The position numbers and the translations under genes are program-made. From assembly GCF_900112595.1 (NCBI RefSeq), contig NZ_FOMI01000008.1, positions 62,001 through 126,000 of the forward strand: a stretch of DNA of 64,000 nucleotides. Reading direction: 5' to 3'. The DNA comes from Algibacter pectinivorans. Lineage in GTDB: Bacteria > Bacteroidota > Bacteroidia > Flavobacteriales > Flavobacteriaceae. Positions 1 through 64,000 of this stretch are shown here, one piece after another. A model generated the notes under the pieces. That model was not told the origin of the DNA, searched no databases, and saw nothing but the letters and a program-made list of their open reading frames with translations. The stretch's first letter is position 1; each line of letters opens with the position of its first letter.

Positions 1-170
1 AGTCGTTTTGACTTTACCAAAGCTATTACTCTAAGACTGAGCTGATACTTTTGTTTGGTGGATTGAATATCTCGATAATAAACCTGTCTATGAACCCCAA
101 GTAAATCACAGGTAGCTGTTATGCTTTGTTTGTGCTTATTTGAGAAGTGTTTTATTACTTGGGTTCTTGC
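1..170 (-). CDS. IS3 OrfB transposase (integrase) N-terminal fragment, partial at window edge
   Basis: In the -1 frame relative to OrfA, an open frame of 56 codons runs from the slippery heptamer to base 1. It includes VIKHFSNKHKQSI and CDLLGVHRQVYYR, which is the usual start of IS3-family OrfB proteins (a helix-turn-helix-like segment before the DDE integrase core). It would be made as an OrfA-OrfB fusion by programmed -1 frameshifting at A AAA AAG, after which the next codon is GCA. The catalytic DDE core lies outside the window. Because OrfA carries a premature stop upstream of the shift site, the fusion cannot be made by this copy without readthrough. Confidence 0.65.
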
Positions 171-550
171 TTTTTTCTGATAGGAATATTAAACTCTTTT
201 TCAGCAATATCAATCATCATATCAATCAGTATCCCTTTTTTGTTAGCTATATCTGCTAAATACTCCGCTCTGTTCTTTTGCTTTTCAAGTAGTTTTACTT
301 GTTGTTCTTATTCTAATATACGTTGTTCTGGAGTTTTAAACATACCTTGTTGGATTGAGTATTGATAATCAAAGTTACCATATTTTTTTAACCAAGTTCG
401 AACGGTAGAAGCAGCTTGAATGCCATATTTATTTAAAGCTCCTGTGGTGGTTAATAGACCTTGTTCTATTTCTTGAACAATTTGTAATTTTAGACTTAAA
501 CTGTAATCTTTTTTTGTGCGCTTTTTGTAATTTGAATAGAATGGTTTCAT
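155..550 (-). pseudogene. IS3 OrfA transposase subunit, interrupted by an in-frame stop
   Basis: OrfA supplies the helix-turn-helix DNA-binding part of an IS3 transposase. Reading from the ATG at 550, the first 80 residues include an HTH segment (LKLQIVQEIEQGLLTTTGALNKYG, shown here only as the stretch ending at NKYG; then STVRTWLKKYG). After RILE a TAA stop (308-310) interrupts the frame. The same frame continues as EQQVKLLEKQK and ends with IPIRKKQEPK at 155. The continuation looks like the usual leucine-zipper end of OrfA, so a single T-to-A change (TTA Leu to TAA) is the simplest explanation. A TTG start at 589 would add 13 residues but overlaps the inferred IS end, so the ATG is preferred. 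Confidence 0.75.
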
Positions 551-695
551 AAATAATGTTAAGTGTAACACTATTTCAGGACGAGACAATTTTAATTTTA
601 AAAACTCAGGTTTAATACTTACCTCAGTTTTTTTATTTTCGATGCATTATATTATAAATAGCATGAGTAATTAAGAAAAAATAATACTCTCTCTT

Positions 696-735
696 TACAG
701 GACACTGCAGGATACTAAAGGATGCAACAGGATGG
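696..735 (+). promoter_or_regulatory. Four tandem 10-bp repeats (activator-site candidate) upstream of susC
   Basis: Four consecutive decamers read TACAGGACAC, TGCAGGATAC, TAAAGGATGC and AACAGGATGG, all in exact 10-bp register, one DNA helical turn. The last ends 19 bp before a TA-C-TTTG sequence (755-761) that resembles the Bacteroidota -7 box TAnnTTTG with one base missing from the spacer. Five other sites in this window share the decamer and the 19-bp spacing. The site sits where a -33 box would lie, which suggests a class II activator site. The binding protein is not known. Confidence 0.7.
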
Positions 736-791
736 TTCTTGCCTTAATTCATAATACTTTGTACTCTGTATAACAAATTAACTAAAACTTT

Positions 792-3700
792 ATGAATTTA
801 AAAATTAAATCAAGTATACGTTTAAGTTTAAAAAGAACTTTTATGTATCTTATTTTGGCATGGTCCAGTATGGCTATGTTAAATGCTCAAACTGTAACAG
901 GCACAGTTTCTGCAGATGGACAACCCCTTCCTGGAGCAACTGTTTTATTAAAAGGAACATCAAAAGGGACTAGTACAGATTTTGATGGTAACTTTACAAT
1001 TAACGCAGATGCCCAAAGTACTCTTGTTATTTCTTATGTTGGTTACCTAACAAAAGAAATCCTAGTAGGAAATCAAACTAATTTTAATATAACATTACAG
1101 CAAGATAACGCGCTAGACGAAGTTGTTGTTATTGGTTATGGAACACAGAGGAAATCGGATTTAACCGGGTCTGTTTCTTCTGTAAGTTCAGAAGACCTAA
1201 CTGCAGTTCCTGTATCTAGGGTCGATCAAGCTTTACAAGGTCGTGCTTCTGGTGTTCAGGTAACGCAAACAAGTGGAGCGCCTGGTGCTGGTACTGTAAT
1301 TAGAGTAAGAGGTGGTAACTCTATTACTGGTAGTAATGAGCCACTTTGGGTTATTGATGGTATAGTTGTTGGTACTAATTTTAACTTAAATAATATTAAC
1401 AGTAATGATATTAAATCTATAGAGATTTTAAAAGACGCATCGTCTATAGCCATATATGGTTCAAGAGGTGCAAATGGTGTTGTGTTAGTAAGTACTAAGA
1501 ACGGATCAGGAGCAGGTTCTGGTAAACCAGAAGTAAGTGTAAATTTATACACTAGTATGCAGTTAGTTCCAGAATTACCAGATTTACTTTCGCAAGCAGA
1601 ACAAATTGAGTTTACAAATGAGAGTGCAAGATTTAGGTCGGCAGCAGAACCTTTTCCAAACGACCCTTCAACATATCCAGATAATGATTGGTTCGACTTA
1701 CTTTTAGACCCATCTCCAATTTATAATGCCGATGTGTCTATTTCTGGAGCAACAGATAACTTAAATTACTACACGTCTTTAAACTATTTTAACCAAGACG
1801 GATTGGTGAAAAGTACAGGTATTGAAAAATATATATTTAGATCTAATTTAGATTATAAATTAAGCGATAAGGTAAAAACAGGGTTTAGAGTTAATTATTC
1901 TAGAATAGAACAAGATAATGGTAATGCCAGTTTTGGTAATGCCTTTGCAACGCTTCGTACGCAACCAATCTATAATGAGGATGGTACCTTTAATGGTTTT
2001 GATGACGTTGTAGGTTCTCCATGGTCTAATCCAATAGCAAATATAGCTTTAAACACAAACGAAACTTTTACTAATAATTTATTAGCATCGTTATATTTTG
2101 AGTATAAGCCGGCAGAAAACTGGATTATTAGATCTACATTTAGTCCAGAGTTTAATAATACCAAACAAAATAGATTTACGTCTAGTCAAAGTCCTAATTT
2201 ACTTATTGTAAATGATTTGGGTAACGCAAGTGTAAGAACAGTAGCGAGTTCTGGCTGGAATAATGAAAACACTATTCAATATCAATCAGATTTTGGTGAG
2301 AATCATAGTGTAACGGCACTTGCAGGGGCTTCTTTTCAAAAAGTATCTACAGAAATTGCAGAGGCCGAAGCTTTTGGCATAACTAGTGATGCTACAGGGT
2401 TTAACAACCTAGGGTTTTCCGATCCTACAAGAAGCGTTGTGTCTAGTGATTTTACAGGATTTCAAATCGCTTCTTTTTTTGGAAGGCTAAACTATTCATT
2501 CAAAGATAAATATCTTTTAACTTTAGTTGGAAGAACAGACGGTAGTTCGGTTTTTGCAGAAGGTAATAAATATGAATTTTACCCATCTATTGCGGGAGCT
2601 TGGAAAATATCCGAAGAGGCTTTCATGCAAGACCAATCAATTTTTCAAGACTTAAAATTAAGAGCAAGTTTTGGTAAATCAGGTAATCAAGCCATAGAGC
2701 CTTATAGAACTAAAGGTGTTTTAGTAGAGGCAAACACAACGCTAAATGGAGTGGAACAACCAGGGTTAACACTAGGACGACCTTCAAACCCTAAATTAAA
2801 ATGGGAAACCACCAATTCTTTAGATATTGCATTAGAAGCCTCACTTTTTGGGGGTAGAGTATTTACAGAATTGAACTACTACTACAAAAAAACTAATGAT
2901 TTGCTATTGGATGTAACAATACCAAGACAAACAGGATTTACAAGTCAATTACAAAATGTTGGTTCTTTAGAAAATAAAGGTTGGGAGTTTTTAGTAAATT
3001 CAACAAATATTAGCAATCAGGATTTTAATTGGAATTCTACTCTAACATTGTCGTCTAATAAAAATAAAATATTAGACCTAGGTGGTGTCGATTTTATTGA
3101 TGTTACAGTAGATGCTATTTTGGGCTCTGGTAATACACGATTAATAGTAGGTGAGTCTGTACCTGTATATACAGGAGTACCATTTTTAGGAACATGGAAA
3201 AGTCAAGAAGAGATAGATGCATCAGGATTAACAGACCCTCAAGTGGTTGGAGGTTCTAAATTTCAAGACGTTAATGGCGATAACATTATATCAAATGAAG
3301 ATGCCGTTGTACTAGGAAGCCCATTACCAGATTTAATTTTTGGGTTTGAAAACTCATTTTCATATAAAAATTGGGATTTTTCATTCTATTTTCAAGGAAC
3401 AGTTGGTAACGAGGTATATAATTTAAGAACACGTAACCATTATTTTAATAGAGGAGAAACTACAAAATTTGCCGAATTAGCCAATAGATGGACACCAGAA
3501 AATCCAACATCTAATATACCAAGAGCAGGAGCAGACTCTGTTACAGGAACGCCTCCAAACTCCGAATATGTTGAAGATGGGTCGCACCTACGTTTAAAAA
3601 CGTTAAGATTGGCTTATAATCTTCCAGTAGAGAAAATGGGACTAAATAGTTTTAAAAACGCAACCATTTATTTTTCTGGTAGTAATTTGTTATTATTCTC

Positions 3701-3833
3701 TAATTTTAGATTAATTGATCCGGAAGCTAGTAATTTTGGAAGAAGTGGTCTAGGGAATATTGCACAAGGCTATAATGACGGTTCTTATCCTAATCCTCGA
3801 GTGTTAACACTTGGACTAAATGTAACATTTTAA
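792..3833 (+). CDS. susC: SusC/RagA-family TonB-dependent outer-membrane transporter
   Basis: This 1013-residue outer-membrane beta-barrel imports oligosaccharides with its SusD partner, powered by TonB. A signal peptide ends near residue 33 (MLNAQ). Residues about 35-105 form a carboxypeptidase-regulatory-like beta-sandwich (GTVSADGQPLPGATVLLKG). The TonB-box/linker DEVVVIGYGTQRKSDLTG follows near 108-127, then the plug and barrel, ending with the aromatic LGLNVTF. There is no N-terminal STN signalling extension, so it is not a FecA-type sensor, which fits with the absence of an ECF sigma/anti-sigma pair. It is the first PUL gene, 13 bp before the SusD gene, and is preceded by the four-repeat regulatory element. 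The substrate is inferred from the neighbours: a sulfated rhamnose-containing oligosaccharide. Confidence 0.95.
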   Translation: MNLKIKSSIRLSLKRTFMYLILAWSSMAMLNAQTVTGTVSADGQPLPGATVLLKGTSKGTSTDFDGNFTINADAQSTLVISYVGYLTKEILVGNQTNFNITLQQDNALDEVVVIGYGTQRKSDLTGSVSSVSSEDLTAVPVSRVDQALQGRASGVQVTQTSGAPGAGTVIRVRGGNSITGSNEPLWVIDGIVVGTNFNLNNINSNDIKSIEILKDASSIAIYGSRGANGVVLVSTKNGSGAGSGKPEVSVNLYTSMQLVPELPDLLSQAEQIEFTNESARFRSAAEPFPNDPSTYPDNDWFDLLLDPSPIYNADVSISGATDNLNYYTSLNYFNQDGLVKSTGIEKYIFRSNLDYKLSDKVKTGFRVNYSRIEQDNGNASFGNAFATLRTQPIYNEDGTFNGFDDVVGSPWSNPIANIALNTNETFTNNLLASLYFEYKPAENWIIRSTFSPEFNNTKQNRFTSSQSPNLLIVNDLGNASVRTVASSGWNNENTIQYQSDFGENHSVTALAGASFQKVSTEIAEAEAFGITSDATGFNNLGFSDPTRSVVSSDFTGFQIASFFGRLNYSFKDKYLLTLVGRTDGSSVFAEGNKYEFYPSIAGAWKISEEAFMQDQSIFQDLKLRASFGKSGNQAIEPYRTKGVLVEANTTLNGVEQPGLTLGRPSNPKLKWETTNSLDIALEASLFGGRVFTELNYYYKKTNDLLLDVTIPRQTGFTSQLQNVGSLENKGWEFLVNSTNISNQDFNWNSTLTLSSNKNKILDLGGVDFIDVTVDAILGSGNTRLIVGESVPVYTGVPFLGTWKSQEEIDASGLTDPQVVGGSKFQDVNGDNIISNEDAVVLGSPLPDLIFGFENSFSYKNWDFSFYFQGTVGNEVYNLRTRNHYFNRGETTKFAELANRWTPENPTSNIPRAGADSVTGTPPNSEYVEDGSHLRLKTLRLAYNLPVEKMGLNSFKNATIYFSGSNLLLFSNFRLIDPEASNFGRSGLGNIAQGYNDGSYPNPRVLTLGLNVTF

Positions 3834-3845
3834 AAACAAACACAA

Positions 3846-5438
3846 ATGAAAACAAAACATATATTTTTATACATCCTAATAACTTTTGCTTTTTTTGGTT
3901 GTGAGAGCTTTTTAGAGGAAGACCCAAGAGCAGTAATTGCTCCCGAAACATTTTTTGCTTCAGAAAATGATGCAAGACAAGCTATGACAGGTGTTTATGC
4001 AATTTTAAAAAACAATTCTCTTTATGGGCAAGTTGGACTAGATGTTTTTTACGATAATGGATGCGATATTATAGAGCCCAATCGTGCGGCAAATATTTTC
4101 GAACCTATGGGTAATTATTCCTTAAACGAGGCTATAGCAGATGTATCCGTTCAAAAAATGAGTGTTTCAGATACCTGGAAAGATTTGTATAGAGTAATTA
4201 ATAACGCAAATATTGTTATTGATCGAGTTACAGATAATGAATCTATTTCACCTGCTTCACAAGCTGATATTATTGCCGACGCCAGATTTGTAAGAGCATT
4301 AAGCTATTGGCATATAACGAACCTTTGGGGCGATGCACCGTATTATACAGAAGCCTTAGAAATAGACGAAATTAAAGTTTTAGGCAGAACAGATGAAGCA
4401 ACTATTATTAGTGGTATTTTAGACGATTTGCAGTTTGCTCAAGCCAATTTACAATCAACATATGTAGAAGACGAAAGAGGTCGCGCTTCAAAATGGGCAG
4501 CAGCAATAATTGAGGCCAAAATTTTAATGCAACAAAAAGAGTGGCAATTAGGGTTAGATAAATGTTTAGAAATTATTAATCAATCGCCGCACAGTTTATT
4601 ATCTAATTATGCCGATGTTTTTGATCCAAAAAACGAATTTAATTCAGAAATTATTTGGTCTTTGGATTTTGCAAAAGATATTAGAGGACAGTTTGAAGAA
4701 GGGACAGTGAGAGATGATGGTACTTTACCAGCAGTTTTTGGTAATGGTAACTGGAGACCAAGTATGTTTAGTCCTCGTTTACGAGATGAACCTAAAAACT
4801 CAGCAGAAAGAGGGGCATTACGGGAGGCATTATCAGAAAGGGACGAAGCTTTTAATGGTACAGGATTACAAGTAGCATCTAGAGATTTTGCAGAGAAGTT
4901 TCCATTAAACGATTTAAGACGACCACTAAATATAATGGATACCTATTTAGGATTTGAATTAAACTTTCCTTACATGCCTAAATTTTGGAATTTGGATGTT
5001 AACGATTCACCTCGTTTTAATCACTCTGATAATAGAATGGTATTTCGTTTGGCAGATGTATATTTAATGGCTGCCGAGTGCGAAAATGAACGTCCAGGAG
5101 GAAATCCTACATCGGCGTACAATTACATAAAAGAAATAAGAGAACGTGCTTATGCAACAGTAGCGGAAGCCGAGGCTATTAAAGGACTTAGCCAGCAAGA
5201 ATTTAGAGAAGCCATATACGATGAACGTAAGTGGGAGCTAGCCGGTGAAGCGAATAGAAGATACGACTTAATTAGATGGGGTATTTTATTCGATGTTGTG
5301 CAGGATTTAGAGTATAGATTTTGGGACCCTGCCGGCAATATTAAAGCTTGGCATGTTAAACTGCCAATTCCTTTACAAGAATTACAAACCAACCCGAATT
5401 TATTGGAGTCTGATCCAACAAATAACGGATATAGGTAG
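3846..5438 (+). CDS. susD: SusD/RagB-family surface glycan-binding lipoprotein
   Basis: This 530-residue protein is the lid and glycan-binding partner of the SusC channel on the cell surface. A lipoprotein signal peptide ends at FFGC (Cys19), followed by ESFLEEDP, the classic SusD N-terminus. The C-terminal half has the SusD signature, including FRLADVYLMAAECENE, an AYNYIKEIRERAY helix and RKWELAGEANRRYDLIRWG. It lies 13 bp after susC and is certainly co-transcribed with it. A strong rho-independent terminator follows at once, so this pair forms its own unit or is attenuated from the genes downstream. Confidence 0.95.
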   Translation: MKTKHIFLYILITFAFFGCESFLEEDPRAVIAPETFFASENDARQAMTGVYAILKNNSLYGQVGLDVFYDNGCDIIEPNRAANIFEPMGNYSLNEAIADVSVQKMSVSDTWKDLYRVINNANIVIDRVTDNESISPASQADIIADARFVRALSYWHITNLWGDAPYYTEALEIDEIKVLGRTDEATIISGILDDLQFAQANLQSTYVEDERGRASKWAAAIIEAKILMQQKEWQLGLDKCLEIINQSPHSLLSNYADVFDPKNEFNSEIIWSLDFAKDIRGQFEEGTVRDDGTLPAVFGNGNWRPSMFSPRLRDEPKNSAERGALREALSERDEAFNGTGLQVASRDFAEKFPLNDLRRPLNIMDTYLGFELNFPYMPKFWNLDVNDSPRFNHSDNRMVFRLADVYLMAAECENERPGGNPTSAYNYIKEIRERAYATVAEAEAIKGLSQQEFREAIYDERKWELAGEANRRYDLIRWGILFDVVQDLEYRFWDPAGNIKAWHVKLPIPLQELQTNPNLLESDPTNNGYR

Positions 5439-5464
5439 AAGTTAGTGTGTTATTTTATTTTTTT

Positions 5465-5498
5465 AAGGTCAGAATATAGTTTTATTCTGACCTTTTTT
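5465..5498 (+). terminator. Rho-independent terminator after susCD
   Basis: A perfect 12-bp stem (5465-5476 pairs with 5483-5494) with a 6-base loop is followed by a T run through 5498. It lies 26 bp after the susD stop codon and would end or attenuate the susCD transcript. Confidence 0.9.
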
Positions 5499-5520
5499 AG
5501 TACCTGTTACTTTCTATAAA

Positions 5521-5540
5521 TACAGCATAGTACAGGGTAC
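5521..5540 (+). promoter_or_regulatory. Two tandem 10-bp repeats (activator-site candidate) upstream of the GH5 gene
   Basis: Decamers TACAGCATAG and TACAGGGTAC are contiguous. The second ends 19 bp before TATCTTGC (5560-5567), a weak match to the -7 box TAnnTTTG. The start codon is at 5593. The dimer is nearly the same as the minus-strand site at 32404-32423. Confidence 0.7.
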
Positions 5541-5592
5541 TATTTAAGTATTCAAAATTTATCTTGCATTATATTTTAATTATTAAATTTTT

Positions 5593-6987
5593 ATGAAATT
5601 CCAATTATTTCTAGGAGTATTTTTATTAACCTATTTTACAACTTTTGCCCAAATAAAGCATGGTTTAAGAGATGAAGACGGACGTCATATTATACCTAGA
5701 GGTTTCGTGGTTAATACAAATGATCACAAAGGGGAAGTGTTTTTTAATAGCGATGACTATGCAAGAATGGTTAGAATGGGAGCTAACTTTCAAGTAATAC
5801 GATTAGAATTAGGTAAGCTAAGTCATTTTCCGGGAGGTAAATTAGATCCAACTTATTTGAATAAGCTTGATAATCTGGTAGAACTTGGTAAAAACCATGG
5901 GATTAAAACCATTTTTAAAATGACAGTTTATGGAGTTGATAAATTTATTTGGGAAGAGTTTTGGCAAAACAAAAAGGATGAATATGAAACCTATATTGAT
6001 GCATGGAAAGTGATATGGAATCGATATTCAGAGGAATCTTCGGTGTTAGGTTACGATGTGGTAAACGAACCTAGGAAGTTAACCATGGATATTTCTTATG
6101 AAAAACTAACTAATAAATATCTCATTCCGCTATATCAAAAAATTATAGATGAAAGTCAAAAAATAAACGCAGATAAAATGACATTGTTTCAGTCTATCTT
6201 CATGAATAAAGGAGAGAAAGTAGACAACAATCAATATTCTGAAATTACGGCGCCCATAAAAAGAAAGAATATTATTTTTGCGCCACATATATATCAAAAT
6301 GATATTAACTATTTAAAGCGTAATATGGATCGTTTTGATAAAGAATCAGACATGCTAAACGCTCCAATTCTTATAGGAGAATGGGGTTTTCCTACCTTTG
6401 CAACAACCGATACTATTATAGATGGCAAACTTGGGCAGTTAAAGTATAGAGAGCTTTACATACGAACAGCAGAGGTATTCGATAAGATGGGGGTAGGCTC
6501 AATTAAAGCTTGGTTTTTAGGTAATCGTACCATGCAACATTTTTTGCCGGGTGGTCCTTCAACATGGTCTATTTTTAGCGATAGTACCGATGCAGGTACC
6601 GTTGAACGTAAGTATATTACAGATGTAATATCACGACCTTTTCCACAAGTTATTGCAGGAGATATTCAATCGTTTCTATTCAATCATGCTACAAGAAGTT
6701 TAGATGTTAAATTAAGGCCAGATAATAGTAAAGGCGCATCCAAAATATTTATTGGTGCCAATAGGCATTATCCAGATGGGTTTTCTGTTTTAATAGGCAA
6801 TCAGTCAGTTTTATATTATAACCCTTTAAAAAATGTTGGTCTTGAAATTTATAAATTAGCGAAAGGTGTCGATCCAACAAATTTTATTTGGGATTCTAAT
6901 ACCCAAAAGTTAATCATATTAAAATGGCCCGAAAACAAGGATGAAATAGAAATGAAAATTGTTCCAGGCATAAGAAATTTTGAATAG
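5593..6987 (+). CDS. GH5-like (cellulase-fold) glycoside hydrolase
   Basis: This 464-residue secreted (beta/alpha)8-barrel hydrolase has a signal peptide ending near residue 19 (TTFAQ). GH5 landmarks are visible: the acid/base Glu159 in VVNEPR, an aromatic-flanked His232 in PHIYQ, and the nucleophile Glu263 in LIGEWGF. Residues from about 355 to 464 form an extra beta-rich domain, as seen C-terminal to the barrel in endoglycoceramidase-type GH5 members. The substrate is not evident, and a beta-glycosidic link in the target glycan is inferred. It starts the unit with GH3 and a sulfatase (23 bp to the GH3 gene) and has its own copy of the repeated regulatory element. GH5 is not one of the enzymes I would expect in an ulvan locus, so its role deserves testing. 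Confidence 0.8.
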   Translation: MKFQLFLGVFLLTYFTTFAQIKHGLRDEDGRHIIPRGFVVNTNDHKGEVFFNSDDYARMVRMGANFQVIRLELGKLSHFPGGKLDPTYLNKLDNLVELGKNHGIKTIFKMTVYGVDKFIWEEFWQNKKDEYETYIDAWKVIWNRYSEESSVLGYDVVNEPRKLTMDISYEKLTNKYLIPLYQKIIDESQKINADKMTLFQSIFMNKGEKVDNNQYSEITAPIKRKNIIFAPHIYQNDINYLKRNMDRFDKESDMLNAPILIGEWGFPTFATTDTIIDGKLGQLKYRELYIRTAEVFDKMGVGSIKAWFLGNRTMQHFLPGGPSTWSIFSDSTDAGTVERKYITDVISRPFPQVIAGDIQSFLFNHATRSLDVKLRPDNSKGASKIFIGANRHYPDGFSVLIGNQSVLYYNPLKNVGLEIYKLAKGVDPTNFIWDSNTQKLIILKWPENKDEIEMKIVPGIRNFE

Positions 6988-7010
6988 TTAATTAAAATAA
7001 AAGTGAATTT

Positions 7011-9185
7011 ATGAAGAAGTTATTATTAGTAGGATGTTTTGTTGTCTCATTTTTAAGTTGTAATTCATATAAAGCAACTGCACAAAATAAAGGACAGTCG
7101 GATTCTGAAATTGCTAAAAAAGTAGAGGGTCTTATAAGTCAAATGACCTTAGACGAAAAAATAGCAGAAATGACGCAAGATGCTCCTGCAAATAACAGAT
7201 TAGGAATTCCGTTCATGAAGTATGGAGAAGCACTACATGGTTTGTGGCTAGTTTTAGATTATTATGGAAATACAACTGCGTATCCTCAAGCTATAGCCGC
7301 AGCTTCTACTTGGCAACCCGAGTTAGTAAAAAAAATGGCCTCTCAAACAGCGATGGAAGCACGTGCTTTAGGTGTTACACATTGCTATTCCCCTAATTTA
7401 GATGTGATTTCTGGTGACCCAAGGTATGGTAGGGTAGAAGAATCTTATGGCGAAGACCCATATTTAGTGTCTAGAATGGGTGTTGCATTTATTGAGGGGT
7501 TACAAGGTACAGGCGAGGAGCAGTATGATGAGAATCATGTTATTGCAACGGCTAAGCATTTTATAGGTTATCCGGAAAATAGACGCGGTATTAATGGTGG
7601 TTTTAGCGATATGTCCGAACGTCGATTACGAGAAATTTATCTGCCTCCTTTTGAAGCTGCTATAAAAGAAGCAAAGGTAGGATCTATAATGCCTGGGCAT
7701 CAAGATTATAATGGAGTTCCAAACCATATGAATACTTGGTTACTAAAGGATATTTTAAGAGATGAATTAGGGTTTGATGGTTTTATTGTTTCCGATAATA
7801 ATGATGTTGCACGATTGGAGACCATGCATTTTATTTCAGAATCTAGAACAGAGTCAGCAATATTAGGTTTAAAAGCTGGTGTGGATATGGATTTAGTTAT
7901 TGGAAAAAGCGTAGACCTATCTTCATATCATTCAAACGTATTAAAAGATACAATTACGAAGAATCCGGAATTAGTAAAATATATTGATAAGGCCACATCT
8001 CGTATTTTAACCGCAAAATATAAATTAGGTTTATTTGATGAGGAACCAAAAGAGATTGATACTAAAACTGTAAATGCGGGAAGAAAAGAGCATCAAGAGT
8101 TTTCTTATGAAATGGCAAAAAAAGCAATCATTTTATTAAAGAATGATAACAATCTTTTGCCTTTAGACATTAACGGTATAAAATCCTTAGCGGTAATTGG
8201 TCCTAACGCACATGAAGAGCAACCTGAAAAAGGAACATATACTTTACTAGGTGGTTATTCTGGATTGCCACCATATTATACGTCTGTATTAGAAGGGTTA
8301 ACAAGTAAAACTAAAGGGAAAGTAAAGATAAATTATGCCAAAGGTTGCGATTTGTTAAGCAATTCCAAAGAAGGATTTTCAGAAGCTATTGCAGCAGCAA
8401 ATAAATCAGACGCGGTTGTACTTGTGGTTGGTGGCTCTCGTAAAACGGGTGGCGAAGGTGTAGATCGTGCCGATTTAGATTTATACGGGGTTCAAAATGA
8501 ATTAGTAGAGGCTATACATAAAACAGGAAAACCAGTAATTGTTGTTTTAATTAATGGACGTCCATTAACTATAAATTATATAGCAGAAAATGTACCTTCT
8601 ATTTTAGAGACTTGGTATTTAGGAATGCGATCTGGTGATGCTATTGCCGATGCTATTTTTGGCGATGTTAATCCAGGAGGGAAACTTACCGTTTCTTTTC
8701 CAAGATCTGTAGGTCAAGTTCCGGTAACGTATTTAGAGCGTCCAGATTTTATTGGTTCTGGTAAAGGATTATATAAAGATGCCGATAAATCGCCTTTATT
8801 TCCTTTTGGCTATGGGCTAAGTTATACCACATTTAAGTACGGTGCACCAAAACTTGAAAACCCAACTATTAGTATTGATGGATCAACAACAGTATCTGTT
8901 GAAGTAACTAATACAGGAGATGTTTTAGGTGATGAGGTAGTACAAATGTATGTTCGAGATGACTATGCTTCTGTAGGACGTTATCTTAAAATGCTAAAAG
9001 GATTTAAGCGCATTACTTTAAAACCAGGCGAAACTAAAACTGTTACTTTTAATCTAGGTTTTAACGAGCTTAATGTTTTAAATCAAGAAATGAAAAAAGT
9101 AGTAGAACCTGGTACTTTTACAATTTCTGTTGGGGCGTCATCTATGGCCAAAGATTTGCAAACAGTATCTTTAATGGCTAAATAA
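7011..9185 (+). CDS. GH3 beta-glycosidase (glucosidase/xylosidase type)
   Basis: This 724-residue GH3 enzyme releases terminal beta-linked sugars from oligosaccharides. A lipoprotein-like signal peptide (FLSC, Cys17) suggests membrane anchoring. The N-terminal barrel has RYGRVEESYGEDP, Lys182-His183 in ATAKHF, and the nucleophile Asp262 in GFIVSDNND. The alpha/beta sandwich follows (about 360-590, including AVIGPNA and VLVINGRP), and a C-terminal fibronectin-III-like domain ends the protein. In an ulvan-type pathway a GH3 would be a beta-xylosidase or beta-glucosidase, and the sequence alone does not decide which. It lies 23 bp after the GH5 gene and 48 bp before a sulfatase. Confidence 0.9.
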   Translation: MKKLLLVGCFVVSFLSCNSYKATAQNKGQSDSEIAKKVEGLISQMTLDEKIAEMTQDAPANNRLGIPFMKYGEALHGLWLVLDYYGNTTAYPQAIAAASTWQPELVKKMASQTAMEARALGVTHCYSPNLDVISGDPRYGRVEESYGEDPYLVSRMGVAFIEGLQGTGEEQYDENHVIATAKHFIGYPENRRGINGGFSDMSERRLREIYLPPFEAAIKEAKVGSIMPGHQDYNGVPNHMNTWLLKDILRDELGFDGFIVSDNNDVARLETMHFISESRTESAILGLKAGVDMDLVIGKSVDLSSYHSNVLKDTITKNPELVKYIDKATSRILTAKYKLGLFDEEPKEIDTKTVNAGRKEHQEFSYEMAKKAIILLKNDNNLLPLDINGIKSLAVIGPNAHEEQPEKGTYTLLGGYSGLPPYYTSVLEGLTSKTKGKVKINYAKGCDLLSNSKEGFSEAIAAANKSDAVVLVVGGSRKTGGEGVDRADLDLYGVQNELVEAIHKTGKPVIVVLINGRPLTINYIAENVPSILETWYLGMRSGDAIADAIFGDVNPGGKLTVSFPRSVGQVPVTYLERPDFIGSGKGLYKDADKSPLFPFGYGLSYTTFKYGAPKLENPTISIDGSTTVSVEVTNTGDVLGDEVVQMYVRDDYASVGRYLKMLKGFKRITLKPGETKTVTFNLGFNELNVLNQEMKKVVEPGTFTISVGASSMAKDLQTVSLMAK

Positions 9186-9233
9186 GTCTAAACGCTAAAA
9201 TTTAAAGCGAATTAGAGTAAACCTATTTTTATC

Positions 9234-11009
9234 ATGAGAATTTTAACCTTGGCCTTTTTAATTTGTATCTGTTTATTTGGTTGTCAAAATAAAAAGGCTA
9301 ATAGCGAAAGTAACAAGCAAGAATCGGATAATTTGTCCTTGCCAAAACGTCCCAATATTTTGTGGTTGGTTACTGAGGATATGGGCGCTTATATACCTCC
9401 ATTTGGGGATTTAACAGTTGAAACTCCAAATTTAACGCGTTTAGCAAACGAAGGTGTTGTTTATCCAAACCTGTATTCCACATCTGGAGTTTGTGCGCCT
9501 AGTCGAGCTGCCATTGCAACAGGTATGTATCCTTCTAGTATTGGAGCAAATCATATGCGTACTAATTCAAATACAAAGGCCACAGGATTACCAGCTTACG
9601 AAGCAGTGCCACCGCCAAGTGTTAAAATGGTAAGTGAGTTACTTAGAATGAACGGGTATTATTGCTCAAACAATTACAAGGAAGATTACCAATTTAAAGC
9701 ACCAGTAACCGCTTGGGATGAAAGTAGTTATTTTGCACATTGGAGGAATAGAGCGGAAAATCAGCCTTTTTTCTCTGTAATTAATTTTACCGAAACCCAT
9801 GAGTCTGGTTTATTTGAGCCTTATGGATATAGAAATGTTGAAACCAGGCATTACCACGAAGGGGATACCACGTATGTATGGAAGCAAAATGGATTGCCCG
9901 ATTCTAAAAATAGGATTCCAGAATCGGAAATAACGAAACACTTACCTAAAGACACAAAATTTAATATTCCGCCGTATTTACCTGATACTCCAAAAGTTCG
10001 CAATGACATGTGGAAACTATATAACAATATAGCTGAGATGGATAAACAGGTTGGAGCTGTTTTAAAACAATTAGAAGACGATGGCTTGTTAGATAATACT
10101 ATTGTGTTTTTCTATGGCGATCATGGTGGCCCTTTACCAAGAGAGAAACGATTAATTTATGACTCGGGTTTAAATACACCAATGATAATTCGTTTTCCAA
10201 AAAAACAAAAGGCTAATACAAAAGACAATCAGCTTATCAGTTTTATAGATTTTGCTCCCACATTGTTATCGTTAATAGATGTGGAACCACCAAAATATAT
10301 GCAAGGTCAAGCTTTTTTAGGAAACTATAAAGCTAAAAAAGCAAGGAAATATATTCATGCAGCAGCCGATCGTTTTGATGAAGTTACCGATGTAATACGT
10401 GCAGTAAGAGATAATCAATTTAAGTACATTAGAAATTATAGACCAGAACAAGGTTATTATTTACCTTTAGCATACCGAGAAAAAATTCCGAGTATGCAGG
10501 AACTTTTAAGGTTAAAAACTGAGGGTAAATTAAACGATGTTCAAAAACAATGGTTTAGAGAAAATAAGCCTGAAGAAGAATTGTTTGATTGTATTGCCGA
10601 TCCTTTCGAGCTGAATAACCTTGCCGCTAATCCAGAGTATAAAGAAAAATTGCAAGAGCTACGAAACGAAATGGATAATTGGTTACCGAGTATTGGGGAT
10701 TATCCTAATTTACCAGAAATTGAATTAATAGATAAACTGTGGAATGGCCAGGAGAAACAGCCTGTAACAATTAATCCAACTGTAAAATTATCTAACAACA
10801 TATTAACAATAAATTGTGGTACAGAGGGGTCTTCAATAGGTTATAAGATTAAAAATAAAAAAGGAGGGTTTTCTAAATCGTGGAGTATTTATACAGAACC
10901 AATCCGTGTTAAAATAGGAGATGAACTGTTAGTTAAAGCCCACCGTATTGGTTTTAAAGCTAGTAAGGAGTTGTATATAAACACGTCTAAACTAAATATC
11001 AAGATGTGA
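9234..11009 (+). CDS. S1-family sulfatase with chitobiase-like C-terminal domain
   Basis: This 591-residue lipoprotein (lipobox LFGC, Cys17) is a formylglycine-dependent sulfatase. The maturation motif is Cys87-A-P-S-R91 in SGVCAPSRAAIATG. The N-terminal metal site reads TEDM (Glu48, Asp49) rather than the usual Asp-Asp, and YGDHGGPLPREK carries the second metal-binding part. Residues about 515-591 form a small beta domain (NCGTEGSSIGYKI, then WSIYTEPIRVKIGDELLVKA) resembling the chitobiase/beta-hexosaminidase C-terminal domain, as seen in N-sulfoglucosamine-sulfohydrolase-like proteins. It probably desulfates an oligosaccharide in the periplasm or at the surface. It is the last gene before a 626-bp gap. 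Confidence 0.92.
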   Translation: MRILTLAFLICICLFGCQNKKANSESNKQESDNLSLPKRPNILWLVTEDMGAYIPPFGDLTVETPNLTRLANEGVVYPNLYSTSGVCAPSRAAIATGMYPSSIGANHMRTNSNTKATGLPAYEAVPPPSVKMVSELLRMNGYYCSNNYKEDYQFKAPVTAWDESSYFAHWRNRAENQPFFSVINFTETHESGLFEPYGYRNVETRHYHEGDTTYVWKQNGLPDSKNRIPESEITKHLPKDTKFNIPPYLPDTPKVRNDMWKLYNNIAEMDKQVGAVLKQLEDDGLLDNTIVFFYGDHGGPLPREKRLIYDSGLNTPMIIRFPKKQKANTKDNQLISFIDFAPTLLSLIDVEPPKYMQGQAFLGNYKAKKARKYIHAAADRFDEVTDVIRAVRDNQFKYIRNYRPEQGYYLPLAYREKIPSMQELLRLKTEGKLNDVQKQWFRENKPEEELFDCIADPFELNNLAANPEYKEKLQELRNEMDNWLPSIGDYPNLPEIELIDKLWNGQEKQPVTINPTVKLSNNILTINCGTEGSSIGYKIKNKKGGFSKSWSIYTEPIRVKIGDELLVKAHRIGFKASKELYINTSKLNIKM

Positions 11010-11635
11010 TTTTAGAAAACATCTTAAATATATCACATAGTTTAACTTACTTAAGTAGGAGAAATGCTGTTATAAATATGAACAAAATAAAAAATATACA
11101 AACCATCTTTATGTTTTAGGAAGATGCTTATTTATATGCCCCACCCATTATGCATTTTGAAGGCAAATAAATGTTTAATGTTTTATTGATTTTGTCTTAT
11201 AAATATTGTTAATGAAGTATTAATAATACATAAATGTAATTGTCTATAAATCTTTTGAAAACAAAATGATAATTTGTGTACATGGCAGGGTTTTTGAGGA
11301 TTCCTTAGTGTAGTATGTTTTTTTTAGTTATAAATTTTATAGATAAATTAAAGGAAAAGGTTACAACATAAAAGGCAGTAATTGGATTAAATGCTTTTGT
11401 ATAATTTTAACATGACAGAACGAACTAATGTTTCTAAATTTAATAGAGATACATGTAGTGATATGGCTCACTTAATATTATTGTACTTTTTGATAGAACT
11501 AAATATTTTTAAATATATCAAAACGTTTTACTAATAAAAATATATAAATATTAACGTTTAAGTTGTTACTACATATTAATCTAAAATTATCAATTTATTA
11601 TTTAAGGTTTGCAATAATAACCTAATTAAAAAATA
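11010..11635. other. 626-bp AT-rich intergenic region with no recognisable gene
   Basis: No coding frame, terminator hairpin or copy of the 10-bp repeat element was found here. Two short AACGTT-centred palindromes occur (11520-11529 and 11551-11558), but such sequences arise easily in AT-rich DNA. It should contain the promoter of the sulfatase-rhaM-lyase unit, but no good TAnnTTTG box was found. Confidence 0.5.
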
Positions 11636-13138
11636 ATGCAATACAATAAAAAGTTTTTAATCTTAATGAAAAAGAGAATTTTTAAAATTATGACTTTAAC
11701 AAAAACAATTTTAATTTTAATATTTAGCCTAAGCTTTGGCTGTAATTTATATGCCCAACAACAGCCTAATGTTGTTGTTTTTTTAGTAGATGATTTAAGA
11801 CCAGAATTAGGATGTTATGGTAATGAAATAGTAAAAAGTCCTAATATTGATGCATTAGCTAAAGATGGTGTCCTTTTTAATAAGGCCTATGCACAAGAAG
11901 CTATCTGTGCACCTTCGCGTATGAGTATATTAACAGGATTGCGTCCAGAGCGTATTGGTATTTATTCCATTTTCACACCATTGCGTTCCAGACATAAAGA
12001 TATGTTAACGATGCCTCAATTTTTTAAGAATCAAGGCTATACTACGGTTAGTGTAGGTAAGGTGTACCATCATACCAATGATGATAAAGAAAGTTGGAGT
12101 ACTCATTTTCCTAAGGAAGTAAACTCTTGGGTGTTACCAAGAAGTTTAAAGATAGTTGATAGTCTTAAAAAGGCTGGAATTAAATCTAACGGGCCAGCTT
12201 TTGAATTTGCAAATGTTGAAGATGAAGCTTATAAAGATGGACGTGCAGCCAATGATGCAATAGAAACACTTCATAAAATTAAAGACGAAAAATTTTTAAT
12301 GTTCGTTGGCTTAACGAAACCTCATCTTCCTTTTAATGCCCCTAAAAAGTATTGGGATATGTACAATAAATCTCAATTTGTCGTGCCAGCTAAGGTGGTG
12401 CCAAAAGATATGTATAACCTAGCATTAACAAATTGGGGAGAATTAAGAAACTATCATGGTATACCTAAAGAAGGCCCTTTAGAAGATAATCTAGCTAAAA
12501 ATCTTATTCATGGTTATTATGCATCCATTAGTTATATAGATGCCCAAATTGGTAAAGTTATGAAAACTCTAAATGAGCTTGATTTACGTAAAAACACTAT
12601 GGTGGTACTTATGAGTGATCATGGTTATAAAATTGGCGAGTATGGTGCTTGGTGTAAACACAGTAATTTTGAAATTGATGTAAATGTACCTCTTATTGTT
12701 AGTAGAGAAACTGGTTACGAAAATCGGGTAACTAATGCCATATCTCAAGCATTTGTAGAAAACGTAGATCTTTTTCCTACACTGGTAGAATTTTGTGGTT
12801 TACAAAAACAAGTTTTGGATGGAAATAGTATTTTACCTGTAATTAATAATCCTAATTTAAAATGGGAGGAAGCAGCTTATAGTTTATACCCTAGAGGTAA
12901 AAGAATTATGGGTTTTACTTGTACCAATGGTGAGTTTAGGTATACCGAGTGGTGGAATAATAAAGAGAATAAGCTTTTAGAAAAAGAGCTTTATTTTTGT
13001 AGTCAAGATTACATGAAAGAAAATGTGAATTTGAAAAATAATCCAATCTATCAAAAAGAATTAATTAAAATGGAAAAGCTATTAGATAGACAATTTCCTA
13101 AGGATCAAAGATCGTTATACCCTCAATTAGATAAATGA
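11636..13138 (+). CDS. S1-family sulfatase, iduronate-2-sulfatase-like (S1_7 type)
   Basis: This 500-residue sulfatase has [14 protein letters not shown] (metal ligands Asp52-Asp53) and the formylglycine motif Cys91-A-P-S-R95 in [22 protein letters not shown] and [17 protein letters not shown] complete the active site. This pattern matches the iduronate-2-sulfatase-like S1_7 group, which occurs widely in ulvan loci. ATG codons at 11666 or 11690 would give a more normal signal peptide ([18 protein letters not shown]...). The signal end may be either a lipobox (SFGC) or a standard site after LYAQ. It lies 62 bp before rhaM, linking desulfation to rhamnose release. Confidence 0.92.
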
Positions 13139-13200
13139 TATTAATTATCTAAATGTTGGATAAATACTGTGTTTTATAAATTAATAGACAAGATATAATT

Positions 13201-13515
13201 ATGCAAAGATTAGCCTTTAAAATGAAATTAAATAAAGGACAAAAAGAAATTTATAAAAAGCGCCATAATGAGATTTGGCCAGAACTTAAAGCATTATTAA
13301 AGGATAATGGAGTAAGCGAATATTCTATTTTTTTTGACGAAGAAACAAATACATTATTTGCTTTTCAAAAAGTTTCTGGAAATAATAGTTCTCAAGATTT
13401 AGCAAGCAACCAAATTGTTAAAAAATGGTGGGATTTTATGGCAGACGTAATGGAAGTTAACCCCGATAATTCGCCGGTTTCAATACCTTTACAAGAGCTT
13501 TTTTATATGGAGTAA
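13201..13515 (+). CDS. rhaM: L-rhamnose mutarotase
   Basis: This 104-residue cytoplasmic protein interconverts the alpha and beta anomers of L-rhamnose, feeding the isomerase. It matches the RhaM family over its full length. YKKRHNEIWPELKALLKDNG carries the conserved Tyr/His/Trp active-site region; KKWWDFMADVM and NPDNSPVSIPLQELFYME are near-diagnostic for the family. It has no signal peptide. It sits between a sulfatase and a secreted lyase instead of in the rhaDI operon 43 kb away, which is strong evidence that this PUL's product is L-rhamnose. Confidence 0.95.
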   Translation: MQRLAFKMKLNKGQKEIYKKRHNEIWPELKALLKDNGVSEYSIFFDEETNTLFAFQKVSGNNSSQDLASNQIVKKWWDFMADVMEVNPDNSPVSIPLQELFYME

Positions 13516-13521
13516 CGTAAG

Positions 13522-13549
13522 AGTATTCTAAACTTTTTTGCAGAATACT
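13522..13549 (+). other. Intercistronic stem-loop between rhaM and the secreted lyase gene
   Basis: An 8-bp perfect stem (13522-13529 with 13542-13549) encloses a 12-base loop and is followed by A residues rather than T residues. It is therefore not a normal terminator on the plus strand. It may be an mRNA processing or stabilising hairpin, or incidental. Confidence 0.35.
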
Positions 13550-13565
13550 AAAAAAAATAAAAACT

Positions 13566-16022
13566 ATGAAAAACAAATACTTAAAGAAACAATATTTTAA
13601 AAACATTTTTATTCTGCATCTTGTTTTACTTTTTTCATTTCTAGGCAGTGCACAAGTTGTTTTAGAAAATGAAATAAAAATTACGGATTTAGGTTTGCAC
13701 TTTAATGGTAGTAAAGTAGGTAATTCTTCGGCTGATAATGGATCAAATACAGAATACGATTATGTTTTTGGTCGTAATATTTCGGCACATGGAGACTGTA
13801 TAAAAACATATGGTGACTATGTGTTTATGACTTGGTATCGAGGTGGTAAAACAGATAGGCATGTTATGTTAACGAGGTATAACACAGTTACACAAACTAT
13901 AGTTACAATAGAATTCCCACATAGGCATACTGGTTTTCAAAACAGATGGTGGCTTGGGGAATCGCACAATGCTATTGCAATAGGAGTTAGTCCTTTAAAT
14001 GGGACCATACATTTATTGTATGACATGCACGCTTACAGTAGTTCAAGGCCGTCAAACGGTAGTTTAGCTAATGATTATTTTAGATATTCTTACTCTATTG
14101 AAAATGCGGCGTCTTTGCCAGATGAAGAATTTACACTAGATAAGTTTGTACAAAATAGTAGTGGTGGTTATAAGCACTTAAGGTTAACAGGTAGTGCTCC
14201 TCAAAATGAATTTATTGCATTAACTTACCCTAATTTCTTCTTAAATGATGCAGGTGATTTATTTATGTGGATGCGTGAAGGCGGAAATAATAATGGAATG
14301 TACAAATTTTCTCGTTATGATGCTACAACAGCCACGTGGTCCAATTTTATAGATTTTAATGCTTTAAATGCTAGGAGCCAACCAGATATAACCTATAATT
14401 GGGGATTATACGGAGATATTAAATACGTAAACGGTAAGATGCGCATTGGTTTTCAAAGACGTTCACAAAATAATAATGATAAGTTCGAGTACCAAAATGG
14501 GGTATATTATGCGTATTCTGATGATCAAAGTGGAGCTACGGATTGGAAAAACCACCAAGGTCAAAATTTTAGCACACCGCTTTATGATGCCGATTTTATT
14601 AAAGTTATGGAGCCTGGTGACTATGTTCAAGGTACTAATACAAACGCATTAAATATTGTTGCCGGTTTTGATTGGACAGTTACTGAAAACGATGATGTGC
14701 ATATTATAAGTAGAGTACGAGATAATCAATTTGGGGTTACTAAAAATTTACATACCTACAAACCATCAGGAGCAACAGATTTTATAACATCAGAAGATTT
14801 TTCTGGCGCTTCATCTATATATACTTCTGGAAATGATGTGTTTATTATAGGTTTGTCTGGTGGCAGAGTATTTGTAGAAAAGACTGAAGGTGGCACTAAT
14901 AATTTTACAAGAGTGTATCAAGCCACTTCAGGAAGAACTTTTGACCACGGGAGGGTCTATGTTGATAATGGAAAACTGTACTATTATTTAATGGAGAATG
15001 CTTCCGGTAGTGCACAACCACTTTATTTACAAATAATAGATTTAGGAATAGTGAAAGATCCTTTTAGAGTATCCTTAAGCTCGCCATCTAATGGTGCATC
15101 TTTTAGTATAGGAGAAACAATTCAGATTTCAGCGAATGCGGTCGATGAAAATAGCCATATATCTAAGGTGGAATTTTGGATAAATGGTTCTTATTTTGGT
15201 GAGGACAATAGTATACCTTATACTCTTGATTGGTCACCTACGGTAGAAGGAGACTATACGCTTCAAGCTATAGCTTATAACACAAATAATCAAACGGTTT
15301 CTTCTATAGAAAATACCGTTAACGTTAGTGAGTTTGATCCAACCGATTTAACAGGTGACATTTACCGAATTAAGAATTTTGTTACCGGAAAGTATTTACA
15401 TTCGGTAGGTTCGGATGTGGTTGAAAGTGATAATGCCACCAACGTAGCTTCTGGTGACAAGGAATGGGAATTTGTTAAAGCTGGAGACTATTATAATATT
15501 GAAAGTAAAAGGTCCGATCGTGGTATTTTAAGAGCAGCCGGAAACCCACCAAACGACATTATTAATACTGGTTTTAGTGCTCCCAGAGAGGATAGTGATA
15601 AACAATTTAGTGTCGCTTATAATAGTAGTGACGGCACATATCAATTTTTAACTCGAAATAATTCTAATTACTTATTTCAAAATACTAGTGGTATAATAGA
15701 GCATATTGGAAATTCTAATGACAGGTCTAAATGGATTGTGGAATCAACAACATTAAGTACAACAAAATCAGAATCTAATATGTTTTCTGCAAGGGTTTTT
15801 CCTAATCCAGCAAAGAATCAATTTACCATTTTATTAAATGGAGTAAATAAAGCCACTGTTGTTATAAATGATATGCTAGGAAAGGTGATTTTTCAAAATA
15901 AGGTAAATAATTCCAATAGAATTTATATTGAAAATAATGGCCGATTTAAAACAGGACTTTACCTAATAAAAGTAATTGATGATAAGAAAAGAGTTTTCTA
16001 TTCGAAACTTATTGTTAACTAA
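13566..16022 (+). CDS. T9SS-secreted BNR-type polysaccharide lyase (PL24/PL25-like, ulvan lyase candidate)
   Basis: This 818-residue secreted enzyme probably starts polymer breakdown outside the cell. The signal peptide ends near GSAQ (residue 30). Residues about 35-495 form a BNR-4-type beta-propeller with His134 in GESHNAIAIG and His155 in LLYDMHAY. Their 21-residue spacing matches the catalytic His pair known in PL24/PL25 ulvan lyases, which eliminate at the uronic acid next to rhamnose-3-sulfate. An Ig-like domain (about 498-592, VEFWINGSYFGEDN), a ricin-like beta-trefoil region (595-730, YRIKNFVTGKYLHS) and a T9SS type A sorting domain (739-818, RVFPNPAKNQF, ending YSKLIVN) follow. It is the only protein in the window with a T9SS signal. 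The exact PL family is inferred. Confidence 0.8.
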   Translation: MKNKYLKKQYFKNIFILHLVLLFSFLGSAQVVLENEIKITDLGLHFNGSKVGNSSADNGSNTEYDYVFGRNISAHGDCIKTYGDYVFMTWYRGGKTDRHVMLTRYNTVTQTIVTIEFPHRHTGFQNRWWLGESHNAIAIGVSPLNGTIHLLYDMHAYSSSRPSNGSLANDYFRYSYSIENAASLPDEEFTLDKFVQNSSGGYKHLRLTGSAPQNEFIALTYPNFFLNDAGDLFMWMREGGNNNGMYKFSRYDATTATWSNFIDFNALNARSQPDITYNWGLYGDIKYVNGKMRIGFQRRSQNNNDKFEYQNGVYYAYSDDQSGATDWKNHQGQNFSTPLYDADFIKVMEPGDYVQGTNTNALNIVAGFDWTVTENDDVHIISRVRDNQFGVTKNLHTYKPSGATDFITSEDFSGASSIYTSGNDVFIIGLSGGRVFVEKTEGGTNNFTRVYQATSGRTFDHGRVYVDNGKLYYYLMENASGSAQPLYLQIIDLGIVKDPFRVSLSSPSNGASFSIGETIQISANAVDENSHISKVEFWINGSYFGEDNSIPYTLDWSPTVEGDYTLQAIAYNTNNQTVSSIENTVNVSEFDPTDLTGDIYRIKNFVTGKYLHSVGSDVVESDNATNVASGDKEWEFVKAGDYYNIESKRSDRGILRAAGNPPNDIINTGFSAPREDSDKQFSVAYNSSDGTYQFLTRNNSNYLFQNTSGIIEHIGNSNDRSKWIVESTTLSTTKSESNMFSARVFPNPAKNQFTILLNGVNKATVVINDMLGKVIFQNKVNNSNRIYIENNGRFKTGLYLIKVIDDKKRVFYSKLIVN

Positions 16023-16046
16023 ATAGTAAGCAAATAATTTAGAGTT

Positions 16047-16085
16047 AAAAGAGCTAGGGAATTTTAATGTTTCTAGCTCTTTTTT
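16047..16085 (+). terminator. Rho-independent terminator after the secreted lyase
   Basis: An 11-bp stem (16047-16057 pairs with 16073-16083) with a 15-base loop runs into a T-rich tail. It separates the sulfatase-rhaM-lyase unit from the GH78 unit. Confidence 0.85.
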
Positions 16086-16130
16086 ATGTAAAAATTAAAG
16101 TATAATTATATGTGGTATAACACAAAAAAA

Positions 16131-16150
16131 ATCGAGACAGTACAGGATAG
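16131..16150 (+). promoter_or_regulatory. 10-bp repeat element (activator-site candidate) upstream of the GH78 unit
   Basis: The decamer TACAGGATAG (16141-16150) is preceded by a degenerate partner, ATCGAGACAG. It ends 19 bp before CATATTAG (16170-16177), a weak -7-like box. The ATG of the first GH78 gene is at 16236. Confidence 0.6.
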
Positions 16151-16235
16151 TTTGTTTTGTAAAAAAATGCATATTAGTCATTAATTTTTATAAGCACTTA
16201 ACTTCTTGAAAATAACATCGAAAAGCATAATTGAA

Positions 16236-19034
16236 ATGAAATTATTTAATATAAACAAGCCGTATATTATAATTTATAGTTTTGTTTTATTATCGCTTGT
16301 TTTGTTTGGTTGTAAAGAAAAAGAAATAGGAGCGGTAAAATCTTTAATGATTTCCGAAGGTTTTAAAAATCCAATAGGGTTTTATAATCCCAATCCAACA
16401 TTTTCTTGGAAATTAACTGTATCAGAACAAATTAAATCGCAATCTGCTTACCATATAGTTGTAGCATCGACAAAAGAATTATTACCCGATAATGCCGATT
16501 TATGGGATTCTAAAAAACAAAAAAGTACACAATCTACTTTTGTAAAGTATCAAGGAAAAGAACTAAAATCTAGACAAAAAGTATATTGGCAAGTAAGGTA
16601 TTGGAATCAAGATAAAAAGGCTTCAGATTGGAGCGAAACCAATTCTTTTGAGTTAGGACTATTAAATAATTCTGATTGGACAGCAAAATGGACAGGATTA
16701 GACACCGCAAAAGATAGCATTAAAGGCGTTCGTGAATTTTTAATGCACAGGCCACAATATTTAAGAAAAGGTTTTGAGTTAGCTTCGAATGTAGCTTCTG
16801 CAAGACTTTATATTACAGCAAAAGGTGTTTTTGATGTGCATTTAAATGGGAATGATGTTAGTGACGATGTTATGACGCCAGGTTGGACACCATATAATCA
16901 TCGTATAGAAACATTGACTTATGATGTTACTAAACTTTTACAAGCTGGTAAAAACGCTTTAGCGGTTGAGTTAGCTTCAGGATGGCATTCTGGAAGAATT
17001 AGTAGAGGTAGAGCGTTATATGAAAATTTTGCATCACCAAAAATTCTATGTCAGTTAGAAGTTGTACTGAAAGATGGATCAAAACAAACCATTATTTCTG
17101 ATGAATCTTGGAGAGGAACAACCAACGGGCCAATACGTTTAGCGAGTGTTTACGATGGCGAAGTGTATGATGCAAATTTTGAAATACCAAATTGGAACAC
17201 TGCTGCTTTTGACGACTCTAACTGGAAATCGGTTGAAGTTGAGGCGATTGCCAAGGATGTTAAATTAGCTCCAAAAAGACATCACACTGTAAAAAATCAA
17301 ATCGTTTTAAACGATGTAGAAATTGTTTCGGTTAAAGAAAATACATCGGTTTTTAATATGAAACAAAATATGGTAGGCGTGCCAAGAGTAAAAGTACCTA
17401 TGAAAAAAGGCGATACCTTAAAAATACGTTTTTCTGAAATGTTACTAAAAGATGATACCTTTTACACCAAAAATTACCGTTCTGCAAAGTCAACCGATTA
17501 TTACGTAGCAGGTAAAGATGGTATGATTGAATATATGCCTAAATTTACGTTTCACGGATTTCAATTTTTAGAATTAAGTGGTTACGATAAAAATGCGAAA
17601 CCAGACGCTTCTTGGGTGCAAGGTATAGCACAACATTCAGATTTTGAGAAAAACGGAACGTTTACATCATCTCACGATAAGTTAAATCAATTACAAAGTA
17701 ATATTACATGGGGTTTACGAGATAATTTTTTCGATATTCCCACAGATTGTCCGCAACGTGATGAACGTTTAGGTTGGACAGGAGATGCACAGGTAATTGC
17801 GCCAACAGCATTGTTTAATTATAATACTCACGCTTTTTGGACAGCTTGGTTGCAAAGTTTAAGAGAAAATCAGTCTGAACATAAAAACGGTTTAGTACCT
17901 TACATTGTGCCAGATGTTCTTCAAAATAAAAATGGAAGTTCTGGTTGGGGTGATGCAGCTGTAATTATTCCTTGGGACATATACAATACAACAGGTGATA
18001 TTACGGTGCTTGAGGAAAGTTACGAGTCAGCCAAAAAATGGGTTGGGTACTATCAATCTAAAGTAAAAAAGCAACCTTATTTACCAAAAATGCATTCATT
18101 CGGAGATTGGCTACAGCCTTATCCTTCTAAAATGCTTAAAAAAGCAAATAGAGGAGACACTCCAAAAGATTTAATTCACGCAGCTTTTTTTGCGCACTCT
18201 GCACATTTAGTCTCTAAAATTGCTAATGTTTTAGGCAAAACAGAGGATGCTAAAAAATATGCAGCTTTATATAAAAATATTGCTAATGCTTTTGAAAATG
18301 CTTTTTTTGAAGAAGGAAAGTTTACAGGTAAAAAACAAACACAAACAAGTTATTTGCTAGGTATCTATTTTAATTTATTTAAACCAGAAACCAAACTAAA
18401 AGCACAGAATTACTTGCTTGAAGAAATTAAGAATGCCGATTATCATTTAGGAACAGGATTTTTAGGAACACCAATTCTACCAAAGGTTTTAGATGATATG
18501 GGAGAAATAGATTTGATGTATAAAATTTTGTTTAAAGAAACCTATCCATCTTGGTTTTATTCTATCAATCAAGGAGCAACCACTATGTGGGAGCGTTGGA
18601 ATAGTTTTAGTAAAGAAGGTGGTTACAATTCTCAAAGTATGAATAGTCTAAATCATTATGCATACGGAGCTATTGGTCAATGGATGTACGAGCGTATCGC
18701 TGGTTTAGCATCGTTAGCACCGGGATACAAAAAAATTAGAATAGCACCTTTACCAAATACCGAGTTTTTAACATCAGCTTCGGCCAGTGTAAAAACATCT
18801 TATGGAAAAGCGTTATCATCTTGGAAAATTGAGAATGATTCTTTTAAACTTGATATTGTAATTCCACCTAATACTTCTGCAGAGGTACATATTCCTTATG
18901 GTAATAAAGATCATTTATTTGTAAATGGAAGTATTTTTACAGAAAATTCAAATTTAAAATTAATGAGTTCTGATACAAATTCGGTAAAGATTTTAGCAGA
19001 ACCAGGAACTTATAACTTTCAAACTAAACTTTAA
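16236..19034 (+). CDS. GH78 alpha-L-rhamnosidase, first of a tandem pair
   Basis: This 932-residue lipoprotein (LFGC lipobox, about Cys36) removes alpha-linked L-rhamnose from oligosaccharides. The order is: N-terminal Fn3-like domain (FSWKLTVSEQIKSQSAYHIVVAS), beta-sandwich carbohydrate-binding domains, then the (alpha/alpha)6 barrel. The barrel has DIPTDCPQRDERLGWTGDAQ near residue 510 (the acidic cluster that includes the general acid) and GATTMWERWNSF near 780. A C-terminal beta domain closes the protein. The longest frame starts at a TTG (16206), but the ATG at 16236 gives a proper signal peptide and is preferred. The neighbour 3 bp downstream is a close paralogue. Confidence 0.93.
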   Translation: MKLFNINKPYIIIYSFVLLSLVLFGCKEKEIGAVKSLMISEGFKNPIGFYNPNPTFSWKLTVSEQIKSQSAYHIVVASTKELLPDNADLWDSKKQKSTQSTFVKYQGKELKSRQKVYWQVRYWNQDKKASDWSETNSFELGLLNNSDWTAKWTGLDTAKDSIKGVREFLMHRPQYLRKGFELASNVASARLYITAKGVFDVHLNGNDVSDDVMTPGWTPYNHRIETLTYDVTKLLQAGKNALAVELASGWHSGRISRGRALYENFASPKILCQLEVVLKDGSKQTIISDESWRGTTNGPIRLASVYDGEVYDANFEIPNWNTAAFDDSNWKSVEVEAIAKDVKLAPKRHHTVKNQIVLNDVEIVSVKENTSVFNMKQNMVGVPRVKVPMKKGDTLKIRFSEMLLKDDTFYTKNYRSAKSTDYYVAGKDGMIEYMPKFTFHGFQFLELSGYDKNAKPDASWVQGIAQHSDFEKNGTFTSSHDKLNQLQSNITWGLRDNFFDIPTDCPQRDERLGWTGDAQVIAPTALFNYNTHAFWTAWLQSLRENQSEHKNGLVPYIVPDVLQNKNGSSGWGDAAVIIPWDIYNTTGDITVLEESYESAKKWVGYYQSKVKKQPYLPKMHSFGDWLQPYPSKMLKKANRGDTPKDLIHAAFFAHSAHLVSKIANVLGKTEDAKKYAALYKNIANAFENAFFEEGKFTGKKQTQTSYLLGIYFNLFKPETKLKAQNYLLEEIKNADYHLGTGFLGTPILPKVLDDMGEIDLMYKILFKETYPSWFYSINQGATTMWERWNSFSKEGGYNSQSMNSLNHYAYGAIGQWMYERIAGLASLAPGYKKIRIAPLPNTEFLTSASASVKTSYGKALSSWKIENDSFKLDIVIPPNTSAEVHIPYGNKDHLFVNGSIFTENSNLKLMSSDTNSVKILAEPGTYNFQTKL

Positions 19035-19037
19035 ATC

Positions 19038-21812
19038 ATGTTAAAAAAAATGAACTTTAAACATTTTATATACGCGTTATATGCTACTGTTTGTTTGAGC
19101 TTTACGTCATGTAAAGAACAAGCAACTATAGCAGAAGCAAAAAAATTAACCATTTCAGAAGGGTTTGAAAATCCATTAGGGTTTTATGATAAAATGCCAA
19201 CTTTTTCATGGCAGTTGCCAGTTTCAGAAGGTGTTTTAAGTCAATCAGCATATCAAATAGTAGTGGCTAGTAGTCCAGATTTGTTACCTGATCATGCAGA
19301 TTTATGGAACTCTAAAAAACAACAAACAGCACAATCTACTTGGATCAAGTATGAAGGAGCAGCTTTACAATCACGTCAAAAAGTATATTGGCAAGTTAAG
19401 TATTGGAATCAAGATAAGCAAGCTTCAAAATGGAGTGAAATTAATCATTTTGAGTTGGGTCTATTGAATAATAATGATTGGAAAGCCAAATGGATTGGTT
19501 TAGATACAAAAAAAGAAAAGGTTTTAGGAAGTCAAAATAATATTATTCATAGACCGCAATACTTAAGAAAAGGTTTCAAATTGTCTAATGATGTTGCTTC
19601 GGCAAGACTATACATTACTGCAAAAGGGGTTTTTGATGTGGCTATAAATGGAAAAGATGTTAGTGATGATGTAATGCCTCCTGGATATACGCCTTATAAA
19701 GAACGTATTGAAACGATTACTTACGATGTTACCAATTTAATAGAACCTGGAGAAAATACCGTAGGTGTTGAGGTTGCTGCAGGCTGGCATTCAGGACGTT
19801 TAGGTTGGATGGAATCATATTGGAGCGATACAGAAACTCCTAAAATGTTGTTTCAATTAGAATTAATTATGAAAGATGGTTCTAAAGAAATGATTTTATC
19901 TGATGACACATGGAAAGGAACAACATCTGGACCGATTCGAGTTTCTGAAATTTACGATGGAGAAACCTATGACGCCAATTTAGAAATGCCAAATTGGACC
20001 ACTACTAAATTTGATGATAAAACATGGGAGTCTGTAAAAACATTTCCTGTTACGGAAGACATAAGGCTAGAACCTAAAAGACATACCACTGTTAAATCTA
20101 AAATTGAATTAGCAACAAAAGCTATTATTGAAAAAGATGGAACTGCTATTTTTGATTTTCAACAGAATATGGTAGGTGTGCCTTTGCTAAAAGTGCCAAT
20201 GAAAAAAGGGCAAACATTAAAAGTTCGTTTTGCTGAAAAGTTATCTCCAGATGGTTCGTTTTATACTGAAAATTATAGAAGTGCGGAGTCAACTAATTAT
20301 TATACAGCTTCAAAGGACGGTGTTATTGAATGGATGCCAAAATTTACATTTCACGGATTTCAATATGTAGAATTAAGCGGATTTGATACTTCAAAAAAAC
20401 CATCAAAAGATTGGGTAACGGGATTAGTTCAATATTCAGATTTTGAAGAAAACGGAACCTTTACATCGTCTCACGAAAAATTAAATCAGTTACAAAGTAA
20501 TATTGTTTGGGGGTTAAGAGGTAATTTTTTTGATATACCAACCGATTGCCCGCAACGTGACGAACGCATGGGGTGGACAGCAGATGCACAAGTATTTGCA
20601 CCAGCATCTATGTTTAATGCAGATGTATATAAATTTTGGGCAAGTTGGATGCAAAGTGTTCGAGAATCACAAAGTGATAATGGAGCCATCCCTTGGGTTG
20701 TGCCAGATGTGCTGTTTAATAATAAAGTAAGTGCAGGTTGGGGAGATGCTTGTACTATTATTCCTTGGAAAATTTACCTAAAAACTGGAGACAAAGAAAT
20801 CCTAGAAGAGAATTTTGAAACCATGAAAGGTTGGGTAAAATACCACGAAAGTGTTACTAAAAATAACATTTCTTCTATGGGCTTTTTTGCAGATTGGTTG
20901 CAGCCACTTCCAGAAAATGGCGATAATAAAGGTGATACATCTAAAAGCTTAATAGGAACTGCGTTTTTTGCACATTCTGCAAACTTAACAGCAAAAACAG
21001 CGAAAGCTTTAGGTAAAACCGAAGAATTTAAAAAATATAATGCTATATATAAAACGGTTGCAAATGCTTTTGAAAACAAATTTTTTGAGAATGGAAAAGT
21101 AAAAGATGTTGCAGAAACACAAACCTCTTATTTACTAGCTTTAGCCTTTGGTTTACTTTCTGAAGAGCATAAAGCAAATGCTAAAAAACACTTATTAAGA
21201 AAAATAGCAGAAGCCGATAATCATTTAAGAACCGGATTTTTAGGTACGCCCTTATTATACGAAGTTTTAGATGCAACTGGTGAAATAGACTTGATGTACA
21301 AGTTATTATTTAACGAAACTTATCCGTCATGGTTTTATTCCATCAATCAAGGAGCAACCACTATTTGGGAACGTTGGAACAGTTATAGTAAAAAAGATGG
21401 TTTTAATGCGCAAAAAATGAATAGTTTAAACCATTATGCTTATGGTGCCATAGGCGAATGGATGTACGAACGTATTGCTGGTATTGCACCCTTAGAAGCG
21501 GGTTACAAAACCATTAGAATAGCACCAGTACCAAAAGAGCCATTAACATCATCATCAGCCAGTTTAAATACACCTTATGGTAACGTATCTTCATCTTGGG
21601 AAATAAAAGGTAGTGATTTTAAATTAGAAGTAGTGGTCCCGCCAAATACCACAGCAAAAGTTGTTATTCTAGCTAATACGAAACAAGCACTCTTATTAAA
21701 TGATACTAACTTTAAAGATAATTCAAACGTAAAATTAACTAATACAGACAAGGATGCATTTGTATTAGAAGTACAACCTGGAACGTACTCATTTCAATCA
21801 AAACTTAAATAA
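19038..21812 (+). CDS. GH78 alpha-L-rhamnosidase, second of a tandem pair
   Basis: This 924-residue lipoprotein (FTSC lipobox) has the same domain order as the gene before it and long identical stretches, such as FFDIPTDCPQRDER and NSLNHYAYGAIG. The pair evidently arose by tandem duplication. Active-site regions are intact: DCPQRDERMGWTADAQ and GATTIWERWNSY. The loops differ, for example SRGRALYENF in the first against GWMESYWSD here, which suggests different linkage or sulfation preferences. An ATG at 19050 (MNFKHFIY) is an alternative start. The gene is 3 bp after its paralogue and 6 bp before the next, so translation is probably coupled. Confidence 0.93.
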   Translation: MLKKMNFKHFIYALYATVCLSFTSCKEQATIAEAKKLTISEGFENPLGFYDKMPTFSWQLPVSEGVLSQSAYQIVVASSPDLLPDHADLWNSKKQQTAQSTWIKYEGAALQSRQKVYWQVKYWNQDKQASKWSEINHFELGLLNNNDWKAKWIGLDTKKEKVLGSQNNIIHRPQYLRKGFKLSNDVASARLYITAKGVFDVAINGKDVSDDVMPPGYTPYKERIETITYDVTNLIEPGENTVGVEVAAGWHSGRLGWMESYWSDTETPKMLFQLELIMKDGSKEMILSDDTWKGTTSGPIRVSEIYDGETYDANLEMPNWTTTKFDDKTWESVKTFPVTEDIRLEPKRHTTVKSKIELATKAIIEKDGTAIFDFQQNMVGVPLLKVPMKKGQTLKVRFAEKLSPDGSFYTENYRSAESTNYYTASKDGVIEWMPKFTFHGFQYVELSGFDTSKKPSKDWVTGLVQYSDFEENGTFTSSHEKLNQLQSNIVWGLRGNFFDIPTDCPQRDERMGWTADAQVFAPASMFNADVYKFWASWMQSVRESQSDNGAIPWVVPDVLFNNKVSAGWGDACTIIPWKIYLKTGDKEILEENFETMKGWVKYHESVTKNNISSMGFFADWLQPLPENGDNKGDTSKSLIGTAFFAHSANLTAKTAKALGKTEEFKKYNAIYKTVANAFENKFFENGKVKDVAETQTSYLLALAFGLLSEEHKANAKKHLLRKIAEADNHLRTGFLGTPLLYEVLDATGEIDLMYKLLFNETYPSWFYSINQGATTIWERWNSYSKKDGFNAQKMNSLNHYAYGAIGEWMYERIAGIAPLEAGYKTIRIAPVPKEPLTSSSASLNTPYGNVSSSWEIKGSDFKLEVVVPPNTTAKVVILANTKQALLLNDTNFKDNSNVKLTNTDKDAFVLEVQPGTYSFQSKLK

Positions 21813-21818
21813 TTAAAA

Positions 21819-23825
21819 ATGAAAATAAATTTAGTATCGTTTTTGCTTTTCGTATCAAGTTTATTATTGAACGCGCAGTCCACAAAATTTACTACGCCCA
21901 TTATTGATAACGAAGTTATATTTCAAGAAAATAACGGTATGGTTGCTGTTGAAGCAGAATACTTTAATAAACAAAGCAAGTTCGAACACAGACAATGGTA
22001 TATCACTTCAAAGAATGCTGTATCTAATGTAGGTAGTGATGAAGACGCTCCACATCACATAAATGCAAGTAATGATACTTATATTGAAATATTACCAGAT
22101 ACAAGAATAACACATTCTGATAAGCTAGTTCAAGGCGAAAACTTTTCCAATAAGGCGGGAGAAATAGGAATCTTGCATTATAAAGTTAGAATTAGTAATC
22201 CAGGACGCTATTACGTTTGGGTACGAGCATTTAGCACAGGAAGTGAGGATAATGGTTTACATGTTGGATTAAATGGAGCATGGCCTAAAAATGGGCAGCG
22301 CATGCAATGGTGTGAAGGCAAAAATAAATGGACCTGGGAGAGTAAGCAAAGAACAAAAGAAGAGCATTGTGGTATAGCTAAAGAAATCTATTTAGATATA
22401 GAAAAAGCAGGTGTTCATGATATACAATTTAGTATGCGTGAAGATGGTTTTGAGTTTGATAAATTCATTTTAACCAAAGACAGTACGTACACGCCAAAAG
22501 GCGAAGGTTTAAAAGTAACCACGCTTTGGCCTATGCAATCGTATTACAAACAAATAGCAGCTTCTAATATTGAAAATAAAACCCTACCTATTGATGATTT
22601 TCCAATAAAAGGCACAGGGTTTTATAAACATGCTGAAGGTAAATGGCTAGGTATTAACCCAAACAAGCAACAGGAAGCGCAAACAACAACGCCTTTTACG
22701 TTTAAAAACGGAAATTATGATTTGGTATTTGTTGCTGTTGGCGAAAATGATGGACAATCAGAATTTACTATAAGAATCAATAATAAAAAATTAGGCACGT
22801 TTAAACCGCCATTAACTAAAGACCTATTTGAAGAAGGAGAAAGTAATAACGCCCTTTGGGAAAATGTAAAATTTAAAAAAGGTGATAAAATAACAGTAAT
22901 TGCCAAAATTGGAAGTGCAGACGGAAAAGAATGGGCAAGAGCACGTTGGTCTGGTATTATTTTTGCCCCAGTTGGTAAAGGTAAGGAGGTCATAAAAACA
23001 CCTTATAATGGAGCAATAAAGGTTGCGCAAAACACAGCACCTGTAATTAAAGCGCCTAAAGGTCGTATTGCTGTTGTTGCCGATGGTAACTCACCCGATC
23101 CTGACGATTTAGGTGGCACTGCTATTTCCCTAGCTTTATTAAGAGCCACAGGTTTAGAAAACACTTTGGTACACTATTCTCATAGTTGTGATATTGTTCG
23201 TGTCAATAGAATTTCTGAAAAAGCCGAAATCGAGAGACACGCGCTTATGCAAAGTGTTTGTGATGTAACAGCAAGACGATGGGGTGGTTTTGATGGGCTA
23301 AAATTTTTAGATGCAAAATGGAATATAGATGAAACTATTAAAGATTTAGCTAAAGCCATTAACGCATCTACAGCTGAAGACCCATTATGGATTATAGAAG
23401 CAGGCGAACCTGATATAATTGGTTTTGCACTTGATGCGAGTTCTAAAGACAAACATAAACATGTAAAAGTAATAACACACCACCCTGCAAATGACGACGC
23501 CGGAGATTTTTATACTTGGCAACAAATATTAGATTTTGGAGTTGAAGAAGTTCGAATTCCAGACCAGAACATAAAACTTAAAGTAAATATTGCTGAGTGG
23601 GATTGGGCTAGAGACCATAAAGACCCAAGGTTACAACAAGTATGGTTATTTGGTAAAATGGCAGAGGTGGATGATGTAGTTAAGTTTCAAAAAGGAAAAT
23701 GGGATTGCTCTGATGCGGGTATGATTTTGTATTGGATAACAGGTGCCAACTTAAATAATGGACTTAAACAAGGTACAGTAGATGATGTTAAAAATATCTT
23801 ACTAAATTATATTGCTAAAAATTAA
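21819..23825 (+). CDS. Nucleoside-hydrolase-like protein with two beta-sandwich domains, function unknown
   Basis: I do not recognise an assigned function. The 668 residues start with a signal peptide (LLLNAQ, about residue 20). Residues about 30-215 look like a carbohydrate-binding beta-sandwich (MVAVEAEYFNKQ, RYYVWVRAFSTG). Residues 255-400 form a second beta-rich domain (YDLVFVAVGEND, WSGIIFAP). Residues 412-668 resemble the nucleoside-hydrolase-like fold: RIAVVADGNSPDPDDLGGTA is close to the Asp-rich calcium site of that superfamily (DxDPGxDD, or DPDD in the DUF1593 branch), and PLWIIEAGEPDIIG follows. Nucleoside hydrolases cleave N-ribosyl bonds, which makes no sense here, so a glycan-directed role is inferred. 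It lies 6 bp after GH78 and 10 bp before a sulfatase. Confidence 0.6.
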   Translation: MKINLVSFLLFVSSLLLNAQSTKFTTPIIDNEVIFQENNGMVAVEAEYFNKQSKFEHRQWYITSKNAVSNVGSDEDAPHHINASNDTYIEILPDTRITHSDKLVQGENFSNKAGEIGILHYKVRISNPGRYYVWVRAFSTGSEDNGLHVGLNGAWPKNGQRMQWCEGKNKWTWESKQRTKEEHCGIAKEIYLDIEKAGVHDIQFSMREDGFEFDKFILTKDSTYTPKGEGLKVTTLWPMQSYYKQIAASNIENKTLPIDDFPIKGTGFYKHAEGKWLGINPNKQQEAQTTTPFTFKNGNYDLVFVAVGENDGQSEFTIRINNKKLGTFKPPLTKDLFEEGESNNALWENVKFKKGDKITVIAKIGSADGKEWARARWSGIIFAPVGKGKEVIKTPYNGAIKVAQNTAPVIKAPKGRIAVVADGNSPDPDDLGGTAISLALLRATGLENTLVHYSHSCDIVRVNRISEKAEIERHALMQSVCDVTARRWGGFDGLKFLDAKWNIDETIKDLAKAINASTAEDPLWIIEAGEPDIIGFALDASSKDKHKHVKVITHHPANDDAGDFYTWQQILDFGVEEVRIPDQNIKLKVNIAEWDWARDHKDPRLQQVWLFGKMAEVDDVVKFQKGKWDCSDAGMILYWITGANLNNGLKQGTVDDVKNILLNYIAKN

Positions 23826-23835
23826 CCCATTAAGG

Positions 23836-25329
23836 ATGAAAATTATAAAAAAAAGTGTTAGTTTATTAGTGGTTTTCCTAGTTTTAGGAGGTTGTAAAAG
23901 AAAAGAAATAAAGGGAAATATCGGTGATAGAGTTGCTGTCAAAAAACCTAATGTAGTTTATATTCTAACAGATCAATGGAGAAGTACAGCTCTAGGTTAC
24001 GCTGGTAATCCAGATGTAAAAACGCCTAATTTAGATGCGTTTGCCAAAGAGTCGGTGAATTTTACAAATGCCGTATCTGTAATGCCAGTGTGTACACCGC
24101 ACAGAGCAGCATTGTTAACAGGTAAGTTTCCAACAACAACAGGTATGTTTGTTAATGATTTGTATTTGCCATCTGAAGAATTAACAATGGCAGAAATTTA
24201 CAAAGCAGAAGGGTACAACACAGCCTATTGGGGTAAATGGCATTTAGATGGACATGGGCGGTTAAATTACATTCCAAAAGAAAGACGCCAAGGTTTTGAC
24301 TATTGGAAGGCTCTAGAGTGCTCGCATAATTACACCAAAATGCCGTATTATGATAATAATAATCCTGAGATAAAATACTGGAAAGAGTATTCGCCATTTG
24401 CAATTGTTAAAGATGCCAATCAATATATAACAGAGCATGCCAAGGACGACAAACCGTTTTTAGCATTCATTTCAATTGCAACACCGCATTTTCCGCACGA
24501 TAATGCGCAAAAAAAGTATAAGGATTTGTACCCGCCAGAATCTTTAACCTTAAACCCAAATGTTACTGAAAAGTTTAAAAATAAAAGTCGTGAAGAATTG
24601 CAAGGGTACTATGCACATGCAACCGCAACCGATGAAGCCATTGGAACCGTTTTAGCTAAACTAAAAGAACTTGATATATTAAATAATACTATTATAGTTT
24701 TTTCTGCCGACCATGGCGAAATGATGGGGGCACATGACGTTAGACCTTTCCAGAAACAGCGTGCATGGGATGAATCTATAAAAGTCCCATTTTTAATAAG
24801 CTATCCAGGAATAGATAAGCAAAAAGGTGCAATTATAAATGCACCTATAAACACGCCAGATATTTTACCCTCCTTGTTAGGGTTGTCTAACATAAAAATC
24901 CCCCAAAATATAGAAGGAGAAAATTTAACAGCACTAATAAAGAATCCTGATTCGAGTGCAGATAGAGTAGCATTAGTAATGAGTGTTGCCCCTTTTGCAG
25001 GCAATTATAATAGTTTACCTTATAGAGCCATTAGAACCAAACAATACACCTATGCAAGAACACCTAATGGCCCAAGTATGTTTTTTGATAATGCGGCAGA
25101 TCCTTACCAAATGAATAATTTGTTAGGTAAACCTGAGTTTAAAGCAATTCAATTAGAATTAGATAATAAATTGAATGGGAAATTAGCTCAAATTGGAGAT
25201 GAGTTTAAATCAAGAGATTATTATCTCAAAAAATACAACTACACATTTGATAAGAAAAAGCCAGCTGTTCCACATTGGGAATTTGAAGTAGGCAAGGGAG
25301 TTGTACAATCACCAAAACCAGTAAAGTAA
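23836..25329 (+). CDS. S1-family sulfatase, lipoprotein
   Basis: This 497-residue lipoprotein (lipobox LGGC, Cys20) is a formylglycine sulfatase. The maturation motif is Cys86-T-P-H-R90 in PVCTPHRAALLTG. The metal site is TDQW (Asp46-Gln47) and SADHGEMMGAHD. TAYWGKWHLDGHGR carries the active-site Lys and His. The longest frame starts at a TTG (23812) overlapping the previous gene, but the ATG at 23836 gives a textbook lipoprotein signal and is preferred. It probably acts in the periplasm on oligosaccharides brought in by SusCD. The C-terminal extension beyond residue 440 is lysine-rich, with no recognised domain. Confidence 0.9.
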   Translation: MKIIKKSVSLLVVFLVLGGCKRKEIKGNIGDRVAVKKPNVVYILTDQWRSTALGYAGNPDVKTPNLDAFAKESVNFTNAVSVMPVCTPHRAALLTGKFPTTTGMFVNDLYLPSEELTMAEIYKAEGYNTAYWGKWHLDGHGRLNYIPKERRQGFDYWKALECSHNYTKMPYYDNNNPEIKYWKEYSPFAIVKDANQYITEHAKDDKPFLAFISIATPHFPHDNAQKKYKDLYPPESLTLNPNVTEKFKNKSREELQGYYAHATATDEAIGTVLAKLKELDILNNTIIVFSADHGEMMGAHDVRPFQKQRAWDESIKVPFLISYPGIDKQKGAIINAPINTPDILPSLLGLSNIKIPQNIEGENLTALIKNPDSSADRVALVMSVAPFAGNYNSLPYRAIRTKQYTYARTPNGPSMFFDNAADPYQMNNLLGKPEFKAIQLELDNKLNGKLAQIGDEFKSRDYYLKKYNYTFDKKKPAVPHWEFEVGKGVVQSPKPVK

Positions 25330-25364
25330 AACTTCTATATATTTATTTAATCAATATTATTAAA

Positions 25365-27044
25365 ATGAATAAATTACTAACATTATCAATAATAGGATTG
25401 TCGTTTCTAGCTTGTAATAAAAGCACATCTTCTAAAACAAAAGAAGAAAAACCTAATATTATTTTTATCCTAACAGACGACCAACGATGGGATGCTTTAG
25501 GCTATGCAGGAAATGATTTAGCCCACACTCCAGAAATGGATAAATTAGCAAAAAGTGGTGTGTTTTTTAAAAACACCATTGCTACAACCCCTATTTGCGC
25601 AGCAAGTAGAGCTAGTATATTTAGTGGCTTACAAGAGCGAACACATAACTATAGTTTTTCTAGTAAAGCTATGAAAGATGAGTACATGGAATATGCTTTC
25701 CCTAGAGTTTTAAAAAAATCTGGATATTACACAGGTTTGTATGGTAAATTTGGTGTAAAATATAAAAAATTAGATTCACTTTATAATATTCATGAAAATT
25801 ACGATTTAAGATACGATCTTAAAGATAGAACTAGTTACTATTATAAAACTTTAGGTAACGATACCGTTCACTTAACACGTTATACCGGAGAAAAGGCACT
25901 GCAATTTTTAGAAAAGGCACCAACAGATAAACCGTTTTGTTTACAGCTTAGTTTTAGTGCACCTCATGCAAGTGACAACACTCTTGAACAGTATTTTTGG
26001 CAAGAAGAAAACAATCATGTTTTAGAAAATGTAACTGTACCAGATGCAAATATTTCTTCGGATGAAGACTATAATAAACTGCCACAACTAGTTAAAGATG
26101 GCTTTAATCGGTTACGTTGGTATTGGCGTTATGACACTCTAGAGAAATACCAACATAGTGTTAAAGGCTATTATAGAATGTTAGCCGGTATTGATAATGA
26201 GATTGCTAAAATAAGATCGAAACTAGAGGAAAAAGGAATAGCAGATAATACTATTATTGTTTTAATGGGAGATAATGGTTTTTTCTTAGGCGAAAGACAA
26301 ATTTCTGGTAAATGGTTAATGTACGATAACTCACTAAAAGTGCCACTAATTATCTACGACCCTAGAAATAAAGAGCATAAAGATGTTGAAGCTATGGCTT
26401 TAAATATTGATGTACCTTCTACTATATTGGATTATGCTAATATTCAAGCTCCTAGTACTTGGCACGGAAAAAGTTTAAAACCTTTAGTAGATAAAGAGAG
26501 TGTAAGTTTAGATCGTGATACTATTTTAATAGAGCATTTATGGGACTTTAAAAATATAGCACCAAGTGAAGGGGTACGAACTAAAGACTGGAAATATTTT
26601 AGATATGTTGATAATAAATCTATTGAAGAATTATACAATTTAAAAGATGACCCAAGGGAAACAAATAACCTTGTAAATAATGAACAGTATCAAGATATTT
26701 TAAATAATTTAAGGACAAAGTGTGAAGATTTAATAGAAAAGTATAAAGATCCTTATGCCTTAACCATTAATAATAATAAATTTAATGGCAACACTTTTAG
26801 ATGGCATGTACCCGAAGGTTCTCAAAAACAAACCGCATATCAAATTCTAGTCGCATCGTCCAAAGAAAACATCAATAACAATATAGGAGACGTTTGGAAT
26901 AGTACTAAAATACAAAGCACTTTAAAAGAAGCCAAAAAACCTAGTAATCTTAAATTAGAACAAAGCAAAACCTATTATTGGAAAATGCGAATTTATGACG
27001 AACTTAATAGAACAGGAAGCTATACCTCATTTCAAGAAATTTAA
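25365..27044 (+). CDS. S1-family sulfatase with a C-terminal GH78-type Fn3-like domain
   Basis: This 559-residue lipoprotein (FLAC, Cys17) has TDDQRWDALGYAG (Asp38-Asp39-Gln40) and the maturation motif Cys78-A-A-S-R82 (CxAxR, Ala for the usual Pro). LYGKFGVKY and MGDNGFFLGERQ complete the site. The sulfatase domain ends near residue 465. Residues 473-559 (TFRWHVPEGSQKQTAYQILVAS to TSFQEI) clearly resemble the N-terminal Fn3-like domain of the GH78 proteins encoded upstream (TFSWKL... AYHIVVAS ... NSFEL). The protein stops at that domain's end. This is either a binding module or what remains of a sulfatase-GH78 fusion, a fusion type known from ulvan loci. The next gene starts at the base after the stop codon. 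Confidence 0.88.
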   Translation: MNKLLTLSIIGLSFLACNKSTSSKTKEEKPNIIFILTDDQRWDALGYAGNDLAHTPEMDKLAKSGVFFKNTIATTPICAASRASIFSGLQERTHNYSFSSKAMKDEYMEYAFPRVLKKSGYYTGLYGKFGVKYKKLDSLYNIHENYDLRYDLKDRTSYYYKTLGNDTVHLTRYTGEKALQFLEKAPTDKPFCLQLSFSAPHASDNTLEQYFWQEENNHVLENVTVPDANISSDEDYNKLPQLVKDGFNRLRWYWRYDTLEKYQHSVKGYYRMLAGIDNEIAKIRSKLEEKGIADNTIIVLMGDNGFFLGERQISGKWLMYDNSLKVPLIIYDPRNKEHKDVEAMALNIDVPSTILDYANIQAPSTWHGKSLKPLVDKESVSLDRDTILIEHLWDFKNIAPSEGVRTKDWKYFRYVDNKSIEELYNLKDDPRETNNLVNNEQYQDILNNLRTKCEDLIEKYKDPYALTINNNKFNGNTFRWHVPEGSQKQTAYQILVASSKENINNNIGDVWNSTKIQSTLKEAKKPSNLKLEQSKTYYWKMRIYDELNRTGSYTSFQEI

Positions 27045-29174
27045 ATGAAGTTTGTAATTATTAAGCATATCTTTAGATTAATAGTAGTATACACTACTAT
27101 CATAATGTTTTCTATAGCTTGCAATACAACTAATTCTGATAGAAACTATAATGTTAAATATCCAGTAGTATTAGCAAAATTTCATGAAAATGTTATTAAT
27201 TATTATCTGAATTCTGAAATTGACGATAGGGCTACGAATATATTAATAGAAAATTTACAGGAAGATGGATCTTGGTCAACTATAGATTATTCCAATAAGG
27301 TTCGAGGTGGGTGGCCAGTAAAAAATCATTTACTACATGTTCAAAATTTAGCCATTCATTATAAAAATAAAACCTCTAGGTTTTACAAGGATAAAGATGT
27401 TTTACATAAAATTCATAGGGCATTAAATTATTGGTTGAATAATGATTTTTTAAGTACCAATTGGCACGATCAACATATTGGAGTTCCTGAGTTGTTACTG
27501 CCAACGCTTTTTTTAATGGAAAACGAATTAAGTAAGCAGCAACTAGATAAAGCAATCGTTTTACTCAATCGTGCTAAAATAAAAATGTCTGGCCAAAATA
27601 AAGTTTGGCTTTCTACAAATGTTATGTTGCGTTCGTTATTGCTTCGTAAGCAAGATTCGGTTTCCATAGCTAGTAAAGCTATTCAAGATGAATTAAAAAT
27701 AGCTAATGGTGTAGGTGTTAAGCCTGATTGGTCGTATCATGAACACGGTGCGCAACTGCAATTTGGAAATTACGGTTTATCTTATTTAGAAGATATGATT
27801 AAGTGTTACACGTTTGTAAATAATACACCTTTTCAATTTGAAGATTCTAAAATTGAGTTTTTACGAGATTATGTTTTAAAGGGGCAGCAATGGGTAATTT
27901 GGAATAATACTTACGATGTAAATGCATCTGGTAGACAACTTTTTTTAAACGAGCAAGAAAAGAAAGCCGCACGATTAAAAAGGTGTTTAGAGCAGATGAA
28001 ACTCCTTGATACTGCACATGCGAAGGCTTATGAGGATGTCTTAAATACTAAAACCCTATCTGGAAACAAACACTTTTGGAAATCGGATTTTCATGTACAC
28101 AGAAGGCAAGATTTTTATTTTTCGGTTAAAATGAGTTCTAAGCGTGTTATAGGTACAGAGTCGGTTAATCAAGAAAATATACAAGGGTATTATATGGGAG
28201 ATGGTGTAGCTTTGTTATCTACCCATAATGAAGCATATAGAAATGTATTTCCTTTTTGGGATTGGAAAAAGCTTCCTGGTACAACTATAATTCAAGATAC
28301 ATTAGCATTGCCCATTATTAAGTTTAGTGGCTTTAAAACCAATGGTACTTTTGTTGGTGGAGTTAGCAATGGTAAAAATGGTATTGCTGTAATGGACTAT
28401 AATCGAGATGGGTTAGCTGCTAAAAAATCGTGGTTTATGTTTAATGATAAAGTAATTTGCTTGGGCAGTGGTATTACAACAAATTCAGATTTTCCTGTAA
28501 CGACGACCTTAAATCAGTCCTTTTTAAAAGGAAGTGTTTTAGTAAGTGAAAACAATAGTGTAACAAGAACATCAAGAGTAGGAGTATCTCAAGAAATAGA
28601 TTGGGTATTACACGACCATATTGGGTATCTATTTCCAAATAAAGGGCAGGTAAAACTCTCTACTCAAATTTTAGAAGGAAGTTGGAACAATGTAGCTAAG
28701 CGTTACAGGCCTGTAATACTTACCGAAAACATTTTTAAATTAGGTTTAGCACACGGTAAACAACCTAAGAATGAAAAATATGAATACATCCTTGTTCCTA
28801 ATGCTTCAAAAGATACTATGATTCATTTAAATAAAAACAAACCTTTTAAAATTGTAAACACTCAAAAAATACAGTCTGTAGAATCTATAGACGGAACTTG
28901 GGCGGGTATTGCTTTTTTTAAAGAGGGCGTATCAAAAGTATACGGAGGAATTACCGTAAATAAACCATGTGTATTAATGCTTGAGCATAAGGAGAATGCA
29001 TTGGTGTTGTCGGTTAGTGATCCTTCTCATAGCTTGAATAAAATTAAAGTGAATTTAAAAGGATATTATATATTTGAAGGTAGCACTTATAGCAATGGAC
29101 AAACCCAACTTACTATCCACTTGCCTCAAGGAGAACAGGCTGGTAAAACCGTTTTTTATCACTTAAGTAAGTAA
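27045..29174 (+). CDS. PL8-like polysaccharide lyase, lipoprotein
   Basis: This 709-residue lipoprotein (FSIAC lipobox, Cys26) resembles PL8 lyases, which beta-eliminate at uronic acids in hyaluronan, chondroitin or xanthan. The alpha/alpha toroid (about 40-350) carries STNWHDQHIGVPELLLP, similar to the NWWDxEIGxP of PL8. DWSYHEHGAQLQFGNYG contains the expected catalytic His234 and Tyr243, and VNASGRQ the Arg297. The C-terminal part (about 380-709) is the usual beta-sandwich. The substrate is inferred to be a uronic acid link in the target glycan, possibly a structure the propeller lyases do not cut. It is the last gene of the GH78 unit, with no gap after the sulfatase. No clear terminator follows. 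Confidence 0.78.
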   Translation: MKFVIIKHIFRLIVVYTTIIMFSIACNTTNSDRNYNVKYPVVLAKFHENVINYYLNSEIDDRATNILIENLQEDGSWSTIDYSNKVRGGWPVKNHLLHVQNLAIHYKNKTSRFYKDKDVLHKIHRALNYWLNNDFLSTNWHDQHIGVPELLLPTLFLMENELSKQQLDKAIVLLNRAKIKMSGQNKVWLSTNVMLRSLLLRKQDSVSIASKAIQDELKIANGVGVKPDWSYHEHGAQLQFGNYGLSYLEDMIKCYTFVNNTPFQFEDSKIEFLRDYVLKGQQWVIWNNTYDVNASGRQLFLNEQEKKAARLKRCLEQMKLLDTAHAKAYEDVLNTKTLSGNKHFWKSDFHVHRRQDFYFSVKMSSKRVIGTESVNQENIQGYYMGDGVALLSTHNEAYRNVFPFWDWKKLPGTTIIQDTLALPIIKFSGFKTNGTFVGGVSNGKNGIAVMDYNRDGLAAKKSWFMFNDKVICLGSGITTNSDFPVTTTLNQSFLKGSVLVSENNSVTRTSRVGVSQEIDWVLHDHIGYLFPNKGQVKLSTQILEGSWNNVAKRYRPVILTENIFKLGLAHGKQPKNEKYEYILVPNASKDTMIHLNKNKPFKIVNTQKIQSVESIDGTWAGIAFFKEGVSKVYGGITVNKPCVLMLEHKENALVLSVSDPSHSLNKIKVNLKGYYIFEGSTYSNGQTQLTIHLPQGEQAGKTVFYHLSK

Positions 29175-29309
29175 TGTGTAGTTGCGGGTTAAACTTAAAC
29201 AACAGGACTATTATTTAATATTATAAATATTAGAACTAAAAAAAACTCAAACTTAATTTTAACTAATCCGAGGTTTTAGGTACGCTATATTTTACCTTTA
29301 ATAAGGTAC

Positions 29310-32288
29310 TTAAAATTTTTTCCCTACTACCGTATACATTCTGCAGTCTCTTGGGGCATCGCCATTACTGTTTCCTGCCATTATAATGCTTTCGCCTTCT
29401 TCTGCAACTCTATGAAAAACAGACATGATTATATCTCCAACTTTAATATTATCTCCATTATCCTTGTAATCATTTAAAAGAAACTCTGGTCGTGGTACGT
29501 TATCATCATGTAAGACATATATATGCATTTTTTTACCTGCTATAAATTGCAATTGATCCCTAGCCCAGTAGCGATTATCGGAGTTAGGTGTTCTTATGTA
29601 TTCTGCACCTCTCAAGTAATTTGGAATTACAGTATAATTATGCTCTAAGTCTGTGTAGGCTTTTTTACCCCAATTCATTGTGGTTCTTAACATGGCTTTT
29701 CCATCGCCAGTATAACTAAATTTTTTAAATAAATCACTTCGGTTTTTAATTCCAGGAATATACTCTGGCATTTCGGGAGTATATGCTGGTTGTGGTTCTT
29801 CTTTTAAATCATCGTTATAAACCTGCGGAAGAGTAGTAGTTATGCCATTTTTAATGTTTACAGGTAAAGATGTTAATTCAACTTGCGCCGAATTTAAACC
29901 AGTTTTTGTAGCCGTAATTATAACTTTTCCAGAACGTAATAGCGATTTAACGGCTACACGATTTATTCCTGCTTCAATATCTAAAAATAAGTTATTAGTA
30001 GAGTTTGCTTTTCCACTGTTATAGCCACCGCGCCAAATGCCCGGTCCAGAAATTGTAAAGTCAACGCGTCCTTTAGCTAAAGGGCAACGTCTTCCTTTGG
30101 CGTCAACTACTTCTATATCAATTAAGGCTATATCAGAGCCATTGGCCTGCCAACCTTTAGGACCCGTAATTGGTGTTAACTTAAGTGACACAGGTTTTCC
30201 AATGGTTGTTTTAATTTGAGATGTTTTTAGCTTATCGTTAATATAGCCTTCAGCCTTAATTTCTCCAGCTTGCCATTCAACCATATCAAATTTATACACA
30301 TAACCGTTTTCGGGAGTGTTATTGGTACCTAATAATTGTCCATTTTTATATAATTTCACACTAGAACAGTTCGATATTACATATATGTCTTTCTTAATAC
30401 CGTTTTCATAATTCCAATGGCCAATAATATGTACTTGTGGTTCTGGTCTCCACATAGCTTTTAAGGCATAAAAGGCTTCTTTAGGGAGTCTTACAGCATC
30501 TACTTCACCACTTGCACGCGTTACCTCGGTAGGGCAACGACCACCATGTGGGCCATCAGTAAAAATCCAATTGGCACCGCCAGAGTGGTAGGCTTTTTTT
30601 CCCATTTTATTCCACCAATGGTCGGCTTGATTAATTGCAAATCTTTCAGAACCAATAGTATATGTGTTTTTGTTAATATTTTTATGGTTCCAAAAATTAT
30701 CATCGGGAGAAAACTTATCCCAAATACGTCTAGGTGCTTCATCTCTCATATATTCACTTTCAATAATTGGCAAATTCTCATATTCACGTTCCCAACCTTC
30801 TGTACCAATTTCAATGGAAACGTATCCTTCAGAATCATTTTTCACATCGGCTCTTCTATTTCCCATTAGGCGCTTACCTTTAGGGTCAAAGGTGTTAATT
30901 ACTTCTAGTATTTCCTTATAATGTGCTTCGGTTTCCGCCCAATTACCGCCTTCCCAAATAAAAATAGAAGGGTGGTTACGGTAGTAAACAATCATGTCTT
31001 TAAAGGCTTTTATACGAATATCCCAAGTTTCACCTTCGTCTTGAGATTCTCCACTAACACCAGGCATTAAGGTTACAAAACCGTATTTATCGCCCATTGC
31101 AATTTCTGCTGGAGAGCCAGCACAATGTCCCCATCTAATAAAATTCCCTCCAGCTTCGTCCATTAGTTTAAAAGTGTAATCTCGTAACCAATCTGGTAGT
31201 GCTGCACCTAACCCTGCCCAAGAGTTGGTTGGTTTTTGTCCCCATCCGTGTAACTTTACGTGTTCTCCGTTATTAGAAAATCCAGAGTCTTTATTAAAAT
31301 CAAAACTTCTAATACCTAACGGGGTTGCGTAAGCATCAACGGTTTTGTTATTTACTTTTAAAATGGTTTCCACGCTATACATGTACGGGTAGCGTGTAAA
31401 CCAGCGCTTAGGGTTTGCTAAATTTGTGGTTATTGTAAATGTAAACTTTTCTCCGGCTTTAATGTTGCTGTTTGTACTAGATGTGGCTACAGTTTTCCCT
31501 TCTTTATCTACAATTCTAGCTTCAAATTTTACATCTGTATCTTCTTTATATTCATTTTTAACTTCAGCGGTAACAGTTATATCGGCATTTTTTTCGCTAA
31601 TATTTTCGGCATAAACGTAGGTGCCTACGGTCTCTAAATTATCGAATAAGGGCAATGTAATATGAAGAGGATCCATTACATGTAGATATACATTTCTGTA
31701 TATGCCTCCATGAGTTGGGTGCCAGTGTTCATGGTTCCAAACTAAAGGAAAGTTATTTCTAAAATGATCACCTCTGTCGTTGTTTACTTTAACGGCAATA
31801 ACATTATCTTCACCAAATTTAAGATGTGGTGTTAAATCAAAACCGAAAGGAATAAAACCGGTTTGATTTTGTCCCAAATGTTTTCCGTTAATATAAACAT
31901 CTGCTATTTGACGAACAGACTCAAATTCAATAAATACTTTTTTTCCTGAATCTGAATTTGGTAGTTTGAAATGTTTGCGATACCAAACAGTACCTCGCCA
32001 TTGATTGTCTTCACCATCATGATGTCCATGACTTAAATCATCAAAAGTATCAATGTCATTAAAGGTATGTGGGCAACTTACTGTACTCCATGAATCATCA
32101 CTAAAATTAATGTCTTGCGCATTTTCTGGGTTTTCTTTGGTGAATTTCCAATCAGGATTAAAATTGTATTTGCTTCTAGGGTTTTCTATATTTTGTGCTA
32201 GTCCATCTTTTTGAGTGTCACAAGAAAAAAAGTTGGATAAAATTACAATTCCTAAAACTAGGATAATTCTAAATTTGATATAGTGCAT
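29310..32288 (-). CDS. GH2-family protein with atypical acid/base site
   Basis: This 992-residue lipoprotein (FFSC, Cys23) has the GH2 layout: sugar-binding jelly roll (about 40-210, TVWYRKHFKLP), Ig-like domain, TIM barrel from about 325, then C-terminal beta domains. The strand normally ending in Asn-Glu (acid/base) reads FIWEGGNWAETE, so Trp450 takes the Glu place, with Glu452 two residues on. The nucleophile region is LPIIESEYMRDE (Glu512 most likely). It may use another acid/base residue or have a changed mechanism. It stands alone on the minus strand, divergent from a normal GH2 gene, and has its own copy of the regulatory repeat at 32404-32423. The substrate is unknown, possibly a beta-linked uronic acid or xylose unit. 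Confidence 0.85.
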   Translation of the reverse strand: MHYIKFRIILVLGIVILSNFFSCDTQKDGLAQNIENPRSKYNFNPDWKFTKENPENAQDINFSDDSWSTVSCPHTFNDIDTFDDLSHGHHDGEDNQWRGTVWYRKHFKLPNSDSGKKVFIEFESVRQIADVYINGKHLGQNQTGFIPFGFDLTPHLKFGEDNVIAVKVNNDRGDHFRNNFPLVWNHEHWHPTHGGIYRNVYLHVMDPLHITLPLFDNLETVGTYVYAENISEKNADITVTAEVKNEYKEDTDVKFEARIVDKEGKTVATSSTNSNIKAGEKFTFTITTNLANPKRWFTRYPYMYSVETILKVNNKTVDAYATPLGIRSFDFNKDSGFSNNGEHVKLHGWGQKPTNSWAGLGAALPDWLRDYTFKLMDEAGGNFIRWGHCAGSPAEIAMGDKYGFVTLMPGVSGESQDEGETWDIRIKAFKDMIVYYRNHPSIFIWEGGNWAETEAHYKEILEVINTFDPKGKRLMGNRRADVKNDSEGYVSIEIGTEGWEREYENLPIIESEYMRDEAPRRIWDKFSPDDNFWNHKNINKNTYTIGSERFAINQADHWWNKMGKKAYHSGGANWIFTDGPHGGRCPTEVTRASGEVDAVRLPKEAFYALKAMWRPEPQVHIIGHWNYENGIKKDIYVISNCSSVKLYKNGQLLGTNNTPENGYVYKFDMVEWQAGEIKAEGYINDKLKTSQIKTTIGKPVSLKLTPITGPKGWQANGSDIALIDIEVVDAKGRRCPLAKGRVDFTISGPGIWRGGYNSGKANSTNNLFLDIEAGINRVAVKSLLRSGKVIITATKTGLNSAQVELTSLPVNIKNGITTTLPQVYNDDLKEEPQPAYTPEMPEYIPGIKNRSDLFKKFSYTGDGKAMLRTTMNWGKKAYTDLEHNYTVIPNYLRGAEYIRTPNSDNRYWARDQLQFIAGKKMHIYVLHDDNVPRPEFLLNDYKDNGDNIKVGDIIMSVFHRVAEEGESIIMAGNSNGDAPRDCRMYTVVGKKF

Positions 32289-32383
32289 GTGTGTTATGAA
32301 ATAATATTAAAGGTGTAATGCATTAAATTTAACATTACATTCTAATTGTAAAAATAAAAATTGAAAAATAAAAAATCTAAATT

Positions 32384-32423
32384 AATTATAACGGTTAAAA
32401 CATTTACCCTGTACTATCATGTA
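32384..32423 (-). promoter_or_regulatory. 10-bp repeat element and -7-like box for the minus-strand GH2 gene
   Basis: On the minus strand, decamers TACATGATAG and TACAGGGTAA are contiguous (32423 down to 32404). The second is followed after 19 bp by TAATTTAG, which begins at 32384 and matches TAnnTTTG except for one base. The GH2 start codon is at 32288. Confidence 0.7.
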
Positions 32424-32459
32424 GTACATTCGATATTTTAATTTCAGGTTGTATTTTGT

Positions 32460-32506
32460 GCCATGACACTACAGGATAAAAGAATTTGTTTTTAGAGTTA
32501 AGTTTG
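32460..32506 (+). promoter_or_regulatory. 10-bp repeat element and perfect -7 box for the plus-strand GH2 unit
   Basis: Decamer TACAGGATAA (32470-32479) is preceded by GCCATGACAC and followed 19 bp later by TAAGTTTG (32499-32506), an exact match to the Bacteroidota -7 consensus TAnnTTTG. The start codon is at 32614. With the minus-strand site 37 bp away, this makes a divergent, symmetrically controlled promoter region in the 325-bp gap. Confidence 0.75.
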
Positions 32507-32613
32507 TTTTGGTACTATAAAATAAAGGAAAAACGCTTATGCATGATAAGATATAGTAAGCTCTTTTAAAGTTTAGTATTTGGTATATATTTTAAACAAA
32601 TAATTAAAACAGT

Positions 32614-35600
32614 ATGAAAGTTAGCTTTAAAAATAAGGTCTTTATCATTTTTACCTTAGTGGTTTTTAATTGGCAATGTTTTTCTCAACGTACCGAAATA
32701 AATTTCAACAACAATTGGCGTTTTATTTTAGAAGATAATCCAGCCTTTTCTGCAGAAATTTATGATGCTTCCTCTTGGCAATCATTAAACATTCCTCACG
32801 ATTGGTCTTTCGAAAAAGGTGTCCGTGCTGGTGGAGATCAAGGTCAAGGTGGTGGATATCATGATGGTGGTATAGGTTGGTACAGAAAAGTTTTTAACGT
32901 AAAAAAAGAAAGTCTTTCAAAAATAACATATATTAATTTTGATGGGGTTTACATGAATAGCGAAGTTTGGATAAATGGCAATTATTTAGGCAAACGACCT
33001 TATGGTTATATCAGTTTTCGTTACGATATTTCCAAATATTTAAAACAAGGTGAAAATACCATTGTTGTAAGAGTAGATAATAGCTTAGAACCTTCGGCAC
33101 GTTGGTATCATCCTTGTGGAATTTATGCACCAGTAAAATTAGTAGAGGTTAATACTACACATTTTAAACCTAATAGTATCTTTATAAAAACGCCTTCAAT
33201 TGAAGAAGGTAAAGCAACAGTTTCTATCGATGCAGAAATTAATGGCGATTTAAAGAATCTAATATATGAAGTGAAATTGTTTTATCCAGAAGGAAACGAA
33301 TTGGCTACTATCTCAAACAAATTAAAAGTTAAAAATCCATCTTATCATTTTGAAATTGAAAATCCACAATTATGGAGTCCGGAAACACCAACTTTATATA
33401 AGGCTATTACCCGAATTTTAAAAGGAAAACAAGTAATTGATGAGGTAGAAACAACATTTGGCTTTAAAACCGTAGCATGGAAAACTGAAACAGGGTTTTG
33501 GTTAAACGGCGAAAATATAAAGTTAAAAGGAGTTTGCGAGCACTGGGAAGGTGGACCTGTTGGAGGCGCATGGACGAAACCGTTATTACGTTGGAAATTA
33601 CAATCGTTAAAAGATATGGGCATTAATGCTATTCGTCCATCGCACAATCCTACACCACCTATGTTCTATGATATATGTGATGAAATAGGTTTGTTAGTCA
33701 TGGATGAAATTTTTGATGGTTGGCACAAAAAAGCACCACAAGACTATGGTAAACAGGCTTTTAGCGATTGGTGGCAACGCGATGTAAAAGAATGGATTAC
33801 TCGAGACCGTAATCATCCTAGTATTTTTGTTTGGAGTTTAGGAAACGAAACTCATGACGATATTGCGCCAGAATTGGTGAAATACGGGAAAAGTCTAGAT
33901 TCAACTCGATTATTTACATCAGGAGCTGGAAATACAGAAGATATGGATATTGAAGGTGTAAACGGAGGTTCCGAAACAAAATCATTTATAGAAAGTAAAA
34001 TTTTAAATAAACCATTTATTTCTACCGAAGCACCACATACATGGCAAACACGAGGCTATTATAGAACACAAACTTGGTGGAGAGATAATGAATTACCAGG
34101 AACTTACGAGCTACCAAATTTAACCGAAAAAGAAATTTTCTTTTACGAAGGGATTAATCCTAAAAATTGGAAAAACAGAAAGCAAAGCTTCAATTCGTCT
34201 TACGATAATGCAACTGTAAGAGTTTCGGCTAGAAAGTATTGGGAAGTAGCACGAGATAACCCATGGCATAGTGGTCATTTTCGATGGACAGGTTTCGATT
34301 ATTACGGTGAGGCTGGTTTAGCTCACGGAGGTTTACCTTTTAATTTATTTATGGGAGGCGCTTTAGATGTAGCAGGGTTTAAAAAGGATTTATTTTACTT
34401 CTATCAAAGCCAGTGGACCAAAGAAACCATGATTCACATACTTCCGCATTGGACGCATCCAAGAATGGGAAAAGGAACGGTAATTCCGGTTTGGGTATAT
34501 TCTAATGCCGAGGAAGTAGAACTGTTTTTAAACGGAAAATCTTTAGGTAAGGATAAACCAGGAACTGTTTGGAACGAAATGCAATGCGAGTGGATGGTGC
34601 CTTACCAAGAGGGTAAATTAGAAGCCGTAGCATACATTGATGGTAAAGAAGTAAAGCGCACCTCTTTTTCAACCAGTAAGCAACCTTCAAAATTAAAAAC
34701 AAGTATTCAAAAATTAGATGCCGAGGATTCTTTTACTGCAAGTTATATCATCACTTCAGAATCATTAGATGAAAATCATAATTTATATCCTTACGGAGAA
34801 AATAAGGTTTATTATAATATTCAAGGCGATGTTAAGAAAATTTCAATGGAAAATGGAAATCCCATTGACCCTACCAGTAGAACAAAATCTGATTTTAGAA
34901 CCTTATTTTTTGGTAAGTCTAGATTGTTTTTAAGAGCATTACCTAACGCAGAAAAAGCATCAATAACAACCGCTTCAATTTTAGGTGATAAGGCATTATA
35001 TACTTCAAATAAAATAACAATAGAAACTAAACAAATTCAAGTTTTTGGAACTTCAAATTTTAATGATTTAGAAATTCTTTATACTACCAATGGCGAAAAT
35101 CCAGAAACCAACGGGAAAGTTTACAATGGCGCTTTTCAAGTTACCGATGGTACTCTAGTAAAAGCTGTAGTTAAACTAAATGGTAAAGTTGTTTTAAATA
35201 TGGAAGAAACCTTTGGTAAAAACAAAGGTTTATTTTGGGGTAACGAGCACTCTAAAGATATGTGGATTGGTAGAGGAATAAACATTGCTGCCGAAGAGGG
35301 TATACTTACAGGAGAAGCAAAAGCAAGTGAAGACGCTCATCACTTTAAAGGCTCAGGTTTTGTCAAATTTGATGGTAAAGAAGGAGCCGTTACGTTTTAT
35401 AAGGAAAATGATGGTGCAGGAAAAGAGTATGCCATTAGATTTAGATATATGCATAATGATGCTGGTAAAACCTATCCAATGAAACTCTTTGTAAACGATA
35501 TATACATTAAAACTTTTGAATTTGTCCCTACAGGTGGTTGGGTGCAAAATTGGAAATTTGTAAATGCTAAAGTCTATTTTAAATCAGGAGCTAATAGTAT

Positions 35601-35658
35601 TAAGCTTGAAACAACTGGAGAAAGCGGTCCTTATATTGACGAGTTGTTTATTGATTGA
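32614..35658 (+). CDS. GH2 beta-glycosidase with C-terminal chitobiase-like and CBM-like domains
   Basis: This 1014-residue secreted GH2 enzyme has intact catalytic residues: acid/base Glu412 in HPSIFVWSLGNETHDD and nucleophile Glu472 in FISTEAPHTW. The signal peptide ends near residue 24. The N-terminal jelly roll includes IPHDWSFEKG and GGIGWYRKVF, then come the Ig-like domain, the barrel (about 285-590) and a DUF4982-like domain (VEVELFLNGKSLG region). Residues about 800-880 look like a chitobiase-type domain (LYTTNGENPETNGKVY), and 890-1014 like a CBM6/CBM35-type module ending GPYIDELFID. It is probably a beta-galactosidase-, glucuronidase- or xylosidase-type exo-enzyme. It leads the long plus-strand run. 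Confidence 0.9.
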   Translation: MKVSFKNKVFIIFTLVVFNWQCFSQRTEINFNNNWRFILEDNPAFSAEIYDASSWQSLNIPHDWSFEKGVRAGGDQGQGGGYHDGGIGWYRKVFNVKKESLSKITYINFDGVYMNSEVWINGNYLGKRPYGYISFRYDISKYLKQGENTIVVRVDNSLEPSARWYHPCGIYAPVKLVEVNTTHFKPNSIFIKTPSIEEGKATVSIDAEINGDLKNLIYEVKLFYPEGNELATISNKLKVKNPSYHFEIENPQLWSPETPTLYKAITRILKGKQVIDEVETTFGFKTVAWKTETGFWLNGENIKLKGVCEHWEGGPVGGAWTKPLLRWKLQSLKDMGINAIRPSHNPTPPMFYDICDEIGLLVMDEIFDGWHKKAPQDYGKQAFSDWWQRDVKEWITRDRNHPSIFVWSLGNETHDDIAPELVKYGKSLDSTRLFTSGAGNTEDMDIEGVNGGSETKSFIESKILNKPFISTEAPHTWQTRGYYRTQTWWRDNELPGTYELPNLTEKEIFFYEGINPKNWKNRKQSFNSSYDNATVRVSARKYWEVARDNPWHSGHFRWTGFDYYGEAGLAHGGLPFNLFMGGALDVAGFKKDLFYFYQSQWTKETMIHILPHWTHPRMGKGTVIPVWVYSNAEEVELFLNGKSLGKDKPGTVWNEMQCEWMVPYQEGKLEAVAYIDGKEVKRTSFSTSKQPSKLKTSIQKLDAEDSFTASYIITSESLDENHNLYPYGENKVYYNIQGDVKKISMENGNPIDPTSRTKSDFRTLFFGKSRLFLRALPNAEKASITTASILGDKALYTSNKITIETKQIQVFGTSNFNDLEILYTTNGENPETNGKVYNGAFQVTDGTLVKAVVKLNGKVVLNMEETFGKNKGLFWGNEHSKDMWIGRGINIAAEEGILTGEAKASEDAHHFKGSGFVKFDGKEGAVTFYKENDGAGKEYAIRFRYMHNDAGKTYPMKLFVNDIYIKTFEFVPTGGWVQNWKFVNAKVYFKSGANSIKLETTGESGPYIDELFID

Positions 35659-35770
35659 TTTGTAGTTGAAATAAGGTTGGTATACCTAAAGCGGTTTTAT
35701 TAGAGTTAAACGTTTTGTTGTTTAGTTTTAATAATGATTTTAATTAAATGGTTTTTATTCAAAATGTATT

Positions 35771-38700
35771 ATGAAAAAGGTTATTATTTTAATATACCTT
35801 CTTTGTGTGTCCTTTTTAGAAGTGATAGCACAAAATGAAGTTACTCCAAATACTAATGTTTTCGATAAACTTGAATTGGGATTCTATAATCCACCAAACC
35901 AAGCCAAAGCCAGAACTTGGTGGCATTGGATTAGCGGAAACGTTTCTAAATCTGGAATTACAAAAGATTTAGAAGCCATGAAACAAGTGGGCATTCAAGA
36001 AGCGCAGTTGTTTAATGTGCACTTGGGTTTTCCAAAAGGCGGAATAACCTATTTAAGTGAAGAATGGTTAGATTTATTTCATTTTGCAGCTTCTGAAGCA
36101 AAACGGTTGGATTTAGAATTAGCATTTCATAATAGTGCGGGTTGGTCGTCTAGTGGAGGACCTTGGGTTACAGAAGAAAACGCAATGCAAACCGTAGTTT
36201 TTAGCGAGATTGTTGTTAATGGAGAACAAAAATTTAAAGGCGAACTTCCAAAGCCAGAAACTAAATTCAGGTACTATAACGACATTGCTGTATTAGCATT
36301 TCCAAAACCTGAAAAAGCTATAAAAATTGATGGATTAGATTATAAAATATTATCAGATAGAATCAGAAATCATTTATTGCCAGATACCAAAGAAATTCCA
36401 AAAGCAGCCATAGTAAAGAAAGAAAGTATTATAAATATTACGTCTAAGTTTTCTGAAAATGGTGTTTTAGATTGGGACATTCCAAAAGGTGAATGGGTTA
36501 TTTTACGAATTGGGCATACACCGAATGGTTCAAAAAACAGACCAGCTGTTGATGGTGGTCACGGTTTGGAAGTAGATAAAATGTCTACAGCTGCCTTAGA
36601 TGAGTATTGGAGTAAAGGCGTACAACCCATTTTGAATAAGCTAGGAGATTTAGTCGGAGAAACTGTAAATAATTGTTTAATTGATAGTTACGAGGTAGGT
36701 TCGCAAAATTGGACTACAGGTTTTGAGCATCAATTTAAAAAATTAAGAGGATACGATTTAACACCGTATTTACCAACTTTAGCAGGTTATTATGTACAAA
36801 GTGGCGAAATTACCGAACGTTTTCAATGGGATTTTAGAAGAACCATTGGCGATTTAATCGCCGAGAACTACTATGGGCATTTTGCCAAATTGTGCCATAA
36901 AAACAAACTTAAATTTTCTGTAGAACCCTATTGGGGACCTTTTGATAATATGCAGGTTGGTGCCAAAGGCGATATTGTAATGTGCGAGTTTTGGAGTGGT
37001 GGTTATCCGTTTTTTGATTCTTCAAAATTTGTATCTTCAATTGCGCATTTAAATGGAAGTAGTATTGTTGGCGCAGAATCCTTTACTGGCATTGGCGGTT
37101 GGGATAAACACCCTGCAACCATAAAATCTATTGGCGATAAAGCTTGGGCAGAAGGTATTACTCGTTTTATATTTCATACTTATGTGCATCAACCTTGGGA
37201 TGTTGGCCCAGGAATGGCGCTAAGTTATCACGGTTTCGATTTTAACCGTTTGAATACCTGGTGGACACAAAGCAAATCGTATTTAGATTATATTGCCAAA
37301 TCCCAATATTTATTACAACAAGGTACAAATGTGGCAGACGTATTGGTATTTACTGGCGATTCTTCTCCAAACACGGCTTTTTTATTACCAGAATTAAAGA
37401 AATCTGGTTACGACTATGATTTAATAGGTGCTAATAAACTCGGAGAATTATCCGTAGAAAACGGTAAAATTGTTACAAAATTTGGAGTAGCCTACGAAGT
37501 ACTAACCTTACCAGAAAGCGATTGGATAACGCCTAAAACACTAAAAATAATAGATGCACTAGTTAAAAACGGTGCAAAAATTATTGGTAACAAGCCAAAG
37601 CGTTCGCCAAGTTTAAGCAATTACCTAGAAAGTGATGTTTATATAAGAACAACTGCCCATGCACTTTGGGACAAAGGTTTAATAAAAGCTATTTCCATTG
37701 ATGAGTTCTTAAGTAACGCGCATATAACCCCAGATTTTTCTATTATTGAAGCCAATAAGGAAGACGTTGGTTTTATACACAGAAGAACAAAAGACGCCGA
37801 TATCTATTTTGTTGCCAATGCAAAAAAGGAAAAAGTAGCATTTACAGGGCGTTTTAAAGTGGCTAACAAATTACCTGAAATTTGGAATGCTGAAACAGGA
37901 GACATTAAAAAATTAGCAGTCTGGAAAAATAATGATGATGGAACAATAAGTATTCCTATTGCTTTAGATAGTGAACAAGCTGTTTTTGTAGTGTTTAAAG
38001 AAAATTCAGTAGATAAAAATCATATTGTTGAAGCGGATATAAAATTAGAAAAACCAACACCAACATCATTATCTAACCTAAAAATAATAAAAGCAGAATA
38101 CGGTAATTTTCTACAAGAAGGCTTGGTAGATATTACTGATAAGGTAGCAGCCCAAGTACATGATGGAAAACTAAATTTTCAGATGTCAAGAGCTTTTTGC
38201 GATTGCGATCCTGCAATGGGTTATGTAAAAGAGTTTCGAATGGCATATCAAATTGATGATAAAGTAGAACATATTCACGCCGAAGAAAGAGAGTTTGTTA
38301 CTATTGATGCAGGCAATCAACCTCTTAAAATAATTTCTGCGGTTTTTGGTAAATTTAAAGCAGAAACTAAAGGTGTGCCTAAAAACTTTGAAGCTTTTGA
38401 TGTTACCGAAAGCATCGAAAAACAAGTGGCTTCTGGAAACTTGAATATCAAAATTTCAGATGATTTCGTAAATGGTAAAGTATTAAAAAACGCTATTAAT
38501 TTTCTAAAAATCACGTTTGAAACCGATGGGAATTTAAGAACAAGTATAATTCCAGAAGGCGAATTTTTAAATTTAAATAGGTCTGTACCTTCATCAGAAA
38601 TTTATAAAGTTAAAGGCTATACCATTTGGAAAACTCCTTTTTCCGGAAGTTTATCGTATACAAAAGCATCAGGGAAATCAAATCAAATAAAAGTAACAGT

Positions 38701-39271
38701 TCCACAGCCAATAGAACTATCTGAAAATTGGGAAGTAACATTTCCTTTAAAAAATGGTGCTTCAATCAAAAAGAAATACAAGACCTTAACATCTTGGTCA
38801 GAAGCAAAAGAAGAAGACATTCAACATTTTTCAGGAACTGCCATTTATGAAAAAGAATTTACTTTATCTAAAAAACAGTTGTCTAAAGAATATGCTTTTG
38901 AACTCGATTTGGGAAGTGTAGCTATTGTAGCCGAAGTTTTTATAAATGATAAAAAAGTAAGCACACTATGGAAAGCGCCTTTTAGAGTTGCTATTGGTGA
39001 TTATGTGAAAAAAGGCCGTAATACAATAACACTAAAAATCACGAATTTATGGGTGAATCGTTTAATTGGCGATGAAAAAGAGCCTTTAGATTACGAGCGT
39101 AGAGGTAATAAAACCAAAGCGCTTCCTGTTTGGTTATCAAATCCAGAATCTCGAGATTCCAAAAGGCAAACATTCTCTTCGTGGAAACATTGGAGTAAAG
39201 TTGATAAATTAAAAATGTCTGGTCTTTTAGGGCCTGTAAAGATTCAATTTTATAAAAAAGTAAAACTTTAA
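35771..39271 (+). CDS. GH106 alpha-L-rhamnosidase
   Basis: This 1166-residue secreted protein has the GH106 N-terminal signature ARTWWHWISGNVSKSGITKDLEAMKQVGI directly after the signal peptide (shown here in full only as the WWHWISGN and KDLEAMKQVGI elements). FHNSAGWSSSGGPWV and DSYEVGSQNWT, with FSVEPYWGP near residue 385, fit the GH106 barrel. The C-terminal 150 residues form a GH2-like jelly roll (YEKEFTLSKKQ, VAEVFINDKKVSTLWKAPF). It removes alpha-linked rhamnose, complementing the two GH78 enzymes; having both families suggests more than one rhamnose environment in the glycan. It lies 112 bp after GH2 and 1 bp before the lyase-like lipoprotein. Confidence 0.9.
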   Translation: MKKVIILIYLLCVSFLEVIAQNEVTPNTNVFDKLELGFYNPPNQAKARTWWHWISGNVSKSGITKDLEAMKQVGIQEAQLFNVHLGFPKGGITYLSEEWLDLFHFAASEAKRLDLELAFHNSAGWSSSGGPWVTEENAMQTVVFSEIVVNGEQKFKGELPKPETKFRYYNDIAVLAFPKPEKAIKIDGLDYKILSDRIRNHLLPDTKEIPKAAIVKKESIINITSKFSENGVLDWDIPKGEWVILRIGHTPNGSKNRPAVDGGHGLEVDKMSTAALDEYWSKGVQPILNKLGDLVGETVNNCLIDSYEVGSQNWTTGFEHQFKKLRGYDLTPYLPTLAGYYVQSGEITERFQWDFRRTIGDLIAENYYGHFAKLCHKNKLKFSVEPYWGPFDNMQVGAKGDIVMCEFWSGGYPFFDSSKFVSSIAHLNGSSIVGAESFTGIGGWDKHPATIKSIGDKAWAEGITRFIFHTYVHQPWDVGPGMALSYHGFDFNRLNTWWTQSKSYLDYIAKSQYLLQQGTNVADVLVFTGDSSPNTAFLLPELKKSGYDYDLIGANKLGELSVENGKIVTKFGVAYEVLTLPESDWITPKTLKIIDALVKNGAKIIGNKPKRSPSLSNYLESDVYIRTTAHALWDKGLIKAISIDEFLSNAHITPDFSIIEANKEDVGFIHRRTKDADIYFVANAKKEKVAFTGRFKVANKLPEIWNAETGDIKKLAVWKNNDDGTISIPIALDSEQAVFVVFKENSVDKNHIVEADIKLEKPTPTSLSNLKIIKAEYGNFLQEGLVDITDKVAAQVHDGKLNFQMSRAFCDCDPAMGYVKEFRMAYQIDDKVEHIHAEEREFVTIDAGNQPLKIISAVFGKFKAETKGVPKNFEAFDVTESIEKQVASGNLNIKISDDFVNGKVLKNAINFLKITFETDGNLRTSIIPEGEFLNLNRSVPSSEIYKVKGYTIWKTPFSGSLSYTKASGKSNQIKVTVPQPIELSENWEVTFPLKNGASIKKKYKTLTSWSEAKEEDIQHFSGTAIYEKEFTLSKKQLSKEYAFELDLGSVAIVAEVFINDKKVSTLWKAPFRVAIGDYVKKGRNTITLKITNLWVNRLIGDEKEPLDYERRGNKTKALPVWLSNPESRDSKRQTFSSWKHWSKVDKLKMSGLLGPVKIQFYKKVKL

Positions 39272-39272
39272 G

Positions 39273-40694
39273 ATGATACTAAATAAACTTTGTTTCAAAA
39301 TACTATTCATTTCTTTTTGCTTTTTAGGATGTGCATCAAAAACTAAAGAAGCCAAAGCATCTATAGAGGAAAATCATATGGTAGATTATTTTGCCGACAA
39401 CGGTTTTGGTAATGCCGTTGCCATTGTACAACATCCATCTGGTGTGTATCACAAAGGCATTACTTATGTTGCGTATCAAGGAACGCTAGAAGACCCTTAT
39501 GTTGCTTCATATAGCCATAAAACTAAAGAATGGCAAGGGCCATTTAAAGCAGGAATAAGTGAAATGGGTAAAGACCCAAACCGGAAGAAGAAAATAGATA
39601 ACCATGGTAAGCCTGCAATTCTTATTGATGATGCAGGGTATATTCACATTGCTTATGGTGGGCATGGAGGAGCTCCAGCAGATGGTAAAAATCCGCTAGG
39701 AAATCATCATTATGGTAAAAACTTACATGTGGTTTCTAAGAAGCCGCTAGATATTTCTTCATGGCAAACACTAGATAATATTTCGGTATTCGGAACCTAT
39801 AGTCAGTTTGTAAAAATGGATAATGGTAATATCTATTTATTTTATAGACATGGTGCACATAGGAGCGACTGGGTGTATCAAAAATCTATAGACAATGGAA
39901 TTACTTTCGACGCACCTGTTTCATTTTTAAAACATAAACGCTTGCAAAGTATTGAAGCCGAAGATTCTTGGTATCCTTGGGTGAGTAAGGGTAATGGAGA
40001 TGACATTATTGTGGCGTTCGATTACCATATCTGTAGAGATAGTAAAAATGCTCAAGATGCTCGAGGTCACATACCAGAGCGACATAACTTGTATTATATG
40101 GTGTTTAGTACCAAAACAGGAGTGTGGAAAAATGTTAAAAACGAACGGTTAGAAATACCTTTAACCAAAGAAATGGCAGACGAACATACCTTGGTTAGGG
40201 AAATAGCTGAAGATTGGACATTTCAAGGGATAGCAGATGTAGATCCAAACGGAAACCCACAAGTCTGCGTATTGGTAGGTCCAGATATAGGAGAAAATAG
40301 AAGTGGACCAAAACGTATACAACATTTTAGATGGGATGGGAAAATGTGGCTAAAAAGCGAAAATAAAGACCTTCCCAGAGGTAATGGTGATTTAGAAGTT
40401 AAGTCCTCTAATGAAGTCAGTATATATCTAGAAAGTGTAACCAATGAAGGTGTTGGAGAAATTAGTAGATGGGATAGCTTTAATGGCGGAGCATCCTTTA
40501 AAAAGGGAACTGTTTTTCTGAGTAGAAAAAATGCCTCATTCGTAATATCTTCTCTTATTGATAATCCACACCCAGATGCTAGAATTATTGTAGGCGAAAA
40601 AATATCTGGATCAGATTATAGAACAATGTATTTGTTGGGGGATAATGGACCTATTAAGCGTGATATAGATGAAGCTAAAATTCTAAAGGATTAG
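39273..40694 (+). CDS. BNR-type propeller lipoprotein, PL25-like lyase candidate
   Basis: This 473-residue lipoprotein (FLGC, Cys20) is a single beta-propeller of the BNR-4 type. His111 in KIDNHGKPAIL and His131 in AYGGHGG lie 20 residues apart, as the two catalytic histidines do in PL25 lyases; YGKNLHVVS and FYRHGAHRSDW add further conserved His/Arg. A PL25-like ulvan lyase acting on short oligomers in the periplasm or at the surface is the likely role. It lacks the binding and T9SS domains of the 13566 lyase, so the two probably divide the work between polymer and oligomer. The family assignment rests on motif spacing, not a search. It lies 1 bp after GH106. Confidence 0.7.
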   Translation: MILNKLCFKILFISFCFLGCASKTKEAKASIEENHMVDYFADNGFGNAVAIVQHPSGVYHKGITYVAYQGTLEDPYVASYSHKTKEWQGPFKAGISEMGKDPNRKKKIDNHGKPAILIDDAGYIHIAYGGHGGAPADGKNPLGNHHYGKNLHVVSKKPLDISSWQTLDNISVFGTYSQFVKMDNGNIYLFYRHGAHRSDWVYQKSIDNGITFDAPVSFLKHKRLQSIEAEDSWYPWVSKGNGDDIIVAFDYHICRDSKNAQDARGHIPERHNLYYMVFSTKTGVWKNVKNERLEIPLTKEMADEHTLVREIAEDWTFQGIADVDPNGNPQVCVLVGPDIGENRSGPKRIQHFRWDGKMWLKSENKDLPRGNGDLEVKSSNEVSIYLESVTNEGVGEISRWDSFNGGASFKKGTVFLSRKNASFVISSLIDNPHPDARIIVGEKISGSDYRTMYLLGDNGPIKRDIDEAKILKD

Positions 40695-40828
40695 AAACAA
40701 GGAGTAGGTAGATGCATTTTAGAATCTAGTAACTATGGGGTGCCAATGCCATATTAAAACTATCTAGTCTATTGTGCACTTATGAGAATTAACGCTTATA
40801 ATTTGAAGCACTAAAAACAAGATTTAAA

Positions 40829-43675
40829 ATGAAAACTAGTAAGTATACCTGTTATTTTATTCTAATAAATTTTTTCTTTTTTAGTAGTTTAATTGCACAA
40901 ACAAAAACCTACTTATCCGGTACCTATGCCGATACTGCTGTTGACTGGGAATTTAAAATGTCTCAAGGACGCAATAGTGGCTATTGGACTACCATTCCTG
41001 TACCATCAAACTGGGAAACCAAAGGATTTGGCTATTACACCTATGGTAAAGATCATAAGGATTATAAAACAAAACCTGAAATTGGGTTTTATCGTCATAA
41101 TTTTAAATTCAATTTAAAATCAGATAAACGTTATTTTATAGTGTTTCAAGGCGCTATGACAGAAACTACTGTTACCTTAAATGGTAAACAAGTTGGAGAG
41201 ACTCACATTGGTGGTTTTACAGAGTTTAAATATGAAATTACAAATTTTTTAAAAACGGGAAACAATATTTTAGAAGTTGAGGTATTGAAACCAGCGACGC
41301 ATCCACAAGTTGTAAAAGCCGAACGTATTGCCGATTATTGGTTGTTTGGAGGCATTTTTAGACCTGTTTATATTGAAGAGTTACCCACAAATTATATAAA
41401 GCGTGTTGCTATTGATGCTCAAATGAATGGTGACTTTATAATGGATGTGTTTACAGATGCTTCTAAAGAAAATGTATCATTAACAGCACAAATTTACGAT
41501 AGCAATAATCAAAAAGTAGGGAAATCATTTTCTGGAAAAGTTTTAAAAAATAAAGGTCATTTAGAAGCCACTTTAAAAGATATTGCATTATGGTCTCATG
41601 AGTACCCAAACTTATATAGTGTTGAGGTTACTTTAAAACAAAAAAAGAAAATATTACATACGTATAGACAAAAATTTGGTTTTAGAACCTTTGAAGTTCG
41701 AGATCACGATGGTTTTTACTTAAATGGCAAGCGAGTTTTATTAAAAGGAGCAAACATGCATAGTTTTAGACCAGAAACGGGGCGCACATTAGCCAAACAA
41801 GATATGCTTGATAATATAAAACTCATGCAAGACATGAACTTTAATACGGTGCGTATTTGTCACTACCCACCAGATGCAGAGTTTCTAGATTTATGTGATT
41901 CTTTGGGCTTAATGGCAATGGATGAGTTACCAGGCTGGAGACATGCACTTCCAGATGAAATTGGGAGCAAAATCGTAAAAGAATTAGTGGTAAGAGATGT
42001 AAATCATCCATCGGTTATACTATGGAGTAATGGAAATCACTTAGCACATAATCCTAAGTTTGATGAAGATTTTTTTAAATGGGATATCCAAAAACGGCGT
42101 CCTTTAAAAAACGAAACCAAAACTGGTGATATTTATAAGGGGTATGCTCCAGATTTTGACATTGTAAAAACTAATTTTTATCCAGGTTACAATTTATTAA
42201 AGCAACGTTTATTTGAAGAAAACCATATTGTTTTACCCAATGAAGCCTTGCATGCGCTATATGATGGCGGCGGCGGTGCCAACCTAAAAACTTTTTGGGA
42301 CGCCATCGAAGCATCAAAAGTTGGTGGTGGATTGATGATTTGGGCACTTTTTGATGAAGGTTTAAGGCGAACAGATATGAACAATAAACCGTTTCATCAA
42401 GGAAATAATGCACCAGATGGTATTGTTGGTCCAAATTCAGAAAAAGACGGAAGTTTTTATGCGGTTAGAGAAATATGGTCGCCAGTTAGCATAGAAGAAG
42501 ATAAAATTACGTCAAATTTTAATGGCGAATTAACCATTAAAAATAAGTTCGATTTTGTCAATTTAAAGGAATGTGAATTTCGATGGAAACTCATAGCTTT
42601 TGAAACACCAAATACATCGGCATCAGGATATAGAACCATCGTCTCAGGTAAAGTTAATACACCCAATATATTTCCTAATCATACAGGACAGATAAGGATA
42701 GATTTACCACAAAACAAACCTAAATTCGACGCATTGGTTATTGAAGTAAGAGACAATAAAGGGCTATTGGTTTATGAAAAGCGGTTAATGCTAGAAAAAG
42801 AATCGATTTTCTTTCAAACGTCAAAAAGAAATAAAGTAAAACAGGATGAAAATAATCCGTTCCTTTTTTATTTGGGTACAACTACTATACTATTTGATGC
42901 GCATAGCGCCGTGTTAAAAAAAGTAGCAGTAAAAGGAAAGCAAACGAGTATTACAAACTTTCCTTTTATTGATGTAAAACAGGCTGATTCGTTGAAAGTA
43001 GAAGAAAAAAATCAACTTGAAGTTAAGGCTTTAGTAAAAAAAGAAAGTGAAAATTTTGTTGTAGAAAGCCACAATTGTTATGGTTTTGATGCTATAAAGT
43101 GGACTATAAAACCATCGGGAGAAATAAAACTAGACTATAAATTTTCCCCACAAGAGGGCATTTACGAATATGCAGGAATAGGTATGAGCGTAAACGCAGA
43201 TGCAGTAAAAAGTAAAAGGTGGCTAGGTGAGGGGCCTGCAAGAATTTGGAAAAATCGAATGGAAGGCGGTTTGTATGATGTGTATGGAGTGGATAAATTA
43301 ATTAACATACCAGGAGAAGTTTATAATCAACCTGAGTTCGAAGGCTATTTTGCACCTTGGAAATGGGCTGTGTTTTATCTAGAAGATAACGTTTCAATAG
43401 GGTTTCAAAATAATAGCGATGTTATTTTAGGAGTACTGAACCCTGTAAATGGTGAAAACGCAAAATTTGCATCATGGAAATATCCTGATAAAGCAGGGTT
43501 TTATTTTTTTAATACCATTTCAGCAATTGGTTCCAAATGGAAAAAACCTACCGAGTTTGGACCAGACGCGCAACCAACGTTTATCAAAGAACCACAAGAA
43601 GGCTCGGTATCATTATTCATTAATTGGAATAATGTTGAAAAAAATAGTGAAAACTTTAAAATTTCAATTGAATAA
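40829..43675 (+). CDS. GH2-family protein with acid/base Glu replaced by His
   Basis: This 948-residue secreted protein (signal peptide to about LIAQ, residue 24) is a LacZ-like GH2 with a C-terminal beta-galactosidase small-chain-like domain (SKRWLGEGPARIWKNRMEGG). The acid/base strand reads HPSVILWSNGNHLAHN: His404 replaces the canonical Glu after Asn403. The candidate nucleophile is Glu472 in IVLPNEALHALYDGG. Other barrel features are normal (RICHYPPDAEFLDLCDSLGLMAMDE). Either another residue donates the proton or the substrate supplies it. It is the second GH2 in this locus without the Asn-Glu pair. It lies 23 bp upstream of the first of five sulfatases. Confidence 0.85.
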   Translation: MKTSKYTCYFILINFFFFSSLIAQTKTYLSGTYADTAVDWEFKMSQGRNSGYWTTIPVPSNWETKGFGYYTYGKDHKDYKTKPEIGFYRHNFKFNLKSDKRYFIVFQGAMTETTVTLNGKQVGETHIGGFTEFKYEITNFLKTGNNILEVEVLKPATHPQVVKAERIADYWLFGGIFRPVYIEELPTNYIKRVAIDAQMNGDFIMDVFTDASKENVSLTAQIYDSNNQKVGKSFSGKVLKNKGHLEATLKDIALWSHEYPNLYSVEVTLKQKKKILHTYRQKFGFRTFEVRDHDGFYLNGKRVLLKGANMHSFRPETGRTLAKQDMLDNIKLMQDMNFNTVRICHYPPDAEFLDLCDSLGLMAMDELPGWRHALPDEIGSKIVKELVVRDVNHPSVILWSNGNHLAHNPKFDEDFFKWDIQKRRPLKNETKTGDIYKGYAPDFDIVKTNFYPGYNLLKQRLFEENHIVLPNEALHALYDGGGGANLKTFWDAIEASKVGGGLMIWALFDEGLRRTDMNNKPFHQGNNAPDGIVGPNSEKDGSFYAVREIWSPVSIEEDKITSNFNGELTIKNKFDFVNLKECEFRWKLIAFETPNTSASGYRTIVSGKVNTPNIFPNHTGQIRIDLPQNKPKFDALVIEVRDNKGLLVYEKRLMLEKESIFFQTSKRNKVKQDENNPFLFYLGTTTILFDAHSAVLKKVAVKGKQTSITNFPFIDVKQADSLKVEEKNQLEVKALVKKESENFVVESHNCYGFDAIKWTIKPSGEIKLDYKFSPQEGIYEYAGIGMSVNADAVKSKRWLGEGPARIWKNRMEGGLYDVYGVDKLINIPGEVYNQPEFEGYFAPWKWAVFYLEDNVSIGFQNNSDVILGVLNPVNGENAKFASWKYPDKAGFYFFNTISAIGSKWKKPTEFGPDAQPTFIKEPQEGSVSLFINWNNVEKNSENFKISIE

Positions 43676-43698
43676 AATAATTATTTAATTCGCATAAA

Positions 43699-45036
43699 AT
43701 GAAAACAATTAACCCACTATTTCTTATTTTTTTTATGATAGGTTCTCTTTTGTCTTGCGGTAATAAGACTAAAAGTGAGACGATTAAAAATGAAGTGTCA
43801 GATGATGTACAAACACCACCAAATATCGTTTTCATACTTTCCGACGATCAAGCTTGGACAGACTATGGGTTTATGGGGCATGAACAAATTGAAACACCAC
43901 GTTTAGATAAATTTGCTTCAGAGAGTTTAACCTTTACTAGAGGCTATGTGCCAACATCCTTATGCTCGCCTTCTTTAGCAACTATAATTACAGGAGTATA
44001 TCCAAAAAATCATGGCGTTTTAGGGAATGACAGAGTGCTTCCTGGTAACACAAGAGAAAACAAAAAGGAATGGCGCGCTAAAAATTATGAGCCTGTTATC
44101 GAAAATTTTAAAGGCTTAAATACGTTGCCAGATATGTTAAAAGCTAAAGGGTATTTGTCATTTCAAACCGGCAAATGGTGGATAGGAAACCATACAAATG
44201 GTGGTTTTGATTATGGGATGACACATGGCAATCCAAACCGAGGCGGTCGTCATGGTGATTACGGATTAGAAATTGGACGAAAAGGCATGGATACGTTAAA
44301 CAGTTATATAGATGTTGCTGTAAAACAGAAGAAACCATTCTTTTTGTGGTATGCACCATTTTTACCACATGCCCCGCACAATCCGCCACAACGTTTACTA
44401 GATAAGTATCTTCCAAAAGCGCCAACGGAACATGTGGCTAAATATTGGGCCATGTGTGAATGGTTTGATGAAACCTGCGGTGAACTTTTTGATGCCATTG
44501 AAGAAAGAGGGTTAACTGATAATACAGTATTTGTTTATGTGTGCGATAATGGTTGGTTACAAAACTTAAACGATTCTAGTTACGATAAAATATCAAAACG
44601 CTCCCCTTACGATTTGGGTATGCGCACACCAATTATGTATAAATGGGCAGGACAAATAAAACCTAAAAAAGATACTACAACCGTGGTAAGTAGTATTGAT
44701 ATGGTGCCAACCGTTTTAGATATATTAGATATTAATAAGCCTAAAAACTTACCTGGTATAAGTGTTTTAAATGAAACGGAATTAAACAATCGCGAAGTTA
44801 TTTTCGGAGAAATATATGCGCACGATTTTGATACAATAGAGTCAAGCATGTTTTACAATATTGCTATTGCACCGCCGTATAAAGTAATAGTTCCAGATGC
44901 TGTTAGAAAGGCTGAAGAAAATATTCAATTGTTTAATATTAATAAAGACCCTTTTGAAAAAAATAATATAGCAAAAGACAATCCTGAAATAGTTGAAAAA
45001 TTAAAACAACAAATTGCTAGTTTTAGAGCTGAATAA
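43699..45036 (+). CDS. S1-family sulfatase with a CSPSL maturation motif
   Basis: This 445-residue lipoprotein (LLSC, Cys20) is the smallest intact sulfatase here. It has LSDDQAWTDYGFMG (Asp49-Asp50-Gln51) and, where the CxPxR motif is expected, Cys89-S-P-S-Leu93 in TSLCSPSLATIITG. The codons are TGC (43963-43965) and TTA (43975-43977). Similar C-x-P-S-L motifs occur, as far as I recall, in a subset of S1 proteins, so this is probably a subfamily trait rather than decay. The Arg normally helps position formylglycine, so activity needs checking. CDNGWLQNLNDSSYDK and FQTGKWWIGNHTNGGFD complete the site. It begins a five-sulfatase run with 11-31 bp gaps. Confidence 0.88.
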   Translation: MKTINPLFLIFFMIGSLLSCGNKTKSETIKNEVSDDVQTPPNIVFILSDDQAWTDYGFMGHEQIETPRLDKFASESLTFTRGYVPTSLCSPSLATIITGVYPKNHGVLGNDRVLPGNTRENKKEWRAKNYEPVIENFKGLNTLPDMLKAKGYLSFQTGKWWIGNHTNGGFDYGMTHGNPNRGGRHGDYGLEIGRKGMDTLNSYIDVAVKQKKPFFLWYAPFLPHAPHNPPQRLLDKYLPKAPTEHVAKYWAMCEWFDETCGELFDAIEERGLTDNTVFVYVCDNGWLQNLNDSSYDKISKRSPYDLGMRTPIMYKWAGQIKPKKDTTTVVSSIDMVPTVLDILDINKPKNLPGISVLNETELNNREVIFGEIYAHDFDTIESSMFYNIAIAPPYKVIVPDAVRKAEENIQLFNINKDPFEKNNIAKDNPEIVEKLKQQIASFRAE

Positions 45037-45048
45037 AAAGTACGTATT

Positions 45049-46572
45049 ATGAAAAAAACATTTTTGTTATTAGTACTAGTTTTCACATTCATCTTTTCAT
45101 GTAGTAATGAAAAAAAGAAAGTCGTTAAAGATGAAGTGTCGAAGCCAAATGTTTTATTCATTGCGGTTGATGATTTAAACAATTGGATATCTCCTATTGA
45201 TGGATTTTCCAATGCGAAAACGCCTAATTTTGATAGGTTAGCAGCCATGGGAGTTACGTTTACAAACGCCCATGTTCAAGCACCTTTGTGTGGACCATCT
45301 AGAGCATCCATCATGTCGGGATTGCGTCCTTCTACAACTGGAATTTATGGCATGACTCCAGATAACAAAATCCGAAGACCAGGCAATCCAGCAACCAAAG
45401 ACATTACATTTTTACCAGAATATTTTCGGGATAACGGCTATCATACCATGGGTATCGGGAAACTGTTCCATATTCATGCACCAGATAGTGTATTTATTGA
45501 ATCTGGAGGTCGTGTTAAAGGTTTTGGTCCCTATCCTGAAAAGCGTTTTGTTTGGGATGGTTTTGGAAAAGGCATTAAAGGAACGCACGGCAGAACCAGT
45601 ACAGACTGGGGTGCATTTCCAGAACATGATACTTTAATGCCAGACCATCAATCTGTAAATTGGACTATAGAACGGTTGCAAAGAGAATACGATAAACCAT
45701 TCTTTCTCGGACTTGGTTTTTTACGTGTGCATGTGCCTTTGTATGTACCGCAAAAATGGTTTGATTTACATCCTTTGGAAAGCATTGAAACACCACCATA
45801 TTTAGCAGACGATTTAAACGATATACCACCTGTAGGCTTGCAAATAAATGATTTGCCTATGATGCCATCTACAGAATGGGCAAAGGAAAGTGGCGAATGG
45901 AAAAAGATAGTACAAGCCTATTTAGCCTGTATGAGTTATGTAGACTATGAATTAGGCCGGGTACTGGATGCTTTCGAGGATAGTAAATATGCAGATAATA
46001 CTATTATTGTATTATGGTCAGACCATGGGTACCGTTTAGGCGAAAAAGGCACCTTTGCAAAACATGCCTTATGGGAAACGGCAACCAAAGCACCTTTAAT
46101 GTTTGCGGGACCTAATGTACCAAAAGGCAAGAAAATTGAAGCTCCGGTCGAGATGTTATCTATTTATCCCACACTACTAGAATTAAGTGGATTGCCAGCT
46201 TATGCTAGAAATGAAGGGAATAGTTTAGTGGCCATGATGCAAAATGATGAAGGATTGGAAGCGGCAAGAGCTATAACAACCTTTGGTATGAATAACCATG
46301 CAATAAAAGCAGATGGCTATAGATATATTCGCTACGAAGATGGAAATGAAGAGTTTTATGACCATAATAGCGACCCTAATGAATGGCATAATAAAGCTTA
46401 TAACCCAACGTTTAAAAATAAGATTGAAGAATTAAAAGCTTTGTTACCTAAAACAAATGCGAAGTGGGACGCCGAGTCAAATTACACGTTTCAACCCTAT
46501 TTTGTGGATCAAAAGAAGCGTGTAAACGGAGAAAGCGTTAAACCTGTTAAAGTTATTGGAGCAGATAAGTAA
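45049..46572 (+). CDS. S1-family sulfatase, iduronate-2-sulfatase-like (S1_7 type)
   Basis: This 507-residue lipoprotein (IFSC, Cys18) has AVDDLNNWISPIDGF (Asp41-Asp42) and the maturation motif Cys81-G-P-S-R85 in APLCGPSRASIMSG. MGIGKLFHIH and WSDHGYRLGEKGTFAKH give the usual active-site Lys and His, and FLRVHVPLYVP is typical of the iduronate-2-sulfatase-like group. It probably removes a sulfate from the rhamnose or uronate units of the oligosaccharide. It lies 12 bp after the previous sulfatase. Confidence 0.92.
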   Translation: MKKTFLLLVLVFTFIFSCSNEKKKVVKDEVSKPNVLFIAVDDLNNWISPIDGFSNAKTPNFDRLAAMGVTFTNAHVQAPLCGPSRASIMSGLRPSTTGIYGMTPDNKIRRPGNPATKDITFLPEYFRDNGYHTMGIGKLFHIHAPDSVFIESGGRVKGFGPYPEKRFVWDGFGKGIKGTHGRTSTDWGAFPEHDTLMPDHQSVNWTIERLQREYDKPFFLGLGFLRVHVPLYVPQKWFDLHPLESIETPPYLADDLNDIPPVGLQINDLPMMPSTEWAKESGEWKKIVQAYLACMSYVDYELGRVLDAFEDSKYADNTIIVLWSDHGYRLGEKGTFAKHALWETATKAPLMFAGPNVPKGKKIEAPVEMLSIYPTLLELSGLPAYARNEGNSLVAMMQNDEGLEAARAITTFGMNNHAIKADGYRYIRYEDGNEEFYDHNSDPNEWHNKAYNPTFKNKIEELKALLPKTNAKWDAESNYTFQPYFVDQKKRVNGESVKPVKVIGADK

Positions 46573-46603
46573 GATTATTTAAAAAAAACAGGAAAATAAT
46601 AAA

Positions 46604-48265
46604 ATGGAACTTAGTATGAACTTAGTTATAAAAATAGCAATATTCAGCTTGTTAGCTTCGCCTTTGGTGGCTTGCTCTCAAGTAAAAAAAGAATCAAGCC
46701 AAAAACCTAATATCATTTTTATTATGGCAGATGATTTAGGTTGGACAGATTTAAGTTCACCTAATACAAGTTTGGGCAATGGCTCCAAGTATTATGAAAC
46801 TCCTAATATAGATAAATTGGCAGATCAAGGGAAGTCATTTGCTTATGCCTACGCCCAACAAAATTGTCAACCTACACGTGCGTCGCTTATTACTGGGCAA
46901 TATGCTACAGGTAATCAAAATGGTGTGTATAATGTAGGTAGTCTAAAAAGAGCATCAAAAGGAGTTATAACAGCTATTAAGCCTCATACTCAAAATAATT
47001 ATTTGAAAGAAGATTGTATCTCGATGTTTAAAACCTTAAAAAGCGTTGGGTATCACACCGCATGGTTTGGAAAGCTTCATGCAATTAAAACCGAGGAACA
47101 TGCATCTACATATTTAGGTGTTGATTATAACTTAGCACTTCGAAAAGAAACAAATGCTACTGTAAATGGTGTGAAAGTAAAACATGAGTTTTTCGCACAG
47201 AACGATGATAATAAAGGTTGGGTTTTTAATCACGACCTGCTAAAACCTTATGCACAACCCTACGATTCAGCATATATACACAATGTATTAGAACCTCTAA
47301 AGAACGGAAATGATCCTTGGCAATTGGAAGGCACTCCCAAACACCTAACCGATGCATTGGGAGATGCGGTTATAGATTACATAAAGGATAGATCAATAAA
47401 AGACGCTCCGTTTTTTGCATATATTCCTTTTCATGCTGTCCACGTTAGCATACTTCCGCGTCCAGATTTAGAGGCTAAATACACATCTAAAATACCTCAG
47501 GATCCAAGGCATAATCGAGCGGATTACGCTGCTTTTGTAGAACTTTTAGATCAAACAGTAGGACGTATACTAAATGCGCTAGAAGATCCAAATGGTGATG
47601 GTGATACAAAAGACGGAATTGCCAAAAATACCTTGGTCATTTTTTACTCGGATAATGGTGGTTTCATGGGGCCTACAGATAATAGACCATTACGTTTAAG
47701 AAAAGGAACCTTTTATGAGGGTGGTATTCGTGTCCCTTTAATCTTTAGATATCCAGGAGTAATACATCCAAATACAGTAAATAAAACTCAAGAAGTTCAT
47801 GCAATCGATTTTTACCCTACACTTGCAGAAATCGCAGGAGCTAAATTACCAAACCCTAAAATACATGAGGTAAATGGTAAATCGGTAATGCCTGTTTTAA
47901 AAGAAGAAACCGACGCTCTTGATGATAAAAATGAGCTGTTTTGGCATTTTCCAGGCTATATGGATGTGCGTAATATGCCTCAATCAGTTATTCATTACAG
48001 GCATTCTAACAATCAACATTATAAATTATTTTATCGTTACGAAGACGAATCTTATGAGCTTTATAATATTAATAATGACATAAGCGAAACTACTAATCTT
48101 TTAAGTGGAAGTCCAAATCAAGAGATACTTGATGTAGCTTTAATAATGAATAATAAGTTGCGAGAATGGCTCATAAAAAACAATGCCCCAACCGGAACTT
48201 GGACAAAACATCAAGAAATAGTACCGTATCCTTTAAAAGATGGCATCAATAAATACAAAAATTAA
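46604..48265 (+). CDS. S1-family arylsulfatase A-like sulfatase
   Basis: This 553-residue lipoprotein (VAC lipobox, Cys24; an ATG at 46616 is an equally good start) has MADDLGWTDLSSPN (Asp43-Asp44) and the motif Cys88-Q-P-T-R92 in QNCQPTRASLITG, typical of the arylsulfatase A-like branch. AWFGKLHAIKTEEH and YSDNGGFMGPTDNRPLRLRKGTFYEGGIRVP (positions about 350-380) complete the domain. An acidic DPNGDGDTKDG loop near residue 330 resembles a calcium-binding loop. It differs clearly from the S1_7-like neighbours, so it likely attacks a different sulfate position. Confidence 0.92.
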   Translation: MELSMNLVIKIAIFSLLASPLVACSQVKKESSQKPNIIFIMADDLGWTDLSSPNTSLGNGSKYYETPNIDKLADQGKSFAYAYAQQNCQPTRASLITGQYATGNQNGVYNVGSLKRASKGVITAIKPHTQNNYLKEDCISMFKTLKSVGYHTAWFGKLHAIKTEEHASTYLGVDYNLALRKETNATVNGVKVKHEFFAQNDDNKGWVFNHDLLKPYAQPYDSAYIHNVLEPLKNGNDPWQLEGTPKHLTDALGDAVIDYIKDRSIKDAPFFAYIPFHAVHVSILPRPDLEAKYTSKIPQDPRHNRADYAAFVELLDQTVGRILNALEDPNGDGDTKDGIAKNTLVIFYSDNGGFMGPTDNRPLRLRKGTFYEGGIRVPLIFRYPGVIHPNTVNKTQEVHAIDFYPTLAEIAGAKLPNPKIHEVNGKSVMPVLKEETDALDDKNELFWHFPGYMDVRNMPQSVIHYRHSNNQHYKLFYRYEDESYELYNINNDISETTNLLSGSPNQEILDVALIMNNKLREWLIKNNAPTGTWTKHQEIVPYPLKDGINKYKN

Positions 48266-48276
48266 TAACAAAAGAA

Positions 48277-49773
48277 ATGAATAAAAAAAAACTGGTACTA
48301 TCTGTATTGGGGTTTTCGGTTTTAGCTTTAATATCGTGTTTAGGTAATAAGGATATAAGTAGACAACAAAAGGATTTAACGATAGTTAAGGGTAGTACAC
48401 AAACCAATTCAAAACCCAATTTAATTTTCTATCTAGCCGACGATCAAGATGTATACGATTATGGGTGTTACGGAAACGAAAAGGTAAATACGGCGGCAGT
48501 AAACCGTTTAGCAAAAGAAGGCATGTTGTTTAATAATGCTTTTACGGCTCAAGCCATTTGTGCTCCAAGTCGCTCTCAACTTTTTACAGGTAAATACCCT
48601 TTAAAGAATGGTTGTTTTGCAAATCATACAGCCACAAGACCAGATATAAAAAGTGTAACTACTCAAATGAAAAATTTGGGATACCAAGTTGTTTTAGCTG
48701 GTAAAAGCCATGTAAAACCAGAAGGTGTTTACCAATGGGATAGAGAATGGGAACCCGTTCCTAAAAAGGATGTGCCTAGAGATTATATCCCGTTAGATAG
48801 TATTGAGGCATATTTTAAAACATCCAAAAAGCCATTTTGTATGTTTATAACCTCAAAATACCCGCATGGGAAGTATTTTGATGTTGAAAACCCAAATACC
48901 GATGATATTAAGTTTTATCCTTTCAATGAACACAAAAAAAACGATAAAGCTTATGTAAAAGCTAAGGCAGGTTACTACAGAAGCATCGAAGAAGATAACA
49001 CACAAATAGAAAAGGTTTTAGATTTAGTTGATACGTATCTAGATGATAATACTTTATTTATTTACAGCGCAGATCATGGGGTTTCAGGAAAATTTACGGT
49101 TAAAGATATAGGTTTAAAAGTACCATTTGTAGCACGCTGGCCAAAAGTAATTAAGCCAGGATCTATTTCCAATCAACTCATTCATTATACCGATGTATTA
49201 CCAACTTTTATGGCCATTGCAGAAGGGAAATCTCCAAGCAGTATGGATGGCAATAGCTTTTTACCGCTATTACAAGGTCAAGATGTGGAAATAAACAAGT
49301 ATGTATATGGTGTTAGAACCAATCAGAATATTTTAAATTCTGAAGTGTTTCCCTCTCGAATGATTCGCGATATGCGCTATAAATACATCAGAAATTTTAA
49401 TTCAATAGAGGTTGTTAATCAAAATTTAACGGGAAAAGCTAATGTAGACTACTTTATTAAAAGAGGAGCAAACGCACATAAAAATGAGCCTTTAGAAGAA
49501 TTGTACGATTTGCAAAATGACCCATTTGAGCAAAACAATTTAGCTCAAAACCCAGAATTGCAATCGGTTAAAGCAAAACTAAAACAAGATTTATTCAGTT
49601 GGATGAAATCTCAAGAAGATATTTTAGATGAAACTATCGGGAATATGCCTATCATTACCCCAAAAGGAAACAAAGGGTTTAAACTAGATCAAGATACGCC
49701 CAGACGAAAAATCCCAGATTCAATTAAAAACACACTTACAGTAAACGATGTAACAATTATTGAACATTGGTAA
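48277..49773 (+). CDS. S1-family sulfatase, lipoprotein
   Basis: This 498-residue lipoprotein (LISC, Cys21) has LADDQDVYDYGCYG (Asp55-Asp56-Gln57) and the motif Cys95-A-P-S-R99 in QAICAPSRSQLFTG. VLAGKSHVKPEG and YSADHGVSGKFTVKD complete the active site. The C-terminal part (LEELYDLQNDPFEQNNLAQNPEL) is the normal S1 end. It is 11 bp after the arylsulfatase A-like gene and 14 bp before the next ATG. The specific sulfate position cannot be told from sequence alone. Confidence 0.92.
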   Translation: MNKKKLVLSVLGFSVLALISCLGNKDISRQQKDLTIVKGSTQTNSKPNLIFYLADDQDVYDYGCYGNEKVNTAAVNRLAKEGMLFNNAFTAQAICAPSRSQLFTGKYPLKNGCFANHTATRPDIKSVTTQMKNLGYQVVLAGKSHVKPEGVYQWDREWEPVPKKDVPRDYIPLDSIEAYFKTSKKPFCMFITSKYPHGKYFDVENPNTDDIKFYPFNEHKKNDKAYVKAKAGYYRSIEEDNTQIEKVLDLVDTYLDDNTLFIYSADHGVSGKFTVKDIGLKVPFVARWPKVIKPGSISNQLIHYTDVLPTFMAIAEGKSPSSMDGNSFLPLLQGQDVEINKYVYGVRTNQNILNSEVFPSRMIRDMRYKYIRNFNSIEVVNQNLTGKANVDYFIKRGANAHKNEPLEELYDLQNDPFEQNNLAQNPELQSVKAKLKQDLFSWMKSQEDILDETIGNMPIITPKGNKGFKLDQDTPRRKIPDSIKNTLTVNDVTIIEHW

Positions 49774-49787
49774 AAACAAATATTATA

Positions 49788-51194
49788 ATGAATAAGTACG
49801 TCACATTTGTATTAGGTTTAACTTTTCTTTTTACGTCATGTAAAAATGAAAAAAATAAAACAGCGGAAACGCAAGCACAAAAACCAATGAACGTTTTGTT
49901 TATTGCTATTGATGATTTAAGAACCGAATTAGGCGTCTATGGTGCACCACAGGTAAAATCGCCAAACATAGATCAATTTGCAAAAGAAGCTCTTGTTTTT
50001 AATCGGGCCTATTGTAATGTACCTGTTTGTGGTGCTTCCAGAGCTAGTTTATTAACAAGTATTTTGCCTACAAAAACACGCTTTGTAGATTTTAGAGCAA
50101 AAGCACAGGAAGATGTGCCAAATGCCAAAACACTGCCAAGTGTTTTTAAAGATGCTGGTTATACTAGTATTTCTAACGGAAAGATTTTTCACTACAACAA
50201 AGATGCTCAGGAGTCCAGTTGGAGTGAAAACCCATGGATGCCAGAAGGTGGACACGCTGTAAGTTACGATCCTGAGACTAAAAAAGTAATTATGAAATCG
50301 GGAAATGGTCGTGTGTACGAAGCGCCTGAAGTTAGTGAGCGCGTGTATCCTGATTATAAAATAGCACAAAAAACTATTAAAGATTTACGACGTTTTAAAG
50401 AAACGGGAGAATCGTTCTTTATGGCTTGTGGATTTTTCCGTCCTCACATGCCCTTCTATGCCCCTAAAAAGTACTGGGATTTGTATGATAGAGATTCTAT
50501 AGCAATAGCAAATAACCGTTATTTACCTGAAAATGCGCCTAGTTCTTTGCGTGGAAGTGGAGAGTTTAAAACCTATAATTTTGGAGAATACGAGCCTGGT
50601 ACGGAAGAGTTTCATAAAATGATGCGTCATGGATATTATGCATGCGTAAGTTATGTAGATCAGTTGGTGGGCGAGGTGCTTAGCGAACTTGAAAACCTTG
50701 GTTTGGCAGAAAACACCGTTGTTGTATTGTGGGGAGACCATGGCTGGCATTTGGGAGAGCACGAGTTTTGGGGTAAACATAATACCTTACACAATGCATT
50801 ACAAGTACCTTTAATTGTAAAAGTTCCAGGGAAAGCCAAAGGGCAGCAGACTAAAGCTTTAATAGAGAGCGTTGATATATACCCTACGCTTTGTGATTTA
50901 GCTAATTTAGATGCACCCGATTATATTATGGGCGAGAGTTTTGCATCTGTACTCGATAACCCTGAACAGTCGTTTAGGGAAAGCGTTTATGCGCGTTTTA
51001 AAAAGGCCGATGCTATAGTAACTGAAAAATTTACGTATTCTTTATATGAAAACGGAGAAGAAATGTTATTTGATATTAAGCAAGACCCTCAAGAAAATAA
51101 GAATATTGTAGCGGATCTTGAGAATAAAAGTGTATTGAAAAACATGCAAAGTGACCTTAAAAAGAAGATTGAACTAGCAACAAGTTACAAATAG
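49788..51194 (+). CDS. S1-family sulfatase, iduronate-2-sulfatase-like with CxAxR motif
   Basis: This 468-residue lipoprotein (FTSC, Cys18) has AIDDLRTELGVYG (Asp42-Asp43) and the maturation motif Cys81-G-A-S-R85 in VPVCGASRASLLTS, with Ala at the usual Pro position. SNGKIFHYNKDAQESSW and WGDHGWHLGEHEFWGKH match the S1_7-like group. The longest frame starts at a TTG (49767) inside the previous gene, but the ATG at 49788 gives a good lipoprotein signal and is preferred. It is the last intact sulfatase; a decayed one follows within 31 bp. Confidence 0.9.
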   Translation: MNKYVTFVLGLTFLFTSCKNEKNKTAETQAQKPMNVLFIAIDDLRTELGVYGAPQVKSPNIDQFAKEALVFNRAYCNVPVCGASRASLLTSILPTKTRFVDFRAKAQEDVPNAKTLPSVFKDAGYTSISNGKIFHYNKDAQESSWSENPWMPEGGHAVSYDPETKKVIMKSGNGRVYEAPEVSERVYPDYKIAQKTIKDLRRFKETGESFFMACGFFRPHMPFYAPKKYWDLYDRDSIAIANNRYLPENAPSSLRGSGEFKTYNFGEYEPGTEEFHKMMRHGYYACVSYVDQLVGEVLSELENLGLAENTVVVLWGDHGWHLGEHEFWGKHNTLHNALQVPLIVKVPGKAKGQQTKALIESVDIYPTLCDLANLDAPDYIMGESFASVLDNPEQSFRESVYARFKKADAIVTEKFTYSLYENGEEMLFDIKQDPQENKNIVADLENKSVLKNMQSDLKKKIELATSYK

Positions 51195-51224
51195 ACGTTT
51201 AAGTATTATTAGATACCATAAAAA

Positions 51225-51690
51225 ATTGAGCAAGAAGAAAATACGCTTGTAATTTGTTCAAGCGACTATAGTAAAATGAGCACAAGTCATAGATTGTACA
51301 AATCAACATTGTATGAAGAGTCTGTAAATATTCCATTTATGGCTATGTAAAAGGACATATTTCCGAAGGTGAAATCAATACAACAAGTGTAGTTTTAAAC
51401 GTTATGGATTTGCTTCCTGCAGTATGCGATTATGCTAATATAAACGGCGTTGACGATTCGCGTGGAAAAAGCTTAAAACCACTTTTTGAAGGTAAACATA
51501 TACCATGTCGAGAAACACTAGGAGTAGAAAGTTGAAATAGGAAAAGGTGGTCGTTGATAAAAATGGTTTAACATACATGGGTTATAATGTATTTAGTATT
51601 GATAAATAGCTGCTAGATTTAAAGCGAGATCCCTTTGAAACTGCACATTTTACTAATGCCAAGGTAATGATAAGCAATTTTGAAATATAG
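51225..51690 (+). pseudogene. Decayed sulfatase (C-terminal half), several stops and frameshifts
   Basis: The region between the last sulfatase and the heparinase-like gene encodes sulfatase C-terminal sequence in pieces. First comes NTLVICSSDYSKM, then LYEESVNIPFMAM and a stop. In another frame come EGEINTTSVVLNVMDLLPAV, DDSRGKSLKPLFEGKHIP and a stop after VES. Then come YMGYNVFSIDK, a stop and LLDLKRDPFETAHF. These correspond to the second metal-site strand, the EESVRVPF strand, the DLLPT helix and the LFDLxxDPxE end of an S1 sulfatase. The N-terminal half with the formylglycine motif is missing. It is a relic of a tenth sulfatase gene in the array. Confidence 0.85.
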
Positions 51691-51793
51691 CAAAACCTAT
51701 ATAACACATAATGGTTTAGTCGGTAGTAACTAGTCTCGTTTTGTATTAAGTACTGTATTAAAATTACAAAGCAATAATAGCTTAAAAAGAAAA

Positions 51794-54277
51794 ATGAAAG
51801 TTAAAAATAGTATAATATTTCTTTTCGTATTAGTAGGGTTTAAAGTATATGCTCAAGACGCCAAACGTCCTTTTATATTAGTAAAGTCAAGTGAACGCCC
51901 ACAAATACTTCAAAAAATAAAAACCCAGGCTTGGGCTCAAGATATTTATAATAAGTTATTAAAAAAAACAGATTACGAAGTCGATTTGTTTTATAAAAAT
52001 CCAGTGAGTTACGTTAAACAATTACCATTTAATTGGGCTGAAGTTCAAAATAATCAGTTCCCACCATTTTATAAAACAGACCATATAGAAAATGGCGTTC
52101 ATAAAAATTTAGATAATGCTACAGATGAAGAATGGAAGCCTGCCGAACTTTTAATTGAAAACCTGCAAGTAGCCTTAGATTGTAGCATGATTTACTATGT
52201 TACACAAGACGAAAAATACGCCTTTGTAGCTAGTAGTATTTTATATAGTTTTATAAAATCTGTGCAAAAGGCAGAACTATCTAATTGGCATAGTAGAGGT
52301 GGTTGGTTATTTCCTTATGATGGTTTTAGAGAAGTACGTGTTATAGGCTATAAGTTACCTTTAATTTACGATTTTGTATATCCATATATTCAAACCGGTG
52401 GTAAATGTTTAGATATTATAAAGGGTAATAAAGTTAACTTTCCTTTTAATGAAGCTCAAAATGTATTTAGAACTTACGCAGATATAACTATTAACTATGG
52501 GCATACAGGTTCCAATCATTCTGTGTTAGAAGCACCAAGTTTGGTGTATAACGCGCTTGCCATGGACGACAAAATGGAGCGAGAAAAATTACTATCTTAT
52601 TTTCTAACTGAAAATACCAAAAGCCAAGATGCGCTTAATGTAATGGCTAACAACTATAAAGAAAAAGGCGATATTTGGCCAGAAACATCGCAGTACCTAA
52701 ACCATTCTACAGCCATTTTAACAAAACTTATGCTAGTGGTAAATAGGTATAATCCATCTTTAAAACTATCTCAAGAATATCCTAATATCTTACATGCTTT
52801 ACCCAGATTAGACTATTTTGTGTATCCTAATAACGAGCTGGTAAGGTGGGGAGATGGCCACCGAAATGGTAAAGCACCTTACGAGGCTATCGATCATGCC
52901 TATGCTTTAGCTAAAATGGATGGTTCTACAGAAATTATAGATAAAATGGGGCCTATTTTAAATCGTGTTTTAGAAAACGGTAGTTACAAAAGAAGTGATA
53001 TGGAGTCTGTTTTTTGGCTCAGTTCTGAAATTGAAGGAAACCCTAATGACTTCCAGTTACCTAGAACAGATCGCGTATATCATGCAGGTATAGTAATGCA
53101 AAGAAACCCAAGTAGTACAAATAAGCAGGAAGACGGACTCATGTGTTTTGTTGGTGGAGCCCACATGGTACATGGGCATGCAGAAGGTATGAATATTGAG
53201 TTGTATGGAGAAGGTCAAGTATTGGGTGTCGATAATGGTAGAGGCAAATATGCCAAAGATATTCATGAAAACTATTCAAGAATATTTGCGGCGCATAACA
53301 CAGTAATAGTAAATGGCAGCTCGCAAGGTGAAGGTGGCTGGAGTAATTTAGGTATTAATACCGTTGAAGTTGTTTCCATGGAACCTCAAGTGGGAACAAA
53401 GGGCGTTTCTCCATACCATTCGTTTAGCCAAACAACTTTTGAGGATAATGGTGGTATGAAAGCAGAAGCCACACAAGAACGTACACTTGCATTAATTAGA
53501 ACTTCACCAACCACAGGATATTATGTAGATGTTTTTCGTTCAAAGTCTAAATTACCAAACCAGTTTCATGATTATTTATATCATAATATTGGGGATACTT
53601 TGGCATTTGAAAACAGTAATATGGCTTTTAAAAGTACACCAGAAAAATACAACCAAAGTGCTAATGCTAAATGGGATAGAGGAACATATAGAAATCCTGG
53701 ATGGCACTTTTTTAAGGATGTAAAAACATCGAGGCCTTATAACGAGGCTGTTAAGGCAACTTTTAATGTTGAACAATTGCACGCCGGTTCAATATATATG
53801 CAATTGCACATTCCAGGATTTGAAAACCGAGAATACACACAAGTAAAAGCGCCGCATACTTTTGAAGCCCCAAAGCCTTACGATACATTACCAACGCCTA
53901 CATTGGTAATTCGCAATAGAGGTGCTGCTTGGGATAACCCTTTTGTGGTGGTTTATGAAGCGTATAGCCAAACAGAAACACCAACAATTTCATCGGTTGA
54001 AAAAATTGAGCAAGCAGGTGTATATAAAGGTTTAAAAATTGAGAGTACTACGCCTTCAAATAAACTTATTCAATACGTTATTACGCAATCGAAGGATTCT
54101 GTTTTTCAAGATAAAGAACTAGATATCTATTTTAAAGGCACTTTTGCGGTAATTACATTAAATGAAAAAGAGATATTGCAAAACATTTATGTTGGAGAAG
54201 GTAAAAAATTAATTTATAAAGATGAAATTATAAATATGAATGAAAATAATTCGGCTTATAAAGAATTTAATTTGTAG
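51794..54277 (+). CDS. Heparinase II/III-like polysaccharide lyase (PL40-like candidate)
   Basis: This 827-residue secreted protein (signal peptide to KVYAQ, residue 21) has an alpha/alpha toroid (about 90-420) followed by a heparinase II/III-type beta-sandwich. Conserved-looking segments are NYGHTGSNHSVLEAPSLVYNA, LVRWGDGHRNGKAPYEA and GGAHMVHGHAEGMNIELYGEG (the HGHAEGMNIELYGEG core in the beta-sandwich part resembles the His motif of the family), then NTVIVNGSSQGEGGW. Such lyases eliminate at uronic acids. A distant ulvan-lyase family, PL40, is a candidate, but I cannot confirm it by sequence. It closes the long plus-strand run and faces the regulator gene. Confidence 0.78.
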   Translation: MKVKNSIIFLFVLVGFKVYAQDAKRPFILVKSSERPQILQKIKTQAWAQDIYNKLLKKTDYEVDLFYKNPVSYVKQLPFNWAEVQNNQFPPFYKTDHIENGVHKNLDNATDEEWKPAELLIENLQVALDCSMIYYVTQDEKYAFVASSILYSFIKSVQKAELSNWHSRGGWLFPYDGFREVRVIGYKLPLIYDFVYPYIQTGGKCLDIIKGNKVNFPFNEAQNVFRTYADITINYGHTGSNHSVLEAPSLVYNALAMDDKMEREKLLSYFLTENTKSQDALNVMANNYKEKGDIWPETSQYLNHSTAILTKLMLVVNRYNPSLKLSQEYPNILHALPRLDYFVYPNNELVRWGDGHRNGKAPYEAIDHAYALAKMDGSTEIIDKMGPILNRVLENGSYKRSDMESVFWLSSEIEGNPNDFQLPRTDRVYHAGIVMQRNPSSTNKQEDGLMCFVGGAHMVHGHAEGMNIELYGEGQVLGVDNGRGKYAKDIHENYSRIFAAHNTVIVNGSSQGEGGWSNLGINTVEVVSMEPQVGTKGVSPYHSFSQTTFEDNGGMKAEATQERTLALIRTSPTTGYYVDVFRSKSKLPNQFHDYLYHNIGDTLAFENSNMAFKSTPEKYNQSANAKWDRGTYRNPGWHFFKDVKTSRPYNEAVKATFNVEQLHAGSIYMQLHIPGFENREYTQVKAPHTFEAPKPYDTLPTPTLVIRNRGAAWDNPFVVVYEAYSQTETPTISSVEKIEQAGVYKGLKIESTTPSNKLIQYVITQSKDSVFQDKELDIYFKGTFAVITLNEKEILQNIYVGEGKKLIYKDEIINMNENNSAYKEFNL

Positions 54278-54319
54278 TCGAGTATCTTTTATTTTTAAGT
54301 AATTTGTAATTAATCCGTT

Positions 54320-55366
54320 TTATAAAGAATCTCTATCAATAAAATTAAAAGGTACTTTTACTTTTCCCTTCTGTTTATTTAAAATCATGTTTGCTGCCGT
54401 TTCTCCCATTACTTTAAAATCTGTAGATATTACCGTAATACCTAAAAGCTCTTTTAATGGCGTATCATTATACGATATAATACCAATGTCGGTGCCTAAT
54501 TTATATTCGTCCTCCCTTACTTGCTTAACAAGGTTTACTAAATCGGCTTCTTCAATAGTAATAAATAAATCTCCTTTTTTTAAAATCATATCATCATAAA
54601 CCTTTTCTAGAATTTCAAAATCAAGTTTATGTTCAACACAAAATTTCCTAAATCCGTGTAAGATTCGCCTAGGGTAAGGATAAACTGCCGTTTCGGGGTA
54701 GATTAGCATTATCTTTTTATATTTTTTTATTTTAGGTAAGGCTTCCTTTAAAGCAAAATATATATCATTTTCAAAATCTTGGTATACTTCTACTAGATTT
54801 CCATTTATATTGGGTTTTATGTTATCAAGTATTACTAGTTTATCTTTAGGTATTTTTTTTAGGGACTTAATAACGTCATCTGTTAAGCTTATATGCTTTA
54901 AATCATCTGTTTTAAAGTGCGGCATAATTACAAAATAATCATATGCCGATTTATTTTTATCAAGAAGGTTTAGAAACAAAGATTCGTCGCAATGATAAAT
55001 ATGTAAATCGGTATGAGAATTACCTCCAATAGCATCAATAAAATGGTTGTAAGTTCTCAATTTATAAGAACTCAATTTATTAATTAAAAATAAAATATTG
55101 ACTTTAGAGATTAATTTAGTTCTAGAAATATAGTAACCTTTACCACGTATAGAGGTTATAATATTTCTTTTCTTTAAAATACTGTAAGCTTTTTCTACGG
55201 TGTCTCTAGATAGGTAAAACTCTTCGCTAAACATATTAATAGACGGAATCTTTTGATCCATTGTTAAATTACCCACAGAGATGTTATTAATTATAGAATC
55301 TATAATTTGTTGATATTTTGGAACCCGTGAGTTTTCGTCTATTTTTATGAATTTTATTAGATTCAT
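54320..55366 (-). CDS. GntR-family transcription regulator with LacI-like sugar-sensing domain
   Basis: This 348-residue protein is the only transcription regulator seen in the window. Residues about 8-75 form a GntR winged helix (RVPKYQQIIDSIINNI, KIPSINMFSEEF, SRDTVEKAYSILKKR, IRGKGYYIS). From about 90 on, a periplasmic-binding-protein-like LacI/AraR-type effector domain follows (KVNILFLINKLS, KIMLIYPETAVYPYPRRILHGFRKF, DIGIISYNDTPLKELLGITVIS). A sugar such as rhamnose or rhamnulose-phosphate is the likely effector. The longest frame starts at TTG 55393; ATG 55366 is preferred. It lies between the PUL and the rhamnose operon, and its targets may be the palindrome at 58428 or the repeat elements. 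It is convergent with the lyase gene. Confidence 0.88.
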   Translation of the reverse strand: MNLIKFIKIDENSRVPKYQQIIDSIINNISVGNLTMDQKIPSINMFSEEFYLSRDTVEKAYSILKKRNIITSIRGKGYYISRTKLISKVNILFLINKLSSYKLRTYNHFIDAIGGNSHTDLHIYHCDESLFLNLLDKNKSAYDYFVIMPHFKTDDLKHISLTDDVIKSLKKIPKDKLVILDNIKPNINGNLVEVYQDFENDIYFALKEALPKIKKYKKIMLIYPETAVYPYPRRILHGFRKFCVEHKLDFEILEKVYDDMILKKGDLFITIEEADLVNLVKQVREDEYKLGTDIGIISYNDTPLKELLGITVISTDFKVMGETAANMILNKQKGKVKVPFNFIDRDSL

Positions 55367-56143
55367 TTTTGTAAGCTTATTAGTAGATGGCAAAAATTAT
55401 AAAAGTTAAATTTATAAATAGAATTTAATATTACAAAAAAGTAATTGAATAAAGGAGTTTCAATAAAATTTTATCCTTTATTTAACGTCAAATACAGGCA
55501 ATTTTTACAATTATGTTTATACAAAAAAAATATAGTGTACTTATTTTGCTTCTATAGTTATATTTGTGTCTGCTAAAGTATGTAAAACTCCTATAACTTT
55601 GTTGTACGTTTGTTCTTTCAATGCCTTGTTTGTAGAGTGTATAGATTGCACAAGTAATTTTACTTTTAAAGGTTTTAACATAAATTAGGATAAATAATTA
55701 ATGTTTTTTTTTTTTTTTTTAACCCTTTTTAAACTAAAGTGATATTATTTTAAACAGTTTGGATATTTATTATTTATTAAAATAAATAATTCCATTAATA
55801 ATTAGTCATAAACCAAAACAAATACTAAAAACATCTGCCATAATTAGTATTTATTAGTTTATTAATTTAAAGTTTTAATTTTAAAATCTAGCTATTCTAA
55901 AATAGTGTATGGTTTTAAGGAAAAAAGGAAATTTCTCATATTACTCACCCCGAATAAACAAAGGTTCATCATAAATAGTTTAAAGTATTGCATTAATTTA
56001 AAACACATACTATAAGTCTATTTATTTAGTAAGGCTTTAAAAAAAAAGTCTTAACTAGAAGTTTTTAAAAGCATTGTTATTACGTGTTTTATTTGATTTG
56101 TTGTATGGTTAGGTATATACTTATGTAAAACAATATTTACTAT
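55367..56143. other. AT-rich intergenic region between the regulator and the rhamnose operon
   Basis: The region is about 780 bp. It contains a run of 17 T (55704-55720) and a short minus-strand frame (reported separately), but no recognisable gene, terminator or RNA. The upstream control region of the regulator gene must lie here, yet I see no clear box. Confidence 0.5.
55541..55681 (-). CDS. Possible 46-residue small protein, unrecognised
   Basis: A minus-strand ATG frame codes for 46 residues starting MLKPLKVKLLVQSIHSTNKA and ending ITIEAK. I know no family for it. It has no visible signal peptide or membrane segment and may be the tail of a decayed gene or a chance frame. It lies in the otherwise empty gap upstream of the regulator gene, next to the poly-T run. 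Confidence 0.2.
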   Translation of the reverse strand: MLKPLKVKLLVQSIHSTNKALKEQTYNKVIGVLHTLADTNITIEAK

Positions 56144-56190
56144 TACGGTACAGTACAGGATACAAAAGTTTACTAAGGGATATATTTTTG
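56144..56190 (+). promoter_or_regulatory. 10-bp repeat element and perfect -7 box upstream of the rhamnose aldolase gene
   Basis: Decamers TACGGTACAG and TACAGGATAC (56144-56163) are contiguous and end 19 bp before TATTTTTG (56183-56190), an exact TAnnTTTG match. The start codon is at 56220. It places the rhamnose catabolic operon in the same apparent regulon as susC, GH5, GH78 and both divergent GH2 genes. Confidence 0.75.
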
Positions 56191-56219
56191 ATATTATTAT
56201 TTATCTAAATATATTTAAC

Positions 56220-58325
56220 ATGAAAGAAATTACTAAGAGTTTTAAATACGTCGATTATTTATGGGACGATAAAAAGGCAGCCGAGTTTGGAGATAATCAA
56301 GTAGATTTGTTTTTATACCGTTCAAATATCTTAGGAGCAGACTTAAGAATTACAAATTATGGAGGTGGAAACACAAGTTGTAGAACCATAGAAAAAGACC
56401 CTCTTACAAATGAAGATGTTGAAGTGATGTGGATTAAAGGTTCTGGTGGAGACATAGGAACTTTAAATAGAAGTGGTATTGCAGGCATTTATACAAAACG
56501 ATTACGTGATTTAAAAAATGTTTATGGTGGTTTAGAAGATGAAGATCGTATGGTTGGATTATTTAATCACTGTATTTTTGATTTAGATAGTAAAGCACCA
56601 TCAATTGATACGCCGTTACATGGTTTGTTACCATTTGCTCATATCGATCACTTGCATCCAGACGCTCTAATTGCTGTGGCTGCAGCAAAAGATAGTGAGA
56701 AAGTTACCAAAGAAATTTGGGGAGATACTATGGGATGGGTACCTTGGCAACGTCCGGGGTTCGATTTAGGACTTCAAATAGAAAAATGTTTAGCAGATAA
56801 TCCTGGTATCAGAGGTATCGTTTTAGGTTCTCATGGTTTATTTACTTGGGGAGATACTTCTTTTGAATGTTATATGAATAGTTTAGAGGTTATTGAAATG
56901 GCTTCTGAATTTATAGAAAAGAAAATTAAAGAAAAAGGTTCTGTTTTTGGCGGACAAAAAATAGAAAGTTTACCAAAAGAGGAGCGTTTAGATAAAGCGG
57001 CTCAAATTATGCCTTTATTAAGAGGGTTATGTTCTTCTGAAAATAGAATGATAGGGCATTTTTCTGACACCGATGTGGTAATGGAATATATTAACAGTAA
57101 TGATTTAGAGCGTTTAGCTCCTATGGGAACATCTTGTCCAGATCATTTCTTAAGAACAAAAATCCAGCCATTAGTATTAGATTTAGATAAAAATGAAGAT
57201 TTAGCAGATGCGGATGCTGTTTTAAAGAAATTAGAACCAGCTTTTGAAGCTTATAGACAAGAGTATGCAGATTACTATAATACTTGTAAAAAAGCAAATA
57301 GTCCTGCCATGCGTGATGCAAACCCTGTAATTATTATTTATCCAGGTGTTGGTATGTTTAGTTTTGCTAAAAACAAGCAAACTACGCGTGTTGCTAATGA
57401 GTTTTACATAAATGCTATTAATGTAATGCGTGGTGCAGAAGCCATTACCGAGTACACATCTTTACCAAGACAAGAAGCTTTTGATATTGAGTATTGGTTA
57501 TTGGAAGAAGCTAAGCTACAACGTATGCCAAAAGAGCAGCCATTATCTCGTAAAGTAGCATTTGTTACTGGTGCTGGAGGAGGTATTGGTAAAGCTATTG
57601 CTGATAAATTAGCGGCTGAAGGTGCCAACGTAGTACTTACAGATATTAATGAAGATAGTTTAAAAGAAGCACATGCTACTTACAAAAGAGATGTGTCAAC
57701 CTACGCTATTTGCGATGTTACTAGTACAGAATCAATTGCATCAGCTTATAAAAAGGCATGTGTAGAATTTGGAGGGGTGGATATTATTGTACATAGTGCA
57801 GGACTTGCAATATCTAAACCTTTAGAAGATACAACCGATAAAGATTGGAATATTTTACAAAACATTTTAGTAAAAGGTCAGTTTGATTTAGCAAAACAAT
57901 CTGCGGCTATTATGCGTAAACAAGGTTTAGGCGGAAACTATATTTCTATAGCCAGTAAAAACGGGTTAGTAGCTGGACCAAATAATGTAGCTTACGGTAC
58001 TGCAAAGGCAGCTCAACAACATATGGTGCGTTTATTAGCTGCTGAATTGGCAAAAGATAAAATAAGAGTAAATACAGTAAATCCAGATGGTGTTATTGTA
58101 GGAAGCAAAATATGGGAAGGTGCATGGGCAGAAGGTCGTGCTAAAGCTAATGGTATAACTGTTGAAGAATTACCAGCTTTTTATGCCAAAAGAAATTTAT
58201 TAAATGAAATTATTACGCCAGATGATATTGCTAATGGAGTGTTTTCGTTAGTTGGGATTTTAGATAAATCAACAGGGAACATTATCAATGTAGACGGAGG
58301 AATGGCTAATGCATTTGTAAGATAA
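56220..58325 (+). CDS. rhaD: Bifunctional rhamnulose-1-phosphate aldolase / short-chain dehydrogenase
   Basis: This 701-residue cytoplasmic protein is a fusion. Residues 1 to about 430 are a class II aldolase splitting L-rhamnulose-1-phosphate into DHAP and L-lactaldehyde: NYGGGNTSCR, the zinc-binding FAHIDHLHPDA (about 139-149) and GSHGLFTWG (about 203). Residues 442-701 are a short-chain dehydrogenase with VTGAGGGIGKA (NAD-binding) and the Tyr-x-x-x-Lys site in AYGTAKAA (about 592), thought to oxidise lactaldehyde. This fusion is known from Rhizobium and Bacillus rhamnose pathways. It has its own promoter with the repeat element and its own terminator, so it may be expressed apart from rhaI. 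Confidence 0.93.
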   Translation: MKEITKSFKYVDYLWDDKKAAEFGDNQVDLFLYRSNILGADLRITNYGGGNTSCRTIEKDPLTNEDVEVMWIKGSGGDIGTLNRSGIAGIYTKRLRDLKNVYGGLEDEDRMVGLFNHCIFDLDSKAPSIDTPLHGLLPFAHIDHLHPDALIAVAAAKDSEKVTKEIWGDTMGWVPWQRPGFDLGLQIEKCLADNPGIRGIVLGSHGLFTWGDTSFECYMNSLEVIEMASEFIEKKIKEKGSVFGGQKIESLPKEERLDKAAQIMPLLRGLCSSENRMIGHFSDTDVVMEYINSNDLERLAPMGTSCPDHFLRTKIQPLVLDLDKNEDLADADAVLKKLEPAFEAYRQEYADYYNTCKKANSPAMRDANPVIIIYPGVGMFSFAKNKQTTRVANEFYINAINVMRGAEAITEYTSLPRQEAFDIEYWLLEEAKLQRMPKEQPLSRKVAFVTGAGGGIGKAIADKLAAEGANVVLTDINEDSLKEAHATYKRDVSTYAICDVTSTESIASAYKKACVEFGGVDIIVHSAGLAISKPLEDTTDKDWNILQNILVKGQFDLAKQSAAIMRKQGLGGNYISIASKNGLVAGPNNVAYGTAKAAQQHMVRLLAAELAKDKIRVNTVNPDGVIVGSKIWEGAWAEGRAKANGITVEELPAFYAKRNLLNEIITPDDIANGVFSLVGILDKSTGNIINVDGGMANAFVR

Positions 58326-58359
58326 TATATAAAAAAATATAGTAGTTGTTTATTTACTA

Positions 58360-58411
58360 AAAAGAAGTCTTCCAAAGTTTCATATTGAAGTTTATGGAAG
58401 TTTCTTTTTTG
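58360..58411 (+). terminator. Probable rho-independent terminator after rhaD
   Basis: An imperfect stem pairs AAGAAGTCTTCCA (58362-58374) with TGGAAGTTTCTTT (58395-58407) around a 20-base loop, ending in T residues. It lies about 35 bp after the rhaD stop codon. Confidence 0.65.
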
Positions 58412-58427
58412 TTATATTTTAAAATTA

Positions 58428-58445
58428 TAATATAGCGCTATATTA
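58428..58445. promoter_or_regulatory. Perfect 18-bp palindrome upstream of rhaI (operator candidate)
   Basis: TAATATAGCGCTATATTA is a perfect inverted repeat centred between 58436 and 58437, 66 bp before the rhaI start codon. A palindrome of this size suits a dimeric repressor of the GntR or LacI kind, and the regulator gene lies 3 kb upstream. I found no second copy in the window. Confidence 0.5.
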
Positions 58446-58511
58446 AAATCAGTACTTAAGTTGTATGGTTATAGTTAAGTCATACATATTAAAAAAATAA
58501 AATAATACCAC

Positions 58512-59792
58512 ATGAAAATACAAAAAGAACAAATTTCAGATTATAACAAAAAAGGCTTAGAAAATCATAATGATAATTTTGACTTTTTATCTAATAAATT
58601 AAGTGGAAATGGTCACAACGTTTCTGATATTGTTTCAAAATTAGCTGAATTTCAAGTGGCTATCCCTAGTTGGGCTTTAGGAGCAGGAGGTACTCGTTTT
58701 GGTCGTTTTTCTTTTTATGGAGAACCTTCAACATTAGAGCAGAAAATTGATGATGTTGGTATTTTACATAGTTTAACTCAAACTGCAGGAGCCGTATCAT
58801 TACATATACCATGGGATATTCCTACAGATTATGCTGCTATTAAAGAGCAAGCAGATGCTTTAAATATTAAATTTGATGCTGTTAATTCTAATACGTTTCA
58901 AGACCAAAAAGATGCTGCCGAAACATATAAATATGGGTCGTTAAGTAATGTAAGTAAAGCGGTTAGAGAACAGGCCATCCAACATAACCTAGATGTTATT
59001 AAAATTGGAGATAAGTTAGGTTCTAAAGCTTTAACGGTGTGGTTAGCAGACGGTTCTAGTTTTCCAGGTCAAAACAACTTTCAAACAGCATTCCAAAACA
59101 CACAAGACAGCTTAATAGATATATACAAAGGTTTACCAGACGACTGGAAAATGTTAGTAGAATATAAGCCATACGAACCGAACTTTTACAGTACAGTTAT
59201 TCAAGATTGGGGAGCATCATTAATGTTAGCCAATGGGTGTGGAGATAAAGCTTATACATTAGTAGATTTAGGGCACCATTTACCTAATAGTAATATAGAG
59301 CAAATAGTATCAATCTTACAATTAAAAGGTAAATTAGGTGGATTCCATTTTAACGATAGTAAATATGGAGACGACGATTTAACTGTGGGAAGTATTAAAC
59401 CATATGCACTTTTCTTAATTTTTAACGAACTAGTTTATGGGATGGAAAACAACCCTCAAAATCCAGATTTAGCGTGGATGATTGATGCTAGTCATAATAT
59501 TAAAGACCCTTTAGAAGATTTAATACAATCTTTAGAAGCAATTCAAGAGGCTTATGCTAAAGCTTTATTAATTGACCAAAAAGCCTTAAAGGCTGCGCAA
59601 TTGGATAACGATGTTGTTAAGTGTCAAGAGATTTTACAAGGTGCTTATCGTACAGATGTAAGACCTTTACTTGAAAAAGCAAGATTAAATAAAGGAGGAG
59701 TTTTAAGTCCAATAAATGCTTATCGATCTCTAGACGTTAGAGCTAGCCTTATTAAAGAAAGAGGAAAAAATACTGTAGCAACAGGACTATAA
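58512..59792 (+). CDS. rhaI: L-rhamnose isomerase, RhaI type
   Basis: This 426-residue cytoplasmic xylose-isomerase-like TIM barrel converts L-rhamnose to L-rhamnulose. It resembles the Pseudomonas-type RhaI rather than E. coli RhaA. PSWALGAGGTRFGRF is a typical N-terminal element. The metal ligands are expected in EYKPYEP (about residue 216), LVDLGHHLPNS (about 250) and GGFHFNDSKYGDDDL (about 276-290). It comes after the rhaD terminator and the palindrome, and 11 bp before the kinase gene, so it leads a second catabolic transcript. It should use the product of RhaM. Confidence 0.93.
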   Translation: MKIQKEQISDYNKKGLENHNDNFDFLSNKLSGNGHNVSDIVSKLAEFQVAIPSWALGAGGTRFGRFSFYGEPSTLEQKIDDVGILHSLTQTAGAVSLHIPWDIPTDYAAIKEQADALNIKFDAVNSNTFQDQKDAAETYKYGSLSNVSKAVREQAIQHNLDVIKIGDKLGSKALTVWLADGSSFPGQNNFQTAFQNTQDSLIDIYKGLPDDWKMLVEYKPYEPNFYSTVIQDWGASLMLANGCGDKAYTLVDLGHHLPNSNIEQIVSILQLKGKLGGFHFNDSKYGDDDLTVGSIKPYALFLIFNELVYGMENNPQNPDLAWMIDASHNIKDPLEDLIQSLEAIQEAYAKALLIDQKALKAAQLDNDVVKCQEILQGAYRTDVRPLLEKARLNKGGVLSPINAYRSLDVRASLIKERGKNTVATGL

Positions 59793-59803
59793 TTTATTTA
59801 ATT

Positions 59804-61180
59804 ATGAGAAAAAAAGTAACAGCAGTTTTTGATATAGGTAAAACCAATAAAAAGTTTTTTCTTTTTGACAAGGATTTTAAGGAAGTGTATAAAGAATATA
59901 TATCTTTTGATGAAATTACAGATGAAGACGGACATCCAACCGAAAACCTTCCTGCGTTACAAAAATGGCTTAAGCAAGTATTCAATAGAATTTTAAATGC
60001 TGAAGAATTTGATGTTAAAGCTATTAATTTTTCTACTTATGGAGCAAGTTTTGTACACATTGATGAAAATGGTGAACCATTAACGCCTCTATATAATTAC
60101 ACCAAACCGCTACCAGAAAAAGTTGTATCAGAATTTTTTGAGGAATATGGCCCTAGAGAAGAATTTTTAAAGAATACAGGTTGTGCAGATTTGAGTATGC
60201 TAAATTCAGGTATACAATTATTTTGGTTGAAAAAAGAAAAACCAGAAGTATATAAAAAAATAAAATATTCACTGCATTTACCGCAGTATCTTAGTTACAT
60301 ATTCACAGGTATTCCTTTAAGTGAATATACAAGTATAGGTTGTCATACCGCGCTATGGGACTATGGTAAAAAAGATTATCATACTTGGGTTTATAATTCT
60401 GAAATTAATAAAATTTTGCCGCCTATTGTTTCAACAGAAACAAGTATAAACATGAATTATAATGGAAACCGCATTAAAATAGGTGTAGGTATTCACGATA
60501 GTTCTGCGGCACTACTTCCTTACGTAAGAAGTATTAAAAAGAAATTTATATTAATTTCTACAGGTACGTGGAGTATTGCTTTTAATCCATTTACTAAAAA
60601 CCCTATTTCTGAAGATACTAGCGATAAGGACGCCATCAATTACATGCGTATTAATGGGAAGCCTGTTAAAGCATCACGATTATTTTTAGGTAATGAATAT
60701 AAGTTACAAGTAGCAAAATTAGATAAACATTTTGGTGTAAATGATGATTACCACCGTACTGTAAAATTTGATTATGATACTTATTTTGAAATTATAAAAG
60801 ATTTTAAACATTACTATAAATGGGAAGGCTTGACAGATGAAGACATGCCAGAACAAACTCAAATTGCTTATACAGAATATGAACATGCCTACCACCAGTT
60901 AATGACGGAGTTAGTCTTGCTTCAAATTAAATGTATAAATAAAGCTATAGGAAATGATACTATTTCAAGATTATATGTAGATGGAGGTTTTAGTGATAAC
61001 GATGTTTACATTAAGCTACTGTCTCATTATTTTAGAGATAAAAAATTAAGAACAACAAATGCATCCTTAGGCTCAGCATTGGGTGCTGCAATTTCCATTT
61101 CAGATACCAAGCTAAACTCTAAATTTCTTAAGAAAAATTACGCTCTTAAAAAGCATGTACCTTTTATAATTAGCGGTTAA
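59804..61180 (+). CDS. FGGY-family sugar kinase, probably rhamnulokinase
   Basis: This 458-residue cytoplasmic FGGY kinase would phosphorylate L-rhamnulose at C1. The N-terminal phosphate-binding part is VFDIGKTNKKFFLFD. The second domain has LISTGTWSIAFNP and YVDGGFSDNDVYIKLL, and GSALGAAIS lies near the end. The length is normal. The placement between rhaI and an aldolase gene favours rhamnulokinase (RhaB/RhaK), although the sequence also looks like the fuculokinase branch. It is 11 bp after rhaI and about 70 bp before the next gene. Confidence 0.87.
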   Translation: MRKKVTAVFDIGKTNKKFFLFDKDFKEVYKEYISFDEITDEDGHPTENLPALQKWLKQVFNRILNAEEFDVKAINFSTYGASFVHIDENGEPLTPLYNYTKPLPEKVVSEFFEEYGPREEFLKNTGCADLSMLNSGIQLFWLKKEKPEVYKKIKYSLHLPQYLSYIFTGIPLSEYTSIGCHTALWDYGKKDYHTWVYNSEINKILPPIVSTETSINMNYNGNRIKIGVGIHDSSAALLPYVRSIKKKFILISTGTWSIAFNPFTKNPISEDTSDKDAINYMRINGKPVKASRLFLGNEYKLQVAKLDKHFGVNDDYHRTVKFDYDTYFEIIKDFKHYYKWEGLTDEDMPEQTQIAYTEYEHAYHQLMTELVLLQIKCINKAIGNDTISRLYVDGGFSDNDVYIKLLSHYFRDKKLRTTNASLGSALGAAISISDTKLNSKFLKKNYALKKHVPFIISG

Positions 61181-61250
61181 GCATTTTAATTTAGCCAAAA
61201 TTTAATAGAGATATATGTATATTAAATAAACAAACTCCAAATCATTAAAA

Positions 61251-62540
61251 ATGTCTAAAAACATAAAATTAATACATCCCAGAAATCAGATAACCGAAAT
61301 TATAGATAGGATTTATAAAAGAGGTATGACCACGACCTCTGGAGGAAATATTTCTATTATTGATGAGCAAGGCGATATTTGGGTTACACCTTCAGCAATT
61401 GATAAAGGCTCATTAAGGCCATCAGATATTATTTGTGTAAAAAAAGATGGGAGTATTATTGGTAAGCATAAACCATCGTCAGAATTTCCATTTCATAAAG
61501 CTATTTATGAGGCAAGACCAGATATTAAATCCGTAATTCATGCACATCCTCCCGCGCTAGTATCTTTTAGTATTGTGCGTAAAATTCCTAATACTAATAT
61601 TATATCTCAAGCGAAACATATTTGTGGACCAATTGGCTATGCTAAATATAGATTACCTGGTAGTGAGGACTTAGGTGAAGTTATTGCAGATGAGTTCAAT
61701 AAAGGATACAAGGCTGTTATTATGGAAAACCATGGCGTTGTGTTAGGAGGAAGTGATTTAACCGACGCTTTTGAGAGGTTTGAAGCACTAGAATTTTGTG
61801 CTAGTACTATACTTTATGGTTCTCAAATAGGAACACCTAATTATTTAACCGATGAACAGATAAATGAATTTGAAGCACAGGCTACTGGAGTATTGCCAGA
61901 AATGGAAACTACATCATATCCTGCGGAGGAAGTTGAAAAACGGCTAGAGATTTGTAAAATTGTTCAACGCTCTTGTCAACAAGGTTTAATGATAAGTTCA
62001 TACGGTACTGTGTCCATGCGCTGGAAGGATAATGATTTTCTTATTACTCCAACAGGCGTAAATAGATGGGATTTAGAAATTGATGATATTGTTCAAATTA
62101 AAGATGGTAAACGCGAAGCAGGAAAAAAGCCTAGTAGAGCTTCTTGGATTCATCAAGAGATTTATAATCGTAATCCAAATGTTAACTCTATAATTATGAC
62201 GCAATCGCCCTATTTAATGGCGTTTGGAGTAACAAATAGCTATTTGAATGTGCGAACTATTCCGGAAAGTTGGATCTTTTTACAAGACATTAACGCTGTT
62301 AAATACGGTAACCATTTCAGAAAAAATTGTAGCTCAGAAATTGTAGATAATTGTGATACCGCATTAATAATAGAAAACGACTCGGTAATAATTACCGGCG
62401 ATAAATTATTGCAAACTTTCGATTATTTGGAAGTAGCAGAGTTTAGTGCAAAGTCTATTGTTTTAGGTAATTCTTTAGGAGAATTAGTACCTATAAATGA
62501 TGAACAGGTAGAAGATTTAAGAAAAAAGTTTTTATCATAA
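61251..62540 (+). CDS. Tandem class II aldolase/adducin protein, second domain degenerate
   Basis: This 429-residue cytoplasmic protein contains two class II aldolase domains. Domain 1 (about 1-215) has SGGNISI, the zinc-ligand motif HAHPP (about 97-101) and ENHGVVLGG (about 159), so it looks active. Domain 2 (about 225-429) keeps the outline (YGTVSMRWKDNDFLITPTG, IHQEIYNRNPNVNS), but the zinc motifs read MTQSPYLMAFG and ENDSVIITG, so the His ligands are lost. Domain 2 is probably structural. As rhaD already supplies the rhamnulose-phosphate aldolase, the substrate here is unclear; another sugar phosphate or acid from the glycan is possible. It lies between the kinase and the lactate dehydrogenase genes. 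Confidence 0.85.
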   Translation: MSKNIKLIHPRNQITEIIDRIYKRGMTTTSGGNISIIDEQGDIWVTPSAIDKGSLRPSDIICVKKDGSIIGKHKPSSEFPFHKAIYEARPDIKSVIHAHPPALVSFSIVRKIPNTNIISQAKHICGPIGYAKYRLPGSEDLGEVIADEFNKGYKAVIMENHGVVLGGSDLTDAFERFEALEFCASTILYGSQIGTPNYLTDEQINEFEAQATGVLPEMETTSYPAEEVEKRLEICKIVQRSCQQGLMISSYGTVSMRWKDNDFLITPTGVNRWDLEIDDIVQIKDGKREAGKKPSRASWIHQEIYNRNPNVNSIIMTQSPYLMAFGVTNSYLNVRTIPESWIFLQDINAVKYGNHFRKNCSSEIVDNCDTALIIENDSVIITGDKLLQTFDYLEVAEFSAKSIVLGNSLGELVPINDEQVEDLRKKFLS

Positions 62541-62551
62541 AAAGAAATATT

Positions 62552-63700
62552 ATGGCTATAAAGTTTGATACCCGTTATCCCTCAATAGATGATTTGAGAA
62601 CGAGAGCTCAAAAGAAAATACCAAAATTTGCATTCGAATATTTAGATGGTGGTTGTAATGAAGATGTAAATTTAATACGAAACACTTCAGAACTTAGAGA
62701 TGTTCAATTAAAACCAAATTATTTAAGAGCACATCATGGCTCTACTTTAAAAACCAAATTATTTGGTGTAGAATACGATGCACCTTTTGGAATAGCTCCT
62801 GTTGGGCTTCAAGGTTTAATGTGGCCCAATGCTCCAGAAATTTTAGCTAAGGCAGCTTTCGAGCATAATATACCATTTATTTTAAGTACAGTTACAACAA
62901 CAAGTATTGAGCGCGCAAGTGAGTTAACAGAAGGAAAAGCTTGGTTTCAACTGTACCACCCTACAGAAAATTCATTAAGAGACGATATATTAAAACGAGC
63001 AGAGGCTGCAGAATGTCCTGTACTTGTTATTTTATGTGATGTTCCTACTTTTGGTTTTAGACCTCGCGATATAAGAAATGGATTAGCAATGCCGCCTAAA
63101 ATGAATATATCTAATATTTTACAAGCTTTTGGTAGGCCAGATTGGGCGCTTCAAACTCTTAAGTATGGTCAGCCTAATTTTGCAACGCTTAAACCTTACA
63201 TGCCTAAAGGTTTAGATTTAAAACAATTAGGTAAATTTATGGACCAAACCTTTAGCGGTCGATTGAATGAAGAGAAAATTAAACCTATTCGCGATATGTG
63301 GAAAGGAAAACTTGTTTTAAAAGGTGTGGCTTCAGAGTACGATGCTGAAGAAGCAATAAGGCTTGGTATTGATGGAATAATTGTTTCTAATCATGGTGGG
63401 CGCCAATTAGATGCAGGAGAATCTACAATTAAACCGCTTACTACTATTGCAGAAAAGTACGGAGATCAAATTGAAGTAATGATGGATAGCGGTATTCGTT
63501 CAGGACCAGATGTTGCTAGAGCCATGGCAAGTGGTGCTAAATTTACTTTTATGGGGCGCTCTTTTATGTATGGCGTTTCTGCTCTTGGTAAAAAAGGAGG
63601 CGACCACACAATATCGCTATTAAAAACAGAATTACAGCAGGTTATGGAACAACTTTGCTGCGAAAAAACAACAGATTTTCCATATCATTTAGTTCGATAA
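62552..63700 (+). CDS. lldD: FMN-dependent alpha-hydroxy-acid (L-lactate) dehydrogenase
   Basis: This 382-residue TIM barrel belongs to the FMN-dependent alpha-hydroxy-acid dehydrogenase family. FAFEYLDGGCNEDVNL near the N-terminus, PFGIAPVGLQGLMWP, the FMN-binding KLVLKGV and the active-site VSNHGGRQLD (His about 281) are all present. The N-terminus has no membrane segment. L-lactate from lactaldehyde would be oxidised to pyruvate with electrons passed to the quinone pool. It is 11 bp after the aldolase gene and 129 bp before the aldehyde dehydrogenase gene. Other substrates (glycolate, mandelate) are possible by sequence, but the context favours L-lactate. Confidence 0.88.
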   Translation: MAIKFDTRYPSIDDLRTRAQKKIPKFAFEYLDGGCNEDVNLIRNTSELRDVQLKPNYLRAHHGSTLKTKLFGVEYDAPFGIAPVGLQGLMWPNAPEILAKAAFEHNIPFILSTVTTTSIERASELTEGKAWFQLYHPTENSLRDDILKRAEAAECPVLVILCDVPTFGFRPRDIRNGLAMPPKMNISNILQAFGRPDWALQTLKYGQPNFATLKPYMPKGLDLKQLGKFMDQTFSGRLNEEKIKPIRDMWKGKLVLKGVASEYDAEEAIRLGIDGIIVSNHGGRQLDAGESTIKPLTTIAEKYGDQIEVMMDSGIRSGPDVARAMASGAKFTFMGRSFMYGVSALGKKGGDHTISLLKTELQQVMEQLCCEKTTDFPYHLVR

Positions 63701-63829
63701 TTTTTTTATTATCAATTTTTAAAGGTTTTATGATTTTCATTTTTTTTTGTTTATATCAAATAAAAAATGAAATGTCATTAAATAATTTATGGAATTTATT
63801 TATAGTAAAATTAATCCAATTTTAACGTT

Positions 63830-64000
63830 ATGAAACATTATAAACAATATATAAACGGTCGGTTTATAGATTCCAATGCCTCATCGGTGATTGAAATACT
63901 TAACCCGTGTACAGAAGAAATTATTAGTACAATATCAACAGGAACAGTTGAAGATGCTAATCACGCATTAGAAGCAGCACAAGCCTCTCAACCAGCGTGG
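63830..64000 (+). CDS. Aldehyde dehydrogenase, N-terminal part, probably lactaldehyde dehydrogenase (partial)
   Basis: The first 57 residues run to the window edge: YINGRFIDSNASSVIEILNP and STGTVEDANHALEAA are typical of the NAD-dependent aldehyde dehydrogenase N-terminus. It probably oxidises L-lactaldehyde to L-lactate, supplying the lactate dehydrogenase gene 129 bp upstream. The catalytic Cys and Glu lie outside the window, so activity cannot be judged. Confidence 0.8.
   Translation, partial: MKHYKQYINGRFIDSNASSVIEILNPCTEEIISTISTGTVEDANHALEAAQASQPAW

Follow-up and report, generated by a model that had tools for sequence, protein, structure and literature searches.

The window analysed here, the whole stretch of 64,000 nucleotides from Algibacter pectinivorans, carries on its forward strand an open reading frame with an ATG start (21819..23825) for a secreted three-domain protein of 668 amino acids, in which two N-terminal modules (N1 and N2) are followed by a C domain; relatives with the same three domains are 66-96% identical to it in the best segment. 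Directly upstream on the same strand are two GH78 rhamnosidase genes (16206-19034 and 19038-21812; Pfam Bac_rhamnosid6H, E 1.5e-114 and 3.2e-115), and directly downstream is a sulfatase gene (23836..25329, forward strand; Pfam Sulfatase E 1.5e-59, scanned from 23842). Only 6 bp separate the end of the second GH78 reading frame at 21812 from the ATG at 21819, and 10 bp lie between the stop codon ending at 23825 and the first plausible ATG of the sulfatase at 23836, for which a longer version with a TTG start at 23812 is also listed. The first 20 residues (21819..21878, forward strand) read by eye as a signal peptide, and a comparable N-terminal hydrophobic stretch was seen, also by eye, in those relatives that consist of a separate C domain. 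An earlier sequence-only reading of this DNA had described a signal-peptide protein with two beta-sandwich domains, set between GH78 and sulfatase genes with gaps of 6-10 bp, and this description is borne out by the open reading frame coordinates and Pfam for the position, by the appearance of the N-terminus, and by predicted structure, with Pfam in addition for the first module, for the two domains (GH115-C/CBM6/CBM35-like and CBM36-like).

The surrounding genes encode SusC/SusD, GH5, GH3, sulfatases, a lyase of the short-ulvan-lyase type, two GH78, PL8, GH2s and GH106 (all by Pfam, the lyase by phmmer against PDB sequences). On this content the locus is an ulvan utilisation locus, and the genes at its right end fit rhamnose catabolism as far as their sequences tell. 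The partners that matter most below are all on the forward strand: a GH5 gene (5593..6987, Pfam Cellulase), whose product has endoglycoceramidase II as its closest solved structure, a weak similarity at E 3e-8; a GH3 gene (7011..9185, by Pfam), which adjoins the C-domain gene in several other loci; an S1_8-like sulfatase gene (9234..11009; best PDB match the S1_8A sulfatase 9bb9, E 1.2e-75); and a short-ulvan-lyase family gene (13566..16022; closest among PDB sequences to 6byp, 'Short ulvan lyase', at E 3.6e-170).

Several other features of the locus deserve mention in their own right. Upstream of the ulvan lyase gene, a 104-aa open reading frame (13201-13515), whose product looks like a putative L-rhamnose mutarotase, resembles a 104-aa frame that recurs elsewhere (cluster c6, 9 members). 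A PL8-family lyase is encoded at 27045-29174 (PF02278, E 9.9e-79). The preceding sulfatase (25365-27044, 559 aa) ends in an N-terminal Ig domain of the GH78 type (PF25788, E 2e-8) without the GH78 catalytic domain, and its relatives in six other loci (L015, L069, L071, L211, L214 and L216) are 1173-1193 aa long, as if the protein in the window were a shortened sulfatase-rhamnosidase hybrid. Just left of the window there is a GH39 gene.

The first module, N1 (aa 35-221; 21921..22481, forward strand), is CBM6/35-like and of the GH115 C-terminal type. It gave the sole Pfam match above cut-off in the whole protein (GH115_C at aa 35-221, E 9.8e-7, 29.2 bits against a cut-off of 24.1), and in a structure model of aa 21-408 (32 sequences, pLDDT 80, pTM 0.63) it aligned by VIA with 4zmh, a GH115 structure, at Z 16.3 and with 4qb2, a CBM35 with GlcA, at Z 12.0. 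The second module, N2 (aa ~252-387; 22572..22979, forward strand), was assigned as CBM36-like by VIA on the same predicted model, in which residues 232-367 aligned with 7ay3 (Z 12.2) and residues 233-363 with 1ux7, a CBM36 with calcium and xylotriose (Z 11.9). Both modules are strongly conserved in the clade, with a mean column identity of 68% over 32 rows.

The C domain (aa 413-668; 23055..23822, forward strand) behaved very differently in sequence and in structure comparisons. The C-terminal ~260 residues had no Pfam match at E up to 10 and none in NCBIfam, and searches of PDB sequences with phmmer and with a profile gave no significant match. Also, the models for nucleoside hydrolases (PF01156, IU_nuc_hydro) and for the Sde182 family (PF07632) matched neither the protein at E up to 10 nor anything in its own genome, so the domain was assigned to neither family, and PF06439 (DUF1080, 3-keto-disaccharide hydrolase) did not match the protein at E up to 10. 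The AlphaFold2 model of the domain (58 sequences, pLDDT 88, pTM 0.89), in contrast, gave six Foldseek matches at E <= 0.001, all of them nucleoside hydrolases and XopQ-type chains, the best plain nucleoside hydrolase being 4kpn (E 3.8e-4, TM about 0.5). With VIA-align the model matched 8ctm at Z 16.1 (rmsd 3.8, 222 aligned residues) and 2yhg, a Saccharophagus protein of the Sde182 family, at Z 14.6 (rmsd 3.4, 218 aligned), and the best 50 matches listed all belonged to nucleoside hydrolases or to proteins related to them in structure (XopQ/XOO4466, 2yhg). In a viral structure library no match to the domain reached E <= 0.001, and a Satyrvirus nucleoside hydrolase came second at E 0.015. Structure prediction, run as a check, thus upholds the nucleoside-hydrolase type that had been proposed from sequence, with VIA Z values of up to 16.1, and the proposal of an undescribed type agrees with the result that no described family matched in the libraries covered (Pfam, NCBIfam and PDB sequences). 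We conclude that the C domain has, by its predicted structure, the nucleoside-hydrolase fold, that it belongs to no family of those libraries and that it was apparently recruited to seaweed polysaccharide breakdown.

Conservation within the domain was assessed on 93 relatives, from which identical or contained sequences had been removed and 20 of which are only 27-35% identical to the query. The motif DGNSPDPDDLGG (aa 422-433; 23082..23117, forward strand) includes four residues, D422, N424, D429 and D430, that are identical in 93/93, and D427 is identical in 92/93. The other residues identical in all 93 are R416, G423, S517, P522, L523, G529 and G634; H554 and N558, in a conserved polar loop (23478..23492); each of D582-Q583-N584 (23562..23570); and D629, S631 and D632 in D629-C-S631-D632-A-G-M (23703..23723), the last three segments also being on the forward strand. 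The observation is not a chance one, since in the 57 other aligned copies the C domain shows 71-97% identity to the query and the four motif residues do not vary. Acidic residues are conserved within a predicted fold that is known to cleave glycosidic bonds.

How these residues correspond to those of nucleoside hydrolases was examined by profile comparison. With hhalign, the deep family profile matched an alignment of 21 nucleoside hydrolases at E 2.2e-4 (probability 45%), using 21 of the 23 loci and leaving out L092 and L180; with L092 included the values were E 5.9e-5 and 65%, and 22 alignments of unrelated neighbour families, used for comparison, gave E 0.044 to 0.97. The confident local part covers 59 columns around G529, with the acidic motif outside it. 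When the alignment was forced to extend, D422 was matched to the second Asp in the DxD of nucleoside hydrolases and D429-D430 to their DD pair, the spacing in the query being longer by one residue; the positions matched in this way form the N-terminal Asp cluster of these enzymes (Asp10, Asp14 and Asp15). On this register D422 likely occupies the catalytic position, and a shifted register would place N424 there instead. The C-terminal half, and hence D632 and any proton donor, has no reliable sequence alignment to nucleoside hydrolases. D632 is proposed as the counterpart of their C-terminal metal Asp, on the strand-then-helix order as its sole basis: in the model a strand leads through a turn at S631-D632 into a helix, in the order expected for the C-terminal His-Asp of nucleoside hydrolases (His241 and Asp242), at a place where the sequence alignment is unreliable. 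Because the confident alignment is limited to the G529 loop and the motif register was forced, sequence support for homology to nucleoside hydrolases is modest and the case is made mainly by the predicted fold. The Asp motif named in the sequence-only reading is present, with four invariant residues, and its nucleoside-hydrolase type is a putative one, in a register that comes from the forced alignment.

In a scan of GTDB genome contigs, 111 stretches encoded something related to one or another part of the protein, and the best 80 (78 loci) were kept; partial C-domain matches of less than 220 residues were left out, as was L040 from alignment A1. The C domain occurs in several arrangements, fused to N1-N2, fused to N1 alone, as a separate protein beside an N1-N2 or N1 gene, or alone, and in many loci it is a separate secreted protein. 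In the tree of the 93 sequences, midpoint rooted, a clade of 73 (at least 69.7% identical to the query, support 0.85) is set apart from 20 distant members. In the genome samples, a C-domain match at E <= 0.001 was found in 26/199 Flavobacteriaceae genomes and in 7/395 phylum-wide genomes, a few of them fragmentary. The distant relatives are found beside GH3 genes (L192, L198, L209), near sulfatases (L194, L195) or, by eye, next to housekeeping-looking genes (L190, L191). Since only 6 of the 23 distant stretches have a sulfatase relative and one has a rhamnosidase relative, the ulvan tie is a property of the tight clade and not of the whole family. Two loci are of interest for the state of the gene itself. 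In Polaribacter glomeratus (L047, 5923-6795) the C-domain gene is split into two open reading frames of 86 and 193 aa, so that it may be frameshifted or a pseudogene, and adjoins relatives of the window's rhamnose-catabolism genes; in L189 an open frame of 1568 aa matches a GH106 rhamnosidase and then a nucleoside-hydrolase-like domain.

Genomic linkage was evaluated in a co-occurrence sample of 199 Flavobacteriaceae genomes from 198 genera. The tight clade (70-97% identity) is present in 16 of them, two of one genus, when a score of more than 425 bits is required; of the 26 genomes with a match, the remaining 10 have distant or fragmentary matches only. An orthologue of the S1_8-like sulfatase occurs in 16/16 genomes with the clade versus 3/183 others (Fisher p 6e-21), one of GH5 in 13/16 versus 0/183 (p 7e-18) and one of the ulvan lyase in 12/16 versus 0/183 (p 3e-16), p-values which take no account of shared ancestry and of the frequent joint movement of these genes. 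Conversely, the clade is present in 12/12 genomes with a short-ulvan-lyase orthologue. The sulfatase is the most strictly co-occurring partner among those tested, and a fixed partnership with GH5 was rejected, the gene being missing from three of the 16 clade genomes. The sulfatase count (19 genomes) refers to full-length matches of at least 66% identity and leaves out G492 and G556, and the GH5 count leaves out G500 (42%). For the sulfatase and the lyase the 5-6 best first-look candidates were scored per genome, so that an absence is a little less certain where a genome is rich in sulfatases. At the level of loci, 42 of the 59 C loci (flanks of up to 6 kb) contain a sulfatase relative and 26 a GH78/GH106 relative, and five (L014, L036, L055, L059, L072) have no scored locus gene in their flanks. 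The co-occurrence with ulvan-locus genes across the 199 genomes favours carbohydrate metabolism, in keeping with the earlier view that nucleoside cleavage is unlikely, and a plain nucleoside hydrolase was rejected on genomic context.

In nucleoside hydrolases the metal grips the 2',3'-diol of the ribose and Asp10 activates water. Starting from what was computed, namely the gene, its modules, the predicted fold, the conserved residues and the genomic tie to ulvan-locus genes, we infer the metal, the catalysis, the bond type and the substrate along the same lines. The exported protein would be a three-module carbohydrate-active enzyme, in which the CBM6/35-like and CBM36-like modules may hold glycan chains with uronic acid and/or xylose, judging from their fold neighbours. 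The acidic site of D422, D429 and D430, probably together with D632 and the G529-x-x-D532 loop, would bind a divalent metal, probably calcium, which by analogy with nucleoside hydrolases could grip a cis-diol of the sugar; D422 would then activate water and the glycosidic bond would be cut, with a sugar and not a nucleobase as the leaving group. The substrate would most likely be an oligosaccharide that the enzymes of the ulvan locus set free, or one that comes from a co-digested polymer. L-rhamnose is a main sugar of ulvan and has a cis-2,3-diol, so a terminal desulfated rhamnosyl residue is a reasonable candidate, and as a specific one it is a guess.

A 'glycosidase of undescribed type', as the protein had been called, is therefore in our opinion the best reading of it, with the activity being a predicted one. 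That it is a metal-dependent enzyme of the nucleoside-hydrolase fold cleaving an O-glycosidic bond in an ulvan-derived or co-digested glycan has, in our estimate, close to an even chance, falling slightly short of it. The GH106 match in the open frame of L189 speaks in its favour, whereas the five C loci with no scored locus gene, the settings of L190 and L191, the modest sequence support and the Foldseek TM-scores of about 0.5 count against it. More tentatively, and with less than even confidence by some way, we suggest that the C domain founds a new family of secreted glycosidases on this fold, whose riboside site now cuts ulvan O-glycosides, which has combined with sugar-binding modules and, in the case of one distant relative, with a rhamnosidase, and which would provide a missing step of the short-ulvan-lyase loci.

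Other chemistry, such as a reaction on 3-keto sugars, would also agree with the strong conservation. The C domain could act within an oxidise-then-cleave route, hydrolysing or eliminating a 3-keto glycoside or a product of it, which we consider unlikely, and we give the same low standing to the accompanying proposal that a GMC or Gfo/Idh/MocA enzyme first oxidises the sugar at C3. This is nonetheless the strongest rival, since part of the clade repeatedly has GMC, MocA, DUF1080 and ThuA genes nearby and both reported and proposed 3-keto-glycoside hydrolases are found among DUF1080 proteins: at least one of MocA, DUF1080 (3-keto-disaccharide hydrolase), ThuA and GMC was found in 17/59 C-clade loci, directly adjacent in some, and on the contig of the window DUF1080 and MocA genes follow 3.2-5.8 kb beyond the window's end, with a weaker DUF1080-like stretch (29%) some 2.6 kb to the left of the window. 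According to PMC9007349, one DUF1080 protein hydrolyses 3-ketotrehalose and another is proposed to hydrolyse 3'-ketolactose; however, an endo-xanthanase/lichenase named in the same paper has a DUF1080 domain too, and the presence of this domain is by itself no proof of 3-keto chemistry. Moreover, the other 42 of the 59 loci have none of the four genes in their flanks, for which reason a general tie to 3-keto-glycoside genes was rejected, the distant-relative stretches have MocA, DUF1080 or ThuA in 0/23 and GMC in one, and in L217, which lacks the C clade, the S1_8-like sulfatase has GMC nearby all the same. As a separate observation, the S1_8-like sulfatase and a GMC oxidoreductase share a stretch in L212 (8000-13543) and also in L211, L215, L217 and L205, with a Gluconate_2-dh3 subunit also near the sulfatase in L212 and L215, a neighbourhood suggesting desulfation followed by sugar oxidation.

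The reaction is not fixed by the fold alone, and the protein could be a metal-dependent isomerase, lactonase, deacylase or dehydratase, or an enzyme of similar kind, that acts on fragments of ulvan. We regard this as improbable, given that the closest fold is that of the characterised nucleoside hydrolases, which cleave an N-glycosidic bond, although unusual reactions are known in ulvan loci, for instance that of the dehydratase P29_PDnc described in PMC8511951.

A third possibility, to which we attach a little less weight, is that the C domain is no longer catalytic and serves as a further sugar-binding or docking module. It is suggested by the fusion of binding-type modules to the C domain and by the similarity in fold (Z 14.6) to 2yhg, a nucleoside-hydrolase-related Saccharophagus protein, whose Sde182 relatives carry a 'cellulose-binding' label. 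On the other hand, acidic and amide residues invariant in 93/93, and a C domain found by itself as a secreted protein in many loci, would not be expected of such a module. Finally, a periplasmic or secreted ribonucleoside hydrolase that is in the locus by chance is very improbable, for despite the predicted fold and the similar acidic motif of the forced alignment, PF01156 has no match at E up to 10, the clade co-occurs with ulvan-locus genes and sugar-binding-type modules are attached.

The enzymes described for ulvan breakdown are lyases, sulfatases and glycoside hydrolases, together with a single dehydratase. The glycosidase reading would add to these a nucleoside-hydrolase fold that acts on fragments of polysaccharides and, if correct, a new tool for green-tide biomass. 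A conserved secreted protein that is present in 12/12 sampled lyase genomes, with a C domain matched in neither Pfam nor NCBIfam, is in any case a directly testable gap. Among the matches listed in a literature search, mostly covering papers outside subscription journals, there was no CAZyme of the nucleoside-hydrolase fold and no such protein in ulvan loci; a term search of two papers on the F. agariphila ulvan locus, the one on the dehydratase (PMC8511951) and the one of 2018 on the ulvan lyase (PMC6168547), did not return the word 'nucleoside', and PMC12648331 compares glycoside and nucleoside hydrolases.

In comparison with known systems, the C domain shares its predicted fold with the nucleoside hydrolases (PF01156), together with a weak profile similarity in which the G-x-x-[DT] loop is aligned. 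It differs from them by one extra residue in the motif and by its invariant N424, H554, N558, DQN and SDAG, and the protein as a whole differs in being secreted, in its attached sugar-binding-type modules, in its occurrence in ulvan loci and in having no match to the Pfam model. The Sde182 family (PF07632; 2yhg) likewise has the fold in common with the C domain, and 8/15 of its members (15/15 loci were used) have DPDD in the motif, whereas the C domain has no match to the Pfam model and the profile comparison was not significant (E 0.0064, probability 5.9%). N1 and N2 share their folds with the GH115 C-terminal/CBM6/CBM35 and CBM36 modules, respectively, and their ligands here are predicted from these fold neighbours. 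As for the genomic setting, the ulvan locus of Formosa agariphila is of the same kind as that of the window, with an ulvan lyase, GH78 and sulfatases.
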